Positions 1-64,000 of a stretch of 64,000 nucleotides of DNA are shown in pieces. The notes under the pieces are model-generated. The model saw nothing but the letters and a program-made list of their open reading frames with translations, was not told where the DNA came from and did no database searches. Numbering within the stretch: position 1 is the stretch's first letter; every line of letters begins with the position of its first letter. The stretch covers positions 310,001 through 374,000 of the forward strand of contig NZ_JAFCAR010000004.1 in NCBI RefSeq assembly GCF_016820245.1. The letters run 5' to 3'. This DNA is from Jannaschia sp. Os4. GTDB taxonomy: Bacteria > Pseudomonadota > Alphaproteobacteria > Rhodobacterales > Rhodobacteraceae. Both the position numbers and the translations under genes were made by a program.

Positions 1-651
1 TGGGGGCAGACCCGCACGACGGCGGCCTTCGCCGGGCTCGCGATGGCGATGCTGCCGCTTCTGCTGCTGCCGCTGGCCCACGTCTTCGTGCCCGGCGACC
101 GCCTCACGTGGCGCAAGGCGGCGGGGTTCGGGCTGGGGGCGGTCGGCGCGCTGATCCTGATCGGGCCGGGGGCGCTGGACCCGTCGGGCGGGAACGGCGA
201 GGGCTGGGGGCAGCTGGCCTGCCTCGCGGCCGTGGTCTGCTACGCGGTGGGCTCCATCCTCACCCGGCGCTGCCCGCCGGTGGACGGGGTCTGGCTGTCG
301 GCCCTGTCGCTCTGGGCGGGGGCCGCCGCCCTGGTCCCGGCGATGCTTTGGCGCGAGGGCCTGCCGACCGCGGCCGCGCCCTCCGTCCTGGCCGCGATCC
401 TGTTCCTCGGCCTCGTCCCGACCGCCTTGGCCGCCCTCCTGCGCATCTCGGTCATCCGCAGCGCGGGCCCGTCCTTCATGACGCTCGTGAACTACCAAGT
501 GCCCGTCTGGGCCATGGGCACGGGGGCGCTGTTCCTCGGAGAGGCGCTGCCCGGACGGTTCTTCCTCGCCCTCACGCTCATCCTCGGCGGCCTCGCCCTC
601 GGGCAGGGCCGCCAGCTCGCCGCGCTACTCGGCGGCGAGCGCGCCCGCTGA
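1..651 (+). CDS. DMT/EamA-family drug/metabolite exporter (5' end outside window)
   Basis: C-terminal part of a multispanning inner-membrane transporter. The frame is open from base 1, so the true start lies upstream. The visible 216 residues are hydrophobic helices separated by short loops, and the second EamA half is recognisable (GSILTRR, then [28 protein letters not shown] and [11 protein letters not shown]). Proteins of this family export small metabolites or amino acids; the substrate cannot be read from sequence. Its 3' end overlaps the convergent glmM gene by 27 bp, and there is no terminator between them. Confidence 0.85.
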
Positions 652-1974
652 GCGGACGGTCCCCGCGACCTCCGCGACGACGGCGCGCATCTCGGCCTCG
701 TCCTCGTGCTCGACCATGACGCGGATCAGCGGCTCGGTCCCCGAGGCGCGGATCAGGAGGCGCCCGCGCCCGGCGACGCGGGCCTCGGCGGCCCGGATCG
801 CGTCCTGCACGCCCGCGTCCTCCAGCGGACGCGTCCCCGAGGCGAAGCGCACGTTCTCCAGCATCTGGGGCACGGGGTCGAACGTGTGCAGCAGCTCGGA
901 CGCGGGCCGCCCGGCGCGGACCATCTCCGCGAGGAACTGGAGCCCCGCCAAGAGGCCGTCGCCGGTGGTCGCGTGGTCCGTCATCACGATGTGCCCCGAC
1001 TGCTCCCCGCCGAGGGTCCAACCGTTGTCGCGCAGCGCCTTCACCACGTGGCGGTCGCCCACCTTGGTGCGGTGCAGGTGCAGCCCCTGCCCCTCGAGGA
1101 AACGCTCCAGCCCGAGGTTCGACATCACCGTCGCCGCGAGCGTGCCCTTGGCGAGCCGCCCCTCCTCGGCCCAGCGGGCGGCGAAGAGGGCCATGATCTG
1201 GTCGCCGTCGCCGACGCGCCCGTTCTGGTCCACGAGGATGATCCGGTCCGCGTCGCCGTCGAGGGCGATGCCCACGTCCGCCCCATGGGCCACGACCGCG
1301 TCCTGAAGGGGCCCCGTGTGGGTCGAGCCGCAGCCCTTGTTGATATTGGTGCCGTCCGGGTTCACCCCGATCGGGACGACCGTCGCGCCCATCTCCCACA
1401 GGGCCTCGGGCGCGACCTTGTAGGCGGCGCCGTGGGCGCAGTCGATGACGACCTTAAGCCCGTCGAAGGTCATGCCCGGCGGCACCGCCCGCTTGACCGC
1501 CTCGACGTAGCGCCCCGCGCCGGTGTCGATCCGCTTGACCCGCCCGATCTCGCGGGCGTCGACCGGCTCGACCCCCGCCTCGACCATCGCGGCGATGGCG
1601 GCCTCGTCGGCGTCGGAGAGCTTGAACCCGTCGGGGCCGAAGAACTTGATGCCGTTGTCCTCGGCGCCGTTGTGCGAGGCGGAGATCATCACCCCGAGGT
1701 CGGCGCGCATGGACCGCGTCAGGTAGCCCACGGCGGGGGTCGGGACCGGGCCGAGCTGGAGCACGTGGACGCCCGTGGAGGCGAGGCCCGCCGTCAGCGC
1801 GGTCTCGAACATGTAGCCGGACAGCCGCGTGTCCTTGCCGATCACGACCCGGTGGATGCGCGCGTCGCCCTCGCGGCGGAAGTGGCGCCCGGCGGCGGCG
1901 CCCAGCCGCAGCGCCGTCTCGGCGGTCATGTGCCCCGTGTTCGCGCGCCCGCGCACCCCGTCCGTCCCGAACAT
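625..1974 (-). CDS. glmM: Phosphoglucosamine mutase
   Basis: Converts glucosamine-6-phosphate to glucosamine-1-phosphate in the cytoplasm, on the route to UDP-GlcNAc, peptidoglycan and LPS. It is 449 residues, the usual family length. Family motifs are all present: N-terminal MFGTDGVRG, the phosphoserine loop ISASHNG (catalytic Ser about residue 100), the Mg-binding loop DGDADR, the sugar-specificity segment GGEQSGH and the phosphate-binding [12 protein letters not shown]. The start is fixed by MFGTDGVRG; the frame stays open far upstream, but that part is the shadow of folP. The ATG shares one base with the folP stop (TGATG), so translation is probably coupled in a folB-folP-glmM operon. Confidence 0.97.
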
Positions 1975-2945
1975 CACGTCCCTCGCTCGATCGCGTCCCA
2001 AAGCCTCAGCGCGCGGCGCGTCCCCGCCACGTCGTGCACCCGGTGCATCTGGACCCCGGCCCGGACCCCGGCAAGCGTCACGGCCAGGGACCCCGGATCG
2101 CGGCGGTTCGCCGCGCCTTCGGGATCGTCGCCGATCACGCCGATGAAACGTTTGCGGCTCGCCCCCAGCAGGACTGGGAGGCCGAGAGAGTGGAGCGCCG
2201 GCAGCGCCCGCAGCAGGGCGACGTTCTGCGCGGCGGTCTTGGCGAACCCGATGCCCGGATCGACGAGGATGCGGTCGCGCACGATGCCGGCCGCCTCGGC
2301 CGCCGCGACGCGCCCGGCCAGCGCGGCGAGCACCTCGACGACCACGTCCGCGTAGTCGGTCTCGGCCTGCATCGTCTCGGGGGTGCCGCGCGCGTGCATC
2401 AGGACCACCGGCACGCCGGCCCGCGCGACCACGCCTGCCATCGCCGGATCGAAGGCCAGCGCCGACACGTCGTTCACGATCGCCGCCCCGGCGGCGAGCG
2501 CCGCCTCCGCCACGGCGGCCTTGCGCGTGTCGATGGAGACGGCGCGCGCCCGCAGCGCCTCGATCACCGGCACGACCCGCGCGACCTCCTCGGCCACGGG
2601 GACCTCCGCCGCGCCCGGCCGGGTCGACTCGCCGCCGACGTCGAGGAGGTCCGCCTCCATCGCCGCGCCGAGCGCCGCGACCTCCGCCGCGGTCCGCCCG
2701 CCGTCGGAGAAGCTGTCGGGGGTGGCGTTGAGGATGCCCATGATCCGGGGCGCGTCCCACGTCAGACCGGCCACGGGCGGGCGCGGCTCGCAGAGGATGT
2801 CGCGCTCCTCGGCGGACAGGTCGCCGACGCCGACCGTCGCCCCGTCCTCCAGCCGCCGCGCCCGGTCGAACCGGACCCAGCCGCCCGCCAGCGGGGCCGC
2901 GCCCGGCGCGTCGGGATGGCACGGCAGCGGCAGGAGGGGCGTCAC
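1974..2945 (-). CDS. folP: Dihydropteroate synthase
   Basis: Condenses p-aminobenzoate with dihydropterin pyrophosphate in folate synthesis; it is the sulfonamide target. Motifs: [15 protein letters not shown] (pterin/pyrophosphate loop), GGESTRPGA (pABA loop), DPGIGFAKT and LGASRKRF. I place the start at a GTG that overlaps the folB stop by four bases (GTGA), giving 323 residues; a longer start at 2981 would lie inside folB. There are about 60 residues before the TIM barrel, a little longer than in E. coli. Confidence 0.95.
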
Positions 2946-3781
2946 GGCTCGAGCGTTCCCCCGAACTCGGCGGCGAACCACGCGGCGAGCGTCGCCGGGT
3001 CGGTCTCCGCCGGCCCGTCCGGCGCGTCAAGCACGATCCGCGACGGCGCCCACAGCACGGCCCGCCCGCCGCGCAGCGCGTGGTCCAGCTCGGTCCGCGT
3101 GTCGACCACGGTGCAGTCGGGCACGGCGGCGGCGACCCGCCACGCGGCCTGCTCGTAGGCGAGCAGCGCGACGCGCCGCTGCGCGAGCGGGTGCGCCACC
3201 TCCGGCACCTCGAAGTCGGGGACGGCGATCATCACCAGCGGGCGTGCCGCCCCGGCCACCGTGCCGGCCAAGCCGGGATCGTCCGCGGAACCCGGCGCGA
3301 GCACCCGGACGTGCGGGCGCGGGGCCTCGATCGGCTGGGCCGCCGCCCCGTCGCCGGAGCGCACGATCTCCACCCCGAGGCGGTGCGGCCCCCGGTCGAG
3401 CTTCTCGATCCGCACGAAGACGCGCACGGCCTGCTCGTGGCCGAGGACGCGCGCGGCGACGCGCTCCGCCAGCGTCTCGAGGAGGTTGAGGCGCTCGGCC
3501 TCAAGCTCGGCGTCGATGGCGCCGATCAGCGTGTCGTAGGAGAGGATCGCGTCGACGTCGTCGGTCTCGGCCAGCGGCGGCCCGTCCACGGGCGCCACCT
3601 CGGCCACCACGTCGAACGACAGCCGCTGGGTCCGCCCCCGCTCCTCGGCGAAGGCTCCGATCTCCACGGCGCGGACGTGCTCGCGCAGCGAGATGCGGTC
3701 GAGCCCCGCCGCGCCGGCCCGCGCGCGGTCGAGGGGCGCGGCGAAGGCCAGCCGCAGGGCGTCGGTGTCGTCGGCGGCCAT
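2942..3781 (-). CDS. folB: Dihydroneopterin aldolase with a C-terminal extension
   Basis: Folate-pathway aldolase that cleaves dihydroneopterin. Residues about 29-140 are the FolB domain: [10 protein letters not shown] with the conserved Glu, SYDTLIGAI with the Tyr, [10 protein letters not shown], and the catalytic Lys of RIEKLDRG (about 127). The protein is 279 residues, while stand-alone FolB is about 120. The remaining 140 residues include a hydrophobic strand ([10 protein letters not shown]) and a basic helical stretch with no motif I recognise, so the extension is a domain of unknown role. The ATG lies downstream of a strong hairpin terminator, so this gene probably heads the folB-folP-glmM operon. 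Confidence 0.9.
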
Positions 3782-3870
3782 CTCGCCCTCCGTCAGCGTC
3801 CGCCGCCCCCTGCCACGGGGCGCGCCGCGCGGAAAGGTCCGGCTCCGACCGGCGATGGCCCGAACGCGAA

Positions 3871-3900
3871 CGGGCCGCGCTTCCCCCGAAGCGCGGCCCG
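3871..3900 (-). terminator. Hairpin terminator after the wall hydrolase gene
   Basis: Perfect 13-bp stem (3871-3883 with 3888-3900) closed by a CCCC loop. Read on the minus strand it follows the wall hydrolase gene by about 80 bp and precedes folB. The downstream bases are only mildly T-rich (TTCGCGTTCG). Confidence 0.75.
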
Positions 3901-3978
3901 TCGCCGCCCGTCCCGTCCCGTCCGGGCGGCGTGCGGCGCGCGTCCTTGGGCCGGACGCCGCGCCGCGGTGACCTCGGC

Positions 3979-4641
3979 TCAGGCGCCGGGGATCTGCTTG
4001 TAGAAGATGTGCGTCCCGACGGTCGCGGTGCGGGGGTAGACCTTGTTCCAGTAGGGATCGACGTAGTCCGCGTGGTAGTGGGTCGCGTCGCCCGTGATGC
4101 GGCGCTCTTTGCCGTCCATGACCTCGCGCGCGATCTTGCCGGCGATGTCGGCGGCACGCCGCTCGGTCATCGTCTCGGGGAGGCCGTCGCAGGTGTAGGA
4201 GAACTGGCAGGCGTGCAGGCGCCCGGTGCCTTGGTTTACCACCCCGCAGATCGTGTCGGGATACCGTTTGGAGTCGACCCGGTTCATGATCACCTCGGCC
4301 ACCGCGTACTGGCCGCGGATCGGCTCGCCGCGGGCCTCGAAGTAGATCGCCTCCTTCAGGCAGGCGAACTCCTTGCCGCCGGTGGCGCGGGGCATCGCGT
4401 CGAGGCGGGCGCGGGTGTAGGCGGGCGGCAGCGCCTCGGCGGCGGGGGCGTCCTCCGGCTCGGCGAAGGAGGCCGGCACCAGGATCTCGCCGTCGAGGGC
4501 CGCGTCGAGCAGCGTGTCCACCGGGGCGATCATCGCGCCCGCCGCGTGGGCTGCGGGCGCCGTGGCGGCGAGGCCGAGGGCGGCGATCAAGGCGCAACGG
4601 TTCAGGGCGGCCGAAGCGGCCGTTCGAATGGTCGTGAGCAT
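3979..4641 (-). CDS. Secreted SleB/CwlJ-type cell-wall hydrolase
   Basis: Probable peptidoglycan hydrolase acting in the periplasm. It has 220 residues. An N-terminal signal peptide ends near APAAHAAGA. The catalytic domain (Hydrolase_2 family) covers about residues 90-220: CLKEAIYFEARGE with the catalytic Glu, QYAVAEVIMNRV, YPDTICGVV, CQFSYTCDG, and the C-terminal ATHYHADYV...W segment. This family cleaves spore cortex in Bacillus; in non-sporulating alphaproteobacteria it is a general wall-remodelling enzyme. It is followed by its own hairpin terminator and looks monocistronic. Confidence 0.9.
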   Translation of the reverse strand: MLTTIRTAASAALNRCALIAALGLAATAPAAHAAGAMIAPVDTLLDAALDGEILVPASFAEPEDAPAAEALPPAYTRARLDAMPRATGGKEFACLKEAIYFEARGEPIRGQYAVAEVIMNRVDSKRYPDTICGVVNQGTGRLHACQFSYTCDGLPETMTERRAADIAGKIAREVMDGKERRITGDATHYHADYVDPYWNKVYPRTATVGTHIFYKQIPGA

Positions 4642-4849
4642 ATGTACTGTCCCCTCTGGGGGCGCGGGCGACGCGGCGGGATCTCTATCGTCCTGCTCGC
4701 GCCGTCTGCCCGTGCCTCGGTTCCGTGAGGCCTAGATGCCGCGGGCGTGACCCGAGCGCAACGGTGGGGGACATTCCGAAAACGTTCCCAGAAACCGCTA
4801 AACCGTGACTTTTGTGCAATGATCCGCCGATGCGCGTGGCACGTCGGCA

Positions 4850-7372
<2,523 letters not shown>

Positions 7373-7506
7373 GGGCGGCGGCCTTTCGGCGCTCACCCTA
7401 ATGCGTGATTCCGGCGGGACAAAGGCTTACGCTGCGGCGCAGCATTTGCAGGAATGCAACAGCGGACGGCGGGGGGCGCCCCACCCCATGCTGCGGGTGC
7501 GAAAGG

Positions 7507-9837
7507 TCAGCCCTCCAGCCGCGACAGGTCCGCGATCCGGGCGGGCGCCTCGCGGATGGCGTGGAGGAGGTTGAGGCGGTTGCGGCGGACGATCTCGTTC
7601 TCGGCGTTCACCTGCACGGCCTCGAAGAAGGCGTCGATGGGCGCGCGGAGCGCGGCGAGGCGTTCCATCGCCCCGGCGTAGTCCTCGGCCTCCATCGCCG
7701 CGTCGAGGGCGGGCTTGGCCGCCTCCAGCGCATCGAAGAGCGCGCGCTCCTCGTCTGTCTCGGCCAGCTTGCGGTCGGCGCCGAAGCTGTACTCCACCCC
7801 GTCCTTCTCCTCGGCCTGCTCGAGGATGTTTTTCGCGCGGCGGTAACCTTGGATTAGGTTTTCGCCGTTATCCGTTGCGAGGAAGGCGTTCAGGGCGCGG
7901 GCGCGGGCCACCACGTCGGCGAGGTCGTCGGTCCGGTCGCCGGTGAGGACGGCGTCGATCACGTCGTGCCGGACGCCCTCGTCGCGGAGATGCACCTTGA
8001 GGCGGTCGTGGAAGAAGGAGAGGAGGTCAGGGCGATCAGATACGTTAGCCTGTAGTAGAATATAGTCGTCGTAATTCGAGAAGTCCTCTCCGCGCTCGGC
8101 CGTCTGAGCATTCAGCCAATCGCGGAAGGCTGCGTGGTCAATCGGAGATTGGGAAGTCAATTCACGGTAGGAAGAGACAAGCGTGCTTTCGTCCACACTG
8201 CTCCGCGTTGCGAGAAGGTAGAGCTCTTCCTCCAGTCTTGAGGCAGTCACCTTCGATGAGGATGTTACCTTCCACTTGCCTGAGTGATGGATGAATGCCT
8301 GGAGGAGGTACTCATCCAGCCCCAGTACGAGCCCATGTCCCATCACAATCCGAATGACCCCCAGCGCCGCGCGCCGCAGGGCGAACGGGTCCTTCGAGCC
8401 CGTCGGCTTCTCGTCGATGGCCCACATGCCCGTCAGCAGGTCGATCTTGTCGGCCAACGCGACGGCCACGCTCACCGGCTCGGTCGGCACGTCGTCGGAG
8501 GGGCCGAGGGGGGCGTAGTGCGCCTCGGCCGCCGCGGCGATGGCGGCGTGGTGCTCGGACGGGGCGAGTGAGGGTTCGGCCTTGAGCGCCTCGGCCACGT
8601 AGTAGCGGCCCATGACGCCCTGCAGTTCGGGGAACTCGTAGACCATCTCGGAGGCGAGGTCGGCTTTGGCCAGCCGCGCCGCCGTCTCCGCCACGTCCGG
8701 GTCCGCGCCGACCGCGGGCGCGATCTCGCGGGCCAAGGCGGCGATGCGCTCGATGCGCTCGCGCTGCGAGCCCAGCTTGGCGTGGAAGGTGACGTCCGAG
8801 AGCTTGTCGAGCCAGTCGCCCATGCCCGCCTTCGCCACGGCGAGGTCGTTCTCCCAGAAGAACGCCGCATCCGCCAACCGCGCGGCCAGCACGCGCTGGT
8901 TGCCGTCGAGGATCGTGGCGCCGCCATCCGCCGTCTCGCGGTTGGCGACGGTGACGAAGCGGACGATCCGGCCGTCGCGGTCGGCCACGGAGAAGAACTT
9001 CTGGTGCTCCTTCATCGACGTGCGCAGCACCTCGGGCGGGAGGTCGAGGAAAGCGTCGTCGATCTTCCCCATCAGCGGCACGGGCCATTCGACCAGCCCC
9101 GCCACCTCGGCCATCAGGCCCGGATCCTCGACCACGGAGAGGCCCGCCGCGAAGGAAAGGTTGTCCATGCCCGCGCGCACGATCTCGGCCCGCTCCTCGG
9201 CCTCCAGCACGACATGGGCGCGCTTGAGCTTGGCGGCGTAGTCGTCCCACGAGGTGACGGAGAAAGGCGCCGGCGCCATGAAGCGATGGCCCTCGGTCAC
9301 GTCGCCCGCCTCGATGCCGTCGACCGCCAGCGGGACGACGACGTGGCCGTCCTCGCGGGTCAGCAGGCACAGGATGCGGCGCAGCGGGCGGACCCAGCGG
9401 AGCGTCCCGTCGCCCCAGCGCATCGACTTGGGCCACGGGAAGTCGCGGATCGTGCGCTCCAGCACCTCGGCCACGATCTCCTCGGCGGGGCGGCCCGCGC
9501 GGCGGATCGTGGCGTAGAGGAAGGTGCCCTTCTTCTCCTCGCGCGCCTCGAGGTCGTCGCGCGACACCCCTGCCCCGCGCAGGAAGCCCTCGATCGCCTT
9601 CTCGGGGGCGTCGGCCTTGGGGCCGCGCCGCTCCGCGGCGGTGTCGGGCGAGCGGTCGGTCAGGCCCTGCACCGTGAGCGCGAGGCGGCGGGGCGTGGCG
9701 TGGGCGGCGGCGCCCTCGTAGGTCAGGCCCGCCTCGACGAGGCCGTCGGTCATCAGCCGCTTGAGGTCGGCGGCGGCCCGCGCCTGCATCCGCGCGGGGA
9801 TCTCCTCGGAGAAGAGTTCGATCAGAAGGTCGGCCAT
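7507..9837 (-). CDS. glyS: Glycyl-tRNA synthetase beta subunit
   Basis: Beta chain of the tetrameric bacterial glycyl-tRNA synthetase; it binds tRNA and partners GlyQ. 776 residues, some 90 longer than E. coli GlyS. N-terminal MADLLIELFSEEIPARM and the HD-like region (FFSVADRDG, MGDWLDKLSDVTFH, YEFPELQGVMGRYYV) are typical. Residues about 498-600 (nucleotides about 8040-8340) have far lower GC than their surroundings and include a Ser/Thr-rich run not seen in E. coli GlyS. The C-terminal anticodon-binding part (SFFHDRLKVHLRDEG, NLLHAIREAPARIADLSRLEG) is intact. The start lies one base after the stop of the preceding small gene. Confidence 0.95.
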   Translation of the reverse strand: MADLLIELFSEEIPARMQARAAADLKRLMTDGLVEAGLTYEGAAAHATPRRLALTVQGLTDRSPDTAAERRGPKADAPEKAIEGFLRGAGVSRDDLEAREEKKGTFLYATIRRAGRPAEEIVAEVLERTIRDFPWPKSMRWGDGTLRWVRPLRRILCLLTREDGHVVVPLAVDGIEAGDVTEGHRFMAPAPFSVTSWDDYAAKLKRAHVVLEAEERAEIVRAGMDNLSFAAGLSVVEDPGLMAEVAGLVEWPVPLMGKIDDAFLDLPPEVLRTSMKEHQKFFSVADRDGRIVRFVTVANRETADGGATILDGNQRVLAARLADAAFFWENDLAVAKAGMGDWLDKLSDVTFHAKLGSQRERIERIAALAREIAPAVGADPDVAETAARLAKADLASEMVYEFPELQGVMGRYYVAEALKAEPSLAPSEHHAAIAAAAEAHYAPLGPSDDVPTEPVSVAVALADKIDLLTGMWAIDEKPTGSKDPFALRRAALGVIRIVMGHGLVLGLDEYLLQAFIHHSGKWKVTSSSKVTASRLEEELYLLATRSSVDESTLVSSYRELTSQSPIDHAAFRDWLNAQTAERGEDFSNYDDYILLQANVSDRPDLLSFFHDRLKVHLRDEGVRHDVIDAVLTGDRTDDLADVVARARALNAFLATDNGENLIQGYRRAKNILEQAEEKDGVEYSFGADRKLAETDEERALFDALEAAKPALDAAMEAEDYAGAMERLAALRAPIDAFFEAVQVNAENEIVRRNRLNLLHAIREAPARIADLSRLEG

Positions 9838-9838
9838 G

Positions 9839-10381
9839 TCAGCTTCCGTTTCCTCGGGCGCCTTCCACGAGGGGCTCGTAGGTTTCGCGGTCGGGGCATT
9901 CGCGGCCCACGGGCGTGCCGGAATAGTCCCGGTCGCCGCATTCGTTCAGCTCGTGCCACGCCCAGCCGCGCCCGTCCGAGCCCAGCGCGACCACGCGGTC
10001 CACGCCGAAGGCCACGTCCTGGTAGGCGAGGAAGGTCTTGGCCTCGCCCACCTCGATCAGCGCGCCGATGGCGTCGGCGTCGAAGCACTCGAACCACGCG
10101 GGGGCGACGGTGGGCGCGCCCTCGGGCGGCTCCAGCCCCTCCAGCGTGGAGAGGTCCTCCGAGTGGCCGAAGCAGGCGCGGAAGCCCAGCGGCGAGGAGA
10201 CGGAGCGGATGGCCGACACCCCGCCCGCGTCGATGGCGCGGGGGCCGTCGGGCGTCACGAGGGTGAGCGTGACCGGCCCCTCGACCGGCTCCCAGAAGGC
10301 GCGCTGCTGGGTGTACCAGATGCCCCAGCCGCCCGCGACGCAGGCGGCGAGGATCAGCAGGATGGCGACCTTGCCCTTCAT
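9839..10381 (-). CDS. Membrane-anchored protein between glyQ and glyS (DUF6446-like)
   Basis: 180 residues with one N-terminal hydrophobic helix (AILLILAACVAGGWGIWY) that acts as an uncleaved anchor or signal, followed by a soluble periplasmic domain with four cysteines (ACFGHSE, FECFDAD, NECGDRD, RECPDRE) that could form two disulfides. Rhodobacterales commonly carry such a protein between the two glycyl-tRNA synthetase genes; from memory it matches DUF6446. Function unknown. Its stop is one base from the glyS ATG, so the two are probably co-translated. Confidence 0.75.
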   Translation of the reverse strand: MKGKVAILLILAACVAGGWGIWYTQQRAFWEPVEGPVTLTLVTPDGPRAIDAGGVSAIRSVSSPLGFRACFGHSEDLSTLEGLEPPEGAPTVAPAWFECFDADAIGALIEVGEAKTFLAYQDVAFGVDRVVALGSDGRGWAWHELNECGDRDYSGTPVGRECPDRETYEPLVEGARGNGS

Positions 10382-10514
10382 TGGCGCCGTCTCCGGCGGA
10401 TCGGCGCCACGCCGCTCGCGCGCCCGGCCCGGTGCGCGGTCGCGCAGCGGCCGCAGGGCCAGCGGCGGACCGTCCCACGGGCCGGCGCTCCCGCGACGTC
10501 GGTGCGCCGGTTCA

Positions 10515-10557
10515 GCGTCGTGCGGGGGTGAGGGATAAACTGCGTCGCGGAGAGCCC
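10515..10557 (+). repeat. Dispersed 43-bp repeat, copy A
   Basis: Matches 36308-36350 at 37 of 43 bases in the same orientation. The invariant core is GCGGGGGTGAGGGAT, followed after two bases by ACTGCG. It lies in the 238-bp gap between glyQ and the small anchored protein. No other feature was seen in this gap. Confidence 0.6.
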
Positions 10558-10619
10558 AGGAGCGCCAGCCCCCGGTCCGCCGCTGGCCCTGCTCGCGTCG
10601 ACGCTTTCGCTGAGGCCGC

Positions 10620-11537
10620 TCATGCCGCCGCGCCCCCCGCCTTCGTCTCGAGGAAGGCGTCGGCGCAGGCCTTCGCCAGCGCGCGGACGCGGCCGATATA
10701 GGCCTGCCGCTCGGTGACGGAAATGACGCCGCGCGCGTCGAGCAGGTTGAACAGGTGGCTGGCCTTGATCGCTTGGTCGTAGGCGGGCTGGGCCATGACG
10801 ATGCGGCGCCCGGTGCGGGGGTCGTCGTGGGGCTGCGACAGGATGCGGGCGCATTCGGCCTCGGCGTCCTCGAAGTGCTTCATCAGCATGTCGGTGTCGG
10901 CCACGTCGAAGTTCCAGCGCGCGTATTGCGCCTCGGCCTCGCGGAACACGTCGCCGTAGGTCAGCGGGATCGGCGCGTCGGGGGCGTTGAAGGGCATGGC
11001 GTTGCCGTCGTCGGCGCCCAGCACGTACATCGCCAGCCGCTCCAGCCCGTAGGTCAGCTCGCCCGAGACGGGGCGGCAGTCGTGGCCGCCGACCTGCTGG
11101 AAGTAGGTGAACTGCGACACCTCCATGCCGTCGCACCAGACCTCCCACCCGAGGCCCCACGCGCCGAGGGTGGGGGATTCCCAGTCGTCCTCGACGAAGC
11201 GGATGTCGTGGAGGTCCATGTCGATGCCGATGGCCGCGAGGCTGCCGAGGTAGAGCTCCTGCAGTTCGGGCGGGCTGGGCTTTATGATGACTTGGAACTG
11301 GTAGTAGTGCTGCCAGCGGTTGGGGCTGTCGCCGTAGCGCCCGTCGGTGGGGCGGCGGGACGGCTGGACGTAGGCGGCCGTCCACGGGGTCGGGCCCAGC
11401 GCGCGCAGGGTGGTGGCCGGGTGGAAGGTGCCCGCCCCGACCTCCATGTCGTAGGGCTGCAGCACGGCGCAGCCCTTGTCGGCCCAGTAGGCCTGGAGCC
11501 GCAGGATGATCTCCTGGAACGAGCGGGGCGCGTCCAT
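10620..11537 (-). CDS. glyQ: Glycyl-tRNA synthetase alpha subunit
   Basis: Catalytic alpha chain of the class II (alpha2beta2) glycyl-tRNA synthetase. 305 residues, full length. Motifs: [55 protein letters not shown] (motif 2), [29 protein letters not shown] and [12 protein letters not shown] (motif 3). First gene of the glyQ-anchored protein-glyS set. Confidence 0.98.
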
Positions 11538-11721
11538 CGGGAACCTCTCGGGGTGCGGGCGGGGGCGCCGCGGGGGGCGGCGCTGCGCGTCGGGGGGCGC
11601 GTCTAGGGCGCAACAGGGACGGGGTCAACGCGGCCGGGGCCACGTGCCGCCGCGTCCCGGCCTTTCCTTCGCCCCACGGCTCCGCCACAACCGGGGGCCG
11701 AGGGACCCGAGGGACGTGACG

Positions 11722-13494
11722 ATGCGGATTGTGCGGAGCGCCGCCGTGGCGGCGGCGATGATGGTGGGCGTGGCGCAGGGGGCGGCGGCGCAGGAGTTCT
11801 GGGTCCAGATCGAGGCGCATCCCACCCTGCGCGAGACCGAGGAGCGGGCGCGGGCCTACGGCGACCTGCTGCCGGACGTGAACGCCTTCACCCAGCCCGG
11901 CCTGTGGAGCGTGCTGACGCTCGGGCCCTACGACGGCGAGGGCGAGGCGCAGGCGATCCTGCGGCAGCTGCGGCGGCAGGGGCTCGTGCCGCGCGACAGC
12001 TTCGTGAGCCGGGGGCGGACCTACCGGGAGCGGATCTGGCCCGCGCCGGGCGCGGTGGCCGAGGCCGCGCCCGACGGGGAGGCCGGCGCGGCGGTCGCGG
12101 CGGCGGAGCAGGCCCCCGCCCCCGATGCCGCGCCCCGGGTCGACACCACCCCGCCCGAGCCGGTCGAGGAGACCCCGCGCGAGGCCCGGCGCTCGGAGGC
12201 GGGGCTGGACCGTGCGGCGCGCGAGGAGCTGCAGCGCGCGCTGCAGTGGTTCGGGCTCTACGCCGCGCGGATCGACGGGGCCTTCGGGCCGGGCACGCGC
12301 AACTCGATGGCGGCGTGGCAGGCGCGCGAGGGCGTCCCCACGACCGGCGTGCTGACGACCCGCCAGCGCGCGGACCTGCTGGCGCGGTTCGAGGCCGCCC
12401 GGGCGCGGATCGGCCTCGGCCCGCTCGTCGTGCGCGAGGCGGGGATCGAGCTGGTCGCGCCGCGGGGGCTCGTGACGTTCGACCGGATCGAGGCGCCCTT
12501 CGTCCACCACGCCGAGAAGAACGGCTCGGGCGTGACCCTCTCGCTGATCTCGCAGCCCGGCGGGGCCCGCGCGATGGGGGGGCTCTACCAGATCCTGCAG
12601 ACCGTGGAGGCTGTCCCGGAGGCGGGCGCACGCGAGCTGCGCCGCGACGGGTTCACGATCGAGGGCGCCGCCGGCGGCCGCACGACGCGGGTCGAGGCGC
12701 GGCTGCAGGGGGACCATCTCGTCGGGTTCATGATGTCGTGGCCCGCCGCCGAGGACGGGATGGCCGCGCGCGTGGTTCCGGAGATGGTCGCCTCGCTCGC
12801 CTCCGTCGGGGCGCCGCTCGACCCGGAGGCGGGGTTCGACCCGGCGGCACAGGACGTGGACATGGTGTCGGGCCTCGAGGTCCGCCGCCCCGCCCGCGTC
12901 GGCGCGGGCTTCTGGGTCGACCGGAGCGGCGCGGTGGCGACGGCGGCGGCCAACGTTGCCGAGTGCGGGCGCGTGACGCTCGACGGCGTCCACGAGGCCG
13001 AGGTGGCGACGCTGGCCGGCGACCTCGCGGTGCTGCGCCCGGTGGGCCGGCTGGCCCCGCCCGCCGTGGCCCGGCTCGCCCCCGCGGAGGCGCGGCTGAA
13101 GACCGGCGTGGCGGTGGGCGGCTATCCGTTCGGCGGCGTGCTCGGGACGGCCACGCTGACCTTCGGGACGCTGGAGGACGTGCGCGGCCTCGACGGGTCG
13201 GCGGACGTGCTGCGGCTCGGGCTCGCGGCGCGGGCCGGCGACGTGGGCGGCCCGGTGCTGGACGAGGCGGGCCGCGTGGCCGGCCTGCTGCTGCCCGCCC
13301 CCGAGATGGAGGGGCGCGCCCTGCCCGGCGACGTGGCGGTCGCGCTGAAGTCCGGGCGGCTGGAGACGGCGCTGTCGGCGGCGGGGGTGTCCGCGACGAT
13401 GGCCGACGGCCCCGCGCCCGCGCCGGTCGCGCCGGAGGACCTCACGCGGGTCGCGGCGGAGGTGACGGTGCTCGTGGGGTGCTGGGAGGGCTGA
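11722..13494 (+). CDS. Secreted SPOR / peptidoglycan-binding protein with a catalytically dead trypsin-like domain
   Basis: 590 residues. Signal peptide to about residue 23 (AAAQ). Residues 25-107 look like a SPOR domain (FWVQIEAHPT... WSVLTLGPYDGE...LVPRDSFVSRG). An Ala/Pro/Glu linker follows, then a PG_binding_1 domain at about 165-222 (LQRALQWFGLYAARIDGAFG). Residues about 385-560 have the fold signature of trypsin-like proteases, but the His position reads ATAAANVAEC (Ala at about 410), the Ser loop reads GDVGGPVLDEAG (Val at about 508 instead of Ser), and only the Asp position (GDLAVLRP) remains. I read it as a wall-associated pseudoprotease. The ATG follows GGGACGTGACG; the frame is open further upstream but has no signal peptide there. 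Confidence 0.8.
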   Translation: MRIVRSAAVAAAMMVGVAQGAAAQEFWVQIEAHPTLRETEERARAYGDLLPDVNAFTQPGLWSVLTLGPYDGEGEAQAILRQLRRQGLVPRDSFVSRGRTYRERIWPAPGAVAEAAPDGEAGAAVAAAEQAPAPDAAPRVDTTPPEPVEETPREARRSEAGLDRAAREELQRALQWFGLYAARIDGAFGPGTRNSMAAWQAREGVPTTGVLTTRQRADLLARFEAARARIGLGPLVVREAGIELVAPRGLVTFDRIEAPFVHHAEKNGSGVTLSLISQPGGARAMGGLYQILQTVEAVPEAGARELRRDGFTIEGAAGGRTTRVEARLQGDHLVGFMMSWPAAEDGMAARVVPEMVASLASVGAPLDPEAGFDPAAQDVDMVSGLEVRRPARVGAGFWVDRSGAVATAAANVAECGRVTLDGVHEAEVATLAGDLAVLRPVGRLAPPAVARLAPAEARLKTGVAVGGYPFGGVLGTATLTFGTLEDVRGLDGSADVLRLGLAARAGDVGGPVLDEAGRVAGLLLPAPEMEGRALPGDVAVALKSGRLETALSAAGVSATMADGPAPAPVAPEDLTRVAAEVTVLVGCWEG

Positions 13495-13555
13495 GGCCGC
13501 CCGGCGTCCCTCGCGGCGCGCGGCAGGGGCGGATCACGTCGCGCGGGGCGGCCCC

Positions 13556-15007
13556 TCAGGCCCGCCAGAACCGCGACGTGAACAGCACGAACACGACCAT
13601 CAGCTCCAGCCGCCCGACGAGCATCGCCGCGATCAGGATCCACTTCGCCGCGTCCCCCAGCGGCGCGAAGTTGCCCGTGGGGCCGATGATCGGCCCCAGC
13701 CCCGGCCCGATGTTGGCCAGCGCCGCCGCCGCGCCGGAGACCGACGTGGTGAAGTCGAGCCCCGTGAGCGCCAGCGCCACGGCCGTCACGCCCAGCGAGA
13801 TCAGGAACAGCACGAAGAACGCCATCACCGAGGCGAGCACGTCCTCGGAGACCGGGCGCCTGCCGTAGCGGGGGCGGAACACCCCATGGGGCGAGTGGAT
13901 GCGGCGCACCTGCGCCGCGACGGCGGCGAGCAGGATCTGGTAGCGGAACACCTTGACCGAGCACGAGGTCGATCCCGCGCAGCCGCCGACGAGCCCCGCG
14001 AAGAAGATCGCCGCCACGAGGACGGGCGACCACGCGCCGTAGTTGGCCGAGGCGTAGCCCGTGCCGGTCAGGATCGAGGTGAAGTTGAACGCGGCCTCGC
14101 GCAGGGCCCGCTCGGGGTCGTGCCCGTGGGAGAGGACGAGCACGACCACCGCCGACGCCACGAGCACCGCGAGCGTCCCCAGCAGGCCGCGGACCTGCGG
14201 GTCGCGCAGGAGGGGGCGCCCCCGCCCGTTGGCGATGAGGTCGACGTAGAGGACGAAGGGCAGCGCGGCGGCGATCATGAAGACCGTGGCGATGTACTCG
14301 TGGGCGCCCCTGTAGGCGCCGAAGCTCGCGTCGGTGTTGGCGAAGCCGCCCGTGGACACCGTGGTCATCGCGTGGACCACGGCGTCGAGCGCGTCCATCC
14401 CCGCCGCCCCGTAGGCCAGCGCGCAGACCACGGTGAGGCCGAAGTAGACGCCGCTGATCTGCTGCGCGATCTCGGCGGCGCGGGGCAGCACCTTGCCCAT
14501 CGTGTCGAACCCCTCCGAGCGGAAGATCTGCATGCCGCCGACGCGCAGTTCCGGCAGGAACACCATCGCCACGACGATGATCCCGATGCCGCCGAACCAC
14601 TGCAGCATCCCCCGCCACAGCAGCAGCCCGTCGGGGAGCGAGCCGAGCCCCGTGAGCACGGTCGATCCGGTCGTGGTGAGGCCCGACATCGCCTCGAACA
14701 CGGCGTCGGTGGCGTCCGCCCCGGTGGCGCCCATCAGGAACGGCAGCGCGGCGAAGAGCGGCAGCACCGCCCACACGCCCGTCGTCAGGAGGAAGGTCTG
14801 CTGCAGCGTCAGCCGCTCCCCCACACCGTTGGCGCAGGCGATGGCGGTCGCCCCGCCGACCAGCGCCGTCAGCCCCGCCGCGGAGGCGAAGGCGGGCCAG
14901 TGCCCGTTCCCCGCCGCGATGTCCGCCGCCGCCGGGACGATCATGGAGACGGCGAGGATCAGCACGAGCCAGCCGATCACGTAGCCCACGGGGCGCAGGT
15001 CGATCAT
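13556..15007 (-). CDS. trkH: TrkH/KtrB-family potassium uptake channel subunit
   Basis: Inner-membrane K+ translocating subunit. About 483 residues with four pore-loop repeats recognisable by their filter segments: SGLTTTGSTV, TTVSTGGFAN, SILTGTGYAS and AALANIGPGLGP. These carry the filter glycines, followed by conserved hydrophobic helices. The start MIDLRPVGYVIGW is preferred over two in-frame upstream starts because it begins at the first membrane helix. No trkA or trkI-like partner lies next to it, so the NAD-binding regulatory subunit must be encoded elsewhere. Confidence 0.93.
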   Translation of the reverse strand: MIDLRPVGYVIGWLVLILAVSMIVPAAADIAAGNGHWPAFASAAGLTALVGGATAIACANGVGERLTLQQTFLLTTGVWAVLPLFAALPFLMGATGADATDAVFEAMSGLTTTGSTVLTGLGSLPDGLLLWRGMLQWFGGIGIIVVAMVFLPELRVGGMQIFRSEGFDTMGKVLPRAAEIAQQISGVYFGLTVVCALAYGAAGMDALDAVVHAMTTVSTGGFANTDASFGAYRGAHEYIATVFMIAAALPFVLYVDLIANGRGRPLLRDPQVRGLLGTLAVLVASAVVVLVLSHGHDPERALREAAFNFTSILTGTGYASANYGAWSPVLVAAIFFAGLVGGCAGSTSCSVKVFRYQILLAAVAAQVRRIHSPHGVFRPRYGRRPVSEDVLASVMAFFVLFLISLGVTAVALALTGLDFTTSVSGAAAALANIGPGLGPIIGPTGNFAPLGDAAKWILIAAMLVGRLELMVVFVLFTSRFWRA

Positions 15008-15123
15008 GGCGCGACGCATCCCGGCGGGGGCCGGGGGTGTCAAGCGGCGGCCTCGCCTTGACGCCGGAACGCCGCGCGTCCATCTGCCCGCTCCTGTCCC
15101 CTCCCCGACCCCCGAGGCTTTCC

Positions 15124-15918
15124 ATGCAAGGCAGCGCGAACCTGAACGTGATGATCCGCGCCGCGCGCAAGGCCGGCCGGTCGCTGGTCAAGGATTTCGG
15201 CGAGGTCGAGAACCTCCAGGTCGCGCGCAAGGGGCCGGGCGACTTCGTCACCCGCGCCGACCGCCGGGCCGAGGAGATCCTGCGCGAGGCGCTGATGGAG
15301 GCGCGTCCGAACTACGGCTGGCTCGGCGAGGAGACGGGCGCCTCGGAGGGCAAGGACCCGACGCGGCGCTGGATCGTGGACCCGCTCGACGGGACCACGA
15401 ACTTCCTGCACGGGATGCCCCACTGGGCCGTCTCGGTGGCGCTGGAGCACAAGGGCGAGATCGTCGCTGGCGTGGTGCACGACCCGGTCAAGGCCGAGAC
15501 CTTCTACGCCGAGAAGGGCGCGGGCGCGTGGCTGGGCGACAACCACAGGCTGCGGGTCTCGGGGCGCACCCGCCTGATCGAGACGGTCCACGCGACCGGG
15601 ATCCCGTGGGCGTCCTCGCCCTACCTGCCGGCCTCCCTGCAGGACCTCGCCCGGCTGATGCCCGCCTGCGCGGGCGTGCGGCGCTGGGGGGCGGCGTCGC
15701 TGGACCTCGCCTACGTCGCGGCGGGCCGGTTCGACGGCTACTGGGAGCGGGGGCTGAAGCCGTGGGACATCGCGGCGGGCATCGTCATCGTCCGCGAGGC
15801 GGGCGGCCTCGTCGAGCCGATCCGGTCGGCGCAGTCGCTCTTGGAGGACGGCCACATTGTGGCGGCCTCCGCCAATATCTTCGACCCCTTCGCCAAGATT
15901 GTTCGCGAAAGACCCTGA
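15124..15918 (+). CDS. suhB: Inositol monophosphatase family protein (SuhB-like)
   Basis: 264 residues. Mg2+-dependent phosphatase fold: GDFVTRADRRAEE, WLGEETG, the metal-binding motif WIVDPLDGTTNFLHGMP, and the C-terminal motif YWERGLKPWDIAAGIVIVREAGG. Typically hydrolyses inositol or sugar phosphates; in some bacteria SuhB also affects rRNA antitermination. The MQGSANLNVMIRAARKAG start matches the family. It stands divergent from trkH. Confidence 0.93.
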   Translation: MQGSANLNVMIRAARKAGRSLVKDFGEVENLQVARKGPGDFVTRADRRAEEILREALMEARPNYGWLGEETGASEGKDPTRRWIVDPLDGTTNFLHGMPHWAVSVALEHKGEIVAGVVHDPVKAETFYAEKGAGAWLGDNHRLRVSGRTRLIETVHATGIPWASSPYLPASLQDLARLMPACAGVRRWGAASLDLAYVAAGRFDGYWERGLKPWDIAAGIVIVREAGGLVEPIRSAQSLLEDGHIVAASANIFDPFAKIVRERP

Positions 15919-15972
15919 AGGCGCCCTAGTCGCGCCCATCCTGTGGTTGACGTATTGGTCAACCAGCGAGGG

Positions 15973-16194
15973 ATGTCGATCGTGCGACGCTTTTTGACCG
16001 GAGATCATGGGGGGGCCACCGTCGAGTGGGTCGTGCTCACCGTCCTCGTCGTCGCCGGCGTGACGTACATGTTCGACCCGGTGGCCCAAGAGGTGCAGGC
16101 GATCGCGATGCGGATCGAGCGGACGCTCACGGACCTCCGGATCCCGACGACCTTCGCCGCGATGAAGGACTTCGCCGCGCGCGGCACGTTCTGA
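15973..16194 (+). CDS. Small prepilin-like membrane peptide
   Basis: 73 residues. MSIVRRFLTGDHGGATVEWVV has a basic leader, then Gly followed by GATVE, with Glu at position +5 after a potential prepilin-peptidase cut, then a hydrophobic helix (VVLTVLVVAGVTYMF). This resembles Flp/TadE-type pilin-like peptides. It has a good ribosome site (GCGAGGG). An 8-bp inverted repeat (15944-15951 with 15958-15965) lies just upstream. No tad genes are nearby, so its role is unknown. Confidence 0.65.
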   Translation: MSIVRRFLTGDHGGATVEWVVLTVLVVAGVTYMFDPVAQEVQAIAMRIERTLTDLRIPTTFAAMKDFAARGTF

Positions 16195-16250
16195 ACGCGA
16201 ACGGCGCGCGTTAACGTCTCCTTCGGATTCGCCGCGTAGCCTCGCGGGCG

Positions 16251-18179
16251 ATGCGCGTCCTCCCGCCCCTTCCCGCCCTCCCCTCCGCCGCAGGCTGGCG
16301 CCGCGCCCTGTCGGGGATCGACTGGCCGATGGCGTTCCCCGCGCTGGCGCTCGGCGCACTCGCCTGCGGGTGGCCCGCGGCGGCGATGGCGCTGGGGGCG
16401 GTGCTGCCGCTCTGGCTCGCGTTCGGGAGGCGGCCGCGCCACGCGCGCGCGGTCGCGCGCGGCGCGCCGCTGGAGGCCGTCCTCGAGGACGCGCTCGCGC
16501 GGGCGGACCGGGCGGGGCGGACGACGGCGCTGCTCCTGTTCCGCGTCGATCCCGGACCGGTCGCGGGGGCGGACATGCTGGCCTTGGCCCTTGCGCGGGC
16601 CCGCGGCGCCCTGCGCGGGGCGGACACGCTCATGGCGCACGGTCCGGACGGGTTCGCCGTCGTGCTGGACCCGATCCCGGCGGGCGGCGGCGTCGCGGCC
16701 CGCGTCGCGGACCGCGTGCAGGCCGCGCTGCGCGAGCCGGTCGCGGCCGGACCGTGGCCGGCGCGCGTCGGCGCCCACGCAGGCGTCTGCGCGCCGGCCC
16801 GCGCCACCGACGTCACCCCCGCTTCCATGCTCGCGGTGGCCGAATCGGCGCTGGGCCGCGCGGCCCGCGCCGGTCCGGGGGCCGTCGTGTCGCGGACCGG
16901 CGACCGGCCCGATCCGACGGAGGACGGCCCCGGCCTCCCCCGCGACCTCGCCGCCGCCTTGGACGCGGACGAGGTGGAGGCGTGGTTCCAGCCGATCCTG
17001 TCCCTGGAGGACGGATCGGTCCGGGGGGTCGAGACGCTCGTGCGGTGGCGCCACCCGGATCACGGGCTCGTCCCCCCGCCCCGGATCCTCTCCGCGGCCG
17101 GCGAGGCGGGGCTCGCCCCCCGCTTCGCCATCGCGATGGTCGAGCGGGCGATCTCCGCCCTCCGCGACTGGGACCGGGCCGGCCTCGCCGTGCCGGTCGT
17201 CTCGGTGAACCTGTCGCAGGAGGAGCTGCGCGATCCCGGCCTTGCCCGGACGATCCTCGACCGGCTCGGCGACGCCGGGGTGCCGCCGGACCGCCTCGTC
17301 GTCGAGATCCTCGAGACCGTCGTCGCGGAGGCGGGCGACGATGCGGCGATGGCGAACCTGCGCCGGCTCGCGCGGGCCGGCGTGCGGCTCGACCTCGACG
17401 ACTTCGGGATCACGGCCGGGTGCATCGCGAACGTGACGCGGTTCGGGGTCCACCGCCTGAAGATCGACCGGACCCTCGTGACCGGCCTCGGCGCGGACCC
17501 CGACCGCAACAGGATGGTCGCCGCGATCCTGCGCTTGGCGGACGCTCTGGGGGTCGGGGTCGTCGCGGAGGGCGTCGAGACGGCGGTGGACGCGGAGGCT
17601 CTGCGCGCGCTCGGCTGCACCACCGCGCAGGGCTACGCCCTCTGCCGCCCCGCCCCGGCGGACGACCTCGCCGAATGGCTGCGCCGCCGCGCCCGCCACG
17701 GAAGCGCGCGCCCCTGCCTGCCGCCGGGAGAGGGCGTGCCGCCGCCGGCCCCGGGGATGGAGACGGTTCCGGCCGCGCCGCTCGTGGGCGCGGGAGGGCG
17801 CATCGAGGGCACTGCCGCTAAAGGAGGGCGCGTGCGGGTATCGGTCGTGGACCTTCCCGACGTCGCCTCCGCTGCGGCGCCGCCGATCAGACCCTGCGAA
17901 ACGGGCTGCAGCGCGTCCTCACTCGACCCCGCCGGGGTGCGGGAGGCCCGCGCCTGCACCCATGCCGGCTCCACCCCCGCGCGTCGCCCGACCGGGGGCG
18001 GGCATCGCGACGGCATCCAGCCAACCCCTGTGCAGCGCACGGAGACGGGCGCCGCCCTTCCCGCGGCATTAGGCGAGGCCGTGGAGGGGGGCGAGCACGC
18101 GGCGCGATGCGGCCTTGGCGATCCGGTGATCCCGTCGCGCCGTCCCGACGCGCGGGCGGGCCGGTCGCTGTCCGGCTAG
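16251..18179 (+). CDS. Membrane-anchored degenerate GGDEF-EAL protein (probable c-di-GMP phosphodiesterase)
   Basis: 642 residues. Two hydrophobic helices at about 28-58, a degenerate GGDEF domain (the active site reads GPDGF at 131-135), then an EAL domain at about 230-470. EAL catalytic positions are kept: Glu261 in ETLVRW, Asn320 (VNLSQEE), Glu352, DLDDFG (381-386), Lys404 (LKIDR), Glu440 (VVAEGVET) and Gln460. It should therefore hydrolyse c-di-GMP while the GGDEF half senses or is silent. Residues about 485-642 form a Pro/Gly/Arg-rich low-complexity tail without homology that I recognise; it may be real or a fortuitous open extension. Confidence 0.8.
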   Translation: MRVLPPLPALPSAAGWRRALSGIDWPMAFPALALGALACGWPAAAMALGAVLPLWLAFGRRPRHARAVARGAPLEAVLEDALARADRAGRTTALLLFRVDPGPVAGADMLALALARARGALRGADTLMAHGPDGFAVVLDPIPAGGGVAARVADRVQAALREPVAAGPWPARVGAHAGVCAPARATDVTPASMLAVAESALGRAARAGPGAVVSRTGDRPDPTEDGPGLPRDLAAALDADEVEAWFQPILSLEDGSVRGVETLVRWRHPDHGLVPPPRILSAAGEAGLAPRFAIAMVERAISALRDWDRAGLAVPVVSVNLSQEELRDPGLARTILDRLGDAGVPPDRLVVEILETVVAEAGDDAAMANLRRLARAGVRLDLDDFGITAGCIANVTRFGVHRLKIDRTLVTGLGADPDRNRMVAAILRLADALGVGVVAEGVETAVDAEALRALGCTTAQGYALCRPAPADDLAEWLRRRARHGSARPCLPPGEGVPPPAPGMETVPAAPLVGAGGRIEGTAAKGGRVRVSVVDLPDVASAAAPPIRPCETGCSASSLDPAGVREARACTHAGSTPARRPTGGGHRDGIQPTPVQRTETGAALPAALGEAVEGGEHAARCGLGDPVIPSRRPDARAGRSLSG

Positions 18180-18368
18180 GCCGGCCGCCGCCATGCCCCG
18201 CCGGAGGCCCCTCCATGCGGGGCGGGCGCCGCTTCGGGCCGACAGGCCGATGGCGGGCGGCCCGGAGGCTGGAGGGGCCGTCGGAGGACGCGCGGACGCG
18301 GCCCTTGACCTCCCACGCCCCCGGCTGTTGAAGGCAGGCGCTTTTCCAACACCGCCGGGGTCCGCCGC

Positions 18369-20384
18369 ATGGACGAACAGAACCGCAACCTGATCCTTGC
18401 GATGGTCCTGTCGGGCCTCGTGATGCTCGTCTGGTTCGTCCTCTTCCCGCCGGAGCAGCAGGCCCCCACCGTGGCGGAGGTGCCCACGGCCGACGGCGTG
18501 CCCGCGCCCAACGCGCCGGGGGCGGCCGTGCCGCCCGGCGCCGCGGCCCCGGGCGCGCCCGCGACCGCCGCCACCGGCGACGCGCTGCTGCCCGGCGCGT
18601 CGCGCGACGCGGCGCTCTCCGCCTCGGCGCGGGTGGAGATCGAGACGCCCCGCCTGACGGGCTCGCTCTCGCTCACGGGCGGGCGGATCGACGACCTCGC
18701 GCTCAAGGACTACCGCGAGACCCTCGACGCCGACTCCCCCATCGTCACGCTGCTCACGCCCGCGGGCGCGGCGGGCGCCTACTACGCGCTGCACGGCTGG
18801 GTGCCCGGCGGCGGCCTCGGGGCGGACGCGGTGCCCGGCCCGTCGACCCCATGGGAGGTGGCGGCGGGCGACGTGCTGGCCCCCGGCGCGCCGGTCGTCC
18901 TGCGCTGGGACAACGGCGCCGGCCTCACCTTCGAGCGCGAGATCTCCGTGGACGACGAGTTCATGTTCACGGTCGAGCAGCGCGTCGCCAACGCGACCGG
19001 CGCGCCGGTCAGCCTCGCTCCCTACGGCGTCGTGGCCCGACACGGGCGGCCCGACACGGTGGACTTCTTCATCCTCCACGAGGGCGTGGTGGCCAAGACC
19101 GACGGCACCTTGGAGGAGATCGACTACGACGACGTGGCCGACCTCGACGCGGTGGCTGCCGAGGGGGGGCGGGTCGAGTTGCTCGACGTGACGGAGAGCG
19201 GCTGGATCGGGTTCACCGACAAATACTGGATGACCACCCTCATCCCCGACCGCGACGTGCCGTTCACCGCCGTGGCCAAGTACGTGGACGGCGCGGACGT
19301 CTACCAGACCGAGACCCGCCTGCCCGCGATGACCATCGCCGCGGGCGCGACCGCCGCCTCGTCCCAGCGCCTCTTCGCCGGGGCGAAGGAGTGGGAGGTC
19401 ATCCGCGACTACGAGGCGGGGCGGACGCTGAACGGGTTCGGCGACCACTTCCTCTACACGTTCGGCCTCGTCGACGAGGGCGCGACGGCGGTGGACCGCT
19501 TCGTCGACAGCATCGACTGGGGCTGGTTCTACTTCCTCACCAAGCCGATCTTCATGATGCTGCACGGTCTGGAGGACGTGATCGGCAACATGGGCGTGTC
19601 GATCATCGTGCTGACGCTGATCATCAAGGCGCTGCTGCTGCCCCTGGCCTACAAGTCCTACGTCTCGATGGCGCGGATGAAGGAGCTCCAGCCCGAGATG
19701 GAGAAGCTGAAGGAGAAGGCGGGCGACGACCGCCAGAAGCTCCAGCAGGGGATGATGGCGCTCTACCGGGACAACAAGGTGAACCCCGCCGCCGGGTGCC
19801 TGCCGATCCTGCTGCAGATCCCGATCTTCTTCTCGCTCTACAAGGTGATCTTCGTCACGATCGACCTGCGCCACGCGCCGTTCTTCGGCCCGTTCCAAGA
19901 CCTCTCGGCGCCGGACCCGACCTCGATCCTGAACCTGTTCGGCCTGCTGCCCTTCGGCGCGCCGGAGCCGGGCACGATCCTCGCTCTAGTGTTCATCGGC
20001 ATCCTGCCGATCCTGCTGGGCGTGTCGATGTACCTGCAGCAGAAGCTGAACCCCGCGCCGACGGACCCGACGCAGGCGATGATCTTCGCGTGGCTGCCGT
20101 GGGTGTTCATGTTCATGCTGGGCGGGTTCGCGTCGGGCCTCGTGGTCTACTGGATTGCGAACAACACGATCACCTTCATCCAGCAGTACTCGATCATGCG
20201 CTCGCAGGGCATGAAGCCCGACCTCTTGGGCAACATCCGCGGCACGACCAAGCCGGTCGCGCCGGTGTCGAAGGAGAAGGCCGCGAACGCGCCCGAGGCC
20301 CCCAAGGCCGAGGGCGAGGCGCCGCCGCCCGCCAACCGGCCCGGCCCCTCGCCCAAGAAGCGCAAGCCCCGGAGCAAGCGGTGA
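18369..20384 (+). CDS. yidC: Membrane protein insertase YidC
   Basis: Inserts and folds inner-membrane proteins alone or with SecYEG. 671 residues. N-terminal helix (LILAMVLSGLVMLVWFVLF), an Ala/Pro linker, a large periplasmic domain (about 85-370), then the conserved five-helix core starting FYFLTKPIFMMLHGLEDVIG, with ARMKELQPEMEKLKEK and GCLPILLQIPIFFSLYKV. The C-terminal tail is basic (KKRKPRSKR), as in alphaproteobacteria. Heads the yidC-MOSC-engB-argB cluster. rpmH, rnpA and yidD, which often precede yidC, are not found upstream here. Confidence 0.98.
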   Translation: MDEQNRNLILAMVLSGLVMLVWFVLFPPEQQAPTVAEVPTADGVPAPNAPGAAVPPGAAAPGAPATAATGDALLPGASRDAALSASARVEIETPRLTGSLSLTGGRIDDLALKDYRETLDADSPIVTLLTPAGAAGAYYALHGWVPGGGLGADAVPGPSTPWEVAAGDVLAPGAPVVLRWDNGAGLTFEREISVDDEFMFTVEQRVANATGAPVSLAPYGVVARHGRPDTVDFFILHEGVVAKTDGTLEEIDYDDVADLDAVAAEGGRVELLDVTESGWIGFTDKYWMTTLIPDRDVPFTAVAKYVDGADVYQTETRLPAMTIAAGATAASSQRLFAGAKEWEVIRDYEAGRTLNGFGDHFLYTFGLVDEGATAVDRFVDSIDWGWFYFLTKPIFMMLHGLEDVIGNMGVSIIVLTLIIKALLLPLAYKSYVSMARMKELQPEMEKLKEKAGDDRQKLQQGMMALYRDNKVNPAAGCLPILLQIPIFFSLYKVIFVTIDLRHAPFFGPFQDLSAPDPTSILNLFGLLPFGAPEPGTILALVFIGILPILLGVSMYLQQKLNPAPTDPTQAMIFAWLPWVFMFMLGGFASGLVVYWIANNTITFIQQYSIMRSQGMKPDLLGNIRGTTKPVAPVSKEKAANAPEAPKAEGEAPPPANRPGPSPKKRKPRSKR

Positions 20385-21115
20385 AGGTCGCCGCGATCTG
20401 GCGCCATCCGATCAAGGCAATCGGGCGGGAGCGGATCGCGGAGGCCGTGCTGGAGGCGGGGCGCGCCCTGCCCGGCGACCGGGTCTGGGCGGTGGCGCAC
20501 GAGGATGCCCGCCTCGATGGCGACGGCTGGGCGCATTGCCGCAACTTCGCCCGGGGCGCCGCCGCGCCGTCGCTGATGGCGGTGGAGCTGGCGCGCTCGG
20601 GCGATCGGCTGAGGCTGACGCATCCGGACCGGCCGGAGCTGATCGTCGATCCCGACGAGAGCCCCGAGACGGTGGCGCAGTGGATCGTGCCGCTGGTCCC
20701 CGAGCAGCGGTCGCGGCCGGTGCGCGTGGTGCGCGCGGGCGCGCAGGCGTGGACGGACAGCGCGTTCCCCTCGGTCTCGATCGCGGGGCTGTCGTCGCTC
20801 CGGGCGCTGTCGGACAAGGTGGGGGCGGCCCTGTCGCCGGACCGCTTCCGCGCGAACCTCTGGGTCGACAATACCGGGCCGTGGGAGGAGTTCGACTGGG
20901 TCGGCCGGACGATCCGCGTGGGCGAGGCGGAGCTGCGCATCGAGGAGCGGATCGTGCGCTGCAAGGCGACGACGGCGAACCCGGAGACCGGGTGCGTGGA
21001 CGCGGACACGCTGGGCGCGCTGGAGGAGGGCTGGGGGCACCGGGAGTTCGGGGTCTACGCCGTCGTCACGAAGGGCGGGCGGATCGCGGACGGGGCCGAG
21101 GTGGCCGTCCTGTGA
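20381..21115 (+). CDS. MOSC domain-containing protein
   Basis: 244 residues from a GTG that overlaps the yidC stop (GTGA). N-terminal MOSC_N beta-barrel part (VAAIWRHPIKAIGRE) followed by the MOSC sulfur-carrier domain with its conserved Cys (IVRCKATTANPETG, DRFRANLWVD). The family moves sulfur to molybdenum cofactor or binds cofactor metal; the physiological partner is unknown. Overlap with both neighbours indicates translational coupling. Confidence 0.9.
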   Translation: MKVAAIWRHPIKAIGRERIAEAVLEAGRALPGDRVWAVAHEDARLDGDGWAHCRNFARGAAAPSLMAVELARSGDRLRLTHPDRPELIVDPDESPETVAQWIVPLVPEQRSRPVRVVRAGAQAWTDSAFPSVSIAGLSSLRALSDKVGAALSPDRFRANLWVDNTGPWEEFDWVGRTIRVGEAELRIEERIVRCKATTANPETGCVDADTLGALEEGWGHREFGVYAVVTKGGRIADGAEVAVL

Positions 21116-21762
21116 CCCTGCCCTTCCCCATCGCCGAGGCGCCGGACCCGCAGGCGGAGGAACGCGGCCGCCTGCTCTTCGCGCGGGGCGCGGAGTTCGT
21201 GAAGGGCGTCGTCGCCATGGACGGCCTGCCCCCCGCCGACCGGGCGGAGGTGTGCTTCGCCGGCCGATCCAACGTGGGGAAGTCGTCGCTGATCAACGCG
21301 CTGACGGGGCGCAAGGGGCTGGCGCGGGCGTCGAACACGCCGGGGCGGACGCAGGAGATCAACTTCTTCGCCCTGTCCGAGAGCCACTACCTCGTGGACT
21401 TGCCCGGCTACGGCTTCGCTGAGGCGCCGCTGCCGGTGGTGAAGCAGTGGCAGGCCCTGCTGAAGGCGTATCTCGCGGGGCGCGCCTCGCTGCGCCGGGC
21501 CTTCGTGCTGATCGACCACCGGCACGGGGCCAAGGCCGTGGACGAGGAGATCATGGCGCTCTTGGACCGCGCGGCGGTGCCGTTCCAAGCGGTGCTGACC
21601 AAGGCGGACAAGGTGAAGGCGAAGGACCGGGAGACGGCGCTGGAGCGCACACGTGCGGCGCTCGCGCGGCATCCGGCGGCCTTCCCGGAACTGATCGTGA
21701 CGTCTTCGGAGAGCGGGGACGGGCTGGCGACGCTCCGGAGCGCGATCGCGGGGCTGGCCTGA
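21112..21762 (+). CDS. engB: Ribosome biogenesis GTPase EngB (YihA/YsxC)
   Basis: 216 residues. GTPase motifs in order: G1 FAGRSNVGKSSLINAL, G2 SNTPGRTQEINFF, G3 LVDLPGYGFAEAP, G4 LTKADKVK and G5 VTSSESGDGL. Needed for assembly of the large ribosomal subunit. The GTG start overlaps the MOSC stop (GTGA). A strong inverted repeat follows four bases after its stop. Confidence 0.96.
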   Translation: MTLPFPIAEAPDPQAEERGRLLFARGAEFVKGVVAMDGLPPADRAEVCFAGRSNVGKSSLINALTGRKGLARASNTPGRTQEINFFALSESHYLVDLPGYGFAEAPLPVVKQWQALLKAYLAGRASLRRAFVLIDHRHGAKAVDEEIMALLDRAAVPFQAVLTKADKVKAKDRETALERTRAALARHPAAFPELIVTSSESGDGLATLRSAIAGLA

Positions 21763-21765
21763 CGT

Positions 21766-21820
21766 CGTAGGGTGGGCGAAAGCCCACGTCCGCGACGCGT
21801 GGGCTTTCGCCCACCCTACG
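21766..21820. repeat. REP-like 23-bp perfect inverted repeat between engB and argB
   Basis: Left arm 21766-21788 and right arm 21798-21820 are perfect reverse complements with a 9-bp spacer. Each arm is itself a small palindrome: GTGGGC-GAAA-GCCCAC on the left and its complement on the right, so either one long or two short hairpins can form. The outer sequence GTAGGGTGGGC resembles a family of dispersed repeats common in bacterial genomes. It may also end or attenuate transcription between engB and argB. Confidence 0.85.
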
Positions 21821-21855
21821 GGTATCCCCTCCCCCACCACACACGGAGAATTCCC

Positions 21856-22719
21856 ATGCGGAGGCAGGACATGAGCCGCGACAACGCCGCCATCGCGCGC
21901 ACGCTCAACGAGGCGCTGCCCTACCTGCGCCGCTACGACGACGCCATCGTCGTCATCAAGCTGGGCGGGCACGCGATGGGCTCGGACGAGGGCATGGCCT
22001 CCTTCGCGCGCGACGTGGTGCTGATGCGGACGGTGGGGATCAACCCGGTGATCGTCCACGGCGGCGGCCCGATGATCAACGAGATGCTGGGCAAGCTGGG
22101 CGTCGAGCCGACCTTCGTGCGCGGCAAACGGGTGACGGACCCGGCCACCATGGAGGTGGTCGAGATGGTCCTTGCGGGGCAGGTCAACAAGCGGATCGTG
22201 CAGGCCATCAACACGGCGGGCGGCGCGGCGGTGGGGCTGTCGGGCAAGGACGCCGACATGATCGTCTGCGAGGCGGACGACCCCGGACTGGGCCTCGTGG
22301 GCCGCCCGACGGAGGTGGACCCCAAGCTGCTCCACGCGCTCTTCGAGAAGGAGATGATCCCCGTGATCGCCCCCATCGGCACGGGCGAGCAGGACGAGAC
22401 CTACAACATCAACGGGGACACGGCGGCGGGCGCCGTGGCGGGGGCGCTCAAGGCGGACCGGTTCCTGCTGCTGACGGACGTGGCGGGCGTGAAGGACGCG
22501 GACGGGGCCGTAATGACCGAGATGACGGCGGCGCAGGTGCGCGCGCTGACCGACGACGGCACCATCGCGGGCGGCATGATCCCCAAGACGCAGACCGCCC
22601 TCGACGCCTTGGAGGCGGGGACGCGGGCGGTGGTCATCCTCGACGGGCGCGTCCCGAACGCGGTGCTTCTGGAACTGTTCACCTCCGAGGGGGCCGGGAG
22701 CCTGATCCGCCTCGGGTGA
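21856..22719 (+). CDS. argB: Acetylglutamate kinase
   Basis: Second step of arginine synthesis: phosphorylates N-acetylglutamate. 287 residues. Motifs: [65 protein letters not shown] and GGMIPKT. Two starts are possible: ATG 21856 ([15 protein letters not shown] upstream) and ATG 21871 (GGAGG six bases upstream). I keep the longer, which matches the extended N-terminus of relatives as I remember it. It may be expressed separately from engB because of the inverted repeat between them. Confidence 0.96.
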
Positions 22720-22725
22720 CCCGTC

Positions 22726-23202
22726 CTAGCGGTGCCACTCGACCGTCAGGCCCTCCTCGGGCGCGGGCGGCACGACATGGGACGCGACCTGCCGGAACTC
22801 GGCCTCGGTGGGCGCGAAGGGGTGGGCGCCCGCGGCGTTCCGCGCCGTGAGGCGGGCGAGGCATTCCGCCTCGGGCACGTCGAGCCAGTGCAGCACGAGC
22901 GACGCGCCCGCCGTCTCGGCCAACCCGGCCATCCAGCGGCGCGACCGGACCGTGTTCGCTTGGAAGTCGAGCACCACGGAGACGCCCGCGCGAAGCATGT
23001 CCGCGACCTGCGGCCTCACCACGTTCCGCACCCGCGCGGCGCGGTCGAGCCAGTCGCCCATCGTCGCCACCTCGCCGGGGTAGAGCGCGGCGATCAGGTC
23101 GTCCTCGGAGAGGCGGACGGTCGCGGGGGCCTCGGCGAGCCGGGCGGCGAGGGTCGACTTCCCCGCCCCCGGCAGCCCGCCGATGCCATGCAGGGCCGTC
23201 AT
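22726..23202 (-). CDS. P-loop ATP-binding protein, kinase/zeta-toxin-like
   Basis: 158 residues. Walker A is GGLPGAGKSTLAARLAE at the N-terminus, followed by a nucleotide-kinase-like arrangement (VRLSEDDLIAALYPGE, then VVLDFQANTVRSRR and LHWLDVPEAECLARLTARN, with a lid-type Arg region). This resembles the AAA_33/zeta-like small-molecule kinases; the substrate is unknown. Its ATG overlaps the maeB stop (ATGA), so it is co-translated with malic enzyme. No partner antitoxin is present, so I do not call it a toxin. Confidence 0.8.
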   Translation of the reverse strand: MTALHGIGGLPGAGKSTLAARLAEAPATVRLSEDDLIAALYPGEVATMGDWLDRAARVRNVVRPQVADMLRAGVSVVLDFQANTVRSRRWMAGLAETAGASLVLHWLDVPEAECLARLTARNAAGAHPFAPTEAEFRQVASHVVPPAPEEGLTVEWHR

Positions 23203-25478
23203 CCGTAATGCGCCACCGGCGTCCCGGCGAGCGCGGCGATGTTCAGGAGGCCCCGCGCGGTGATCGAGGGCGTCACGATGTGGGCCTTGTTGCCCATCCC
23301 CATCAGGATCGGCCCCACCTCCAGCCCCCCGGCCCGCGCCTTGAGGATGTTGCGCGTGGCCCCCGCCGCGTCGGTGGAGGCGAAGACCAGCACGTTGGCC
23401 GGCCCGTCCATGCGGCAGTCCGCGAGGAAGCGCGCGCGCAGGTCCGGGTCGAGCGCGGCGTCGACGTTCATCTCGCCCTCGTAGCGGAAATCGACCTCCA
23501 TCCGGTCGAGCAGGGACATGGCCGCGCGCATCGTCGGGCCGGAGCCCGAGGCGAGGTTGCCGAACTGCGAGCCGGAGCAGAGCGCGACCTTCGGCTCGAT
23601 CCCGAAGCGGCGCACGTGGCGGGCGCAGGAGACGACGGTCTCGGCGATCTGGTCGGGCGTCGGCTCGGCGTGGACGTGGGTGTCGGCGATGAAGAGGGGC
23701 CCCTCGTCGAGCAGCATCAGCGAGAGGGCGGCGACCGGATGGCGACCCTCGCGGCCCAGCACCTCGGTCACGTAGCGCAGGTGCCACAGGAACTGCCCGA
23801 ACGTCCCGCAGATGAGCGAATCGGCCTCGCCCCGCTCGACCATCACCGCGCCGATGGCGGTCGTGTTCGTCCGCATCACCGCCCGGGCGAGGTCGGGGGC
23901 CACGCCCCGCCGCGCCATGAGGCCGTGATACGTCTCCCAGTAGTCGCGGTAGCGCGGGTCGCTCTCTGGGTTCACGATCTCGACGTCGCGGCCCGGCTCG
24001 ATCTCCAGCCCGGCGCGGGCGGCGCGGGTAGCGATGACGTCCGGGCGCCCGATCAGGATCGGCACGTCCGTCGTCTCCTGCATGATGGCCTGCGCCGCGC
24101 GCAGCACGCGCTCGTCCTCTCCTTCGGCGAAGACGATGCGCCGCTCGGCTTGGGCCGCGGCCGCGAAGACGGGGCGCATCACCATGGAGGAGCGGAACAC
24201 CTGTGCGTCGAGGGTCCGCTTGTAGGCGTCGAGGTCGTCCAAGGGCCGCGTGGCCACGCCTGAATCCATCGCGGCCTTGGCCACCGAGGGCGCGACCACG
24301 CCCATCAGGCGCGGGTCGAACGGCTTGGGGATCAGGTAGTCCGGCCCGAAGGTCAGCTGCTCGCCTTGATAGGCCGCCGCCGCCTCGGCGCTCGTCGTGG
24401 CGCGGGCCAGCGCGGCGATCCCCTCGACGCAGCCCACCTTCATCGCCTCGTTGATCTCGGTCGCGCCGACGTCCAGTGCGCCCCGGAAGATGAAGGGGAA
24501 GCAGAGCACGTTGTTGACCTGGTTCGGCTGGTCCGACCGGCCCGTGGCGATGATGGCGTCGGGCGCGACCTTCCGCGCCTCGACCGGGTCGATCTCCGGC
24601 GAGGGGTTGGCCAATGCGAAGATGATCGGGCGGTCGGCCATGCGGCCTACCATCTCGGGCGTCAGCACGTTCGGCCCGGACAGGCCGAGGAACAGGTCCG
24701 CGCCATCGATCACCTGTCCCAAGCCCCGCGCGCCGCCCGGTTGGGCGAAGGCGGCCTTCTGGGGCGTCATGTCCGCCTCGCGCCGCTCGTGGACGAGGCC
24801 GTGGAGGTCGCAGAGCCAGACGTTCTCGCGCTTCACGCCGAGGGACAGGAGCATGTTGAGGCAGGCGATGCCCGCCGCGCCGCCGCCGGTGGAGACGACC
24901 TTGACGTCCTCCCACCGGCGGTCCGTGAGCTTCAGCGCGTTGAGCGCCGCCGCGCCGACCACGATCGCGGTGCCGTGCTGGTCGTCGTGGAAGACGGGGA
25001 TGTTCATGCGCTCGCGGCAGAGCTTCTCGACCACGAAGCAGTCGGGCGCCTTGATGTCCTCGAGGTTGATGGCCCCGAAGGTCGGCTCCAGCGCGCACAC
25101 GATCTCGGCCAGCTTCTCGGGGTCGCGCTCGGCCAGCTCGATGTCGAAGCAGTCGAGCCCGGCGAAGGTCTTGAAGAGCACCGCCTTGCCCTCCATCACC
25201 GGCTTGGAGGCCAGCGGCCCGATGTCGCCGAGGCCCAGCACCGCCGTGCCGTTCGACACCACGGCCACGAGGTTGTCCCGCGCGGTGAACCGCCCCGCCG
25301 CGGACGGGTCGTCGCGGATCGCGACGGACGCCTCCGCCACGCCGGGCGAGTAGGCGAGCGAGAGGTCCCGCCCGTTGGCCAGCGGCTTGGTCGCGCGGAT
25401 CTCCAGCTTCCCGGGCTTCTTGCCCGCATGGTATTGCAGCGCGGGGCTGAGCGGCGCGTCGCCTGCGGTGTCGGTCAT
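23199..25478 (-). CDS. maeB: NADP-dependent malic enzyme with C-terminal phosphotransacetylase-like domain
   Basis: Oxidative decarboxylation of malate to pyruvate with NADPH formation. 759 residues. The malic domain (LSLAYSPGVAEAS, VLGLGDIGPLASKPVMEGKA, NIPVFHDDQHGTAIV, STGGGAAGIACLN, NPSPEIDP) covers about residues 1-430. The C-terminal half is a phosphotransacetylase-type domain (IVFAEGEDERVLRAAQ, CGSGSQFGN-like stretch and VGPILMGMGNKAHI), which in this family is usually regulatory rather than catalytic. Full length for the MaeB type. Confidence 0.96.
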   Translation of the reverse strand: MTDTAGDAPLSPALQYHAGKKPGKLEIRATKPLANGRDLSLAYSPGVAEASVAIRDDPSAAGRFTARDNLVAVVSNGTAVLGLGDIGPLASKPVMEGKAVLFKTFAGLDCFDIELAERDPEKLAEIVCALEPTFGAINLEDIKAPDCFVVEKLCRERMNIPVFHDDQHGTAIVVGAAALNALKLTDRRWEDVKVVSTGGGAAGIACLNMLLSLGVKRENVWLCDLHGLVHERREADMTPQKAAFAQPGGARGLGQVIDGADLFLGLSGPNVLTPEMVGRMADRPIIFALANPSPEIDPVEARKVAPDAIIATGRSDQPNQVNNVLCFPFIFRGALDVGATEINEAMKVGCVEGIAALARATTSAEAAAAYQGEQLTFGPDYLIPKPFDPRLMGVVAPSVAKAAMDSGVATRPLDDLDAYKRTLDAQVFRSSMVMRPVFAAAAQAERRIVFAEGEDERVLRAAQAIMQETTDVPILIGRPDVIATRAARAGLEIEPGRDVEIVNPESDPRYRDYWETYHGLMARRGVAPDLARAVMRTNTTAIGAVMVERGEADSLICGTFGQFLWHLRYVTEVLGREGRHPVAALSLMLLDEGPLFIADTHVHAEPTPDQIAETVVSCARHVRRFGIEPKVALCSGSQFGNLASGSGPTMRAAMSLLDRMEVDFRYEGEMNVDAALDPDLRARFLADCRMDGPANVLVFASTDAAGATRNILKARAGGLEVGPILMGMGNKAHIVTPSITARGLLNIAALAGTPVAHYG

Positions 25479-25579
25479 GCGGTCCTCCCGGTGGTGGGGC
25501 CGGGATACGCGGCGCGGGCCGAGGGGGCCAGTGGCCCCGGCGTCTGGCGTCCGGGCACCGCCGGTGCTTCACTCCGCCC

Positions 25580-26584
25580 ATGCCGTTCGAGACCGTCGTC
25601 CCCTGCACGTCCGTCAACGACGACCTGCCCTTCTGGCAGTCCCTCGGCCTGCGCCTCGACGCGATCTGGCCCGCCGACGACCCGCAGGTCGCGCTGCTGT
25701 CGGGCGATGGCGTGCGCCTCCGGGTCGAACGGGCGGACCACCCGGCCCCACATCTCCGCCTCACCACCCGCGACCCGGACCTGCTGGCGCGGCGCACGCT
25801 CACCTCCCCCGGCGGCGTCGCGGTCGTGCTGGACCATTCTGTCCCGCCGATGGCGACGCCCGAGCCCGTCGCCGCGCCGATGATCCGCCGCCTCGCCGAC
25901 TCGGCCCCATGGGTGATCGGGCGCGCGGGGATGCACTACCGCGACCTCGTGCCCGACCGCCTCGGCGGCGCGATGATCGCCAGCCACATCCGTATCCCCG
26001 AGGGCGGCCCCGTGCCGGACATGGTCCACTACCACACGGTGGGATTCCAGCTGATCTTCTGCCTCTCGGGCTGGGTGGACCTTGTCTACGAGGACCAAGG
26101 CGATCCCTTCCGCCTCCACGCGGGCGACGCCGTGACCCAGCCGCCCGAGATCCGCCACCGCGTCCTGCACGCCTCCGACGGGCTGGAGGTGCTGGAGATC
26201 GGCGCCCCCGCCGACCACGTGACCACGATCGACCACGACCTCCGGCTGCCGAACGGCACGGACGCGGCCCGGCGGTTCGCCGGCCAGCGCTTCGTCCGGC
26301 ACCGCGCGGATGCGCCGTGGCGCGCGGACGGGGCGCAGCACGTGCAGGAGACCGGGATCGGCGCGGCCACCGGCGGGGTGGCGGAGGTGCGGGTGGTGCG
26401 CGGGGCGGGACCGATCGGGTCGGACGCGGTGACGTTCGGGTTCGTCCGGGCGGGCGAGGCGGTCCTCGCCCTCGAAGGGGACCGCACGGTGCTCGGCGCC
26501 GGGGATGCGTTCGTGCTCCCGCCCGGCCGCTCCGCCGACCTCCGGGACGGGGCCGAGACGATCGAGGTCGCGTTGCGGGCCTGA
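25580..26584 (+). CDS. Cupin-domain protein with VOC-like N-terminus
   Basis: 334 residues. The first 90 or so look like a vicinal-oxygen-chelate fold (VVPCTSVNDDLPFWQSLGL, then DPQVALLSGDGVRLRVE). A cupin follows at about 140-215, with motif 1 around VHYHTVGFQLIFCLSGWVDL and motif 2 around HAGDAVTQPPEIRHRVLH, including His residues suited to metal binding. The C-terminal part (FVRAGEAVLALEGDRTVLGAGDAFVLPPG) looks like a second, weaker cupin. The specific reaction is unknown. It stands divergent from maeB and abuts the next gene tail to tail. Confidence 0.75.
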   Translation: MPFETVVPCTSVNDDLPFWQSLGLRLDAIWPADDPQVALLSGDGVRLRVERADHPAPHLRLTTRDPDLLARRTLTSPGGVAVVLDHSVPPMATPEPVAAPMIRRLADSAPWVIGRAGMHYRDLVPDRLGGAMIASHIRIPEGGPVPDMVHYHTVGFQLIFCLSGWVDLVYEDQGDPFRLHAGDAVTQPPEIRHRVLHASDGLEVLEIGAPADHVTTIDHDLRLPNGTDAARRFAGQRFVRHRADAPWRADGAQHVQETGIGAATGGVAEVRVVRGAGPIGSDAVTFGFVRAGEAVLALEGDRTVLGAGDAFVLPPGRSADLRDGAETIEVALRA

Positions 26585-26585
26585 C

Positions 26586-27275
26586 CTACTCGCAGCGCCC
26601 GATGGCCGCGCGCGAGCCGCGCAGGTGGAACGTCGCGCTCCGCCCGCCCGCATCCTCGACGCGCAGCCGGTCGCCCGTGGCCACGGCCTCCGCGATCCGC
26701 GAGACCGCCGAGGCGCAGCCAAGGCAGTCCCGCGCGATCACGCCCCCCGGCCCGACCTCGGCCGCGAAGGTCACGTCGTCGACGGACAGGAACGCCGTCC
26801 CCTCGACCGCGGCCGTCCCGTCGAGCCGAAGCGCGATCCGGTCGCAGCCGACCTCCACGGCGTTGCCGTAGGCGTCGGAGGTGACGCCCCCATCCGTCCG
26901 CGCGCGCCACTCGCCGTTGGCGGCATAGCCCGGCGGCGCGCAGCGGGCCCAGCGGTCCACGGTCTCCCCGCGCTCCACCTCCAGCCCGGCGGGCAGACGG
27001 CGGATCACCACCTCCTCGACCCACTGGCGCCCCTCCGCGGCGCACAGGGCGCGGTAGATCGTCCCGTCGTCGCCGGTCACCGGCTCGGTCAGGTCGCAGA
27101 CGCGCCCCGGCTCGAACAGCTGTCGGTTCACGACGCCGATCGCCCCGCCCTCGACGCCGAGCCCGTCCTCCGTGCAGGCCCAGTCGAGGCCCGGCGGTGC
27201 ATAGAGTCCGACGAAGGCGGCCTGTGCGGCGGCGCTCGCGGGGAGCAGGAGAAGGCAGAGCAGCAAACGGGCCAT
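26586..27275 (-). CDS. Secreted hypothetical protein
   Basis: 229 residues. Clear signal peptide (LLLCLLLLPASAAAQA). The mature part has about seven cysteines (WACTEDG, RVCDLTE, ALCAAEG, ARCAPPG, VGCDRIA, DCLGCAS) and ends GRCE, so a disulfide-stabilised periplasmic protein is likely. No family recognised. It ends two bases from the convergent cupin gene. Confidence 0.65.
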   Translation of the reverse strand: MARLLLCLLLLPASAAAQAAFVGLYAPPGLDWACTEDGLGVEGGAIGVVNRQLFEPGRVCDLTEPVTGDDGTIYRALCAAEGRQWVEEVVIRRLPAGLEVERGETVDRWARCAPPGYAANGEWRARTDGGVTSDAYGNAVEVGCDRIALRLDGTAAVEGTAFLSVDDVTFAAEVGPGGVIARDCLGCASAVSRIAEAVATGDRLRVEDAGGRSATFHLRGSRAAIGRCE

Positions 27276-27403
27276 TGGAATCCCTCCGGCGGGGGAACGC
27301 CTAAGGGCCGCGGAGGGTCCGTCCCGATGTCACGAACACGTCCGTGCCGAGCCCCGCCCGCCGCCTTTCGGGTCAGGATCGGAGCGCAACCGTCTGAGAA
27401 GAT

Positions 27404-27477
27404 TGGAGGCGAGTACCGGAATCGAACCGGTGTGCACGGATTTGCAATCCGCTGCGTAACCACTCCGCCAACTCGCC
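27404..27477 (-). tRNA. tRNA-Cys (anticodon GCA)
   Basis: 74 nt including an encoded CCA. The acceptor stem GGCGAGT pairs perfectly with ACTCGCC; discriminator base U73 and the anticodon GCA (GATTGCAAATC arm) are correct for cysteine. The T-arm carries GGTTCGATTCC. Confidence 0.97.
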
Positions 27478-27493
27478 GCGCGTGGTGGCGGGA

Positions 27494-27522
27494 CCGATAC
27501 GCTTCGCCGCGCGCGCCCGCAA
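27494..27522 (-). promoter_or_regulatory. Possible tRNA-Cys promoter
   Basis: On the minus strand TTGCGG (27522-27517), a 17-bp spacer and TATCGG (27499-27494) stand about 17 bp before the tRNA. Spacing fits a sigma-70 promoter; the hexamers are only partial matches. Confidence 0.4.
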
Positions 27523-27593
27523 GCCGGTTGCGCGATCCCCCCGACCCGTGCATTCGTCGCCCGAGAGAAACTAGACCGATGGGTTCAGATCGA

Positions 27594-28256
27594 ATGGCCG
27601 ACCCCGCGACCCTGCGCCGGATCATGGTGGACACCCAAGTCCGCCCCTCGGACGTGACGCGCTTCCCGATCATCTCCGCGATGCTGGAGACCCCGCGGGA
27701 GGCCTACGTGCCCGCCGGCGCGGAGGCCATCGCCTACGCCGAGGAGGCGATCCCGCTGGGCAACGGGCGCGAGCTGCTGGAGCCGCGCACGCTGGCCAAG
27801 GTGATCGACGCCTTGGCGATCTCGCCCGACGAGGAGGTCCTCGTGGTCGGCGCGGCGCTCGGCTACACGACCGCGCTCCTGTCGCGGCTCGCGGCCTCCG
27901 TGGTCGCGGTCGAGGAGGACGCCGCGCTCTATGCCGAGACCGAGGCGAACCTCGCCGCGCAGGAGGTGCTGAACGCCGCCGTGATCGAGGGGCCGCTGGC
28001 CGGGGGCGCGCCGAAGGCCGCGCCCTTCGACGCGATCTTCGTGGACGGCGGGGTGGAGACGGTGCCCGAGGCGCTGACGTCGCAGCTCAAGGACGGCGGG
28101 CGCATCGCGGTCATCGTGCAGGACGTCGCCGGGCGCGACATGGGCGAGATGCGGATCGGACGCCGGATCGGCGACCGGATCTCGTGGCGGATGGAGTTCA
28201 ACGCGGGCGCGGCCCCCCTGCCCGGCTTCGCCGCGCCGAAGGCCTTCGCGCTCTGA
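27594..28256 (+). CDS. Protein-L-isoaspartate O-methyltransferase family protein
   Basis: 220 residues. Rossmann-like SAM-methyltransferase of the PCMT family: MMVDTQ-type N-terminus (IMVDTQVRPSDVTRFPI), ELLEPRTLAKVIDAL, VLVVGAALGYTTALLSRLA (SAM loop), VVAVEED and FDAIFVDGGVETVP. The glycine-rich loop reads VVGAALGYT instead of the usual GTGSGY, so activity on isoaspartate is uncertain; the true pcm gene is at 41531-42190. Rhodobacterales often place this paralogue before a TolC gene, as here. ATG 27594 fits the family better than ATG 27579. Confidence 0.85.
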   Translation: MADPATLRRIMVDTQVRPSDVTRFPIISAMLETPREAYVPAGAEAIAYAEEAIPLGNGRELLEPRTLAKVIDALAISPDEEVLVVGAALGYTTALLSRLAASVVAVEEDAALYAETEANLAAQEVLNAAVIEGPLAGGAPKAAPFDAIFVDGGVETVPEALTSQLKDGGRIAVIVQDVAGRDMGEMRIGRRIGDRISWRMEFNAGAAPLPGFAAPKAFAL

Positions 28257-28299
28257 CGACAGGACCGCGCGGTCGGGTGGGCCGCGCCGAGGAGGGACG

Positions 28300-29793
28300 A
28301 TGCGACGACTGACCCGCGCCCTGCGCGCGACCGTGGCCGGTGCGGCCCTCCTGCTGGGCGCCGCGGCGGCGCAGGCCCACAGCCTGACCGACAGCCTCGT
28401 GCTCGCCTTCGACGAGTCGCAGCTCCTCGAGGAGCAGCGCGCGCTGCTGCGGGCCAACGACGAGGACGTGGCCATCGCCGTCGCGCGTCTCAAGCCGACG
28501 CTCGACTTCTTCGCCTCCGTCAGCCGGTCGTTCTCCGACCCCGGCACCGCCGAGACCTCCGCGCAGCTGGGGATCACCCTGAACTGGCTGCTCGCCGACG
28601 GCGGCGGGCGCGCCTTCCGCATCGGCGCCTCCAAGGAGGTCGTCCTCGCGGCGCGCTGGGGCCTCGTGGCCGTGGAGCAGCAGGTGCTGCTGAACGCGGC
28701 GACCGCGCACCTCAACCTCCGCCTCGCCCGCCGCGTCGTCGAGGTGCGCCAGTCGAACGTGCGGCTCATCACCCAGCAGCTCCGCGCCGCCGAGGACCGG
28801 TTCGAGGTGGGCGAGGTGACGCGCACCGACGTGGCCTTGGCCCGGTCCCGCCTCGCCCTCGCGCGCGCCGAACTGGCCGCCGCGCAGGGCGACGTCGAGA
28901 TCGCCGAGGAGGTCTACGCGCTCGCCGTCGGCCACCGCCACGACGGCGGCGGCCTCACGGTGCCCGCCGCGCCCCAGCTGCCGCCCTCGCTGGAGCGCGC
29001 GCAGGCGCTCGCGCTGCAGGTCAACCCGAACATCCGCTCGCTGCAGCACCAGGTGACCGCGCAGCGCCTGCTGGCGGAGGCCGCGGTTTCCGACCGCCTG
29101 CCGACGATCTCGCTGAACGGCAGCGTGACCCGTTCCGGGCCGGTCGCGGGCAGCCCGGCCACCCCGGGCGCGAACCTGCCCGTCCTCGACCAGTTCGGCC
29201 TGCCCACCGGCAACAGCGTCGTCATCCCCGGCTCGCCCGCGCGGTCCGGCGGGGCCGTGGACAACGCGACAATCGGGTTGCGCGCGGACATGCCGATCTA
29301 CCGGGGCGGCGCGCTTTCGGCGGCCTCGCGGCAGGCCCGCCAGCGCGTCTCGGCTGTGCAAGCGCAGCTCGGGCAGCAGGGTCGCGTGGTGAGCGAGGGC
29401 GTCGGCCGCGCATGGGCGGGCCTGTCCATCGCGCAGGCGCAGGTCACGGCCTTCGACCAGCAGGTCGAGGCGGCGCAGCTCGCGTTCGAGGGCTTCCGCG
29501 AGGAGGCGCTGCTGGGCGCGCGCACGACGCTCGACGTGCTGGACGCGGAGCAGGAGCTCCTCGACGCGCGCACGGCCCGGCTGCAGGCGGCGACCCAGGT
29601 GCAGATCCAGGTCTATACCGTTCTCGCGTCGATCGGCCTGCTCACGACGGAGCATCTGGGTCTGGCGGTCGAGACCTACGACCCGGAACTCTACTCCCGC
29701 GCCGTCCGCACCGCCCCGCCCGTCAGCCCGTCGCCGCTGGGCGACAAGCTCGACCGCGTCCTGCGCCGCTACGATCCGACCGCCCGCAATTGA
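28300..29793 (+). CDS. tolC: TolC-family outer-membrane efflux/secretion channel
   Basis: 497 residues. Signal peptide (AALLLGAAAAQA) followed by two internally similar halves rich in long coiled-coil helices (LRAAEDRFEVGEVTRTDVAL; VEAAQLAFEGFREEALLGAR), as in TolC. The conserved segment TTLDVLDAEQELLDAR is present near the C-terminus. It forms the trimeric outer-membrane exit duct of RND efflux pumps and type I secretion. Good ribosome site (GGAGGGACG). Lies between a PCMT-like gene and a PopZ-like gene. Confidence 0.94.
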   Translation: MRRLTRALRATVAGAALLLGAAAAQAHSLTDSLVLAFDESQLLEEQRALLRANDEDVAIAVARLKPTLDFFASVSRSFSDPGTAETSAQLGITLNWLLADGGGRAFRIGASKEVVLAARWGLVAVEQQVLLNAATAHLNLRLARRVVEVRQSNVRLITQQLRAAEDRFEVGEVTRTDVALARSRLALARAELAAAQGDVEIAEEVYALAVGHRHDGGGLTVPAAPQLPPSLERAQALALQVNPNIRSLQHQVTAQRLLAEAAVSDRLPTISLNGSVTRSGPVAGSPATPGANLPVLDQFGLPTGNSVVIPGSPARSGGAVDNATIGLRADMPIYRGGALSAASRQARQRVSAVQAQLGQQGRVVSEGVGRAWAGLSIAQAQVTAFDQQVEAAQLAFEGFREEALLGARTTLDVLDAEQELLDARTARLQAATQVQIQVYTVLASIGLLTTEHLGLAVETYDPELYSRAVRTAPPVSPSPLGDKLDRVLRRYDPTARN

Positions 29794-29893
29794 GGCGAAT
29801 CGGCATCGCATCCCGGCCGGGATGGGGGAACGACGTGGCCGGGGCCGGGCGTTGGGACTAGAATCCGGCCCGCAGGCATCGAGCGAGGACCCC

Positions 29894-30481
29894 ATGGCGA
29901 AGGCCCACGACATCGAAGACGTTCTCGCGTCCATCCGCCAACTCGTGGCCGAGGAAGCGCCCGCCGCCCTCGTGCGCGGCGAGGCCCGCGGCCCGGTCGG
30001 GGAGGAGGTCGGCCCCGACCCGCTCGACGAGGTGGCCGAGGGGCCGGACCGGCTCGTGCTGGGGGCGGAGCATCGCGTGGTCGAGCTCGTCGCCGGCGAC
30101 GGAGCCGAGGACGCATTGACCGCCGGGACGGACGAGCCGGAAGCCGAGCGATGGCCGGAGGAGGACGTGGCCCCGGCCCTGCCCGAGGCGCACCGCCCCG
30201 CGCCGGAAATGGATCCCGACGCGGCGCCGGAATCCGAGCCCGAGCCATGGCCGACCGCGACCGTCTCCGTTCTGCCGGGCGCCAAGCGCGCGGCGCCGCC
30301 TGCGTCGTCCTACGACGACGCCCCGCCGCCGGCCGAGGAGGACGACGCGCTGCGCGACCTGATCGCCGACGTCGTCCGCGAGGAGCTTGCCGGCCCGCTA
30401 GGCGAGCGCATCACGCGCAACGTCCGCAAGATGGTCCGGCGGGAGTTGCGCCAGATGATGTCGGGCGAGGAGTTCGAGTAG
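29894..30481 (+). CDS. PopZ-like (DUF2497-type) putative polar organising protein
   Basis: 195 residues. The N-terminus [17 protein letters not shown] resembles the PopZ signature (E-x-I-L-A-S-I-R-R-I-I). A long Pro/Glu/Asp-rich disordered middle follows (about 22-140), then a helical C-terminus ([36 protein letters not shown]) suited to oligomerisation. This three-part plan is that of PopZ, which organises cell poles and anchors ParB-parS in Caulobacter. The TolC neighbour supports this; valS, a common next gene, is not here. Identification rests on pattern only. Confidence 0.55.
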
Positions 30482-30506
30482 CCTTGGCCACCCATCCCCA
30501 AAGCGA

Positions 30507-30532
30507 AAGGGCCGCCCCATCGGGCGGCCCTT
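30507..30532. terminator. Bidirectional hairpin terminator
   Basis: 11-bp perfect stem (30507-30517 with 30522-30532), loop CATC, lying between the convergent PopZ-like and DUF6280-like genes. The stem ends in AA on the left and TT on the right, giving short T-tracts on both strands. Confidence 0.8.
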
Positions 30533-30562
30533 CGCATGTTCCGGGTCACGCGGCGGTGAACG

Positions 30563-30892
30563 TCAGGCGGCCTCGTCCAGCCCGGCCAGAAGGGCGGCCT
30601 GACGACGCTCGCTCTCCTCGCGGGACAGGGCGACCGAGGTGCGGACCCCGCGGCCCACGAATTCCATCAGCCCACCGACGACGCGCTCGTTCGGATCGAT
30701 CCCGGCGCAGGACAGCACCTCGCGCCCGTCCTTGGAGCGCGCCCAGCGGGCGATCTGCTCGGGGCCGTTGCCGTACTTCTTGTCGTCCGAGATGGCGTCG
30801 TCCAACGCGGCGAGGACCACGGCGGCGAAGAGCTTGCGGGCACGTTGCCCCTGCTCGAAGTTGTAGGCCGTCGCATCCATGTGATCGGACAT
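30563..30892 (-). CDS. Small conserved protein, DUF6280-like
   Basis: 109 residues, no signal or membrane segment. Well-conserved block in Rhodobacterales: [55 protein letters not shown] and [14 protein letters not shown]. Function unknown. The [11 protein letters not shown] start has GGAGAG upstream; the longer open frame has no matching conserved sequence. Divergent from efp across a 308-bp gap. Confidence 0.75.
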
Positions 30893-31200
30893 TCCGCACT
30901 CTCCGTCGTCGTTTCTCTCGCTGGCAGGCCCGTCGCCTACCATGTGTGACCGGCTTGTGTCATGCGTTTTCGGAATACCACACATTCCGTGACCGCAGGC
31001 CGCATTTCGGAGCGCATACCACATCTAGTCGATCATGGCGCGCGATTTCGTTAGACTTAGAGAATGCCGTGCCTCGATCAAGCATTCGCCACATTTACGC
31101 CCCGTTAACTTGGCGTTGCGGAAACCGTTCCCTTCGCCTTGCGGGGATCGTGTCCCCTCCGTATCCCCCGCCCGTTCCCAGACCGCGCGAGGAGGCGGCC
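30893..31200. promoter_or_regulatory. Divergent regulatory gap between DUF6280-like gene and efp
   Basis: 308 bp without a gene, less GC-rich than the surroundings. It holds an inverted repeat CGGAAT-N7-ATTCCG at 30971-30989 and a directly repeated octamer ATACCACA at 30975-30982 and 31016-31023 (41 bp apart, about four helical turns). These could be protein-binding sites controlling either gene. No clear -35/-10 pair was identified. Confidence 0.4.
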
Positions 31201-31764
31201 ATGCCCAAGATCAACGGCAACGAAATCCGCCCCGGCAACGTGCTGGAGCATCAGGGCGGCCTCTGGTCCGCGGTCAAGGTCGATCACGTGAAGCCCGGCA
31301 AGGGCGGTGCCTTCGCGCAGGTGGAGCTGCGCAACCTCCGCAACGGGTCCAAGCTCAACGAGCGGTTCCGCTCGGCCGACAAGGTCGAGCGCGTGCGCCT
31401 CGAGCAGAAGGACCAGCAGTTTCTCTACGAGAGCGACGGGCGCCTGCACTTCATGGATCAGGAGACCTTCGAGCAGGTCGAGCTGGACGCCGAGATCCTC
31501 GGCGAGCGGCGCCCCTTCCTGCAGGACGGGATGACCGTGCAGATCGAGTACTACGAGGCCGAGGCGCTTAACGCCTCCCTGCCCCAGAAGGTCACCTGCA
31601 AGGTCGTCGAGACCGAGCCGGTGGTGAAGGGCCAGACCGCCGCGAACTCCTTCAAGCCCGCCGTCCTCGACAACGGCGTCCGCATCACGGTGCCGCCCTT
31701 CGTCGGGCAGGACGAGGACGTGGTCGTGAACACCGAGACCTTCGAGTACGTCGAGCGGGCCTGA
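31201..31764 (+). CDS. efp: Translation elongation factor P
   Basis: 187 residues. Relieves ribosome stalling at polyproline. KOW-like domain I with the tip loop VKPGKGGAF, whose Lys34 is the residue modified by EpmA-type enzymes; the OB domains II and III follow ([48 protein letters not shown]). Start confirmed by [14 protein letters not shown] and an AGGAGGC ribosome site. Confidence 0.97.
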
Positions 31765-31786
31765 GCCGCACCCCGCAGACGCGAAA

Positions 31787-31806
31787 GGCCGCCCCGACGG
31801 GCGGCC
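31787..31806. terminator. Hairpin terminator between efp and livM
   Basis: 8-bp perfect GC stem (31787-31794 with 31799-31806) with loop CGAC, preceded by AAA and followed by CTTCTTCGTT. It lies between two convergent genes and can serve both. Confidence 0.75.
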
Positions 31807-31832
31807 CTTCTTCGTTAAGGGGACCGCCGCCC

Positions 31833-33134
31833 TCACCGCTCCGGGATCAGCCCCCGCGGCGAGAAGCGCAGCACGAGCAGCAGGATCACCCCCATCGTCA
31901 GCAGGCGCGTGTGGGCGGCGGCGTCCAGGAGGTGCGCCTTCAGCCACGACCCGTCGGCCATGCCGGAGGTGATCGCGGCCATCGCGAACTGGCCGATCGG
32001 CTCGACCTGCACCCAGAGCCACCAGACGAGGAACCCGCCCAGCACGGCGCCCCAGTTGTTGCCCGACCCGCCCACGATCACCATCACCCAGACGAGGAAG
32101 GTGAAGCGCAGCGGCTGGTAGGTGCCGGGCGTCAGCTGGCCGTCCAGCGTGGTCATCATCGCGCCGGCGAGGCCCACGACCGCGCTGCCCAGCACGAAGA
32201 TCTGCAGGTGCCGCGCGGTGACGTCCTTGCCCATCGCCTCGGCCGCGACCTCGTTGTCGCGGATGGCCCGCATCATCCGGCCCCACGGCGAGGCGAGCGC
32301 CGCTTGGCTCAGCCAGATGAGCAGGCCGAGGACCACGCCGAACAGCCCCGCGTAGCAGAGCTTGACGAAGATCGACGACGCGGTGACCGGGTCCATGCCG
32401 AAGGTCGCCGCCCGCTCGGCGAAGGCCGCCGACTGCTGGAGGTCGATCTCGTAGGGGACGGGCCGCTCCAGCCCGATGACGTTCTTCACGCCGCGCGCCA
32501 GCCAGTCCTCGTTCTTCATCACCGCGATGATGATCTCTGCGATGCCGAGCGTGGCGATGGCGAGGTAGTCGGAGCGCAGCCCCAAGGCCGTCTTGCCCAC
32601 GATCCACGCCGCGCCCGCCGCCAGGAGGCCGCCTGCGGGCCACCCCAGCAGGATCGGCAGGCCGAGCCCCCCGAGGTTGCCCTGCAGCGCGGGGTTGATC
32701 GCCTCGACCGCCTCGACGCCGGGATCGAAGATCGCGCGGAACAGGAAGAAGCCGCCGATCAGGATGGCGGCCACGATCCAGCCCTTCCACCGCGACGGCG
32801 CCCGCCGCCACGCGAGGATCGCCGCGATCACCGTGGCCGCGCCCATCAGCAGGCCGCCCAGCACGCGCAGGCCGCCGGAGGCCCATGCCTCTCCGACCGG
32901 GTCGGTCGAGACGAGCACGGCACCGAGGCCGCCCAGCGCGACAAAGCCCATAATCCCGACGTTGAACAGCCCGGCATAGCCCCACTGCATGTTCACGCCG
33001 AGCGCCATGATGGCCGAGATCAGCCCCATGTTCAGGATCGTCAGCGCCACGTTCCACGACTGGACGAAGCCGGTGCCGACGAAGAGCAGGGCCACGAGGG
33101 CGAAGAGCAGAAGGTCGCGCGCGCGGAGAGTCAT
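31833..33134 (-). CDS. livM: Branched-chain amino-acid ABC transporter permease LivM
   Basis: 433 residues, inner-membrane permease with about ten hydrophobic helices. Typical LivM stretches: NMGLISAIMALGVNMQWGYAGLFNVG, LRSDYLAIATLGIAEII, the EAA-like loop SPWGRMMRAIRDNEVAAEAMGKDV and GGSGNNWGAVLGG. Longer than E. coli-type LivM because of an extra region at about 80-165. Its ATG overlaps the livH stop (ATGA). Confidence 0.93.
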   Translation of the reverse strand: MTLRARDLLLFALVALLFVGTGFVQSWNVALTILNMGLISAIMALGVNMQWGYAGLFNVGIMGFVALGGLGAVLVSTDPVGEAWASGGLRVLGGLLMGAATVIAAILAWRRAPSRWKGWIVAAILIGGFFLFRAIFDPGVEAVEAINPALQGNLGGLGLPILLGWPAGGLLAAGAAWIVGKTALGLRSDYLAIATLGIAEIIIAVMKNEDWLARGVKNVIGLERPVPYEIDLQQSAAFAERAATFGMDPVTASSIFVKLCYAGLFGVVLGLLIWLSQAALASPWGRMMRAIRDNEVAAEAMGKDVTARHLQIFVLGSAVVGLAGAMMTTLDGQLTPGTYQPLRFTFLVWVMVIVGGSGNNWGAVLGGFLVWWLWVQVEPIGQFAMAAITSGMADGSWLKAHLLDAAAHTRLLTMGVILLLVLRFSPRGLIPER

Positions 33135-34141
33135 ACCGCCTTCCCCTTGAAGAGGCCCGTGGGCCGGAACAGCAGGACGATGATGAGGATCACGAAGGAG
33201 ACGGCGAACTTGTAGTCTGTCGACAGCAGCTGGACGAGGCCGTCGGGCGCGAGGCTCTCGGGCAGCAGGTAGCTCAGCACCTTCTTGAGCGGATAGGTGA
33301 TCGTCACCTCCGCGAAGGCGATGACGAAGCCCCCGGCGATGGCGCCCAGCGGGTTGCCCAAGCCCCCCACGATGGCCGCCGCGAAGATCGGCAGCAGGAG
33401 CTGAAAGTAGGTGAACGGCTTGAACGACTTGTCGAGGCCGTAGAGCGTGCCCGCGATGGTGGCGAGCGCGGCGACGATGCACCACGTGATCAACACGACG
33501 CGCTCCGGGTCGATGCCCGACAGCAGCGCGAGATCCTCGTTGTCGGAGAAGGCGCGCATCGACTTGCCGGTGCGGGTCTTGTTGAGGAACCAGAACAGGA
33601 TGGCGACCACGATGATCGCGACGACGAGCGTCAGCGCCGCCGTGGACTTGATCGCCAGCCCCTCGTCCAGGCCCGTCATCTCCCGGAAGTCCCGCGCCGA
33701 GATCAGGAACCGCGCCCCGTCGGCGAAGCGCTGGTCCTCCGGCCCGATGATGAAGCGCACCAGCCCGTTCATGATGAACATCACGCCCAGCGACGCGATC
33801 ACGAAGGTCACGGGCACGGCCTTCTTCTCGCGGTAGAACTTGTAGACGAGCTTGTCCGTCCCGATCAGCAGGAGCGCGGTGACCCCGATCCCGATGGGCA
33901 GAGCGAGCAACGCGGTCGGCAAGGGACCGAAGCTGACGCCCAGCGACTGCAGCCACCACGTGAACAGGATCACGCTCATGGTCCCGAAGGCCATCGTGTC
34001 CCCGTGGGCGAAGTTGGAGAAGCGCAGGATGCCGTAGATCAGCGTGACCCCCAGCGCGCCCAGCGCGAGCTGCGCGCCGTAGGCGGTGGCCGGGACCAGC
34101 ACGAAGTTGGCGAAGGCCACGAGGGCGTTGAGGATGTCCAT
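33131..34141 (-). CDS. livH: Branched-chain amino-acid ABC transporter permease LivH
   Basis: 336 residues, second permease. Conserved: GALGVTLIYGILRFSNFAHGD, FVIASLGVMFIMNGLVR and the cytoplasmic loop TRTGKSMRAFSDNEDLALLSGID, which contacts the ATPases; C-terminal GGLGNPLGAIAGGFVIAFAEV. The ATG directly abuts the stop of the small secreted gene before it, and the stop overlaps livM. Confidence 0.95.
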   Translation of the reverse strand: MDILNALVAFANFVLVPATAYGAQLALGALGVTLIYGILRFSNFAHGDTMAFGTMSVILFTWWLQSLGVSFGPLPTALLALPIGIGVTALLLIGTDKLVYKFYREKKAVPVTFVIASLGVMFIMNGLVRFIIGPEDQRFADGARFLISARDFREMTGLDEGLAIKSTAALTLVVAIIVVAILFWFLNKTRTGKSMRAFSDNEDLALLSGIDPERVVLITWCIVAALATIAGTLYGLDKSFKPFTYFQLLLPIFAAAIVGGLGNPLGAIAGGFVIAFAEVTITYPLKKVLSYLLPESLAPDGLVQLLSTDYKFAVSFVILIIVLLFRPTGLFKGKAV

Positions 34142-34483
34142 TCAGTCCGTCCCGTCGGTCGCATCGTCCGGGGCCATGCACGTCCCCGCGTAGTTCACCA
34201 TCGTCCCGTCCATGTGGACGGACGCGCGCGCCGCGTCCGGGTCGGGGGTCAGCATCACGACCATGCCGGTGCCTTCGGCCACCACGGTCCCGTCGGACTC
34301 GGTCGGGCGGGCGATCACCGCGAGGTCGCCGAAGTCGGTCGAGAGCACGTCGCCCTCCAGCGTCACCTCCCAGCCGCCCTCGACGCAGGCTTCGGTGTCG
34401 AAGCACTCGGTCGGGAAGAGGCAGGTCTGTGCCGTCGCGGGCGCGGCCAGGCAAGCGAGGAGCAGCGTGATCCGCATGGTCAT
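34142..34483 (-). CDS. Small secreted cysteine-containing protein inside the liv operon
   Basis: 113 residues. Signal peptide (ITLLLACLAAPATAQ), then a short mature domain with four cysteines (QTCLFPTECFDTEACVEG, AGTCMAPDD), predicted beta-rich. No family recognised. The ATG overlaps the livF stop (ATGA) and its stop abuts the livH start, so it is a translated member of the operon. Its position suggests a periplasmic role linked to the transporter, but nothing in the sequence proves it. Confidence 0.65.
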   Translation of the reverse strand: MTMRITLLLACLAAPATAQTCLFPTECFDTEACVEGGWEVTLEGDVLSTDFGDLAVIARPTESDGTVVAEGTGMVVMLTPDPDAARASVHMDGTMVNYAGTCMAPDDATDGTD

Positions 34484-35310
34484 CCCCCCAGGAAGCTGCG
34501 CCGGACCTCGTCGTCCGCCAGCAGTTCCTTGCCCGAGCCCGTGTGCGCGTTCCGCCCCTGCACCAGCACGTAGCCGCGGTCCGCGATCTCCAGCGCCTGG
34601 CGCGCGTTCTGCTCCACCATCAGGATCGGGATGCCGGTGCGGCTGACTTCGATGATCCGGTCGAACAGCTCGTCCATAACGATGGGCGACACGCCCGCCG
34701 TCGGCTCGTCGAGCATCAGCACCTTGGGCTTGGTCATCAGCGCGCGGCCCACGGCGACCTGCTGGCGCTGCCCGCCCGACAGCTCGCCCGCCGCCTGCGC
34801 CCGCTTCTCCTTGAGGATCGGGAACAGGTCGTAGACCTGCGCCATCGTGTCCCGGAAGTCGTCGCGCCGGATGAACGCGCCCATCTCGAGGTTCTCCTCG
34901 ACGGTGAGCGAGGTGAAGATGTTGGACGTCTGCGGCACGAAGCCCATGCCCGCCTTGACCCGGTCCTGCGGCGAGAGCGCGGTGATGTCCTGCCCGTCGA
35001 GGCGCACCGACCCCTCGCGCAGGTTCAGCATCCCGAACACCGCCTTCATGCCGGTCGACTTGCCCGCGCCATTGGGGCCGACGATCACCGCGATCTCGCC
35101 GGGGTCCACCGCGATGGTGCAGTCGTGCAGGATGTCCGGCCCCTGCCCGTAGCCGCCGGTCATGCCCTCGCCAACGAGGAAGGCGTTCACCGTCGAGGGG
35201 CGCGCGTCGGCAGGCGAGGCGGCGCCGGGCGCCATCGTGCCGCCGGGCCGCGGGTTCACGATCGAGGCGTCCTTGTTGCCCCGGTCCTCGGCATAGGGGT
35301 TGTCGCTCAT
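34480..35310 (-). CDS. livF: Branched-chain amino-acid ABC transporter ATPase LivF
   Basis: 276 residues. Walker A VGPNGAGKST, Q-loop FVPQTSNIF, signature LSGGQRQQVAVGRAL, Walker B KVLMLDEPTAGVSP, H-loop position replaced by MVEQN as usual in LivF. It carries an extra 45 residues or so at the N-terminus before the ABC fold (SDNPYAEDRGN...), which is unusual for LivF and of unknown role. Overlaps livG and the small secreted gene by four bases each. Confidence 0.95.
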   Translation of the reverse strand: MSDNPYAEDRGNKDASIVNPRPGGTMAPGAASPADARPSTVNAFLVGEGMTGGYGQGPDILHDCTIAVDPGEIAVIVGPNGAGKSTGMKAVFGMLNLREGSVRLDGQDITALSPQDRVKAGMGFVPQTSNIFTSLTVEENLEMGAFIRRDDFRDTMAQVYDLFPILKEKRAQAAGELSGGQRQQVAVGRALMTKPKVLMLDEPTAGVSPIVMDELFDRIIEVSRTGIPILMVEQNARQALEIADRGYVLVQGRNAHTGSGKELLADDEVRRSFLGG

Positions 35311-36098
35311 GCCCCCGCCCCCGCGAGCTGGTCCTTGTTCTTCAGGCCGGTGCCCAGATACGCCTCGATCACCCGCTCGTCGGCCTTGATCTCGGCCAGC
35401 GACCCCTCGGCCAGAACGTGGCCCTCGGCCATGCAGATGACGTGGTCGCTGATCTTGCCGATGAAATCCATGTCGTGCTCGATCACCACGAAGGTGTAGC
35501 CGCGCTCCTTGTTCAGGCGCAGGATCGCGTCGCCGATCGTGCCCAGCAGCGTCCGGTTCACGCCCGCGCCCACCTCGTCGAGGAAGACGATCTTGGCGTC
35601 GACCATCATGGTCCGGCCAAGCTCCAGCAGCTTCTTCTGCCCGCCCGACACCTGCCCCGCGCGCTGCTCGGCCAGATGCTCGATGGTCAGGAACTCAAGC
35701 ACCTCGTCGGCCTTGGCCCGCAGGGCGCGCTCCTCGTCGGCGATGCGCTTACGCCCGAACCACGTGTTCCAGAGCGACTCGCCCGACTGGCCACCGGGCA
35801 CCATCATCAGGTTCTCGCGGCAGGTCATCGACGAGAACTCGTGCGCGATCTGGAACGTCCGCAGCAGCCCCTTGTGGAACAGGTCGTGCGGCGGCAGGCC
35901 GGTGATGTCCTCGCCGTCCATCGTGACGCGGCCCGACGTGGGCGGCAGCACGCCCGCGATCACGTTGAACAGCGTCGTCTTGCCGGCCCCGTTGGGCCCG
36001 ATCAGCCCGGTGATCGACTTGGGCTCGACGCGGAGCGAGGCCCCGTCCACGGCCCGGAAGCCGCCGAAATGCCGGTGGAGGTCGTGGACCTCGATCAT
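35307..36098 (-). CDS. livG: Branched-chain amino-acid ABC transporter ATPase LivG
   Basis: 263 residues. Walker A IGPNGAGKTTLFN, signature VSGGQKKLLELGRTM, Walker B KIVFLDEVGAGVN, H-loop VVIEHDMDFI. The start MIEVHDLHRHFGGFRAV matches the family; the frame stays open upstream only because the region is GC-rich. First gene of the livG-livF-(secreted)-livH-livM operon. The last part (AEGSLAEIKADERVIEAYLG) is typical. Confidence 0.95.
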   Translation of the reverse strand: MIEVHDLHRHFGGFRAVDGASLRVEPKSITGLIGPNGAGKTTLFNVIAGVLPPTSGRVTMDGEDITGLPPHDLFHKGLLRTFQIAHEFSSMTCRENLMMVPGGQSGESLWNTWFGRKRIADEERALRAKADEVLEFLTIEHLAEQRAGQVSGGQKKLLELGRTMMVDAKIVFLDEVGAGVNRTLLGTIGDAILRLNKERGYTFVVIEHDMDFIGKISDHVICMAEGHVLAEGSLAEIKADERVIEAYLGTGLKNKDQLAGAGA

Positions 36099-36307
36099 AC
36101 GCGCACCCCCCGTGCGGACGGCCCCCTCCGGGCCGGTCGATGGGGAGGCATAACGGGCGGTGATGGAGGGATACAAGTGGCGCAAGAGTGGCTCACGCGA
36201 CGAAACCCGGCACGACCGTCCGGCTTCAGCACCCGGCGCGATGCGGCCGCGCATCGCCGGGCCGCCCCACGGCACGGCGGCCCTCATCCGATATCCCTGA
36301 AGGGTCG

Positions 36308-36350
36308 GCGTCGCGCGGGGGTGAGGGATGGACTGCGCCGCCGAGAGCTC
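36308..36350 (+). repeat. Dispersed 43-bp repeat, copy B
   Basis: 37 of 43 bases match copy A at 10515-10557. Most differences are transitions. Both copies lie in gaps between minus-strand genes, downstream of one and upstream of the next. Confidence 0.6.
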
Positions 36351-36426
36351 CCATCGCCGCACTTCGGCCCGTCGACACGCTCCCGTCCCGCACCGGCTGG
36401 GTCGCGGCCGCCCCCCGAACGCGGAA

Positions 36427-36450
36427 CGGCCCCAGGTCTCCCTGGGGCCG
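36427..36450 (-). terminator. Hairpin terminator after the binding-protein gene
   Basis: Perfect 10-bp stem (36427-36436 with 36441-36450), loop TCTC, starting 23 bp after the stop of the substrate-binding gene on the minus strand. No T-tract follows. It would make that gene a separate unit from livG. Confidence 0.7.
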
Positions 36451-36472
36451 CTCAGTTCTAGGACGAGGTCGG

Positions 36473-37663
36473 TCAGCGGTAGCCGACCACCTCCAGCGTG
36501 CCGTCGGTGAAGGTGATCTGGCGGTAGTTGCCCGCCGACTCGCCCGGGCCGATCAGCTCGACGGCGCTCGCGCCGACATAGTCGACGTCGCCGCCGTCCT
36601 TGATGATCTGGATCGCCTTGGCCAGCTCGCCGGGCAGGATCTCCTCGCCGGGGGCGTTGGCCACGTCCATCAGCGTCTCCTTGTAGGCCGCCGGATCGGT
36701 GGACCCGGCCGCTTCCATGGCGAGCATGATCAGCGCGGCGGCGTCGTAGGACTCCGCCGAGAAGGGCTGCGTGCCGTCGAAGTCCTGCGCGGTCGCCATC
36801 TCTTGGAAGAGCTGCGCGCCGGGCGAGTCGGTGCCGGGGTTGGCGCCGAAGGAGCCGTCGATCTCGGAGCCGAAGTTGTCCTCGAGCGCTTGGCTGACCA
36901 TCCCGTCGGGGAAGTAGAACTGGTCGAACGCGCCGGTGTCGAGCGCGGCGCGCACGATGCCCGACCCGCCTTGGTCGACGTAGCCCGCCACGACCAGCAG
37001 GTCGCCCCCCGCGGCGGCCAGCGCGCCGACCTCGGAGGAGTAGTCCGCCTTGCCGTCCTCGTGGGCGGCGTTGATTGTCACGGTGCCGCCGGCGGCCTCG
37101 AAGTTGGCTTGGATCGCGTCGGCGAGGCCCTTGCCGTAGTCGTTGTTGGTGTAGGTCAGGGCGATCGAGTCGATGCCCTCCTCCTGCAGGATCGCGGTGA
37201 CGATCTCGCCTTGGCGCGCGTCGGAGGGCGCGGTGCGGAAGAACAGGCCGTTGTCCTCGGCATCGGTCAGTCCGGGCGAGGTCGCGGACGGCGAGACCAT
37301 GACGATGCCGTTGGGCAGGGCGACGTTGGACAGCATGGCGCCCGTGACGCCCGAGCAGTCGGCGCCCATGATGCCGGCCACGCCCTCGTCGGTGATCAGG
37401 CGCTCGGTCGCGGCGGTCGCGGCGGCGGCGTCGATGCAGGTCGAGTCGGCGCGCACGCCCTCGACGGTCACGCCGTCGAGCAGCGTGCCGGCCTCGTTCA
37501 CCTCGGCGATGGCCATCTCGGCGCCCGCGGCCATCGTCGGCGCGAGGGACTCGAGCGGGCCGGTGAAGCCGAGGACGATGCCCATCTTCACGGGGCTGTG
37601 GCCGTCGGCGAAGGCGGCGGTGGAGATGAGCGTCGCGGCGGACGCGAGCAGAAGCTTCTTCAT
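36473..37663 (-). CDS. livJ: Branched-chain amino-acid ABC transporter substrate-binding protein
   Basis: 396 residues, periplasmic. Signal peptide (KLLLASAATLISTAAFADG) then a type I binding fold (Peripla_BP_6): VKMGIVLGFTGPLESLAP, AGIMGADCSGVTGAML, VMVSPSATSPGLTD, TYTNNDYGKGLADA and FSAESYDAAALIMLAMEAAG. The ligand may be Leu/Ile/Val or another amide or organic acid. It precedes the livG-F-H-M genes on the same strand, separated by a terminator that would allow higher binding-protein expression. Confidence 0.93.
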   Translation of the reverse strand: MKKLLLASAATLISTAAFADGHSPVKMGIVLGFTGPLESLAPTMAAGAEMAIAEVNEAGTLLDGVTVEGVRADSTCIDAAAATAATERLITDEGVAGIMGADCSGVTGAMLSNVALPNGIVMVSPSATSPGLTDAEDNGLFFRTAPSDARQGEIVTAILQEEGIDSIALTYTNNDYGKGLADAIQANFEAAGGTVTINAAHEDGKADYSSEVGALAAAGGDLLVVAGYVDQGGSGIVRAALDTGAFDQFYFPDGMVSQALEDNFGSEIDGSFGANPGTDSPGAQLFQEMATAQDFDGTQPFSAESYDAAALIMLAMEAAGSTDPAAYKETLMDVANAPGEEILPGELAKAIQIIKDGGDVDYVGASAVELIGPGESAGNYRQITFTDGTLEVVGYR

Positions 37664-37760
37664 GGGGATTCTCCCCTCCCTGTTGGATCGTTGTCCGGCG
37701 CGGACGCTACGATGCAGGATCGGGGAAGGGAATGGGCGGCGTGGAAACGCTGCCTTCGCG

Positions 37761-38585
37761 TCAGAGGGCCACGCCCCGCCGCCCCGCGAGGTCGGTGAAG
37801 AACTGCCACGCGACCCGCCCCGAGCGCGACCCGCGCGTCACCTGCCACTCCAGCGCATCCGCCCGCCAGCCGTTGTCCAAGGGGACGCCGTAGGCGCCCG
37901 CGTAGCCCTCGATCATGGCGAGGTAGGCGTCCTGGTCGCAGGCGTGGAAGCCGAGCCAGAGGCCGAAGCGGTCCGACAACGAGACCTTCTCCTCCACCGC
38001 CTCGGCGGGGTTGATCGCGGAGCCGCGCTCGTTCTCGATCATGTCGCGCGGCATGAGGTGACGGCGGTTGGAGGTGGCGTAGAACAGCACGTTCGCGGGC
38101 CGCCCCTCGACGCCCCCGTCCAGCACCGCCTTGAGCGACTTGTAGGCCGCGTCGTCGTGGCTGAACGAGAGGTCGTCGCAATAGAGCAGCCAGCGCGCGT
38201 CCGAGCCGCGCAGCAGGTGCAGCAGCCGCGAGACGGAGGCGATGTCCTCGCGCTGCAACTCGACCAGCTTGAGGCCCGTCGCCTCAAGCTCGCCGTGCAC
38301 CGCCTTGACGAGACTCGACTTTCCCATCCCCCGCGCGCCCCAGAGCAGCGCGTTGTTCGCCGGCATCCCCTCGGCGAAGCGCCGGGTATTCTCCAGCAGC
38401 GTGTCGCGCGCGCGGTCGATGCCGACCAGCAGGCGCAGCGAAATGCGGCTGACCTTCGGCACCGGCTCCAACCGGTCGGGCGCGGCGTGCCAGAGATAGG
38501 CGGAGGCCGTCAGGTCCGGCAGCGTGGCGGGCGGTGGCGCCATCCGCTCCAAGGCGGCGGCGATGCGCGCGAGGTCGTCGCTCAT
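37761..38585 (-). CDS. DUF815-type AAA ATPase
   Basis: 274 residues, cytoplasmic. Walker A LLWGARGMGKSSLVKAVH, Walker B WLLYCDDLSFS, sensor-like VLFYATSNRRHLMPRDM and a segment EKVSLSDRFGLWLGFHACDQ typical of DUF815. Role unknown in any well-studied organism. Its ATG overlaps the tatC stop (ATGA), so it is the last gene of the tat operon. Confidence 0.88.
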   Translation of the reverse strand: MSDDLARIAAALERMAPPPATLPDLTASAYLWHAAPDRLEPVPKVSRISLRLLVGIDRARDTLLENTRRFAEGMPANNALLWGARGMGKSSLVKAVHGELEATGLKLVELQREDIASVSRLLHLLRGSDARWLLYCDDLSFSHDDAAYKSLKAVLDGGVEGRPANVLFYATSNRRHLMPRDMIENERGSAINPAEAVEEKVSLSDRFGLWLGFHACDQDAYLAMIEGYAGAYGVPLDNGWRADALEWQVTRGSRSGRVAWQFFTDLAGRRGVAL

Positions 38586-39478
38586 TCGTCGTTCATCAGC
38601 CCCTCGGCCCGCAGCCGCGCGTCGCGGCGGCGCTCGACGATGCGCACGAGCTGGATCGAGATCTCGTAGAGGCCGTAGACCACGACGAAGAGGATCACCT
38701 GCGTGATCACGTCCGGCGGGGTGACGAGCGCGGCAAGCACGAGGATGCCGACCACCGCGTACTTTCGGACGTTGCCCAGCCCCTCGGCGCTGACCAGCCC
38801 GGCGATGCCCATGAGCGTCAGCAGCACGGGAAGCTGGAAGCAGAGGCCGAAGGCGAAGATGAACTTCAGCGAGAGGTCCAGCGACTCCCGCACGGAGCCG
38901 AGGAAGACGGTCCGCAGCTCCTCGTTCTCGATCACCGCGACCGGCTCGTTGCCCGACAGCAGCGTCACGAGCGCCGGGATCGCGTCGGAGAAGCCGATGA
39001 AGAAGTTCATCGCCAACGGCGTCACGACGTAATGCGCGAAGGCCGCGCCCAGCATGAACAGGAGCGGCGAGGCGAAGATGAACGGCAGGAAGGCGCGCTG
39101 CTCCTGACGGTAGAGGCCGGGGGCCACGAAGCGCCAGAGCTGGTGGGCGATCACGGGGAAGGACAGCCCGATCCCGAAGATCACCGAGATGCGGATCAGG
39201 ACGAAGAACTTCTCCTGCGGGGCAGTGAAGATCAGCTGCGGGCTCTCGCCGCGGGCGCGCAGCACCTCGGCGATGGGCTGGGCGAGGAAGTTGAGGATCG
39301 GCTCGGCCACGGTGAAGCAGGCGATCATCGCCACGAGGAACGCGATCACCGAGCGGATCAGGCGCGTCCGCAGCTCGGCCAGATGCTCGATCAGCGGCGC
39401 GGCGGAGCCCTCGATATGGGCGTCCTCGTCGTCCTCCATCTCCTCGGGATGCGGCGTGTGCTGGTCCGTGGTGGCCAT
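38582..39478 (-). CDS. tatC: Twin-arginine translocase subunit TatC
   Basis: 298 residues, six membrane helices. Receptor for twin-arginine signal peptides. Conserved: APLIEHLAELRTRLIRSV with the N-terminal Glu, FTAPQEKFFVLIRISVIFG, HQLWRFVAPGLYRQEQR, FAFGLCFQLPVLL and TPPDVITQVILFVVVYGLYEISI. The acidic N-terminal extension (EEMEDDEDAHIEG) is typical of the group. Confidence 0.97.
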   Translation of the reverse strand: MATTDQHTPHPEEMEDDEDAHIEGSAAPLIEHLAELRTRLIRSVIAFLVAMIACFTVAEPILNFLAQPIAEVLRARGESPQLIFTAPQEKFFVLIRISVIFGIGLSFPVIAHQLWRFVAPGLYRQEQRAFLPFIFASPLLFMLGAAFAHYVVTPLAMNFFIGFSDAIPALVTLLSGNEPVAVIENEELRTVFLGSVRESLDLSLKFIFAFGLCFQLPVLLTLMGIAGLVSAEGLGNVRKYAVVGILVLAALVTPPDVITQVILFVVVYGLYEISIQLVRIVERRRDARLRAEGLMNDE

Positions 39479-39481
39479 CGC

Positions 39482-39967
39482 TCAGGCCTCCTTCGCCGCG
39501 GGGGTCTCGGGCGCCTCGACCTCGGGCTCCGGCGCATGGGGATCGGGCACGGGGCCGTCCGACGCCTCCCGCTCCGCCGCCTCGCGGGCCAAGCGCTTCT
39601 CCGCGTACTCGCGCGACTTCGCGTCCATCGCCGCCTTCTGGGCCTTGCGCTTCTCCGACAGCTCGCGCGTGGCCGGCCCGGTCGTCTCGTCGGGCTCCCA
39701 CGCGGTCAGGTCCTTGGCCGCGTCCTTGAACGCGTCCGTCCCGAACTTCTTGGGGTTCGCGATCTTGCGCAGGTCGCCCGCGATGTCGCCCACCCCGCTC
39801 TCGTCGGCGGCGTCGTCCATCGCGCGCTGGAAGTCGCGGGCCATGCGGCGCATCCGGCCGGTGAACTCGCCCACGCGGCGGAACATCACGGGCAGGTCCT
39901 TGGGGCCGACGACGATCAACGCCACGACCCCGATGACCAGCATCTCGCTCAGGCCGATGTCCGGCAC
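39482..39967 (-). CDS. tatB: Twin-arginine translocase subunit TatB
   Basis: 161 residues. N-terminal helix with the TatB signature (IGLSEMLVIGVVALIVVGPKDLP), an amphipathic helix (FTGRMRRMARDFQRAMDDAA), then a charged Pro/Glu-rich tail. Works with TatC in substrate recognition. Three bases separate its stop from the tatC start. Confidence 0.96.
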   Translation of the reverse strand: MPDIGLSEMLVIGVVALIVVGPKDLPVMFRRVGEFTGRMRRMARDFQRAMDDAADESGVGDIAGDLRKIANPKKFGTDAFKDAAKDLTAWEPDETTGPATRELSEKRKAQKAAMDAKSREYAEKRLAREAAEREASDGPVPDPHAPEPEVEAPETPAAKEA

Positions 39968-39993
39968 GGCGCGCCCCCTGCCCTAGCCGAGGC

Positions 39994-40221
39994 TCAGACC
40001 TTCTCGCGGTCCGCCTCGGGGGTGACGTCGCGGGCGGCGGTCCCGTCGGCGAGCTCGTCGTGGTCGGCCTCCTGCTCGGAGCCGTCCTTCACGCCCTTCT
40101 TGAAGGCGGTGATGCCCTTGCCGACCTCGCCCATCAGCGAGGAGATCTTGCCGCGCCCGAACAGCACGAGCACGACGACGGCGATGAGCAGAAGGCCCGG
40201 CAGGCCGATGTTGTTGAGCAT
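39994..40221 (-). CDS. tatA: Twin-arginine translocase subunit TatA
   Basis: 75 residues. Short hydrophobic helix ([21 protein letters not shown]) with the FGRGKI hinge and amphipathic helix ([18 protein letters not shown]), which forms the export pore. First gene of the tatA-tatB-tatC-DUF815 operon. A 7-bp GC inverted repeat (40240-40246 with 40254-40260) lies just upstream and may end transcription from the nlpD-like gene. Confidence 0.96.
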
Positions 40222-40343
40222 GACGCCCTCCCTCGGGGGGCCCGGCTCCCTCCGCCGGGCGATGAATGTCGCAACGGGACATACGCATCCCCGCGCGGGA
40301 GCGGAAGGGCGGCGCGGCGGAATCCCGCGCCGGCCCGTTCACG

Positions 40344-41507
40344 TCACTGCAGCAGCGGAGCCGGGTCGACGGCGTCGAAGCCCCGCCGCACCTCGAAGTG
40401 CAGGAAGGACGGATCGCCCGCCCCGACCGAGGCGATGCGCTGGCCGGCCGACACGTTGTCGCCCTTGCCGACGCGGACGCCGGAGACGTTCGCGTAGACC
40501 GTCAGGAGCCCGTCCGGGTGACGGAGCACGAGGATCGGGACCTGGTCCGTGTCCTCGGTGATCGCCGCGACGGTGCCGGAGGCCGCGGCGAAGACCGGCG
40601 CCCCTTCGGCGGCGGCGAAGTCGAGCCCCTCGTTGCGCGACGAGAACCCGCGCAGCACCTCGCCCCGGACCGGGCGGCGCAGCCCCGACGGGGCGGCCTC
40701 GGGCTCGGGCTCGGGGTCCGGCTCGACCGCGACGACGACCGGCTCGGGCTCGGGCTCGGCGACCTCCGCGCTCGCCTCCGTGCGGAACTGGTCGAGGTTC
40801 GGGCTCTCCGGCAGCGGCTCCGCCTCGATCGTCTCGGGCAGCGCGGAGGCCGCCGAGGGCGGGACCGGCGTCGCCGAGGCGCCCGGCGCGGCGGCGTCCA
40901 CCGGCTCCGCGCCCGCCTCGCCGATCACCACTGGGATCAGCAGGAACTGGCCTTCGCGGACCGCGAGGTCCGAGCCGAGCCCGTTCCATTCGGCCAGCGA
41001 TCGGGGCGACACCCCGTAGAGCCGCGCGATGGTGAAGGCGGTCTCGCCCCGCGCCACCTTGTGGCGCACCGGCTCCGGCCCGCCCTGCACGGCGGGGGCG
41101 GCCTGCGAGCCGGCCCGGTCGATCGCCGCGCCCGCGATGCCCGCGATGTCGGGCCGCCCGCCGGTCAGCCCGCTTCCGCCCACGGGCGACTGCAGCGCCA
41201 GCACCGCGTTCGGCGCCAGTTGGGTGTCGGTGGACATGCCGTTGAACGAGGCGAGCCCCTGCGCGTCCACGCCCACCCGGGAGGCCACCGTGGCGACGGT
41301 GTCGCCGCGCCGCGCCACCGCGACCTGGTAGTTCGGGTAGGTGATGAGGCCGCGGTCGTCGGGCTCGGGCCGGTCCTGCGTCGCCGCGCGGGCGGCGGTG
41401 GCCGTGTCGAGCCCCCCCGCCGCGTTGCCGCGCAGGTCGGGGTCGAAGCCTTGGCAGCCCATCACGAGCATCCCGGCGACCACCGGGACGATGAATGTCT
41501 TGGCCAT
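40344..41507 (-). CDS. nlpD: NlpD-like LysM/M23 lipoprotein, degenerate peptidase
   Basis: 387 residues. Lipobox-like end of the signal peptide (MLVMGC, Cys about 18). Two LysM domains (YQVAVARRGDTVATVASRVG; HKVARGETAFTIARLYGVS), a Pro/Glu-rich linker, and a C-terminal M23 domain. The metal ligands are incomplete: NEGLDFA replaces H-x-G-x-D, and FLHFEVRRG replaces H-L-H-F-E. As in E. coli NlpD, it is therefore likely an amidase activator rather than an enzyme. Order surE-pcm-nlpD matches E. coli. ATG 41507 is chosen for the signal peptide. Confidence 0.88.
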   Translation of the reverse strand: MAKTFIVPVVAGMLVMGCQGFDPDLRGNAAGGLDTATAARAATQDRPEPDDRGLITYPNYQVAVARRGDTVATVASRVGVDAQGLASFNGMSTDTQLAPNAVLALQSPVGGSGLTGGRPDIAGIAGAAIDRAGSQAAPAVQGGPEPVRHKVARGETAFTIARLYGVSPRSLAEWNGLGSDLAVREGQFLLIPVVIGEAGAEPVDAAAPGASATPVPPSAASALPETIEAEPLPESPNLDQFRTEASAEVAEPEPEPVVVAVEPDPEPEPEAAPSGLRRPVRGEVLRGFSSRNEGLDFAAAEGAPVFAAASGTVAAITEDTDQVPILVLRHPDGLLTVYANVSGVRVGKGDNVSAGQRIASVGAGDPSFLHFEVRRGFDAVDPAPLLQ

Positions 41508-41530
41508 GGGTCCTGTCCCTCCGCTCGGCC

Positions 41531-42190
41531 TCACTGTCCGGGCCGGCCCGATCTGACGTCGGGCTCGATCCCCTGCACCAATGGGACGAAGCGCACGTCG
41601 CCGAGGTCGTCGTAGTCGAACCCCGACGCCGTGCGCCGCACCTTCACGAGCGTCTGGACGGGTCCGGACACCCCCACTGGGACCACCATGATACCGTTTT
41701 CGCCGAGCTGCGCCAAGAGAGGGCCCGGCGGATCCTCCGAGGCTGCGGTCACGAGGATACGGTCGAACGGCGCCTGCTGCGGCCAGCCGAGGGAGCCGTC
41801 GGCGGTCATCACCGTCACGTTCGGGATGCCCAAGGCCTGATGGGTGGCCACCGCCTCGCGCGTCAGGCTGCGGTGACGGTCCACCGTGTAGACCCGCCGC
41901 GCCAGCTTCGAGAGCACCGCCGAGTGGTAACCCGACCCCGTCCCGACCTCGAGCACCGTGTCGCGCGGGCCGACCTCCAACGCCGCGCTCATCTGCGCGA
42001 CGACGGAGGGCTGGCTGATGGTCTGGCCCGCGCCGATCGGCAGCGCCACGTCCTCGTAGGCCCGGTCGCGGAAGGTCGCCGGGACGAAGCGGGCGCGATC
42101 CACCTGCTCCATCGCCTCCAGCACGCGCTTGTCCGTCACGCCCGCCCGGCGGAGCATGACGATCAGCTGGAGGACCGTCTCCGGCGTCAT
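41531..42190 (-). CDS. pcm: Protein-L-isoaspartate O-methyltransferase
   Basis: 219 residues. Repairs isoaspartyl residues in damaged proteins using SAM. Motifs: [10 protein letters not shown]-type [49 protein letters not shown] (SAM loop), [21 protein letters not shown]. The ATG shares a base with the surE stop (TGATG). The glycine loop is intact, unlike the paralogue at 27594. Confidence 0.96.
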
Positions 42191-43005
42191 CAGGGGGCCT
42201 GCCGCGCGTCCACGAGGTCGCCCTCGGACCCGTCCCCGTCGAGGCCGAGGCGGGCGAGCGTGTCGCGGTCGGTCAGGTCGGCGGTCATCGGCGTGACCGC
42301 GATCCAGCCGCGCCCGTTGGCGGCCACGTCGGTCCCCGGCCCGGTGTCGGCGGCCTGCGCCGAGCCGCGCACCCACATGTACTGCCGCCCCGACGGCGCG
42401 TCGTAGGGCTGCACGCCCATCCGCCCGTCGCCCCGGTAGCCCTGCGCCACGGCGGCCGCTCCGCGCACCTCCGCGGCGGCGACGGGCGGGAAGTTCACGT
42501 TGTAGAAGGTGCGGTAGTGGCCCGGCCTGCCCCAGAGGTCGGCGTCGAGCAGGCGCCGCATGAGGTCGGCGCCGTGCGCCCGCGACGCCTCGAAGGGGTC
42601 GTCGAGCGCGACGTTCCCCGGACCGTAGAACTGCGACAGCCCGACCGCGCGCAACCCCTGCAGCGCCCCCTCCATCGCGGCCCCCAGCGTGCCGGAGTAG
42701 AGCGCGTTCTCGCCCGCGTTGTTGCCCCGGTTCACCCCCGAGATCACCAGATCGACGCCCCCCTCGATCAGCCCCCGCTGCGCGGCCAGCACGCAGTCGG
42801 CGGGGCTGCCCTCGATGGCGAAGCGGCGCTCGCCCAGCTGCGAGACCATCGTCGGCTTCACGTAGGAGATGCAGTGGCCCACCCCCGACTGCTCGAAGGC
42901 GGGGGCCACCGTCCACACGTCGTCCGAGAGGTCGCGGGCGATGGCCTCGGCCACCTCCAGCCCGGGGGCGGCGATGCCGTCGTCGTTTGTCACGAGAATG
43001 CGCAT
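42190..43005 (-). CDS. surE: 5'/3'-nucleotidase SurE
   Basis: 271 residues. Metal-dependent nucleoside monophosphatase linked to stationary-phase survival. Metal site [13 protein letters not shown] at the N-terminus, [25 protein letters not shown], and NVNFPPV. Heads a surE-pcm-nlpD cluster on the minus strand. Confidence 0.97.
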
Positions 43006-43032
43006 GGGCCGCGCGTTACGCGGGCCGCCCCC

Positions 43033-43806
43033 TCACGTCCAGCGGGGCGGGCGCTTTTCGAGGAAGGCCGTGATTCCCTCGCCCGTGTCGTCGTCGGACA
43101 GGTTCTCGACCATCGCGTCGCGGGTCAGGCGGTAGGCCTCGTCTACCGGGCGCTCGGCCTGCGCGTGGAACGCGCCCTTGCCGATGCGGACCGCCGCCGG
43201 AAGCTTGGACGCGACCGTCCCGGCCAGCGCGGCGGTCTCGTCGACGAGGGCCTCGGGCGCCACCACCCGGTTCACGAGGCCCGCCGCCTCCGCCTCCTCC
43301 GCCGACAGGAACCGCCCCGTCGCCAGCATCTCGAACGCCTTCTTGCGGCCGACGTTGCGCGACAAGGCCACCATCGGGGTCGAGCAGAAGAGACCGATGT
43401 CCACCCCGTTCACCCCGAACCGCGCCCGCTCCGACGCGACCGCCATGTCGCAGGTGGCGACCAGCTGGCACCCGGCGGCGGTCGCCAGCCCGTGCACCCG
43501 CGCGATCACCGGCTGCGGCAGGTCGCGGATGCGCCCCATCACGGCCGTGCAGCGGTCGAACAGGTCCGCCAGCGCGGCCGGGTCGCCGTCCCGGTCCCGG
43601 ATCTCGCGCAGGTCGTGGCCCGCGCAGAAGGCCCGCCCCGCGGCGGCGAGGATGACGACGCGGGCGTCCGAGGCGGCCACCTCGTCCAGCGCCGCGGCGA
43701 GCCGGTCCAGCATCTCATCCGACAGCGCGTTGAGCCGCGCGTCGTCGTCCAGCGTGAACGTGACCGTGGCGCCGTCGCGTTCCGTTTGCAGCATCGCGCC
43801 CTCCAT
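43033..43806 (-). CDS. Enoyl-CoA hydratase/isomerase family protein
   Basis: 257 residues, crotonase fold. Oxyanion-hole segments: AFCAGHDLREI and AAGCQLVATCDMAVAS; also NALSDEMLDRLAAALDE and FGVNGVDIGLFCSTPMVAL. Conserved GRFLSAEEAEAAGLVNRVV. Acts on acyl-CoA in fatty-acid or amino-acid breakdown; exact substrate unknown. ATG 43806 has a strong GGGAGGGGAGC ribosome site; a second ATG lies 12 bases later. Divergent from a PaaI thioesterase with only 34 bp between starts, so the pair may share control. Confidence 0.9.
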   Translation of the reverse strand: MEGAMLQTERDGATVTFTLDDDARLNALSDEMLDRLAAALDEVAASDARVVILAAAGRAFCAGHDLREIRDRDGDPAALADLFDRCTAVMGRIRDLPQPVIARVHGLATAAGCQLVATCDMAVASERARFGVNGVDIGLFCSTPMVALSRNVGRKKAFEMLATGRFLSAEEAEAAGLVNRVVAPEALVDETAALAGTVASKLPAAVRIGKGAFHAQAERPVDEAYRLTRDAMVENLSDDDTGEGITAFLEKRPPRWT

Positions 43807-43840
43807 GCTCCCCTCCCCCGGCCTACGACGGGAGGGACGC

Positions 43841-44275
43841 ATGAAGGAAGTGGTGATGAACGAGGCGGCGCTCACGGCCTTCCTCGCCTCGGACTTCGCG
43901 CAGGTCGCCGACATGTTCGCCGTCGAGGCCGTCACCTCCGACGGCATCCGCGTCCGCCTCCGCGTCGGCGAGCAGCACCTCCGCCCCGGCGGCACCGTGT
44001 CCGGTCCGTCGATGTTCGGCCTCGCGGACGTCGCGGTCTACCTCGCGGTCCTGTCCCGCATCGGCCCCGTGGCGCTCGCTGTGACGACGAACTGCTCCAT
44101 CGACTTCATGCGCAAGCCCGCGGCGCGCACGGACCTGATCTGCGACTGCCGACTTCTCAAGCTCGGCCGGGCCCTCGCGGTCGGCGACTGCCTGATCCGG
44201 TCCGACGGCATGGACGCGCCGGTGGCGCGGGCGTCGCTCACCTACTCGATCCCGCCTACTCCTCGCGGCACCTGA
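43841..44275 (+). CDS. PaaI-family hotdog thioesterase
   Basis: 144 residues, hotdog fold acyl-CoA thioesterase. Key stretch GGTVSGPSMFGLADVAVYLAV on the long helix, then NCSIDFMRKPAARTDLICDCRLLKLGRALAVGD. Ribosome site GGAGGGAC before ATG. Its 3' end overlaps the convergent 91-residue secreted protein gene by 20 bp. Confidence 0.9.
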   Translation: MKEVVMNEAALTAFLASDFAQVADMFAVEAVTSDGIRVRLRVGEQHLRPGGTVSGPSMFGLADVAVYLAVLSRIGPVALAVTTNCSIDFMRKPAARTDLICDCRLLKLGRALAVGDCLIRSDGMDAPVARASLTYSIPPTPRGT

Positions 44276-44531
44276 TCGTCGCCACCTGCCGCGCGTCGAC
44301 CGCGTTGAACACCGCGCGGCCCGCGTCCGTGCTGACGGTCGAGCCCGCCACCGGGACGCCCGACCGCCCGATCGCGACGCAGAACAGGAACCGCTCGGTC
44401 TCCCACGGGATGGCGCAGGAGATGCCCCCGGCGGTCGTCTCGCAATCGACGGTGAAGTCGCGCTGCGCCGCGGCGGCGGGCGGCGCGGTCCACAGCATCA
44501 GGAGGGGGGCGGCGATCAATAGGCGGCGCAT
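44256..44531 (-). CDS. Small secreted hypothetical protein
   Basis: 91 residues. Signal peptide (RRLLIAAPLLMLWTAPPAAAA) followed by a short domain with four cysteines (DCETTAGGISCAIP, FCVAIG, IRCREE). Function unknown. The M start is chosen at the signal peptide; the longer frame adds a Pro/Arg-rich stretch without meaning. Overlaps the PaaI gene tail to tail. Confidence 0.6.
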   Translation of the reverse strand: MRRLLIAAPLLMLWTAPPAAAAQRDFTVDCETTAGGISCAIPWETERFLFCVAIGRSGVPVAGSTVSTDAGRAVFNAVDARQVATIRCREE

Positions 44532-44678
44532 GGCGGTCTCCAATCCGTTTGGGGACAGAACGCCGCATGGGCCGGAGAGTTCAAGGGGCGCGGCCTGGAC
44601 GCCGCGTCGCGGGACGGGGTCCGGGCCGCGCGGGCGCGCCATGCCGGGGGGGACGGGGGCGCGGCGCGCGAGGGGCAG

Positions 44679-44888
44679 TCAGGCGACCCAGAAGGGCTTC
44701 GCGGCCTCGGCCTCCGCCTGCCGGGCGTCCAGCCCGAGATCGGCGAGGCGGTCCGGCGCGACCTCGCGCAGGTGCGCGCGGGTCCGGGCGCGGACGGCCC
44801 AGACGGACAGCACCCCGAGGTCCAGCGCGGGGCGCGGCAGGCGGGGCGAGAGGCGGGCGACGGGGTGGTCGAAGGCGGGAGCGGCCAT
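44679..44888 (-). CDS. DUF1127-type small basic protein
   Basis: 69 residues. C-terminal half RTRAHLREVAPDRLADLGLDARQAEAEAAKPFWVA fits DUF1127, an Arg-rich small-protein family in alphaproteobacteria linked in some species to RNA turnover and phosphate or stress responses. Divergent from the MocR regulator gene with a 106-bp shared control region that contains repeated sites. Confidence 0.75.
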   Translation of the reverse strand: MAAPAFDHPVARLSPRLPRPALDLGVLSVWAVRARTRAHLREVAPDRLADLGLDARQAEAEAAKPFWVA

Positions 44889-44994
44889 GATGAACTCCGG
44901 GGAGCGTATCCCTACTTGTGTTGATACAATCGCACCGATACGGTACGAACGAGAGATACAATCGGCCCTGCCCCGCGTCCATCGGAGTATTGTC
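44889..44994. promoter_or_regulatory. Divergent control region with repeated GATACAATCG operators
   Basis: Two identical decamers GATACAATCG at 44923-44932 and 44955-44964, 32 bp apart (about three helical turns), both in the same direction. A further inverted pair TATTGT-N7-ACAATA (44988-45006) spans the MocR start codon. Between them TTGATA (44921-44926), a 17-bp spacer and TACGAA (44944-44949) could be the MocR promoter. Direct repeats on one helical face are typical of MocR autoregulators. Confidence 0.6.
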
Positions 44995-46380
44995 ATGGGT
45001 ACAATAACGAGCGCTGATGTCATCGATGTCGACTTCGGCGCCGACCCGCGCCCGAAGTATCTCGTGCTGGAGGGCGCCGTCCGCGCCGCCGTCGCGCGCG
45101 GCGACCTCTCGCCCGGGACCCGCCTCCCCCCGGTCCGCGACCTCGCGTGGCGCGTGGGCGTGACGCCCGGCACCGTCGCGCGCGTCTACCGGGCCCTCAC
45201 GGACGAGGGCCTGCTGGAGGCGGCGGTCGGGCGCGGCACCTTCGTCGCGACCCCCCGCGCGCCGTCCGTGGGCCTCGCCGAGATCGAGGTCGCGGGCACG
45301 GTCAACATGCGCACCTCGCAGGTGATGGACGTGGGCCAAGCCGAGGCGATCGCGCGCGTCATGGCCGAGGTCGGCCCCAGCGCCGAGGGCTACGGCACCT
45401 ATCCCGTCCGGCACAGCGACGGGTCGGTCCGCGACGCCCTGTCCGGCTGGCTCAGCGACACCGACTGCCAGCCGATCCCCGCGGAGGACATGGTCCTCTG
45501 CCTCGGCGCGCAGCACGGCATGGTGACGCTGTTCCAAGCCCTGCTCCACGGGCCCCGCCCCACCGTCGTGACCGAGGAGCTGTGCTACCCCGGCTTCCGC
45601 CACGCGGCGGGGCTGGCGCGGGCGGACCTCAAGGGCCTGCCCTTCGACGACGAGGGCGTGCTGCCGGACGCCTTGGAGCGCGCGGCGGTGGCCGGCGCGC
45701 AGGTCTTCGCCACGAGCGCGGAGGCGCACAATCCGACGACCATCCGGACCTCCGAGGCCCGGCGGCGCGAGATCGTGGCGGTCTGCGACCGATACAATGT
45801 CGAGATCATCGACGACGACTGCTTCGCCTGCGTGCCGACCGCCCCCGCCTACCGCGACCTCGCACCCCACCGCACGTGGCTCGTGACCTCGCTGTCCAAG
45901 ACCATCTCGCCCGCGCTGCGGATGGGCATGATCGGTCCCGCCGAGGGCCGCGCCGAGCAGGCCGTGGTCGCCATGCAGCAGCAGTTCTTCGGTCTTCCCC
46001 GCCCGCAGTTGGACCTCGTGGAGGCCCTGATCTCGTCCGGCACGGCCGCGTCGATCCGCGCCGACGTGCTGCGCCTGCAGGCGGCGCGGGTCGCGCGCTG
46101 CCGCGCGGTGCTCGCGCCCTTCGAGCTGACCGCCCGCGACGACCTCCCCTACGCGTGGCTCCGCCTGCCCCGCGGCTGGCGCGCCTCGTCGCTCCTGCGC
46201 GCGGCCGAGGCGGAGGGCGTGATGCTCAAGGCGGCGGACGAGTTCGCGCTGATCGACGGCCACGCGCCCAACGCGGTCCGCATCGCGCTCAACGGGACGC
46301 TGGACGACGCGCGGTTCGAGGCGGCGCTGGGGGTGCTGGCCCGGCTGTTGGCGCGCCCGCCGCTGGAGGTAGACACCTGA
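44995..46380 (+). CDS. MocR-type (GntR/aminotransferase) transcription regulator
   Basis: 461 residues. N-terminal GntR winged helix (LSPGTRLPPVRDLAWRVGVTPGTVARVYRALTDEGLL, about 38-75) fused to a fold-type I aminotransferase domain with PLP-lysine in TSLSKTISPALRMG (about Lys302). In known MocR proteins (GabR, PdxR) the PLP domain senses a PLP-ligand adduct; here the effector is unknown. Repeated operator-like sites in and around its promoter suggest autoregulation and control of the divergent DUF1127 gene. Confidence 0.9.
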   Translation: MGTITSADVIDVDFGADPRPKYLVLEGAVRAAVARGDLSPGTRLPPVRDLAWRVGVTPGTVARVYRALTDEGLLEAAVGRGTFVATPRAPSVGLAEIEVAGTVNMRTSQVMDVGQAEAIARVMAEVGPSAEGYGTYPVRHSDGSVRDALSGWLSDTDCQPIPAEDMVLCLGAQHGMVTLFQALLHGPRPTVVTEELCYPGFRHAAGLARADLKGLPFDDEGVLPDALERAAVAGAQVFATSAEAHNPTTIRTSEARRREIVAVCDRYNVEIIDDDCFACVPTAPAYRDLAPHRTWLVTSLSKTISPALRMGMIGPAEGRAEQAVVAMQQQFFGLPRPQLDLVEALISSGTAASIRADVLRLQAARVARCRAVLAPFELTARDDLPYAWLRLPRGWRASSLLRAAEAEGVMLKAADEFALIDGHAPNAVRIALNGTLDDARFEAALGVLARLLARPPLEVDT

Positions 46381-46457
46381 CCGGCCCGCCGGTGGGGTAA
46401 AATTGCACCCCATACGCAAGTAGCCGCGAGACAACGATTTTTCAGAGAACGGTGCGA

Positions 46458-46485
46458 TTGACACCACCGCCCCATCCCTTAGATG
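46458..46485 (+). promoter_or_regulatory. Promoter of rplM-rpsI
   Basis: Consensus -35 TTGACA at 46458-46463, then 16 bp and TAGATG at 46480-46485. It lies about 65 bp before the rplM ATG. The -35 match is perfect, the -10 partial. A 6-bp inverted repeat (46393-46398 with 46407-46412) lies farther upstream, near the MocR stop. Confidence 0.6.
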
Positions 46486-46549
46486 CCGCCCATCCCGCGG
46501 GCCGCGCGTCCGTGCGCGAGCAAGAGCAACTCAATCGGATGGGCAGGAC

Positions 46550-47011
46550 ATGAAGACCTTCACCATGACCCCCGACCAGATCGAGAAGAAGTGGATCCTC
46601 ATCGACGCCGAGAACGTCGTGCTGGGCCGCCTCGCCTCGATCGTGGCCAACCGCCTCCGGGGCAAGCACAAGGCGACCTTCACGCCGCACATGGACATGG
46701 GCGACAACGTGATCGTCATCAACGCCGACAAGGTGCAGCTGACCGGCAAGCACCGCGACCGGCCCGTGTGGCGCCACACCGGCTATCCGGGCGGCATCAA
46801 GATGCGGACCGTGGGCGAGATCCTCGAGGGCGACCACCCCGAGCGCGTCGTCATGCAGGCCGTCAAGCGGATGCTCCCGGGCAACAAGCTGTCGCGCAAG
46901 CAGATGACCAACCTGCGCGTCTACGCCGGCGCCGAGCACCCCCACGAGGCGCAGTCGCCCGAGGTGCTGGACGTGGCGTCCATGAACTCCAAGAACACGC
47001 GGAGCAACTGA
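46550..47011 (+). CDS. rplM: 50S ribosomal protein L13
   Basis: 153 residues. Early-assembling large-subunit protein. Typical stretches: [86 protein letters not shown]. Followed two bases later by rpsI, the usual pair. Confidence 0.98.
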
Positions 47012-47013
47012 TC

Positions 47014-47508
47014 ATGGCCGACCAGATCAACTCCCTCGAGGACCTCCAAGCCGCCGTCGGCGACGCCGAAGGCCAGACCCTCACCCTCGACGCCGAGCCG
47101 CGCGAGCCGGTCCGCGACGAGCTGGGCCGCTCCTACGCCACCGGCAAGCGCAAGGACGCGGTCGCCCGCGTCTGGATCAAGCCGGGCTCCGGCAAGATCA
47201 CGGTGAACGGCAAGGAGTTCGACAAGTACTTCGCCCGCCCCGTGCTCCAGCTGATCGTGCGCCAGCCGTTCGGCGTCGCCGACCGCGAGGGCCAGTTCGA
47301 CGTCATGGCCACCGTCAAGGGCGGCGGCCTCTCGGGGCAGGCGGGGGCCGTGAAGCACGGCATCTCCAAGGCGCTCCAGCTCTACGAGCCGGAACTGCGC
47401 GGCGCGCTCAAGGCCGCCGGCTTCCTGACCCGCGACAGCCGCGTGGTCGAGCGCAAGAAGTACGGCCGCCGCAAGGCCCGCCGGTCCTTCCAGTTCTCCA
47501 AGCGCTGA
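47014..47508 (+). CDS. rpsI: 30S ribosomal protein S9
   Basis: 164 residues, with an N-terminal extension of about 38 residues typical of alphaproteobacteria before the S9 core ([21 protein letters not shown]). C-terminal [17 protein letters not shown] reaches the ribosomal P site in the family. Co-transcribed with rplM and ended by a strong terminator. Confidence 0.98.
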
Positions 47509-47529
47509 TCCCGCGCCATCCACCTTCGG

Positions 47530-47556
47530 GAAGGCCCGCCCTCGTGGCGGGCCTTC
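47530..47556 (+). terminator. Terminator of rplM-rpsI
   Basis: Perfect 11-bp stem (47530-47540 with 47546-47556), loop CTCGT, then TCCGTTCC. 21 bp after the rpsI stop. Confidence 0.85.
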
Positions 47557-47634
47557 TCCGTTCCGCCCCGCGCGATCCCGCCCTTGCGCGCGCCGGGGGC
47601 GCCCCGCCCTGCCGGCGGCGCTACGTGCGCCCCC

Positions 47635-48024
47635 ATGCTGTCCATCTGGATTTACACCTCGCGCGCCCTGATCGCGTCACGCTCCGCTGACGAGGGGGCG
47701 CTCTACCTCCGGGCGCGGGCCAACAACCGGCGCGACGGCGTGACCGGCCACCTCCACCGCGCCCGCGACCGCTACGCGCAGGTGATCGAGGGCGATCCCG
47801 AGACGGTGGACGCGCTGCGCGCGCGCATCGCGCGCGACTGGCGGCACGACGGGATCTTCACGCTCCGCGAAGGCCCGGTCCTCGTCCGGACCTTCGAGAC
47901 GTGGGACATGGGCTACGGCGACGGCGGGCGGACCCCGCCCCGCCTGCTCGCCGCCGCGCTCGCCCGCCCGACGCCATGGCCGGGCGTCCCGACCGTCCCG
48001 CGCGGGCGCCGCGCCCTCAACTGA
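47635..48024 (+). CDS. BLUF-domain blue-light photoreceptor
   Basis: 129 residues, a stand-alone BLUF domain binding FAD. Photocycle residues occur with exactly the spacing of AppA: Tyr7 (IYTSRA), Asn31 (NNRRDGVTG), Gln49 (YAQVIEG), Trp90 and Met92 (TWDMGYG). The rest follows the ferredoxin-like BLUF fold. There is no output domain, so it must signal through a partner. It lies between the rpsI terminator and a PotBCA-type ABC transporter, on the same strand and 61 bp before its first gene. Confidence 0.92.
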   Translation: MLSIWIYTSRALIASRSADEGALYLRARANNRRDGVTGHLHRARDRYAQVIEGDPETVDALRARIARDWRHDGIFTLREGPVLVRTFETWDMGYGDGGRTPPRLLAAALARPTPWPGVPTVPRGRRALN

Positions 48025-48085
48025 TCGCCGCTTGCCACCGCCCCGCCGCGCGGCCACTCTGGCGGCGGACGGGACGGGGAACGCC

Positions 48086-48937
48086 GTGGATCAGGACGAC
48101 CGACGCGGATGGACGCTGCTGGCGCCGCCGTTCCTCTACGCGCTGGCGCTGCTCGCCGCGCCGCTGCTGACGATCCTGGTCTTCAGCTTCTGGACGCAGG
48201 ACTACCTGACGATCGACCGCACGCTCACCCTCGCCAACTACGAGGAGGCGGTGACAGACCCGCTCTACCGGCAGCTGATGCTGCGCAGCGTGACGGTGGC
48301 GGGGCTGGTCACGCTCGCCACCGTGGTCCTCGCCTACCCGGTCGCCTACTTCGTCAGCTTCCACGTCGATCCGGGCCGCAAGTCCCTCTGGCTCTTCCTC
48401 ATCACCATCCCCTTCTGGACGAGCTACCTGCTCCGTGTGTTCTTGTGGAAGGTGATCCTCGGCTACAACGGCGTCCTGAACTCCGCGCTCACCGGCCTCG
48501 GGATCATCGACGAGCCGCTGACCTTCCTGCTCTACAACGTGAACGCGGTGGTCATCACCTTGGCCCACGCCTTCGCCCCCTTCGCGATCCTGCCGATCTT
48601 CGTGGCCCTCGAGAAGATCGACCGCTCGCTGCTCGAGGCCTCGCGCGACCTCGGCGAGGGGCGGCTGCGGACCTTCCTGCGCGTGACGCTGCCGCTGTCG
48701 ATGCCGGGCGTGGTCGCCGCCGTCCTGATCGTGTTCATCCCCACCATCGGGGACTACGTCACCCCCGCCCTCGTGGGCGGGCCGGGCGGCCTCCTGATCG
48801 CGAACATGATCCAGACCCAGTTCCTCGGCCTCAACAACCAGCCGATGGGCGCCACGCTCGCCGTGATCGCCATGCTCGTCGTCACCGTGATCGCGCTGGC
48901 CTTCGTGCTCGTCACCCGCCGCTGGACGAGGGCCTGA
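48086..48937 (+). CDS. potB: Spermidine/putrescine-type ABC transporter permease (PotB-like)
   Basis: 283 residues, about six membrane helices. Conserved PotB segments: PPFLYALALLAAPLLTILVFSFW, FWTSYLLRVFLWKVILGYNGVLN, the EAA loop LLEASRDLGEGRLRTFLRVTLPLSMPG and PTIGDYVTPALVGG. GTG start chosen for its GACGGGGA ribosome site. One base separates its stop from the next permease gene. Confidence 0.9.
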   Translation: MDQDDRRGWTLLAPPFLYALALLAAPLLTILVFSFWTQDYLTIDRTLTLANYEEAVTDPLYRQLMLRSVTVAGLVTLATVVLAYPVAYFVSFHVDPGRKSLWLFLITIPFWTSYLLRVFLWKVILGYNGVLNSALTGLGIIDEPLTFLLYNVNAVVITLAHAFAPFAILPIFVALEKIDRSLLEASRDLGEGRLRTFLRVTLPLSMPGVVAAVLIVFIPTIGDYVTPALVGGPGGLLIANMIQTQFLGLNNQPMGATLAVIAMLVVTVIALAFVLVTRRWTRA

Positions 48938-48938
48938 G

Positions 48939-49742
48939 ATGCTGCGCGCCTACACCCTCGCCTTCCTCCTCTTCCTCTACGCGCCGATCCTGCTGCTGCC
49001 GGTCTTCGCGTTCAACGAGGGCACGGTCATCGCCTTCCCGCTGGACGGGTTCACCACGGAATGGTTCGGGCGGCTGACGACCACGCCGACCCTGCATCGG
49101 GCGCTGGCCAACTCGCTCCTCGTCGCCACCGCCTCGGCCGTGCTCGCCACCGCGCTCGGGCTGATGGCGGCGCGCGCCGCCGTGCGCTACCGCTTCCGGG
49201 GCAAGGGGGCGGCGATGGGGCTGATCATGCTGCCGCTCGTCCTGCCGGAGATCATCGTCGCGACCTCGCTCCTCGTGGTCGTCGTCCGCATCCTCGGCCT
49301 GCCCCTCTCGCTGCTGACGGTGGTCGCGGCCCACACGCTGATCTGCACGCCCTTCGCCGTCGCGATCCTCAACGCGTCCTTCTCCAACCTCGACCCCGCG
49401 CTGGAGGAGGCCGCCGTCGACCTCGGCGAGACGCGCGCCTCGACCTTCCGCCTCGTGACCCTGCCGCTCATCATGCCTGGGATCGTGGCCTCGCTTCTCA
49501 TCTCCTTCACCATCTCGCTGGACGAGTTCATCATCGCCTTCTTCCTCACCGGCTCGGACCCGACCCTGCCCGTCTACGTATGGTCCCTGCTGCGCTTCCC
49601 GCGAGAGCTGCCGACCATCATGGCGCTCGGAACGATCCTCGTGATCGTCTCGATCGCGCTGCTCACGCTCGCGGAATGGTCCCGCCGCCGGGGCCTGCGC
49701 CGCACGGGCGCCCAAGACACCGGAGGGTTCCTCGCGCAATGA
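48939..49742 (+). CDS. potC: Spermidine/putrescine-type ABC transporter permease (PotC-like)
   Basis: 267 residues. FLLFLYAPILLLPVFAFNEG, NSLLVATASAVLATALGLMAA, the EAA loop LEEAAVDLGETRASTFRLVTLPLIMPG and SFTISLDEFIIAFFLTG are typical of PotC. Its stop overlaps the ATPase start (ATGA). Confidence 0.92.
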   Translation: MLRAYTLAFLLFLYAPILLLPVFAFNEGTVIAFPLDGFTTEWFGRLTTTPTLHRALANSLLVATASAVLATALGLMAARAAVRYRFRGKGAAMGLIMLPLVLPEIIVATSLLVVVVRILGLPLSLLTVVAAHTLICTPFAVAILNASFSNLDPALEEAAVDLGETRASTFRLVTLPLIMPGIVASLLISFTISLDEFIIAFFLTGSDPTLPVYVWSLLRFPRELPTIMALGTILVIVSIALLTLAEWSRRRGLRRTGAQDTGGFLAQ

Positions 49743-50812
49743 CCGACCCGCTGATCGCCCTGCGCGGGGTGCACAAGCACTACGGCGACTACCACGCGCT
49801 CCGGGGCATCGACCTCGACATCCGGACGGGGGAGTTCTTCTCGCTGCTCGGCCCCTCGGGCTGCGGCAAGACCACGCTGCTGCGGACCATCGCCGGGTTC
49901 GAGGAGGTGTCCGAGGGGACGGTCATGCTCGGGGGGCAGGACATGCGGGGGGTGCCGCCCAACCGGCGGCCCACCAACATGGTCTTCCAGTCCTACGCGA
50001 TCTTCCCCCACCTGACGGTCGCGCAGAACGTGGGCTTCGGGCTGCGCCGGCGGTCGGACCTGAACGCGCGGGCGCGCGACACGCTGGTGGCCGACGCGCT
50101 GGACATGGTGGGGCTGGACGGCTTCGGCGCGCGCGCGGCCACGGCCCTCTCGGGCGGGCAGCGTCAGCGCGTGGCGCTGGCCCGCGCCCTCGTCCTCAAG
50201 CCCAAGGTGCTGCTGCTGGACGAGCCGCTCTCCGCGCTCGACAAGAAGATGCGCGAGCAGATGCAGGTCGAGCTGATGCGCCTGCAGCGGCAGGTCGGCA
50301 TCACCTTCATCCTCGTCACCCACGACCAGGAGGAGGCGCTCGTCATGTCCGACCGCATCGCGGTCATGTTCGAGGGCGGGCTCGCGCAGGTCGACGAGGC
50401 CGAGGCCCTCTACCGCCGCCCCGCCTCGCGCCGGGTGGCGGAGTTCATCGGCACCATGAACGTGCTGCCCGCCACGGTCGCGGGCGACACGGTGGACGTC
50501 GCGGGCCTCGGCCCCGTTCCCCTCTCGGAGATCGGCCATGCCGCCGAGGGCGGCGGCACGGTCGCGGTGGGGATGCGCCCCGAATCGTGGACCCTGCTCG
50601 CCCCCGGCGACCCCGCCCCGCCCCGCGCCACGGACGGGACCGTCGCCGAGGTCGTCTACTACGGCGACATGACCTACTACGACGTGGCCCTTCCCGGCGC
50701 CGAGCGCCCCGTCCGCGTGTCGATGCGCAACCTCTTCGGAAGCGACGTATTGGAGATCGGGGCGCCGGCCCGCCTCGGCTGGTCGCCGGGGGCGATGGTC
50801 CTGTTCCGCTAG
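49739..50812 (+). CDS. potA: Spermidine/putrescine-type ABC transporter ATPase (PotA-like)
   Basis: 357 residues. Walker A LLGPSGCGKTTLLRTIAG, Q-loop MVFQSYAIFPHLTV, signature LSGGQRQRVALARAL, Walker B KVLLLDEPLSALD, H-loop VTHDQEEAL, then a C-terminal TOBE domain (VAVGMRPESWTLLAPG, DGTVAEVVYYGDMTYYDV). Polyamines are the likely substrate class but other small cations are possible. No periplasmic binding protein is encoded on either side. Confidence 0.92.
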   Translation: MTDPLIALRGVHKHYGDYHALRGIDLDIRTGEFFSLLGPSGCGKTTLLRTIAGFEEVSEGTVMLGGQDMRGVPPNRRPTNMVFQSYAIFPHLTVAQNVGFGLRRRSDLNARARDTLVADALDMVGLDGFGARAATALSGGQRQRVALARALVLKPKVLLLDEPLSALDKKMREQMQVELMRLQRQVGITFILVTHDQEEALVMSDRIAVMFEGGLAQVDEAEALYRRPASRRVAEFIGTMNVLPATVAGDTVDVAGLGPVPLSEIGHAAEGGGTVAVGMRPESWTLLAPGDPAPPRATDGTVAEVVYYGDMTYYDVALPGAERPVRVSMRNLFGSDVLEIGAPARLGWSPGAMVLFR

Positions 50813-51072
50813 GACCGGCCCTACCTTCACCATTCCTTAACCGCTCGCCCCGATCACCCTTCCTGCGCGCACCGGGGGAGACCCTGGACAGGATCATGAC
50901 GGACCCCGACGGGCATCGAGAGATGTCGCCTCGTCGGCCGGCCTCGAAGACGACCAGGCCACCCGAGCGTGGCAGGGCAGCAAGGTTCGTCCGTCCCCAC
51001 CCCGGACAACGGGACGGGACGCGGCGCCGATCTTCCTTCCCCCACGGGGGACCACCGCGAGATGCGAACCGC

Positions 51073-51573
51073 TCAGATCGCCCGCCATAGGATGAGGTCG
51101 TCGCGCGGCGTGCCGTCCTCCATGATCACGGACATGGGGATGCGGCCCGCCGCCTCGAAGCCGTGCCGCCGGTAGAACGCGACCGCCCGCGCGTTGCGGT
51201 CCGCCACCCACAGCGTCATGGTGCGCGCGCCCTCGGCCCGCGCCGCCGCCAGCGCCGCCTCCATCAGGAGGTCGGCCGCGCCCGTGCCCCGCCACGCCGC
51301 CGCGACGAGGAACGGCCCCAAGGTCGCCGCGTGCCGGATCCTGTCGAGCCGCCCGACGGTCACGCCCGCGAACCCCGCCAGCCGGTCGCCGTCGAACAGG
51401 CCCGTCAGCGTCCCGTCCCCGGCGCGCTCCGCCATCCGCTCGTCGGACATGGCCGCCATCTCGGCGGGCGACAGCAGGAAGGCGTCCGGATGCGCCGCCC
51501 CGCCCTCGGTCATCAGCGCATGCCATGCCGCCCCGTCCGCCGCCGTCAGCGGGCGGGTGGCGAGGTCAGTCAT
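51073..51573 (-). CDS. GNAT-family acetyltransferase
   Basis: 166 residues. Acetyl-CoA pyrophosphate loop region LGPFLVAAAWRGTGAADLLMEAALAAARAEGA, then LWVADRNARAVAFYRRHGFEAAGR, the usual motif B. Substrate unknown. Its start overlaps the DUF2948 stop by eight bases, giving a murA-DUF2948-GNAT run. The 260 bp between potA and this gene hold no convincing gene. Confidence 0.88.
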   Translation of the reverse strand: MTDLATRPLTAADGAAWHALMTEGGAAHPDAFLLSPAEMAAMSDERMAERAGDGTLTGLFDGDRLAGFAGVTVGRLDRIRHAATLGPFLVAAAWRGTGAADLLMEAALAAARAEGARTMTLWVADRNARAVAFYRRHGFEAAGRIPMSVIMEDGTPRDDLILWRAI

Positions 51574-52033
51574 CGTCGTGGGACGGCACCTTGCCGGACG
51601 GCGCGGCGTAGGGCGCGGTCACGTCGTGCAGGCGCAAATCGAGGCATTCGGCCTCCGCCACCACCACCCCGTCGCCCGCGAAGGTCAGGCGCAGCGTCCC
51701 CGCCGGATCCTCGGGGTCGCCGCCCGGCGTCCAGTCGAGCGACAGCAGCGACAGGACGATGTCCCCGTCGCCCGGCACCACGCCCTGCCCCCGCACCTTC
51801 GTGACGCCGGACGCGATCATCACCGCGCGCACCCGCTGCGCCCCCGCGCCCGCCTCGCGGCGGACCCGGTTCACGAGCAGCGCCAGTTGCCGGTCCGCCG
51901 CCAGCCACCGCATGTCGCCCCCCGTCAGGACCGCGTCCTGCACCAAGGCCGAGACGACCTGCAGGTCCTCGGCATCCGTGGCCAGGAGGCGGAGCGCCCG
52001 GCCGTCCGCGTCGCCGAACCGCGCGTCAGCCAT
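51566..52033 (-). CDS. DUF2948 family protein
   Basis: 155 residues. Recognisable block [24 protein letters not shown], then [22 protein letters not shown] and [15 protein letters not shown]. Encoded directly after murA in many Rhodobacterales; function unknown. Overlaps murA by eight bases. Confidence 0.85.
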
Positions 52034-53291
52034 CGTCGCGCACCCGCTCGATGGTCGCGCCCACGCCCGACAGCTTCTGGACCACACGCTCGTAGCCCCG
52101 GTCGAGGTGGTAGACCCGCGCCACCCGCGTCTCGCCCTCGGCCCGCAGCCCCGCGAGGATCAGCGAGAAGGAGGCCCGCAGGTCGGTCGCCATCACCGGC
52201 GCGCCGCGCAGCCCGTCCACGCCCGTCACGCGCGCCGTGCCGCCCGAGACGTCGATGTCCGCGCCCATGCGGATCAGCTCGGGCGCGTGCATGAAGCGGT
52301 TCTCGAAGATCGTCTCCTCCAGAACCGACGTGCCCTCCGCGAAGACCATCAGCGCCATCATCTGCGCCTGCAGGTCCGTCGGGAAGCCGGGGAACGGGGC
52401 CGTGGTGACGTCCACCGACCGCACCGGGCCGCCCGCATGCGTGACGCGCAGACCGGCCTCGGTCTCCTCGATCCCGATGCCCGCTTCCTCCATCTTGTCG
52501 CACAGCGCGCCCACGAGGTCGCGGCGCCCGCCCAGCAGCTCGACCGAGCCGCCCGCGATGGCGGGCGCGATCATGTAGGTCCCCAGCTCGATCCGGTCCG
52601 TGATGACCCGGTGGGTCGTCCCGTGCAGCCGGTCCACGCCGCGCACCACGATCTCCGAGGTGCCCGCGCCCTCGATGTCCGCGCCCATCGCGATCAGGCA
52701 GTCGGCCAGCGCCTTGGTGTCCGGCTCGCGGGCCGCGTTGCGGATCACCGTCGTGCCGCGGGCGAGCACGGCGGCGCACATGACGTTCTCGGTGGCCCCG
52801 ACGGAGGCGAAGGGGAACTCGATCTCCGCCCCCTTGAGGTCGCCGCGCGCGTGGACGTAGCCGTCGCGCAGCTCGACCGTGGCACCCATCGCCTCGAGCC
52901 CCGCGATGTGGAAGTCGACCTTGCGCGCCCCGATGGCGCAGCCGCCCGGCAGGCTGACCACCGCCTCGCCGGTGCGCCCGATCAGGGGCCCCAGCACGTT
53001 GAACGACGCGCGCAGCTTGCGGACGATCTCGTAGTCGGCGGTGGTGGAGGTCAGGTCGGCGGCCGACAGGACCAGCGTCTGCCCCTCGGCGAGCGGCGCG
53101 ACCTCGACGCCGAGCGACTCGAGCAGCTGCGTCAGCGTGCGGACGTCCGACAGGCGCGGCACGTTGGTCAGCGTGAGCGGCTCCTCGGAGAGCAGCGCGG
53201 CGCCCATCAGCTTCAGGCAGGTGTTCTTCGCCCCCGCGATGGGGATCGTCCCGCGGAGCTCACCGCTCCGCCGCACCACGATGCTGTCCAT
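52026..53291 (-). CDS. murA: UDP-N-acetylglucosamine 1-carboxyvinyltransferase
   Basis: First committed step of peptidoglycan synthesis: transfers enolpyruvate from PEP to UDP-GlcNAc. 421 residues. [18 protein letters not shown] with the active Lys (about 22), the catalytic/fosfomycin Cys in [13 protein letters not shown] (about 118), and [18 protein letters not shown]. Normal length. Its start lies inside the 3' end of the small upstream gene. Confidence 0.98.
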
Positions 53292-53427
53292 GCCCGTCCT
53301 CGCTGTCGTCGCGGGTCTCCGCCCGCGTGTCCTCGTCCGCGCGCTCGCGCGCCTGCGCCTTGCGCCGTCCCATGTTGGCCTTGAGCGCCCTCTTCAGGCG
53401 CGCCTCGCGCTCGGATTTGGCGCTCAT
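53260..53427 (-). CDS. Short basic protein upstream of murA
   Basis: 55 residues, Lys/Arg-rich: [19 protein letters not shown] then [14 protein letters not shown]. Strong ribosome site CAGGAGGTCCC before the ATG. It overlaps murA by 32 bp. Similar short basic proteins precede murA in relatives. Function unknown; probably a real co-translated small protein. Confidence 0.6.
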
Positions 53428-53492
53428 GGGACCTCCTGTCGCGCCCCGCCCACATACGGGCCGCGCCGCGCGGGGTCCACCCGCGCACGGGG

Positions 53493-53520
53493 CTTGCACC
53501 CCTCAAGGCGTCGGTCTAAG
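53493..53520 (+). promoter_or_regulatory. Possible tRNA-Thr promoter
   Basis: CTTGCA (53493-53498), 16 bp, TCTAAG (53515-53520), 13 bp before the tRNA. Resembles alphaproteobacterial tRNA promoters (CTTG-type -35). Confidence 0.45.
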
Positions 53521-53533
53521 CGCGCCGCCACGG

Positions 53534-53608
<75 letters not shown>

Positions 53609-53652
53609 CATCTCCCCCGCCCGAGCGATCCCCGCCGCCGCCCGCCCTCGGG

Positions 53653-54264
53653 TCAGGGCGCCGTCAGGCCCCGCGCCGGCATGAAGTACGCGAGCGCGTC
53701 CGCGCGCCCGACGAGGCCGAACTTCGCGCAGGCCCGCCGCTTGTAGGTCTCGGCGGACTTGGGCGAGATGCCGATCTCCGCGCCGATGCGCTTGAAGGAA
53801 TGCCCGAGGACGTAGAGCCGGATCACCGCGCGCTCGCGCGCGCTGAGGATCGGCACCGGGCGGCCGCCGGGCAGCAGCAGCGACGCCAAGGCCTCGCGCA
53901 GGCCGACCGGCGCGCCCGCGGCCCAGTCGACGGCGCAGCGCACCGCGCGGCGCGCCTCGACCAAGGGGAACCGGTCCGTGCCCGGGCGCACGAGCACGAC
54001 GTCGATGTCGCGCGAGTCGAGCACCTCCGCCCCGTCGAGCACGGGATCGGGCAGCACCGTCGCGTCCACGATCACGACGTCCCCCACCTTGGCGGCGGCG
54101 GACAGGGCGACGGGACAGGTGCTGGTGATGGATGGGGCGTTCGCCGCCGACGTGACGGCCGCCGCGATGGCGTCGACGCGGGCATCAGAGGCGAGGACGT
54201 GCGTGGTGGACGGATGGGACGTCCAGAGTGTCGCCTCGACGGAGGCGATGTCAGTATCTTTCAT
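53653..54264 (-). CDS. LuxR-type transcription regulator next to the repeat-protein locus
   Basis: 203 residues. C-terminal LuxR/GerE helix-turn-helix at about 140-196 (LSARERAVIRLYVLGHSFKRI, GAEIGISPKSAETYKRRA). The N-terminal 130 residues show a weak alternating strand/helix pattern (VVIVDATVLPDP, DIDVVLVRPG) that could be a degenerate receiver-like domain, as in CsgD. It is divergent from the 644-residue repeat protein across a 487-bp gap, so it is the obvious candidate for controlling that gene. Confidence 0.8.
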   Translation of the reverse strand: MKDTDIASVEATLWTSHPSTTHVLASDARVDAIAAAVTSAANAPSITSTCPVALSAAAKVGDVVIVDATVLPDPVLDGAEVLDSRDIDVVLVRPGTDRFPLVEARRAVRCAVDWAAGAPVGLREALASLLLPGGRPVPILSARERAVIRLYVLGHSFKRIGAEIGISPKSAETYKRRACAKFGLVGRADALAYFMPARGLTAP

Positions 54265-54751
54265 GGAATCAACCCTCGAAACTACGTACCGTAACCACCG
54301 CCCCGAAATACGAGCGGCGAGAACCGGCGGTCGGGAACAGCCCCGACTCGCTCACGGTCCACACGTTAACCCGTTGTTAAGGCCTTGCGTGCAAAATCTT
54401 GCCGAGGTTGTGCCGGAACACGACTATTCCGCCTTTGCACGAACGCATACGCGCGTCCCGCGGACTCGACCCCGCTGAAAACGCGTCGTTTTTCTGTCTA
54501 GCCGTCATCTTGTACGCCAGCGGGTAGGCAATTCTCTGACTTCTTCGGAATGCGGCAAACGTGTGACCGATGTGTGGCCAAACGACGCTTGGGGATCCGT
54601 CGTGGCGCTGCGCAGACCGGGTCGTACCGCACCCGCACCGTCGCCTCGAAGCCTCCACTCGTCCCGGCCCGGCCGATGCTCCGCCTTGCGGACCCGACCG
54701 GACGTGAACCGCTCCAGCCCCTTTTCGGGCGACCAACAGGACGAGAAAATC
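54265..54751. promoter_or_regulatory. 487-bp divergent control region of the repeat-protein locus
   Basis: No gene seen. The first 280 bp are clearly more AT-rich than the genome (AACCCGTTGTTAA, TGTACGCC, TTTTTCTGTCTAG), which suits promoters. It holds a 6-bp palindrome AAAACG-CGT-CGTTTT (54478-54492). The remaining 190 bp or so before the ATG are GC-rich and would form a long leader. Likely contains promoters for both divergent genes and LuxR-protein sites; no exact site can be named. Confidence 0.5.
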
Positions 54752-56686
54752 ATGAGCAAATTCCTTACCACAACCGCGATCGCGTCGCTGCTGGCCGTTC
54801 CGGCGATGGCCGACGACACGGACATCGACCAGACCGTCGCCGCGCTGCAGACGGCCCTGAACTCCATCCTCATCAACTTCGACGGCGACAACGTGACCCA
54901 AGCGGCCACGAACGCCGCGAACCTGATCTCCTACGACACGGACGACCTGGACGACGTGAACCAGACGGCCGGCCCGCTCGGCCAGATCGGCGTCAACAGC
55001 CTGATCACCACCGGCGGCCCCAGCGGCGCGTTCACGAACGTCGATCAGGACGCGACCAACGTCGTCAACTCGATCGCGGCGCTCGAGCTGGAAGACCTGA
55101 CGCAGTCGGTCGCCGGCGCGGTCCAGTCCGGCACGAACGACATCCAAGCCGCGACCGGCGTGTCCAGCTTCGACCAGGACGCGATCAACGCCGCCAACCT
55201 CGCCAACATCGACGGCTCGGAGGAGGACGTCACCCAGACCTTCTACTTCTCGGCGCAGGACGCGACGAACAGCATCGACACCGGCGGCGACATCGCCTCG
55301 GGCGCGCAGGACGCGACCAACGTGGTCAACAGCCTCACGGCCGTGAACAACGTCGGCGACGACCTGTATCAGGACGTGTGGGTCGCGACGCAGTCGGCGA
55401 GCAACGACCTCGACGCCACGGGCAACGTCTCGAACTTCGGCCAGACCGCCGTGAACGCCGCGAACCTCGCGGACGTGGACGGGATCGACGACGACGTCAC
55501 CCAGTGGTTCGACGCCTCCAGCCAGACCGCGTCGAATAACGCCTTCGCCTTCTTCGGTGACGTCACCGAAGGCTCGCAGGCGGCGACCAACGTGGCCAAC
55601 AGCCTGACCTTCGGCGGCGACGTCGGCGACAACCTGAACCAGTGGAACGACGGCGGCGTGCAGACGGCGACGAACTCCATGGACGGCGTGCTCAACGTCG
55701 CCAACGTGAGCCAGGACGCGGTCAACGCGGCCAACATCGCGTCGATCCAGTCCGTCGGCGGCAACATCGACCAGGACATGGGCGTCTTCGGCGATGCGTC
55801 GCAGACGGCGACCAACGACATCCTGCTGGTCGCCGGCGCGGCCTCCGAGCTCAGCCAGAACGCGACCAACGTGGGCAACAGCCTGTCGGGCGCTGGTGCC
55901 GGCCTCGAGATCGAGACGGCGCAGCAGGACTTCGTCGACACCGACCAGATCGCGTCGAACTCGATCGCCGGGTCGCCGATCGGCAACCCGAACCAGGATG
56001 TCAGCGTGACGTCGGCCTCCAACCTCGCGCAGTCCGCGGTCAACGCCGCGAACCTCGCCGAGCTGCAGGACATCAACGTCAACCTGACCCAGACGTTCGA
56101 GGATAGCGGCCAGCTCGCCGTGAACTCCATCGACGACGTCGATCCGGGCTCGGGCGGCATCTCGGAGCTGTCGCAGGCGGCCACCAACGTCGCCAACTCG
56201 GCCACGCTGGACGACGTCGAGGCGACGGCCACGCTGGTGCAGACCGCCGAGATGGACGTCTTCGACCTCGAGGGCCAAGCGGCGCTCAACTTCATCGCCT
56301 TCGGCGAGGACGGGGTGTCCAACGTGAGCCAGGCCGCCACCAACGCGGTGAACCTCGCGACCCTCGACGAACTGCGCGGCACGCTCTCGCAGACCGTCAC
56401 GGACGGGGCGCAGGTCGCCGGGAACCTGGTGAACTACTCCGGCTTCATCGGGGATGGCATCAACGGCCTCGACAGCGCGGGCCTCGTCTCCGGGCTGGAC
56501 CAGTCGGCCGTCAACGCCGCGAACCTGGTGACGGTGAACTCGCTGCCCGACATCTCCGGGTCGATCGAGGTCACGCAGTCCTACACCGGCTTCCAAGTCG
56601 CCGGGAACGGCCTCTACGACGCGGACAACATCTCCAGCGTCGCGCAGGCCGCCACCAACGTGGCCAACTCGATCAGCAACCCCTGA
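54752..56686 (+). CDS. Secreted Gln/Asn-repeat protein, 13 tandem units (curli-like, HfaD-related)
   Basis: 644 residues, signal peptide to about 20 (LLAVPAMAD). The mature protein is nearly all repeats of about 47 residues, 13 copies. Each unit has two similar half-strands: one Q-x-A-x-N-x-x-N (as in SQAATNVANS), one Q-x-A-x-N-x-I (as in AQDATNSID), joined by Asp/Gly-rich turns. Very acidic, no Cys. This Q/N spacing is that of beta-solenoid amyloids such as curlin, though the unit is longer. It probably is exported by the CsgG/HfaB pore encoded nearby and forms a surface fibre or adhesin. AGGACGAG precedes the ATG. Confidence 0.75.
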   Translation: MSKFLTTTAIASLLAVPAMADDTDIDQTVAALQTALNSILINFDGDNVTQAATNAANLISYDTDDLDDVNQTAGPLGQIGVNSLITTGGPSGAFTNVDQDATNVVNSIAALELEDLTQSVAGAVQSGTNDIQAATGVSSFDQDAINAANLANIDGSEEDVTQTFYFSAQDATNSIDTGGDIASGAQDATNVVNSLTAVNNVGDDLYQDVWVATQSASNDLDATGNVSNFGQTAVNAANLADVDGIDDDVTQWFDASSQTASNNAFAFFGDVTEGSQAATNVANSLTFGGDVGDNLNQWNDGGVQTATNSMDGVLNVANVSQDAVNAANIASIQSVGGNIDQDMGVFGDASQTATNDILLVAGAASELSQNATNVGNSLSGAGAGLEIETAQQDFVDTDQIASNSIAGSPIGNPNQDVSVTSASNLAQSAVNAANLAELQDINVNLTQTFEDSGQLAVNSIDDVDPGSGGISELSQAATNVANSATLDDVEATATLVQTAEMDVFDLEGQAALNFIAFGEDGVSNVSQAATNAVNLATLDELRGTLSQTVTDGAQVAGNLVNYSGFIGDGINGLDSAGLVSGLDQSAVNAANLVTVNSLPDISGSIEVTQSYTGFQVAGNGLYDADNISSVAQAATNVANSISNP

Positions 56687-56694
56687 TCGAACGC

Positions 56695-56722
56695 GGAAGG
56701 GGCGGCCTCGGCCGCCCCTTCC
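56695..56722 (+). terminator. Hairpin terminator between the two repeat-protein genes
   Basis: Perfect inverted repeat 56695-56707 with 56710-56722; as folded, about 12 pairs with a CTCG loop, followed by CCCCAATTTTCC. It begins nine bases after the stop of the 644-residue gene and ends 45 bp before the next start. Confidence 0.8.
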
Positions 56723-56767
56723 CCCCAATTTTCCTTACATTCCATTCTCTTCGTTCGGACCCCAACC

Positions 56768-57868
56768 ATGCGGCATCTGCTCATAGCCATCGCCCTCGTC
56801 GGCACGGCGGCATCCGCAGCGGCGGACGAGCCGGCCCCGACGACCGGGATCACCACCACCCAGACCTTCGACGGGATGCAGGACGGATCGAACTTCGTGA
56901 CGATCAACGGACTGCCGGGACGCTTCCTGAACGACGATCGGACGCAGTCCGACCTCGCCACCCTCCCTCCCCTCGACGACACGTTCGATCGCCAGCGCGG
57001 CGCCACCATCGATCAGTCGGTCCTCAACGCGGCCAACATCCTGCTGAGCTCGGCCACCACGGTCTCCCTCGCCCAGCAGGTGAACGTCGGCACCCAGCGC
57101 GCCGAGAACGGCGTCACCCTGTTCCACGCGCCCGGATCCAGCGCCACGGTCCGCCAGACCGGCGAGAACCTGACCAACATCATCGTCGCGGACCAGGTGA
57201 ACGAGATCGAGCAGGCCTTCGGCCCCGGCGCGGCCCAGCTCGTCGACAACGCGGCGACCCTGCGCGGCGGCTTCACCGAGGTCGACCAGACCGGGCGCAA
57301 CACCGCCAACGTGGTCGTGGCCGACATCTCGATCGGCGGCGGCGCGCAGATCTTCCCCGAGGACACCGTCCAGGACGTCCGCAACGTGGCGCGGTTCGTC
57401 GACACCGGCGCACGGGGCCGCGTCTCCCAGCAGGGCACGAACATCGGCAACGTGCTCGTGGCCGACGAGGTGCAGAACGTGACGCGGGTGTTCGAAGGCG
57501 ACCAGATCGTCCGCAACATGGTCGAGACCGGGGGCGGGCCGCGCCCGTCGCGGATCTCCCAGTCGGGCCTCAACATCGCGAACTTCGTCGCGGCCTCGCG
57601 GATCGTGAACCTCTCGCAGGTCTCCGGGGGGCGCCAGATCGTCGAGAACACCGTGGACGGGAAGACGCTCGCCGAGCTCGACGACCGGCGCGGCGTCAGC
57701 CAGTCCTCCACGAACATCGTGAACCTGCTGCACGTCACCCGCCCGAACCCGGGCGGCGGGGGCGACTTCCTCCGGGCGGAGCAGACCGCCCTGCAGCCCC
57801 AGTCGGCCACCGGCGGCGGCGGCGGGCGGCACACCCAGATCGGCAACGCGGCGATGATCGACCGCTGA
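56768..57868 (+). CDS. Secreted repeat protein, HfaD-like
   Basis: 366 residues, signal peptide (LLIAIALVGTAASAAAD). About six repeats of about 45 residues carry the strand I/V-x-Q-x-G-x-N-x-x-N-x-x-V-A-D (VRQTGENLTNIIVADQ, VDQTGRNTANVVVAD, VSQQGTNIGNVLVAD, ISQSGLNIANFVAA). Same layout as the 644-residue protein but distinct sequence, so the two are distant paralogues. HfaD of Caulobacter is a secreted holdfast anchor made with HfaA and HfaB; context supports that role here. No clear ribosome site precedes the ATG. Confidence 0.65.
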   Translation: MRHLLIAIALVGTAASAAADEPAPTTGITTTQTFDGMQDGSNFVTINGLPGRFLNDDRTQSDLATLPPLDDTFDRQRGATIDQSVLNAANILLSSATTVSLAQQVNVGTQRAENGVTLFHAPGSSATVRQTGENLTNIIVADQVNEIEQAFGPGAAQLVDNAATLRGGFTEVDQTGRNTANVVVADISIGGGAQIFPEDTVQDVRNVARFVDTGARGRVSQQGTNIGNVLVADEVQNVTRVFEGDQIVRNMVETGGGPRPSRISQSGLNIANFVAASRIVNLSQVSGGRQIVENTVDGKTLAELDDRRGVSQSSTNIVNLLHVTRPNPGGGGDFLRAEQTALQPQSATGGGGGRHTQIGNAAMIDR

Positions 57869-57885
57869 CCCGGGCCGACGGGACA

Positions 57886-57915
57886 CGCGCCGCCCGGTCG
57901 AGGCCGGGCGGCGCG
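57886..57915. terminator. Bidirectional terminator between convergent repeat and hfa genes
   Basis: Perfect 12-bp stem (57886-57897 with 57904-57915), loop TCGAGG, between two convergent stop codons. No long T-tract. Confidence 0.75.
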
Positions 57916-57922
57916 ATGCGTT

Positions 57923-58357
57923 CTAGAACGTCAGTTCGGAGCAGGACGCGCTCGCGCACCACGGGCCGGCGCTGATGCGGGGCGCCGAGGGCCACTCGGC
58001 CCCCTTGTTCACCTCGTAGTCGGCGGCCCAGCGCCCGTAGTTCAACGCGCTCTGGGTGAGCCGGTCCTGGCAGATCGACGCGCTCTGGGAGCGGACGAGG
58101 CGGCGGGTGATCCGCGCGAGGGCCCCGTCGGTGCCCGTGGGCTCGACCTGCCCCAAGGCCGCGAAGAACCCGCTGATCGCTTGGCTGTCCGCCAAGGGCG
58201 AGCCGGGCAGCACGCTCTCGCAGGTGCGCGCGATGGAGCGGTAGCGGACCATCGCCTCGAGGAATCCGGTCGGGTCGTAGCCCGTGCCCTGCTGCGCGGA
58301 GACGGCGCCGGGGCCGACGGCCGCGACGGCGGCGGCGAGGCAGAGGCGCCGGATCAC
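57923..58357 (-). CDS. Secreted protein of unknown function in the hfaAB operon
   Basis: 144 residues. Signal peptide (LCLAAAVAAVGPGAVSAQ). Mature part helical with four cysteines (ARTCESVLPG, SICQDRL, PWCASASCSELTF), so probably two disulfides, ending in a Cys-rich tail. No homologue recognised. Its ATG overlaps the hfaB stop (ATGA), so it is made with HfaA and HfaB. It could be a chaperone or accessory factor of the export system, by position comparable to CsgE/CsgF or HfaD/HfaC, but without visible similarity to them. Confidence 0.65.
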   Translation of the reverse strand: MIRRLCLAAAVAAVGPGAVSAQQGTGYDPTGFLEAMVRYRSIARTCESVLPGSPLADSQAISGFFAALGQVEPTGTDGALARITRRLVRSQSASICQDRLTQSALNYGRWAADYEVNKGAEWPSAPRISAGPWCASASCSELTF

Positions 58358-59259
58358 GTGGGCTCTGGCGGCAGGACCACCACCTCCGCGTCGGCCACGA
58401 CCGCGGGCGCGGTCGCGGGGGCGGCCCCGAGCCCCGGCGGCAGCAGCGCGTCGCAGCTGCCGTCGTGGCCCGTCACCTCGGCGACGATGTCGTAGGCGGC
58501 CTCGGCCAGCATCCAGCGGACGCCCGCGTGCAGCCCCTCGAGGTTCTCGCGCCCGACGTTCACGTCGAACAGCTCGTCGTCGAAGAAGCGGAAGACCGAG
58601 CCATAGAGCTCGCGGCCGACGGCCTGCTTGCTGTAGGCCTGCGCGAGCACGAGCTCGGTCGAGACCGTGTCGGTGACGCGGATGTCCGCCCCCACGGTCA
58701 GCGCGAAGGAGCGCCGCCCGCCACCCAAGCCGAACAGGGCGACCTCGCCCCCCTCGGAGAAGGTGTTGAAGTCGAGCTGCGTGATGGCCCCGTCGATCAC
58801 GACGTCCGAGCCGCGCATCGCCCCCCGCTCGAGCGGACGATACTGGATCGCCTCGCCTTCGACGACGGTGGTGCCGCCGTCGCCGAGGATCTGCTCGCGG
58901 GCGCGGGCGATCTCGAACTCGGACACGGTGGTGTTGACGCGGTTCACCTGCTTGATGCCCGCGCGGGACAGCGCGGTGACCATCATGCCGGCCACGTCGC
59001 GGGGCACGAAGCCGCCCGCCTCGTCGACGGCGATCTTCTGGGTGAGGTCCGCGATGGCGTGCACGGCGAAGACGGTGTCGTCGCGCGCAACGGCCCGGCT
59101 ATTGGACAGGCATTCGAGCGCGGCGTCCGCCGGGGTCGCGGTGACGACGGGGATGGGGCCGACGAGGGCCGCGCGGGGCGCGCCCTGCGGGGCCGGGAGG
59201 GAGCCGCACCCGGCGAGGGCGGCGGCGGAGACGGAGGCGAGGACGAGCGCGCGCATCAC
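58354..59259 (-). CDS. hfaB: CsgG/HfaB-family outer-membrane secretion lipoprotein
   Basis: 301 residues. Lipoprotein signal peptide with lipobox ALAGC (Cys18). CsgG-type features: VARDDTVFAVHAIADLTQKI, FVPRDVAGMMVTALSRAGIKQVNR, VVEGEAIQYRPLERGAMRGSD, DVVIDGAITQLDF, and SVFRFFDDELFDVNVGREN near the end. CsgG forms the nonameric outer-membrane pore for curlin; HfaB does the same for the Caulobacter holdfast anchor. The Pro/Ala tail (after about 275) is extra. Overlaps hfaA by four bases (ATGA). Confidence 0.88.
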   Translation of the reverse strand: MMRALVLASVSAAALAGCGSLPAPQGAPRAALVGPIPVVTATPADAALECLSNSRAVARDDTVFAVHAIADLTQKIAVDEAGGFVPRDVAGMMVTALSRAGIKQVNRVNTTVSEFEIARAREQILGDGGTTVVEGEAIQYRPLERGAMRGSDVVIDGAITQLDFNTFSEGGEVALFGLGGGRRSFALTVGADIRVTDTVSTELVLAQAYSKQAVGRELYGSVFRFFDDELFDVNVGRENLEGLHAGVRWMLAEAAYDIVAEVTGHDGSCDALLPPGLGAAPATAPAVVADAEVVVLPPEPT

Positions 59260-59660
59260 GGCAGCGCCTTCAGCGCGGCCGCGGCGGCCGGGACGCTTCC
59301 GCCCGTTCCGGTGCCCGCGTCCGCGGACCCGCCGAGGGAGTTCTGGCTGCCGCCCTCCGCGTCCTGGATCGACTGGTCGCCGCTGTTGTCCTGCGACAGG
59401 TCGATCGTGTTGCCGCTCCCGCCGATGTCGATGACCACGGTGTTGCCCGTCTGCCCCCCGAGGCCCGGGGCGGCGGAGGTGCTCTGCTCGAACACCATGT
59501 AATTCAGGCGCGTCTGCTCCCCTTGCAGGAGAATCTGACGGTCGGACGGCGAGCGGAACTGCCAGCCGCGCTGTTCTCCGAGACCGTTCGCGGCGACCGG
59601 TCCGGCGGCGAGGAGGCTAGCGAGGCCCAGCGGGATGCTGAAGCGTGCGAGGAGGGACAT
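59256..59660 (-). CDS. hfaA: HfaA-like small secreted fibre subunit
   Basis: 134 residues. Signal peptide (LGLASLLAAGPVAANG), then a segment resembling the HfaA N-terminus (RSPSDRQILLQGEQTRLNYM) and one or two curlin-like Gly/Asn/Gln strands (GQTGNTVVIDIGGSGNTIDL, SQDNSGDQSIQDAEGGSQNS). HfaA in Caulobacter is amyloid-like and anchors the holdfast polysaccharide. First gene of an hfaA-hfaB-unknown operon. GAGGAGGGAC is a strong ribosome site. The match is by pattern and context. Confidence 0.65.
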   Translation of the reverse strand: MSLLARFSIPLGLASLLAAGPVAANGLGEQRGWQFRSPSDRQILLQGEQTRLNYMVFEQSTSAAPGLGGQTGNTVVIDIGGSGNTIDLSQDNSGDQSIQDAEGGSQNSLGGSADAGTGTGGSVPAAAAALKALP

Positions 59661-59992
59661 GGCGAAACTCGGTTGGACAAAAGGGTCGGCTCAATTAGTT
59701 CGCTGACTTTGGGGCAAGAAGACGATGGATGGGGCGGCTTGGGCGCGACTGTCTCAAAATGTGATCTAATCGCAACGAGAACGGCGGAATGGCGTGGGAT
59801 TCCTGGACTTCCCGCCGATCGCCGCCCGTGGGCCTACAACGCGGCGTACAGGTACGTGTCCCCCCTGCAAGGCGGGAACGTTGCCGCTAGGTCACGCTGC
59901 GCGCGAGTGATTCGCGGCTGCGACAACCTGACCGCGCACGGGCGGGGGACGGTCCGCTGACCCCCCGTCCCGTCCGCGCCGCGGAGGTCGAC
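59661..59992. promoter_or_regulatory. Divergent region between hfaA and the glycosyltransferase gene
   Basis: 332 bp, no convincing gene. The first 110 bp (59680-59790) are AT-richer and should carry the hfaA promoter on the minus strand (CTAATTGAGC, CACATTTTGAGACAG). The rest is GC-rich. No exact hexamers or operators can be named. Confidence 0.45.
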
Positions 59993-61009
59993 GTGATCGC
60001 GCCCAACTTCAAGCGGCGGCTGTCGGGCGTGACCTCGACGATCGCGCGGCTCGTCCCCCTGCAGGCGCGGGACATCGCGATCGCCGCGACGGGGCCGGGC
60101 CTTCCCCCCGACATCCCCCACGTCCCCCTGTCCCGCGTCCTGACGATGTCGCGGCGCGGCCCGTCCGGCCCGCGCGTCTGGCACGCCCGGCGCAACGTGG
60201 AGATGATCGGCGGGCTGGCGCTCCGCGCCCTGGGCAAGGACCTGCGGCTCCTCTTCACCTCCGCGTCGCAGCGCCACCATTCCGGCCTGACCAAGGCGCT
60301 CATCCGGCGGATGGACGCAGTGGTCGCCACGTCGGCGAAGACGGCGGGCTACCTCGACCGGGAGGCGACGGTGATCCTTCACGGGATCGACGCGGCGGCC
60401 TTCGCGCCGCCTCCGGACCGGTCCGCGCTCCGGGCGCGGCTCGGGCTCCCGGACGGAACCCTCGTCGGCTGCTACGGGCGCATCCGCGAGTCGAAGGGTA
60501 CCGATCTCTTCGTGGACGCGATGGTGCCGCTGCTGCGCGACCGCCCGGAGGCGTCGGCGGTGGTGATGGGCCGCGCGGTCGAGAAGCACGCCGCGTGGGA
60601 GCGCGACCTGCGCGCGCGGGTGCCGGCGGACGTGGCGGCCCGTGTGCTGTTCAAGCCGGAGGTGCCGGTGACGGAGATGGCGGCGTGGTACGGCGCGCTG
60701 GACCTCTACGTCGCGCCGCAGCGTTGGGAGGGGTTCGGCCTGACCCCGCTGGAGGCGATGGCCTGCGGCGTCCCGGTCGTGGCGACCGACGTGGGCGCGT
60801 TCTCGGAGCTGCTGTCGCCGGAGAGCGGGGTGATCGTGCCGCCCGGCGAGGCGGGCGCGCTCGGGGGCGCGATCGCCCCCCTGCTCGACGACGCGGACCG
60901 GCGCGGGGCGATGGGGGCCGCGGCGCGGGCCCGCGTGGAGGCGCGCTTCCGGCTCGAGGACGAGGCCGCCGCCCTGATCGCGGTCTACCGCTCGCTGATT
61001 GGGTCGTAG
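59993..61009 (+). CDS. GT4-family glycosyltransferase
   Basis: 338 residues. Two Rossmann halves; the C-terminal GT-B signature is clear: VGCYGRIRESKGTDLFVDAM, PQRWEGFGLTPLEAMACGVPVVATDVGAFSEL with the EGFGLTPLEA nucleotide-sugar Glu motif. N-terminus PNFKRRLSGVTSTIARLVP is typical of a roseobacter LPS/capsule glycosyltransferase group. GTG start has GGAGG five bases upstream. Overlaps the convergent FAD gene by 25 bp. It could decorate a surface polysaccharide, but no link to the hfa genes is shown beyond proximity. Confidence 0.85.
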   Translation: MIAPNFKRRLSGVTSTIARLVPLQARDIAIAATGPGLPPDIPHVPLSRVLTMSRRGPSGPRVWHARRNVEMIGGLALRALGKDLRLLFTSASQRHHSGLTKALIRRMDAVVATSAKTAGYLDREATVILHGIDAAAFAPPPDRSALRARLGLPDGTLVGCYGRIRESKGTDLFVDAMVPLLRDRPEASAVVMGRAVEKHAAWERDLRARVPADVAARVLFKPEVPVTEMAAWYGALDLYVAPQRWEGFGLTPLEAMACGVPVVATDVGAFSELLSPESGVIVPPGEAGALGGAIAPLLDDADRRGAMGAAARARVEARFRLEDEAAALIAVYRSLIGS

Positions 61010-62073
61010 TCGTAGAGCCAGCGGTAGCGTCGCCCCATCGCCGAGGGCGCGACCGCGCCCACCGCCCGCAGGGCCGCGTGCGCCCCGAGGCGCGCCGCCC
61101 CTCCGAGGTGGTAGTTCCGCGCGTTGGCCGCCGCCGCGGCGAGGGCGCGCTCGACGCGCGGGCGGCGCATCGCCTCCCACGCGGCGGGATCGTCCGACCG
61201 GGCCAGCGTCCACGCGTCCTCCAGCGCGAGGTTCGCGCCCTGCGCGAGGAAGGGCAGCGTGGGATGCGCCGCGTCGCCGATGAGCGTGACCGCGCCGTCG
61301 CGCCACGCGGGCGTGACGCCGTGGTCCATCAGGCCCCACAGATGCACCTCCTCGACGCGCTCGAGCAGGCGGCGCACCACGTAGCCGAATCCCCGGAACG
61401 CCCGCAGGAAGGCGCCGGGGTCGTCGCGATGGGACCAGCCCTCCTCGGCCCATTGCGCCCGCTCCTCGACGCCGACGAGGTTCAGGCGCCCGCCCGGGAG
61501 GGGATAGATCACGAGGTGGCGCCCCGGCCCCATCCGCACCTGCGCCTCGCGGGGCCAGTCGTCGGGGCATGGGACCACGGCACGCCATGCGACCTGTCCC
61601 GTGAAGCGGGAGGGGTGGTCGGGGGCCACGGTGCGGCGGGCGAGGCCGCGCACGCCGTCGGCGCCGACGATGCGCGGCGCGTGCAGCATCCCCGCTTCGG
61701 TCGTCACCGCGCCGGCGGGGTCGATCCCCACGACCGCCTGACCCAACCGCAGATCGACACCCGCCGCGACGGCGGCATCGCGCAGCGCCGCGATCAAGTC
61801 GGCGCGGTGGACCAGCCGGAAGCCCGGCCCCAGCGGCATCCGCAGGACGGGCCGCGCCGACGGGCCATCGATCAGGTGGACCGCTTCGCTTTCGAGACTG
61901 GGGGGATGGACGCCCAGCGCGTCCAGCACGCGCCCGCCGTTCGGGGCGACCTGGAGGCCCGCGCCGACCTCCCTCAGCTCGGGCGCGCGCTCCAGCGCGA
62001 CCACGCGGCGACCTTGCAGGGCCACCGCGCAGGCGTGGGCGAGGCCGGCGATCCCGGCCCCGCAGACGATCAC
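60985..62073 (-). CDS. FAD-dependent monooxygenase (salicylate hydroxylase-like)
   Basis: 362 residues. N-terminal FAD-binding GxGxxG (IVCGAGIAGLAHACAVAL), the second FAD motif GADGVRGLARRTV, and the C-terminal GDAAHPTLPFLAQGANLALEDAW. Class A flavoprotein hydroxylases act on aromatic rings; substrate unknown. The GTG start leaves only one residue before the first beta-strand, and the frame is open up into dksA, so the true start may be slightly upstream. Follows dksA by 13 bp. Confidence 0.85.
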   Translation of the reverse strand: MIVCGAGIAGLAHACAVALQGRRVVALERAPELREVGAGLQVAPNGGRVLDALGVHPPSLESEAVHLIDGPSARPVLRMPLGPGFRLVHRADLIAALRDAAVAAGVDLRLGQAVVGIDPAGAVTTEAGMLHAPRIVGADGVRGLARRTVAPDHPSRFTGQVAWRAVVPCPDDWPREAQVRMGPGRHLVIYPLPGGRLNLVGVEERAQWAEEGWSHRDDPGAFLRAFRGFGYVVRRLLERVEEVHLWGLMDHGVTPAWRDGAVTLIGDAAHPTLPFLAQGANLALEDAWTLARSDDPAAWEAMRRPRVERALAAAAANARNYHLGGAARLGAHAALRAVGAVAPSAMGRRYRWLYDYDPISER

Positions 62074-62086
62074 GTCGGCCGTGGCG

Positions 62087-62509
62087 TCAGTCGTCGCTAT
62101 GGACCCGCTCGCGGCGCTCGTGACGCTCCTGCGCCTCCAGCGACATCGTCGCGATGGGCCGCGCGTCGAGGCGGCGCAGCGAGATCGGGTCGCCCGTCAC
62201 CTCGCAGTAGCCGTACTCCCCCTCGTCGATCCGGCGCAGCGCCGAGTCGATTTTGGAGATCAGCTTGCGCTGCCGGTCCCGCGTCCGCAGTTCCAGCGCG
62301 CGGTCCGTCTCCTCGGAGGCGCGGTCCACCACGTCGGGCGTGTTGCGCGCCGCGCCCTGCAGCCCCTCGATGGTGGTCTGGGTCTCCTCGATCAGCTCGA
62401 GCTTCCACGCCAGCAGCTTGCGGCGGAAGTACTCGACCTGGCGGTCGTTCATGAACGGCTCATCCTCTGCGGGGATGTAGTCGCTCGGAAGAAAGGTCTC
62501 GGCTTTCAT
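62087..62509 (-). CDS. dksA: RNA polymerase-binding factor DksA (one-cysteine type)
   Basis: 140 residues. Works with ppGpp on RNA polymerase in the stringent response. Coiled-coil from about 20 to 80 (MNDRQVEYFRRKLLAWKLEL, DRASEETDRALELRTRDR with the tip Asp and Ala), then the globular part with CEVTGDPISLRRLDARP and EAQERHERRER. The canonical four-Cys zinc finger is reduced to a single Cys, as in several other alphaproteobacterial DksA proteins. ATG 62509 chosen; the frame upstream has no conserved sequence. Divergent from the MoxR gene. Confidence 0.93.
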   Translation of the reverse strand: MKAETFLPSDYIPAEDEPFMNDRQVEYFRRKLLAWKLELIEETQTTIEGLQGAARNTPDVVDRASEETDRALELRTRDRQRKLISKIDSALRRIDEGEYGYCEVTGDPISLRRLDARPIATMSLEAQERHERRERVHSDD

Positions 62510-62697
62510 AACTGGCTCCCTCTCGGGGCCCCCGCACACCGAAGTTCTTCCCTCGGGCCCCTCGCGTGAAGGCGCCTTACGCCCTCCCCCGCCCCTTGTC
62601 ACGGGGAGGGATCGTGCGACCGGTCACAAGGTTGCGCGTCCGCCACCGGGATATAGGGTCCGGCCGGATTTCCGCCGCAAGATGAGGCATCCCGCGC

Positions 62698-63564
62698 ATG
62701 GCTCCCACCGACCGCAAGACGCCCCCCCGATTCGAGGGCACCGATGCCTATGTCGCCACCGACGACCTGCGGATCGCGGTGAACGCGGCGATCGCGCTCG
62801 GCCGCCCGCTCCTCGTCAAGGGCGAGCCGGGGACCGGCAAGACCGAACTGGCGCGGCAGGTGGCCGAGGGGCTGGGGATGGACCTGCTCGAATGGGGCGT
62901 GAAGTCCACCACCCGCGCGCAGCAGGGCCTCTACGAGTACGACGCCGTGTCCCGCCTGCGCGACAGCCAACTCGGCGACGAGCGGGTCAGCGACATCGCC
63001 AACTACATCCGCCGCGGCAAGCTGTGGGAGGCGTTCGACCGCGACGAGCGCTGCGTCCTGCTGATCGACGAGATCGACAAGGCCGACATCGAGTTCCCCA
63101 ACGACCTGCTGCAGGAGTTGGACCGGATGGAGTTCCACGTCTACGAGACCGGCGAGACCGTGCGCGCGCGGCACCGCCCCGTGGTCATCATCACGTCCAA
63201 CAACGAGAAGGAGCTGCCCGACGCCTTCCTGCGGCGGTGCTTCTTCCACTACATCCGCTTCCCCGACGCCGAGACGCTGGCCCAGATCGTGCGCGTCCAC
63301 TTCCCCGACATCCGCGACGACCTCTTGGGCACGGCGCTGACGCGGTTCTACGCCATCCGCGAGCAGCGCGGCGTGAAGAAAAAGCCGTCCACCTCCGAGG
63401 TGCTCGACTGGCTCAAGCTGCTCCTCGCCGAGGATCTGACGGCCGCAGACCTCAAGCAGGACCCCAAGGACGCCCTGCCCCGCCTGCATGGCGCGCTGCT
63501 GAAGAACGAGCAGGACGTGGCGTTGTTCGAGCGGCTGGCCTTCCTCGCACGGGGGCAGAGGTAG
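62698..63564 (+). CDS. MoxR-type AAA ATPase
   Basis: 288 residues, cytoplasmic. Walker A VKGEPGTGKTELARQVAE, Walker B VLLIDEIDKADIEFPNDLLQ, sensor 1 VVIITSNNEKELPDAF, arginine finger LRRCFFHYIRFPDAE. MoxR ATPases act as chaperones in assembling metallo- or multi-subunit complexes, usually with a VWA protein. No VWA gene is visible on this side; the next gene is convergent. 188 bp before it is the shared upstream region with dksA, in which I see no clear promoter. Confidence 0.92.
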   Translation: MAPTDRKTPPRFEGTDAYVATDDLRIAVNAAIALGRPLLVKGEPGTGKTELARQVAEGLGMDLLEWGVKSTTRAQQGLYEYDAVSRLRDSQLGDERVSDIANYIRRGKLWEAFDRDERCVLLIDEIDKADIEFPNDLLQELDRMEFHVYETGETVRARHRPVVIITSNNEKELPDAFLRRCFFHYIRFPDAETLAQIVRVHFPDIRDDLLGTALTRFYAIREQRGVKKKPSTSEVLDWLKLLLAEDLTAADLKQDPKDALPRLHGALLKNEQDVALFERLAFLARGQR

Positions 63565-63567
63565 GCG

Positions 63568-64000
63568 TCACTCCTCGGGCGCGGCCGCCGTCAGCAGGTT
63601 CGGCGACCGCTCCCGCTCGGCCTGCGCCAGCCCCTCCATCTCCGGCTCGGGCGTCACGTCCTCGGCCTCGGCCGCCGGAAGGGCGGCGGGCTCGCTCTCG
63701 GACAGGACGACCTCGTCGGGGCGGTTCTCCGCGTCCGGCAGATCCACCACCGGCAGGCCGCCCCCGAGCAGGTTGAGGCGGTAGGTCGGCTCGGGCAGGC
63801 CGATGTCGGCGCGTGTCAGCGCGTCCATCACCAGCCGGATCGCCTCGGACCGCGCGACCGGCCAGAGCGCGGCGGTCTGATCGACCCACGCGAAGTATTG
63901 CATGTCGATGGTCGAGGCGCCGATGTTGTCGATCCACGCCTGCGGCGGCGGCTGGTCCAGCACGAAGTCCAGGCCGCGCAGCACCTCAAGCCCGATGCGC
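63568..64000 (-). CDS. MscS-family mechanosensitive channel, C-terminal part (5' end outside window)
   Basis: The visible 143 residues are the cytoplasmic C-terminus of an MscS-like channel: GLDFVLDQPPPQAWIDNIGAS, TIDMQYFAWVDQTAALWPVARSEAIRLVMDALTRADIGLPEPTYRL, followed by an acidic Pro/Glu/Ala tail. The frame is open to the last base, so the membrane part lies beyond the window. Convergent with the MoxR gene, 3 bp between stops. Confidence 0.75.
   Translation of the reverse strand, partial: RIGLEVLRGLDFVLDQPPPQAWIDNIGASTIDMQYFAWVDQTAALWPVARSEAIRLVMDALTRADIGLPEPTYRLNLLGGGLPVVDLPDAENRPDEVVLSESEPAALPAAEAEDVTPEPEMEGLAQAERERSPNLLTAAAPEE

Follow-up and report, generated by a model that had tools for sequence, protein, structure and literature searches.

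A conserved gene set around an HfaB-type pore in Jannaschia sp. Os4, a probable export system for surface fibres or adhesins

Layout and inheritance of the gene set

The window, a stretch of 64,000 nucleotides from contig C4 of the Jannaschia sp. Os4 genome (3.54 Mb), was analyzed at positions 53653–59660, where an earlier note made from the letters alone had described six genes of one system. All six open reading frames were present and open over this span. A LuxR/FixJ-type regulator is encoded on the minus strand (53653–54264), and an intergenic region of 487 bp (54265–54751), presumed to hold the promoters of both neighbors, separates it from the plus-strand gene of a secreted repeat protein of 644 residues, Big (54752–56686). 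The start of Big was set at the ATG at 54752, not at the earlier GTG of the listed reading frame, because this ATG opens a signal peptide conserved in the relatives. Big is followed on the same strand by Mid, a secreted repeat protein of 366 residues (56768–57868).

The remaining three genes lie on the minus strand and encode Unk, a secreted protein of 144 residues (57923–58357), the pore, an HfaB/CsgG-family lipoprotein of 301 residues (58354–59259), and a small secreted subunit of 134 residues (59256–59660). Four-base overlaps join the pore gene to the genes of both the small subunit and Unk. A glycosyltransferase gene (59993–61009) flanks the module, and a tRNA-Thr gene (53536–53610) lies 42 bp from the end of the regulator gene; tRNA genes are a common kind of insertion site.

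Two peptide patterns taken from the pore were run against 84,980 species genomes and yielded 12 loci, four in Rhodobacterales and eight in Rhizobiaceae. In all 12, relatives of the small subunit, Unk, Mid, and Big were found close to the pore. As the loci had been found through the pore alone, the joint presence of the five structural genes exceeds chance, which bears out the claim of a single system and that of the secreted 144-residue protein as one of its components. All four partners carry signal peptides and are co-inherited with the pore. The locus is real, conserved, and coherent.

The synteny search in Rhodobacterales that the earlier note had proposed thus gave four further loci with all five structural genes, namely in Hasllibacter halocynthiae, J. 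helgolandensis, Loktanella salsilacus, and a Sulfitobacter, with pores 67–77% identical to that of Os4. Their gene order runs from the small subunit through the pore to Unk, followed by Mid and Big in convergent orientation and by the regulator, which is divergent. The eight Rhizobiaceae loci, with pores 57–61% identical and Rhizobium rosettiformans among the carriers, share another order, in which Big and Mid come first, Unk is convergent to them, and the small subunit and the pore follow. In Sulfitobacter CW3 (L040:8965–13916), third-position G+C was 0.40–0.57 in the module compared to 0.61–0.70 in the upstream reading frames, and it was also low downstream (0.51–0.63).

Among 198 genomes of the family, 14 matched the pore at E ≤ 0.001, and only three of these, Os4 included, reached at least 68% identity. 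Within the GTDB genus of Os4, which also contains J. helgolandensis, a pore match was found in 4 of 20 genomes, and three of these were of the module type. One further congener, G491, carries all six genes, with the pore gene in two overlapping frames (L118:9177–10077) and the other module genes open. The genus around the R. rosettiformans genome gave 11 matches in 60 genomes, all at 56–60% identity; four were known from the pattern scan, and one has an internal stop. Nine of 72,556 plasmid records matched the pore, two of them module-type and both from L. salsilacus, where the module lies at about 14200–18759 on plasmids of 512 and 598 kb (L018, L019).

The gene set is therefore inherited patchily, and horizontal spread would be the simplest reading of this distribution. 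A conserved insertion site was considered and rejected: in G488 and G491, two congeners with the module, the counterparts of the murA-like and glycosyltransferase genes that flank the Os4 copy are located elsewhere. No description of the module was found among the titles listed from the literature on HfaB, with subscription journals mostly outside the search.

The regulator carries a GerE helix–turn–helix at residues 139–192. Among five Rhodobacterales sequences, aligned without the short regulator of L037, this part was strongly conserved and the N-terminal part weakly. The N-terminal stretch of about 130 residues gave no Pfam match and no receiver; its invariant D67 stands in a VD.. context that recalls one, and the stretch may be a degenerate receiver. 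The gene is divergent from big in six of six Rhodobacterales genomes (the Hasllibacter copy has only 139 residues). At the eight Rhizobiaceae loci, flanking sequence reaching about 7.5 to 9 kb from the pore in either direction contained no recognizable relative. The divergent LuxR-type regulator was thus found in the Rhodobacterales version only. A shared operator in the intergenic region was not supported: the best 9-mer occurred in three of six sequences and was matched in 5 of 50 shuffles.

The pore and the small subunit

The assignment of the 301-residue protein to the CsgG/HfaB type was upheld by the HMM search, with 36.3 bits against Pfam CsgG (cut-off 20.8) and 144.4 bits against NCBIfam HfaB (E 3.5e-42). 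The latter score establishes a family match and remains below half of the equivalog cut-off of 300. Compared by sequence with the E. coli CsgG structures, the pore gave an E value of about 1e-4. Its lipobox reads LAGC, with C18 invariant in all four aligned sequences and predicted to be acylated; LAAC occurs among the Rhizobiaceae sequences.

A quick maximum-likelihood tree was built from 50 pores. In it, the 14 module pores formed one group with 99% support, and the 12 pores above the HfaB cut-off formed a separate group, also with 99% support; true CsgG stood far from the module pores. The support values are SH-aLRT only, 14 of the 47 inner branches are open, and L060 (with a stop inside) and other fetched pores were left out. 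Genomes with pores above the cut-off, 15 of the 289 genomes of the class, were taken as holdfast bearers because the neighbors of these pores match the HfaA model and Caulobacter was detected in the control search. Five HfaB-like pore genes were observed on one contig of another class member (G212, contig C1; loci L072 and L094–L096).

The small subunit combines a conserved N-terminal segment (NG..., then QFR or DFR) with one curlin-type unit. In all 14 aligned sequences, two of them nearly identical, N25, G26, F35, R36, Q42, L44, L45, E48, T50, R51, and L52 were invariant. Common to all 14 is also a C-terminal unit that in the Os4 spacing reads Q-T-G-N-x3-I-x3-G-x2-N-x5-Q-x3-G-x-Q-x-I. Within it, the Os4 heptapeptide NTIDLSQ fits N-x5-Q, which is given as the curlin core motif in PMC10192328.

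The description of this protein as HfaA-like held only weakly. When profiles without signal peptides were compared, the small subunit matched the HfaA set at 70% over 29 columns, with a score of 32.8 (best of 60 shuffles 20.5, reversed 12.7), and the match covered the C-terminal unit only. The NCBIfam HfaA model NF037934, which detects four of four controls, gave no match to Os4 proteins at E up to 1. What stands is therefore one shared curlin-type unit, missed by the family model.

The N-terminal 18 residues matched, at 93%, the products of the genes that immediately precede three other HfaB-type pore genes, with a score of 47.1 (best of 60 shuffles 21.0, reversed 22.6). The HfaA set gave no match to the same three proteins (0.6%). 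This segment may be a pore-docking piece. The N-terminus, with QFR.P and then LL, looks similar to that of E. coli CsgF. Phe24, Phe26, and Phe31 of CsgF are described as contacting CsgG (PMC7304575, PMC10133297).

Homology of the small subunit to CsgF was rejected: the profile comparison with a three-protein CsgF set reached 0.3% (0.7% with signal peptides), and the three alphaproteobacterial CsgF proteins have no QFR, so the N-terminus is kept only as a resemblance. A search for solved relatives by sequence gave three chance-level matches (best E 0.21).

The repeat proteins and the predicted helical partner

The 13-unit repeat protein of the earlier note was clearly recovered. Big contains 26 QxAxN half-units; 100 shuffled sequences averaged 2.3 and never exceeded 5. 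Pairing by eye gives 13 units of about 45 residues. Identity autocorrelation, a cruder test, was barely above shuffles for both Big (0.144 vs. 0.141) and Mid (0.160 vs. 0.146), and no tandem repeats were found at the locus at the DNA level.

Between species, the number of half-units ranged from 8 to 31 in Big and from 11 to 13 in Mid. Big thus spans about 4 to 15 units, and Mid is of constant length. The lowest values for Big come from a short reading frame in L044 (8) and from one of two frames in L045 (9); leaving them out narrows the range to 12–31. In L044 Big is very short, with 225 residues (6039–6716), and in L045 it is split over two frames (5398–6710); both were left out of the Big profile.

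Mid had been called HfaD-like, a label that did not survive the comparison. It is a paralogue of Big (hhalign 99.0%), and profile comparison with a set of four HfaD proteins, two of them chosen by position alone, reached only 1.1% for Mid and 0.3% for Big. The HfaD model NF037936 matched neither protein at E up to 1; with a cut-off of 100, this model passes one of its two controls, which score 366 and 17 bits.

Across 13 Mid sequences, 36 of the 63 invariant columns are Gln or Asn, compared to 15% of these residues in the Os4 protein (binomial p 3e-14, with columns treated as independent). Structure models, as suggested by the earlier note, were obtained for Mid and Unk, in runs that left out the L018 sequences. 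The AlphaFold model of Mid was mostly beta (pLDDT 83.6, pTM 0.84). Its neighbors in a second-look fold alignment were beta-solenoids, with SufD at 12.4, CsgA (8c50) at 12.2 (rmsd 8.4), EtpA at 12.0, and others tied; plain Foldseek returned nothing at E ≤ 0.001. Because the solenoid neighbors are tied and Foldseek gave no match, the model speaks for a solenoid and not for a curli fibre. Mid is accordingly predicted to be a beta-solenoid with Gln/Asn ladders, and Big is presumed to be the main fibre or adhesin subunit.

Unk was predicted to be all-alpha (pLDDT 88.2), and its four cysteines were invariant in all 13 aligned sequences. Among solved structures, no convincing relative was found either by fold or by sequence. 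HfaE, reportedly the subject of a 2022 study, was considered as an identity for Unk. According to PMC6372794, HfaE has a predicted signal peptide, lacks homology to known protein families, and has been reported from many bacteria with stalks. The identity is unlikely because the Unk profile found only the Os4 genome among 289 genomes of the class, apparently the same sample as that with 15 genomes above the HfaB cut-off.

Relation to curli and the holdfast anchor, and proposed function

Three features are shared with curli: a CsgG-family pore, predicted Q/N-ladder beta-solenoid subunits of which one varies in length, and a LuxR-family regulator divergent from a subunit gene. In curli, csgD is divergent from csgBA, and CsgD switches curli on. 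Unlike in curli, the pore lies far from CsgG in the tree, and the half-unit motif of Big and Mid is QxAxN instead of N-x5-Q. Equivalents of CsgE, CsgF, and CsgB had been noted as not visible. Consistent with this, Pfam Curlin_rpt gave no match in the locus proteins or the Os4 genome (E up to 1), no CsgF was found in the Os4 genome, and Pfam CsgE gave no match among the locus proteins. In Alphaproteobacteria, the curli set also includes CsgH.

With the HfaA–HfaB–HfaD set of Caulobacter (and HfaE), the module shares a pore of the HfaB family whose gene immediately follows that of a small subunit with a terminal curlin-type unit, a further secreted repeat protein, and its occurrence in Alphaproteobacteria. 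It differs in its separate pore clade, in partners that match neither the HfaA nor the HfaD model, in two paralogous Q/N-ladder proteins in place of HfaD, in the additional helical Unk, and, in Rhodobacterales, in the divergent regulator. The "different version" of the Hfa set seen in the earlier note is borne out, and membership of the holdfast anchor itself is not; judged by these comparisons, the module is a relative rather than a member of that anchor.

The module is most likely an export system for fibres or adhesins and a new variant of CsgG-family secretion; the gene set probably exports long ladder-like proteins through an outer-membrane pore and assembles them on the cell surface. In its specific form, a self-contained system for the secretion and assembly of beta-solenoid surface fibres on an HfaB-type pore, this reading is favored with fair confidence.

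The pore would export its partners unfolded, and the small subunit would dock there through its conserved N-terminal segment, its single curlin-type unit offering a starting edge. With its fixed length, Mid could provide the base or the nucleator; Big, which varies in length, could form the fibre or adhesive body by stacking of its Gln/Asn ladders. Unk may take the role of CsgE or CsgH as a periplasmic, disulphide-bonded gate or chaperone. The Rhodobacterales version would be activated by its divergent LuxR-type regulator, much as curli are by CsgD. Cells would use the product to attach to surfaces or to one another.

A bolder proposal, put forward tentatively, is that the CsgG family has a third system for nucleation and secretion, in addition to curli and the holdfast anchor. 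It would build a polysaccharide-independent surface fibre from Big as main subunit, a Gln/Asn-ladder solenoid of variable length, a fixed-length Mid base, and a docking subunit with a single curlin unit, with the helical, disulphide-bonded Unk replacing CsgE, CsgF, and CsgH, and would have spread between Rhodobacterales and Rhizobiaceae.

If the fibre reading is correct, holdfast anchoring is not the only task of HfaB-type pores, and several independent sets of fibre partners exist within the CsgG family. The module is small, and cultured species provide natural length variants of Big. Through the helical Unk, it can be tested what takes the place of CsgE and CsgF, a question that PMC3521004 raises for Alphaproteobacteria.

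A holdfast-type anchoring role, in which the outer membrane would be linked by the secreted repeat proteins to a polar polysaccharide adhesin (a holdfast or UPP), is possible and judged unlikely. HfaA, HfaB, and HfaD are described as tethering the holdfast in this way in Caulobacter (PMC6707917), and both the HfaB-family pore and the HfaA-type C-terminal unit of the small subunit point in this direction. The position of the pore outside the holdfast clade, the negative HfaA and HfaD model searches, and the lack of a detectable relation of Mid and Big to HfaD argue against it.

The surroundings of the loci bear on the anchoring role from both sides. In L. salsilacus, genes for polysaccharide export, tyrosine autokinase, and glycosyltransferase come directly after the module, but such a cluster was seen beside the module only there; the flanking reading frames differ by lineage (judged by eye from sequence outside L. 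salsilacus and Os4), and beside the Os4 copy there is only the one glycosyltransferase. Two Poly_export genes are present in the Os4 genome, neither on C4, which says little. R. rosettiformans, one of the Rhizobiaceae carriers, is placed in Peteryoungia, a genus that, according to PMC9558580, includes rosette formers, P. aggregata being named for its frequent rosettes. These rosettes fit an adhesion role and are no test of it.

Equally improbable, in our judgment, are non-fibrous adhesins, with Big and Mid as single secreted beta-solenoids that stay unpolymerized at the surface and the pore merely as their exporter. The curlin-type unit that the small subunit has in common with HfaA does not suit this alternative, and a variable Big beside a constant Mid resembles a fibre and its base. 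A further alternative, a decaying or neutral island that currently has no function in the Os4 genome, would account for the patchy occurrence (a module-type pore in 3 of 20 genomes of the genus), the pore gene in two frames in L118, and the split Big of L045, but it is very improbable, given that every Os4 gene is open with a codon-position composition that looks coding and that the motif residues are conserved across two orders.

Like the module, five further loci carry an HfaB-type pore: a Variovorax plasmid (L020), G236, G363, a Vibrio plasmid (L022), and a Photobacterium plasmid (L021). The first three also have an upstream secreted protein that shares the N-terminal segment of the small subunit. 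Unlike in the module, no relatives of Unk, Mid, or Big were found among the reading frames of the five. On the Photobacterium and Vibrio alginolyticus plasmids, the HfaB-type pore genes, around 8900–10500, are followed by hypothetical proteins. A protein of the Vibrio plasmid begins with WEWN after its signal peptide and contains a repeated ATAV.NN, and the same pattern was observed beside HfaB-like genes of members of the class, e.g., in L093.
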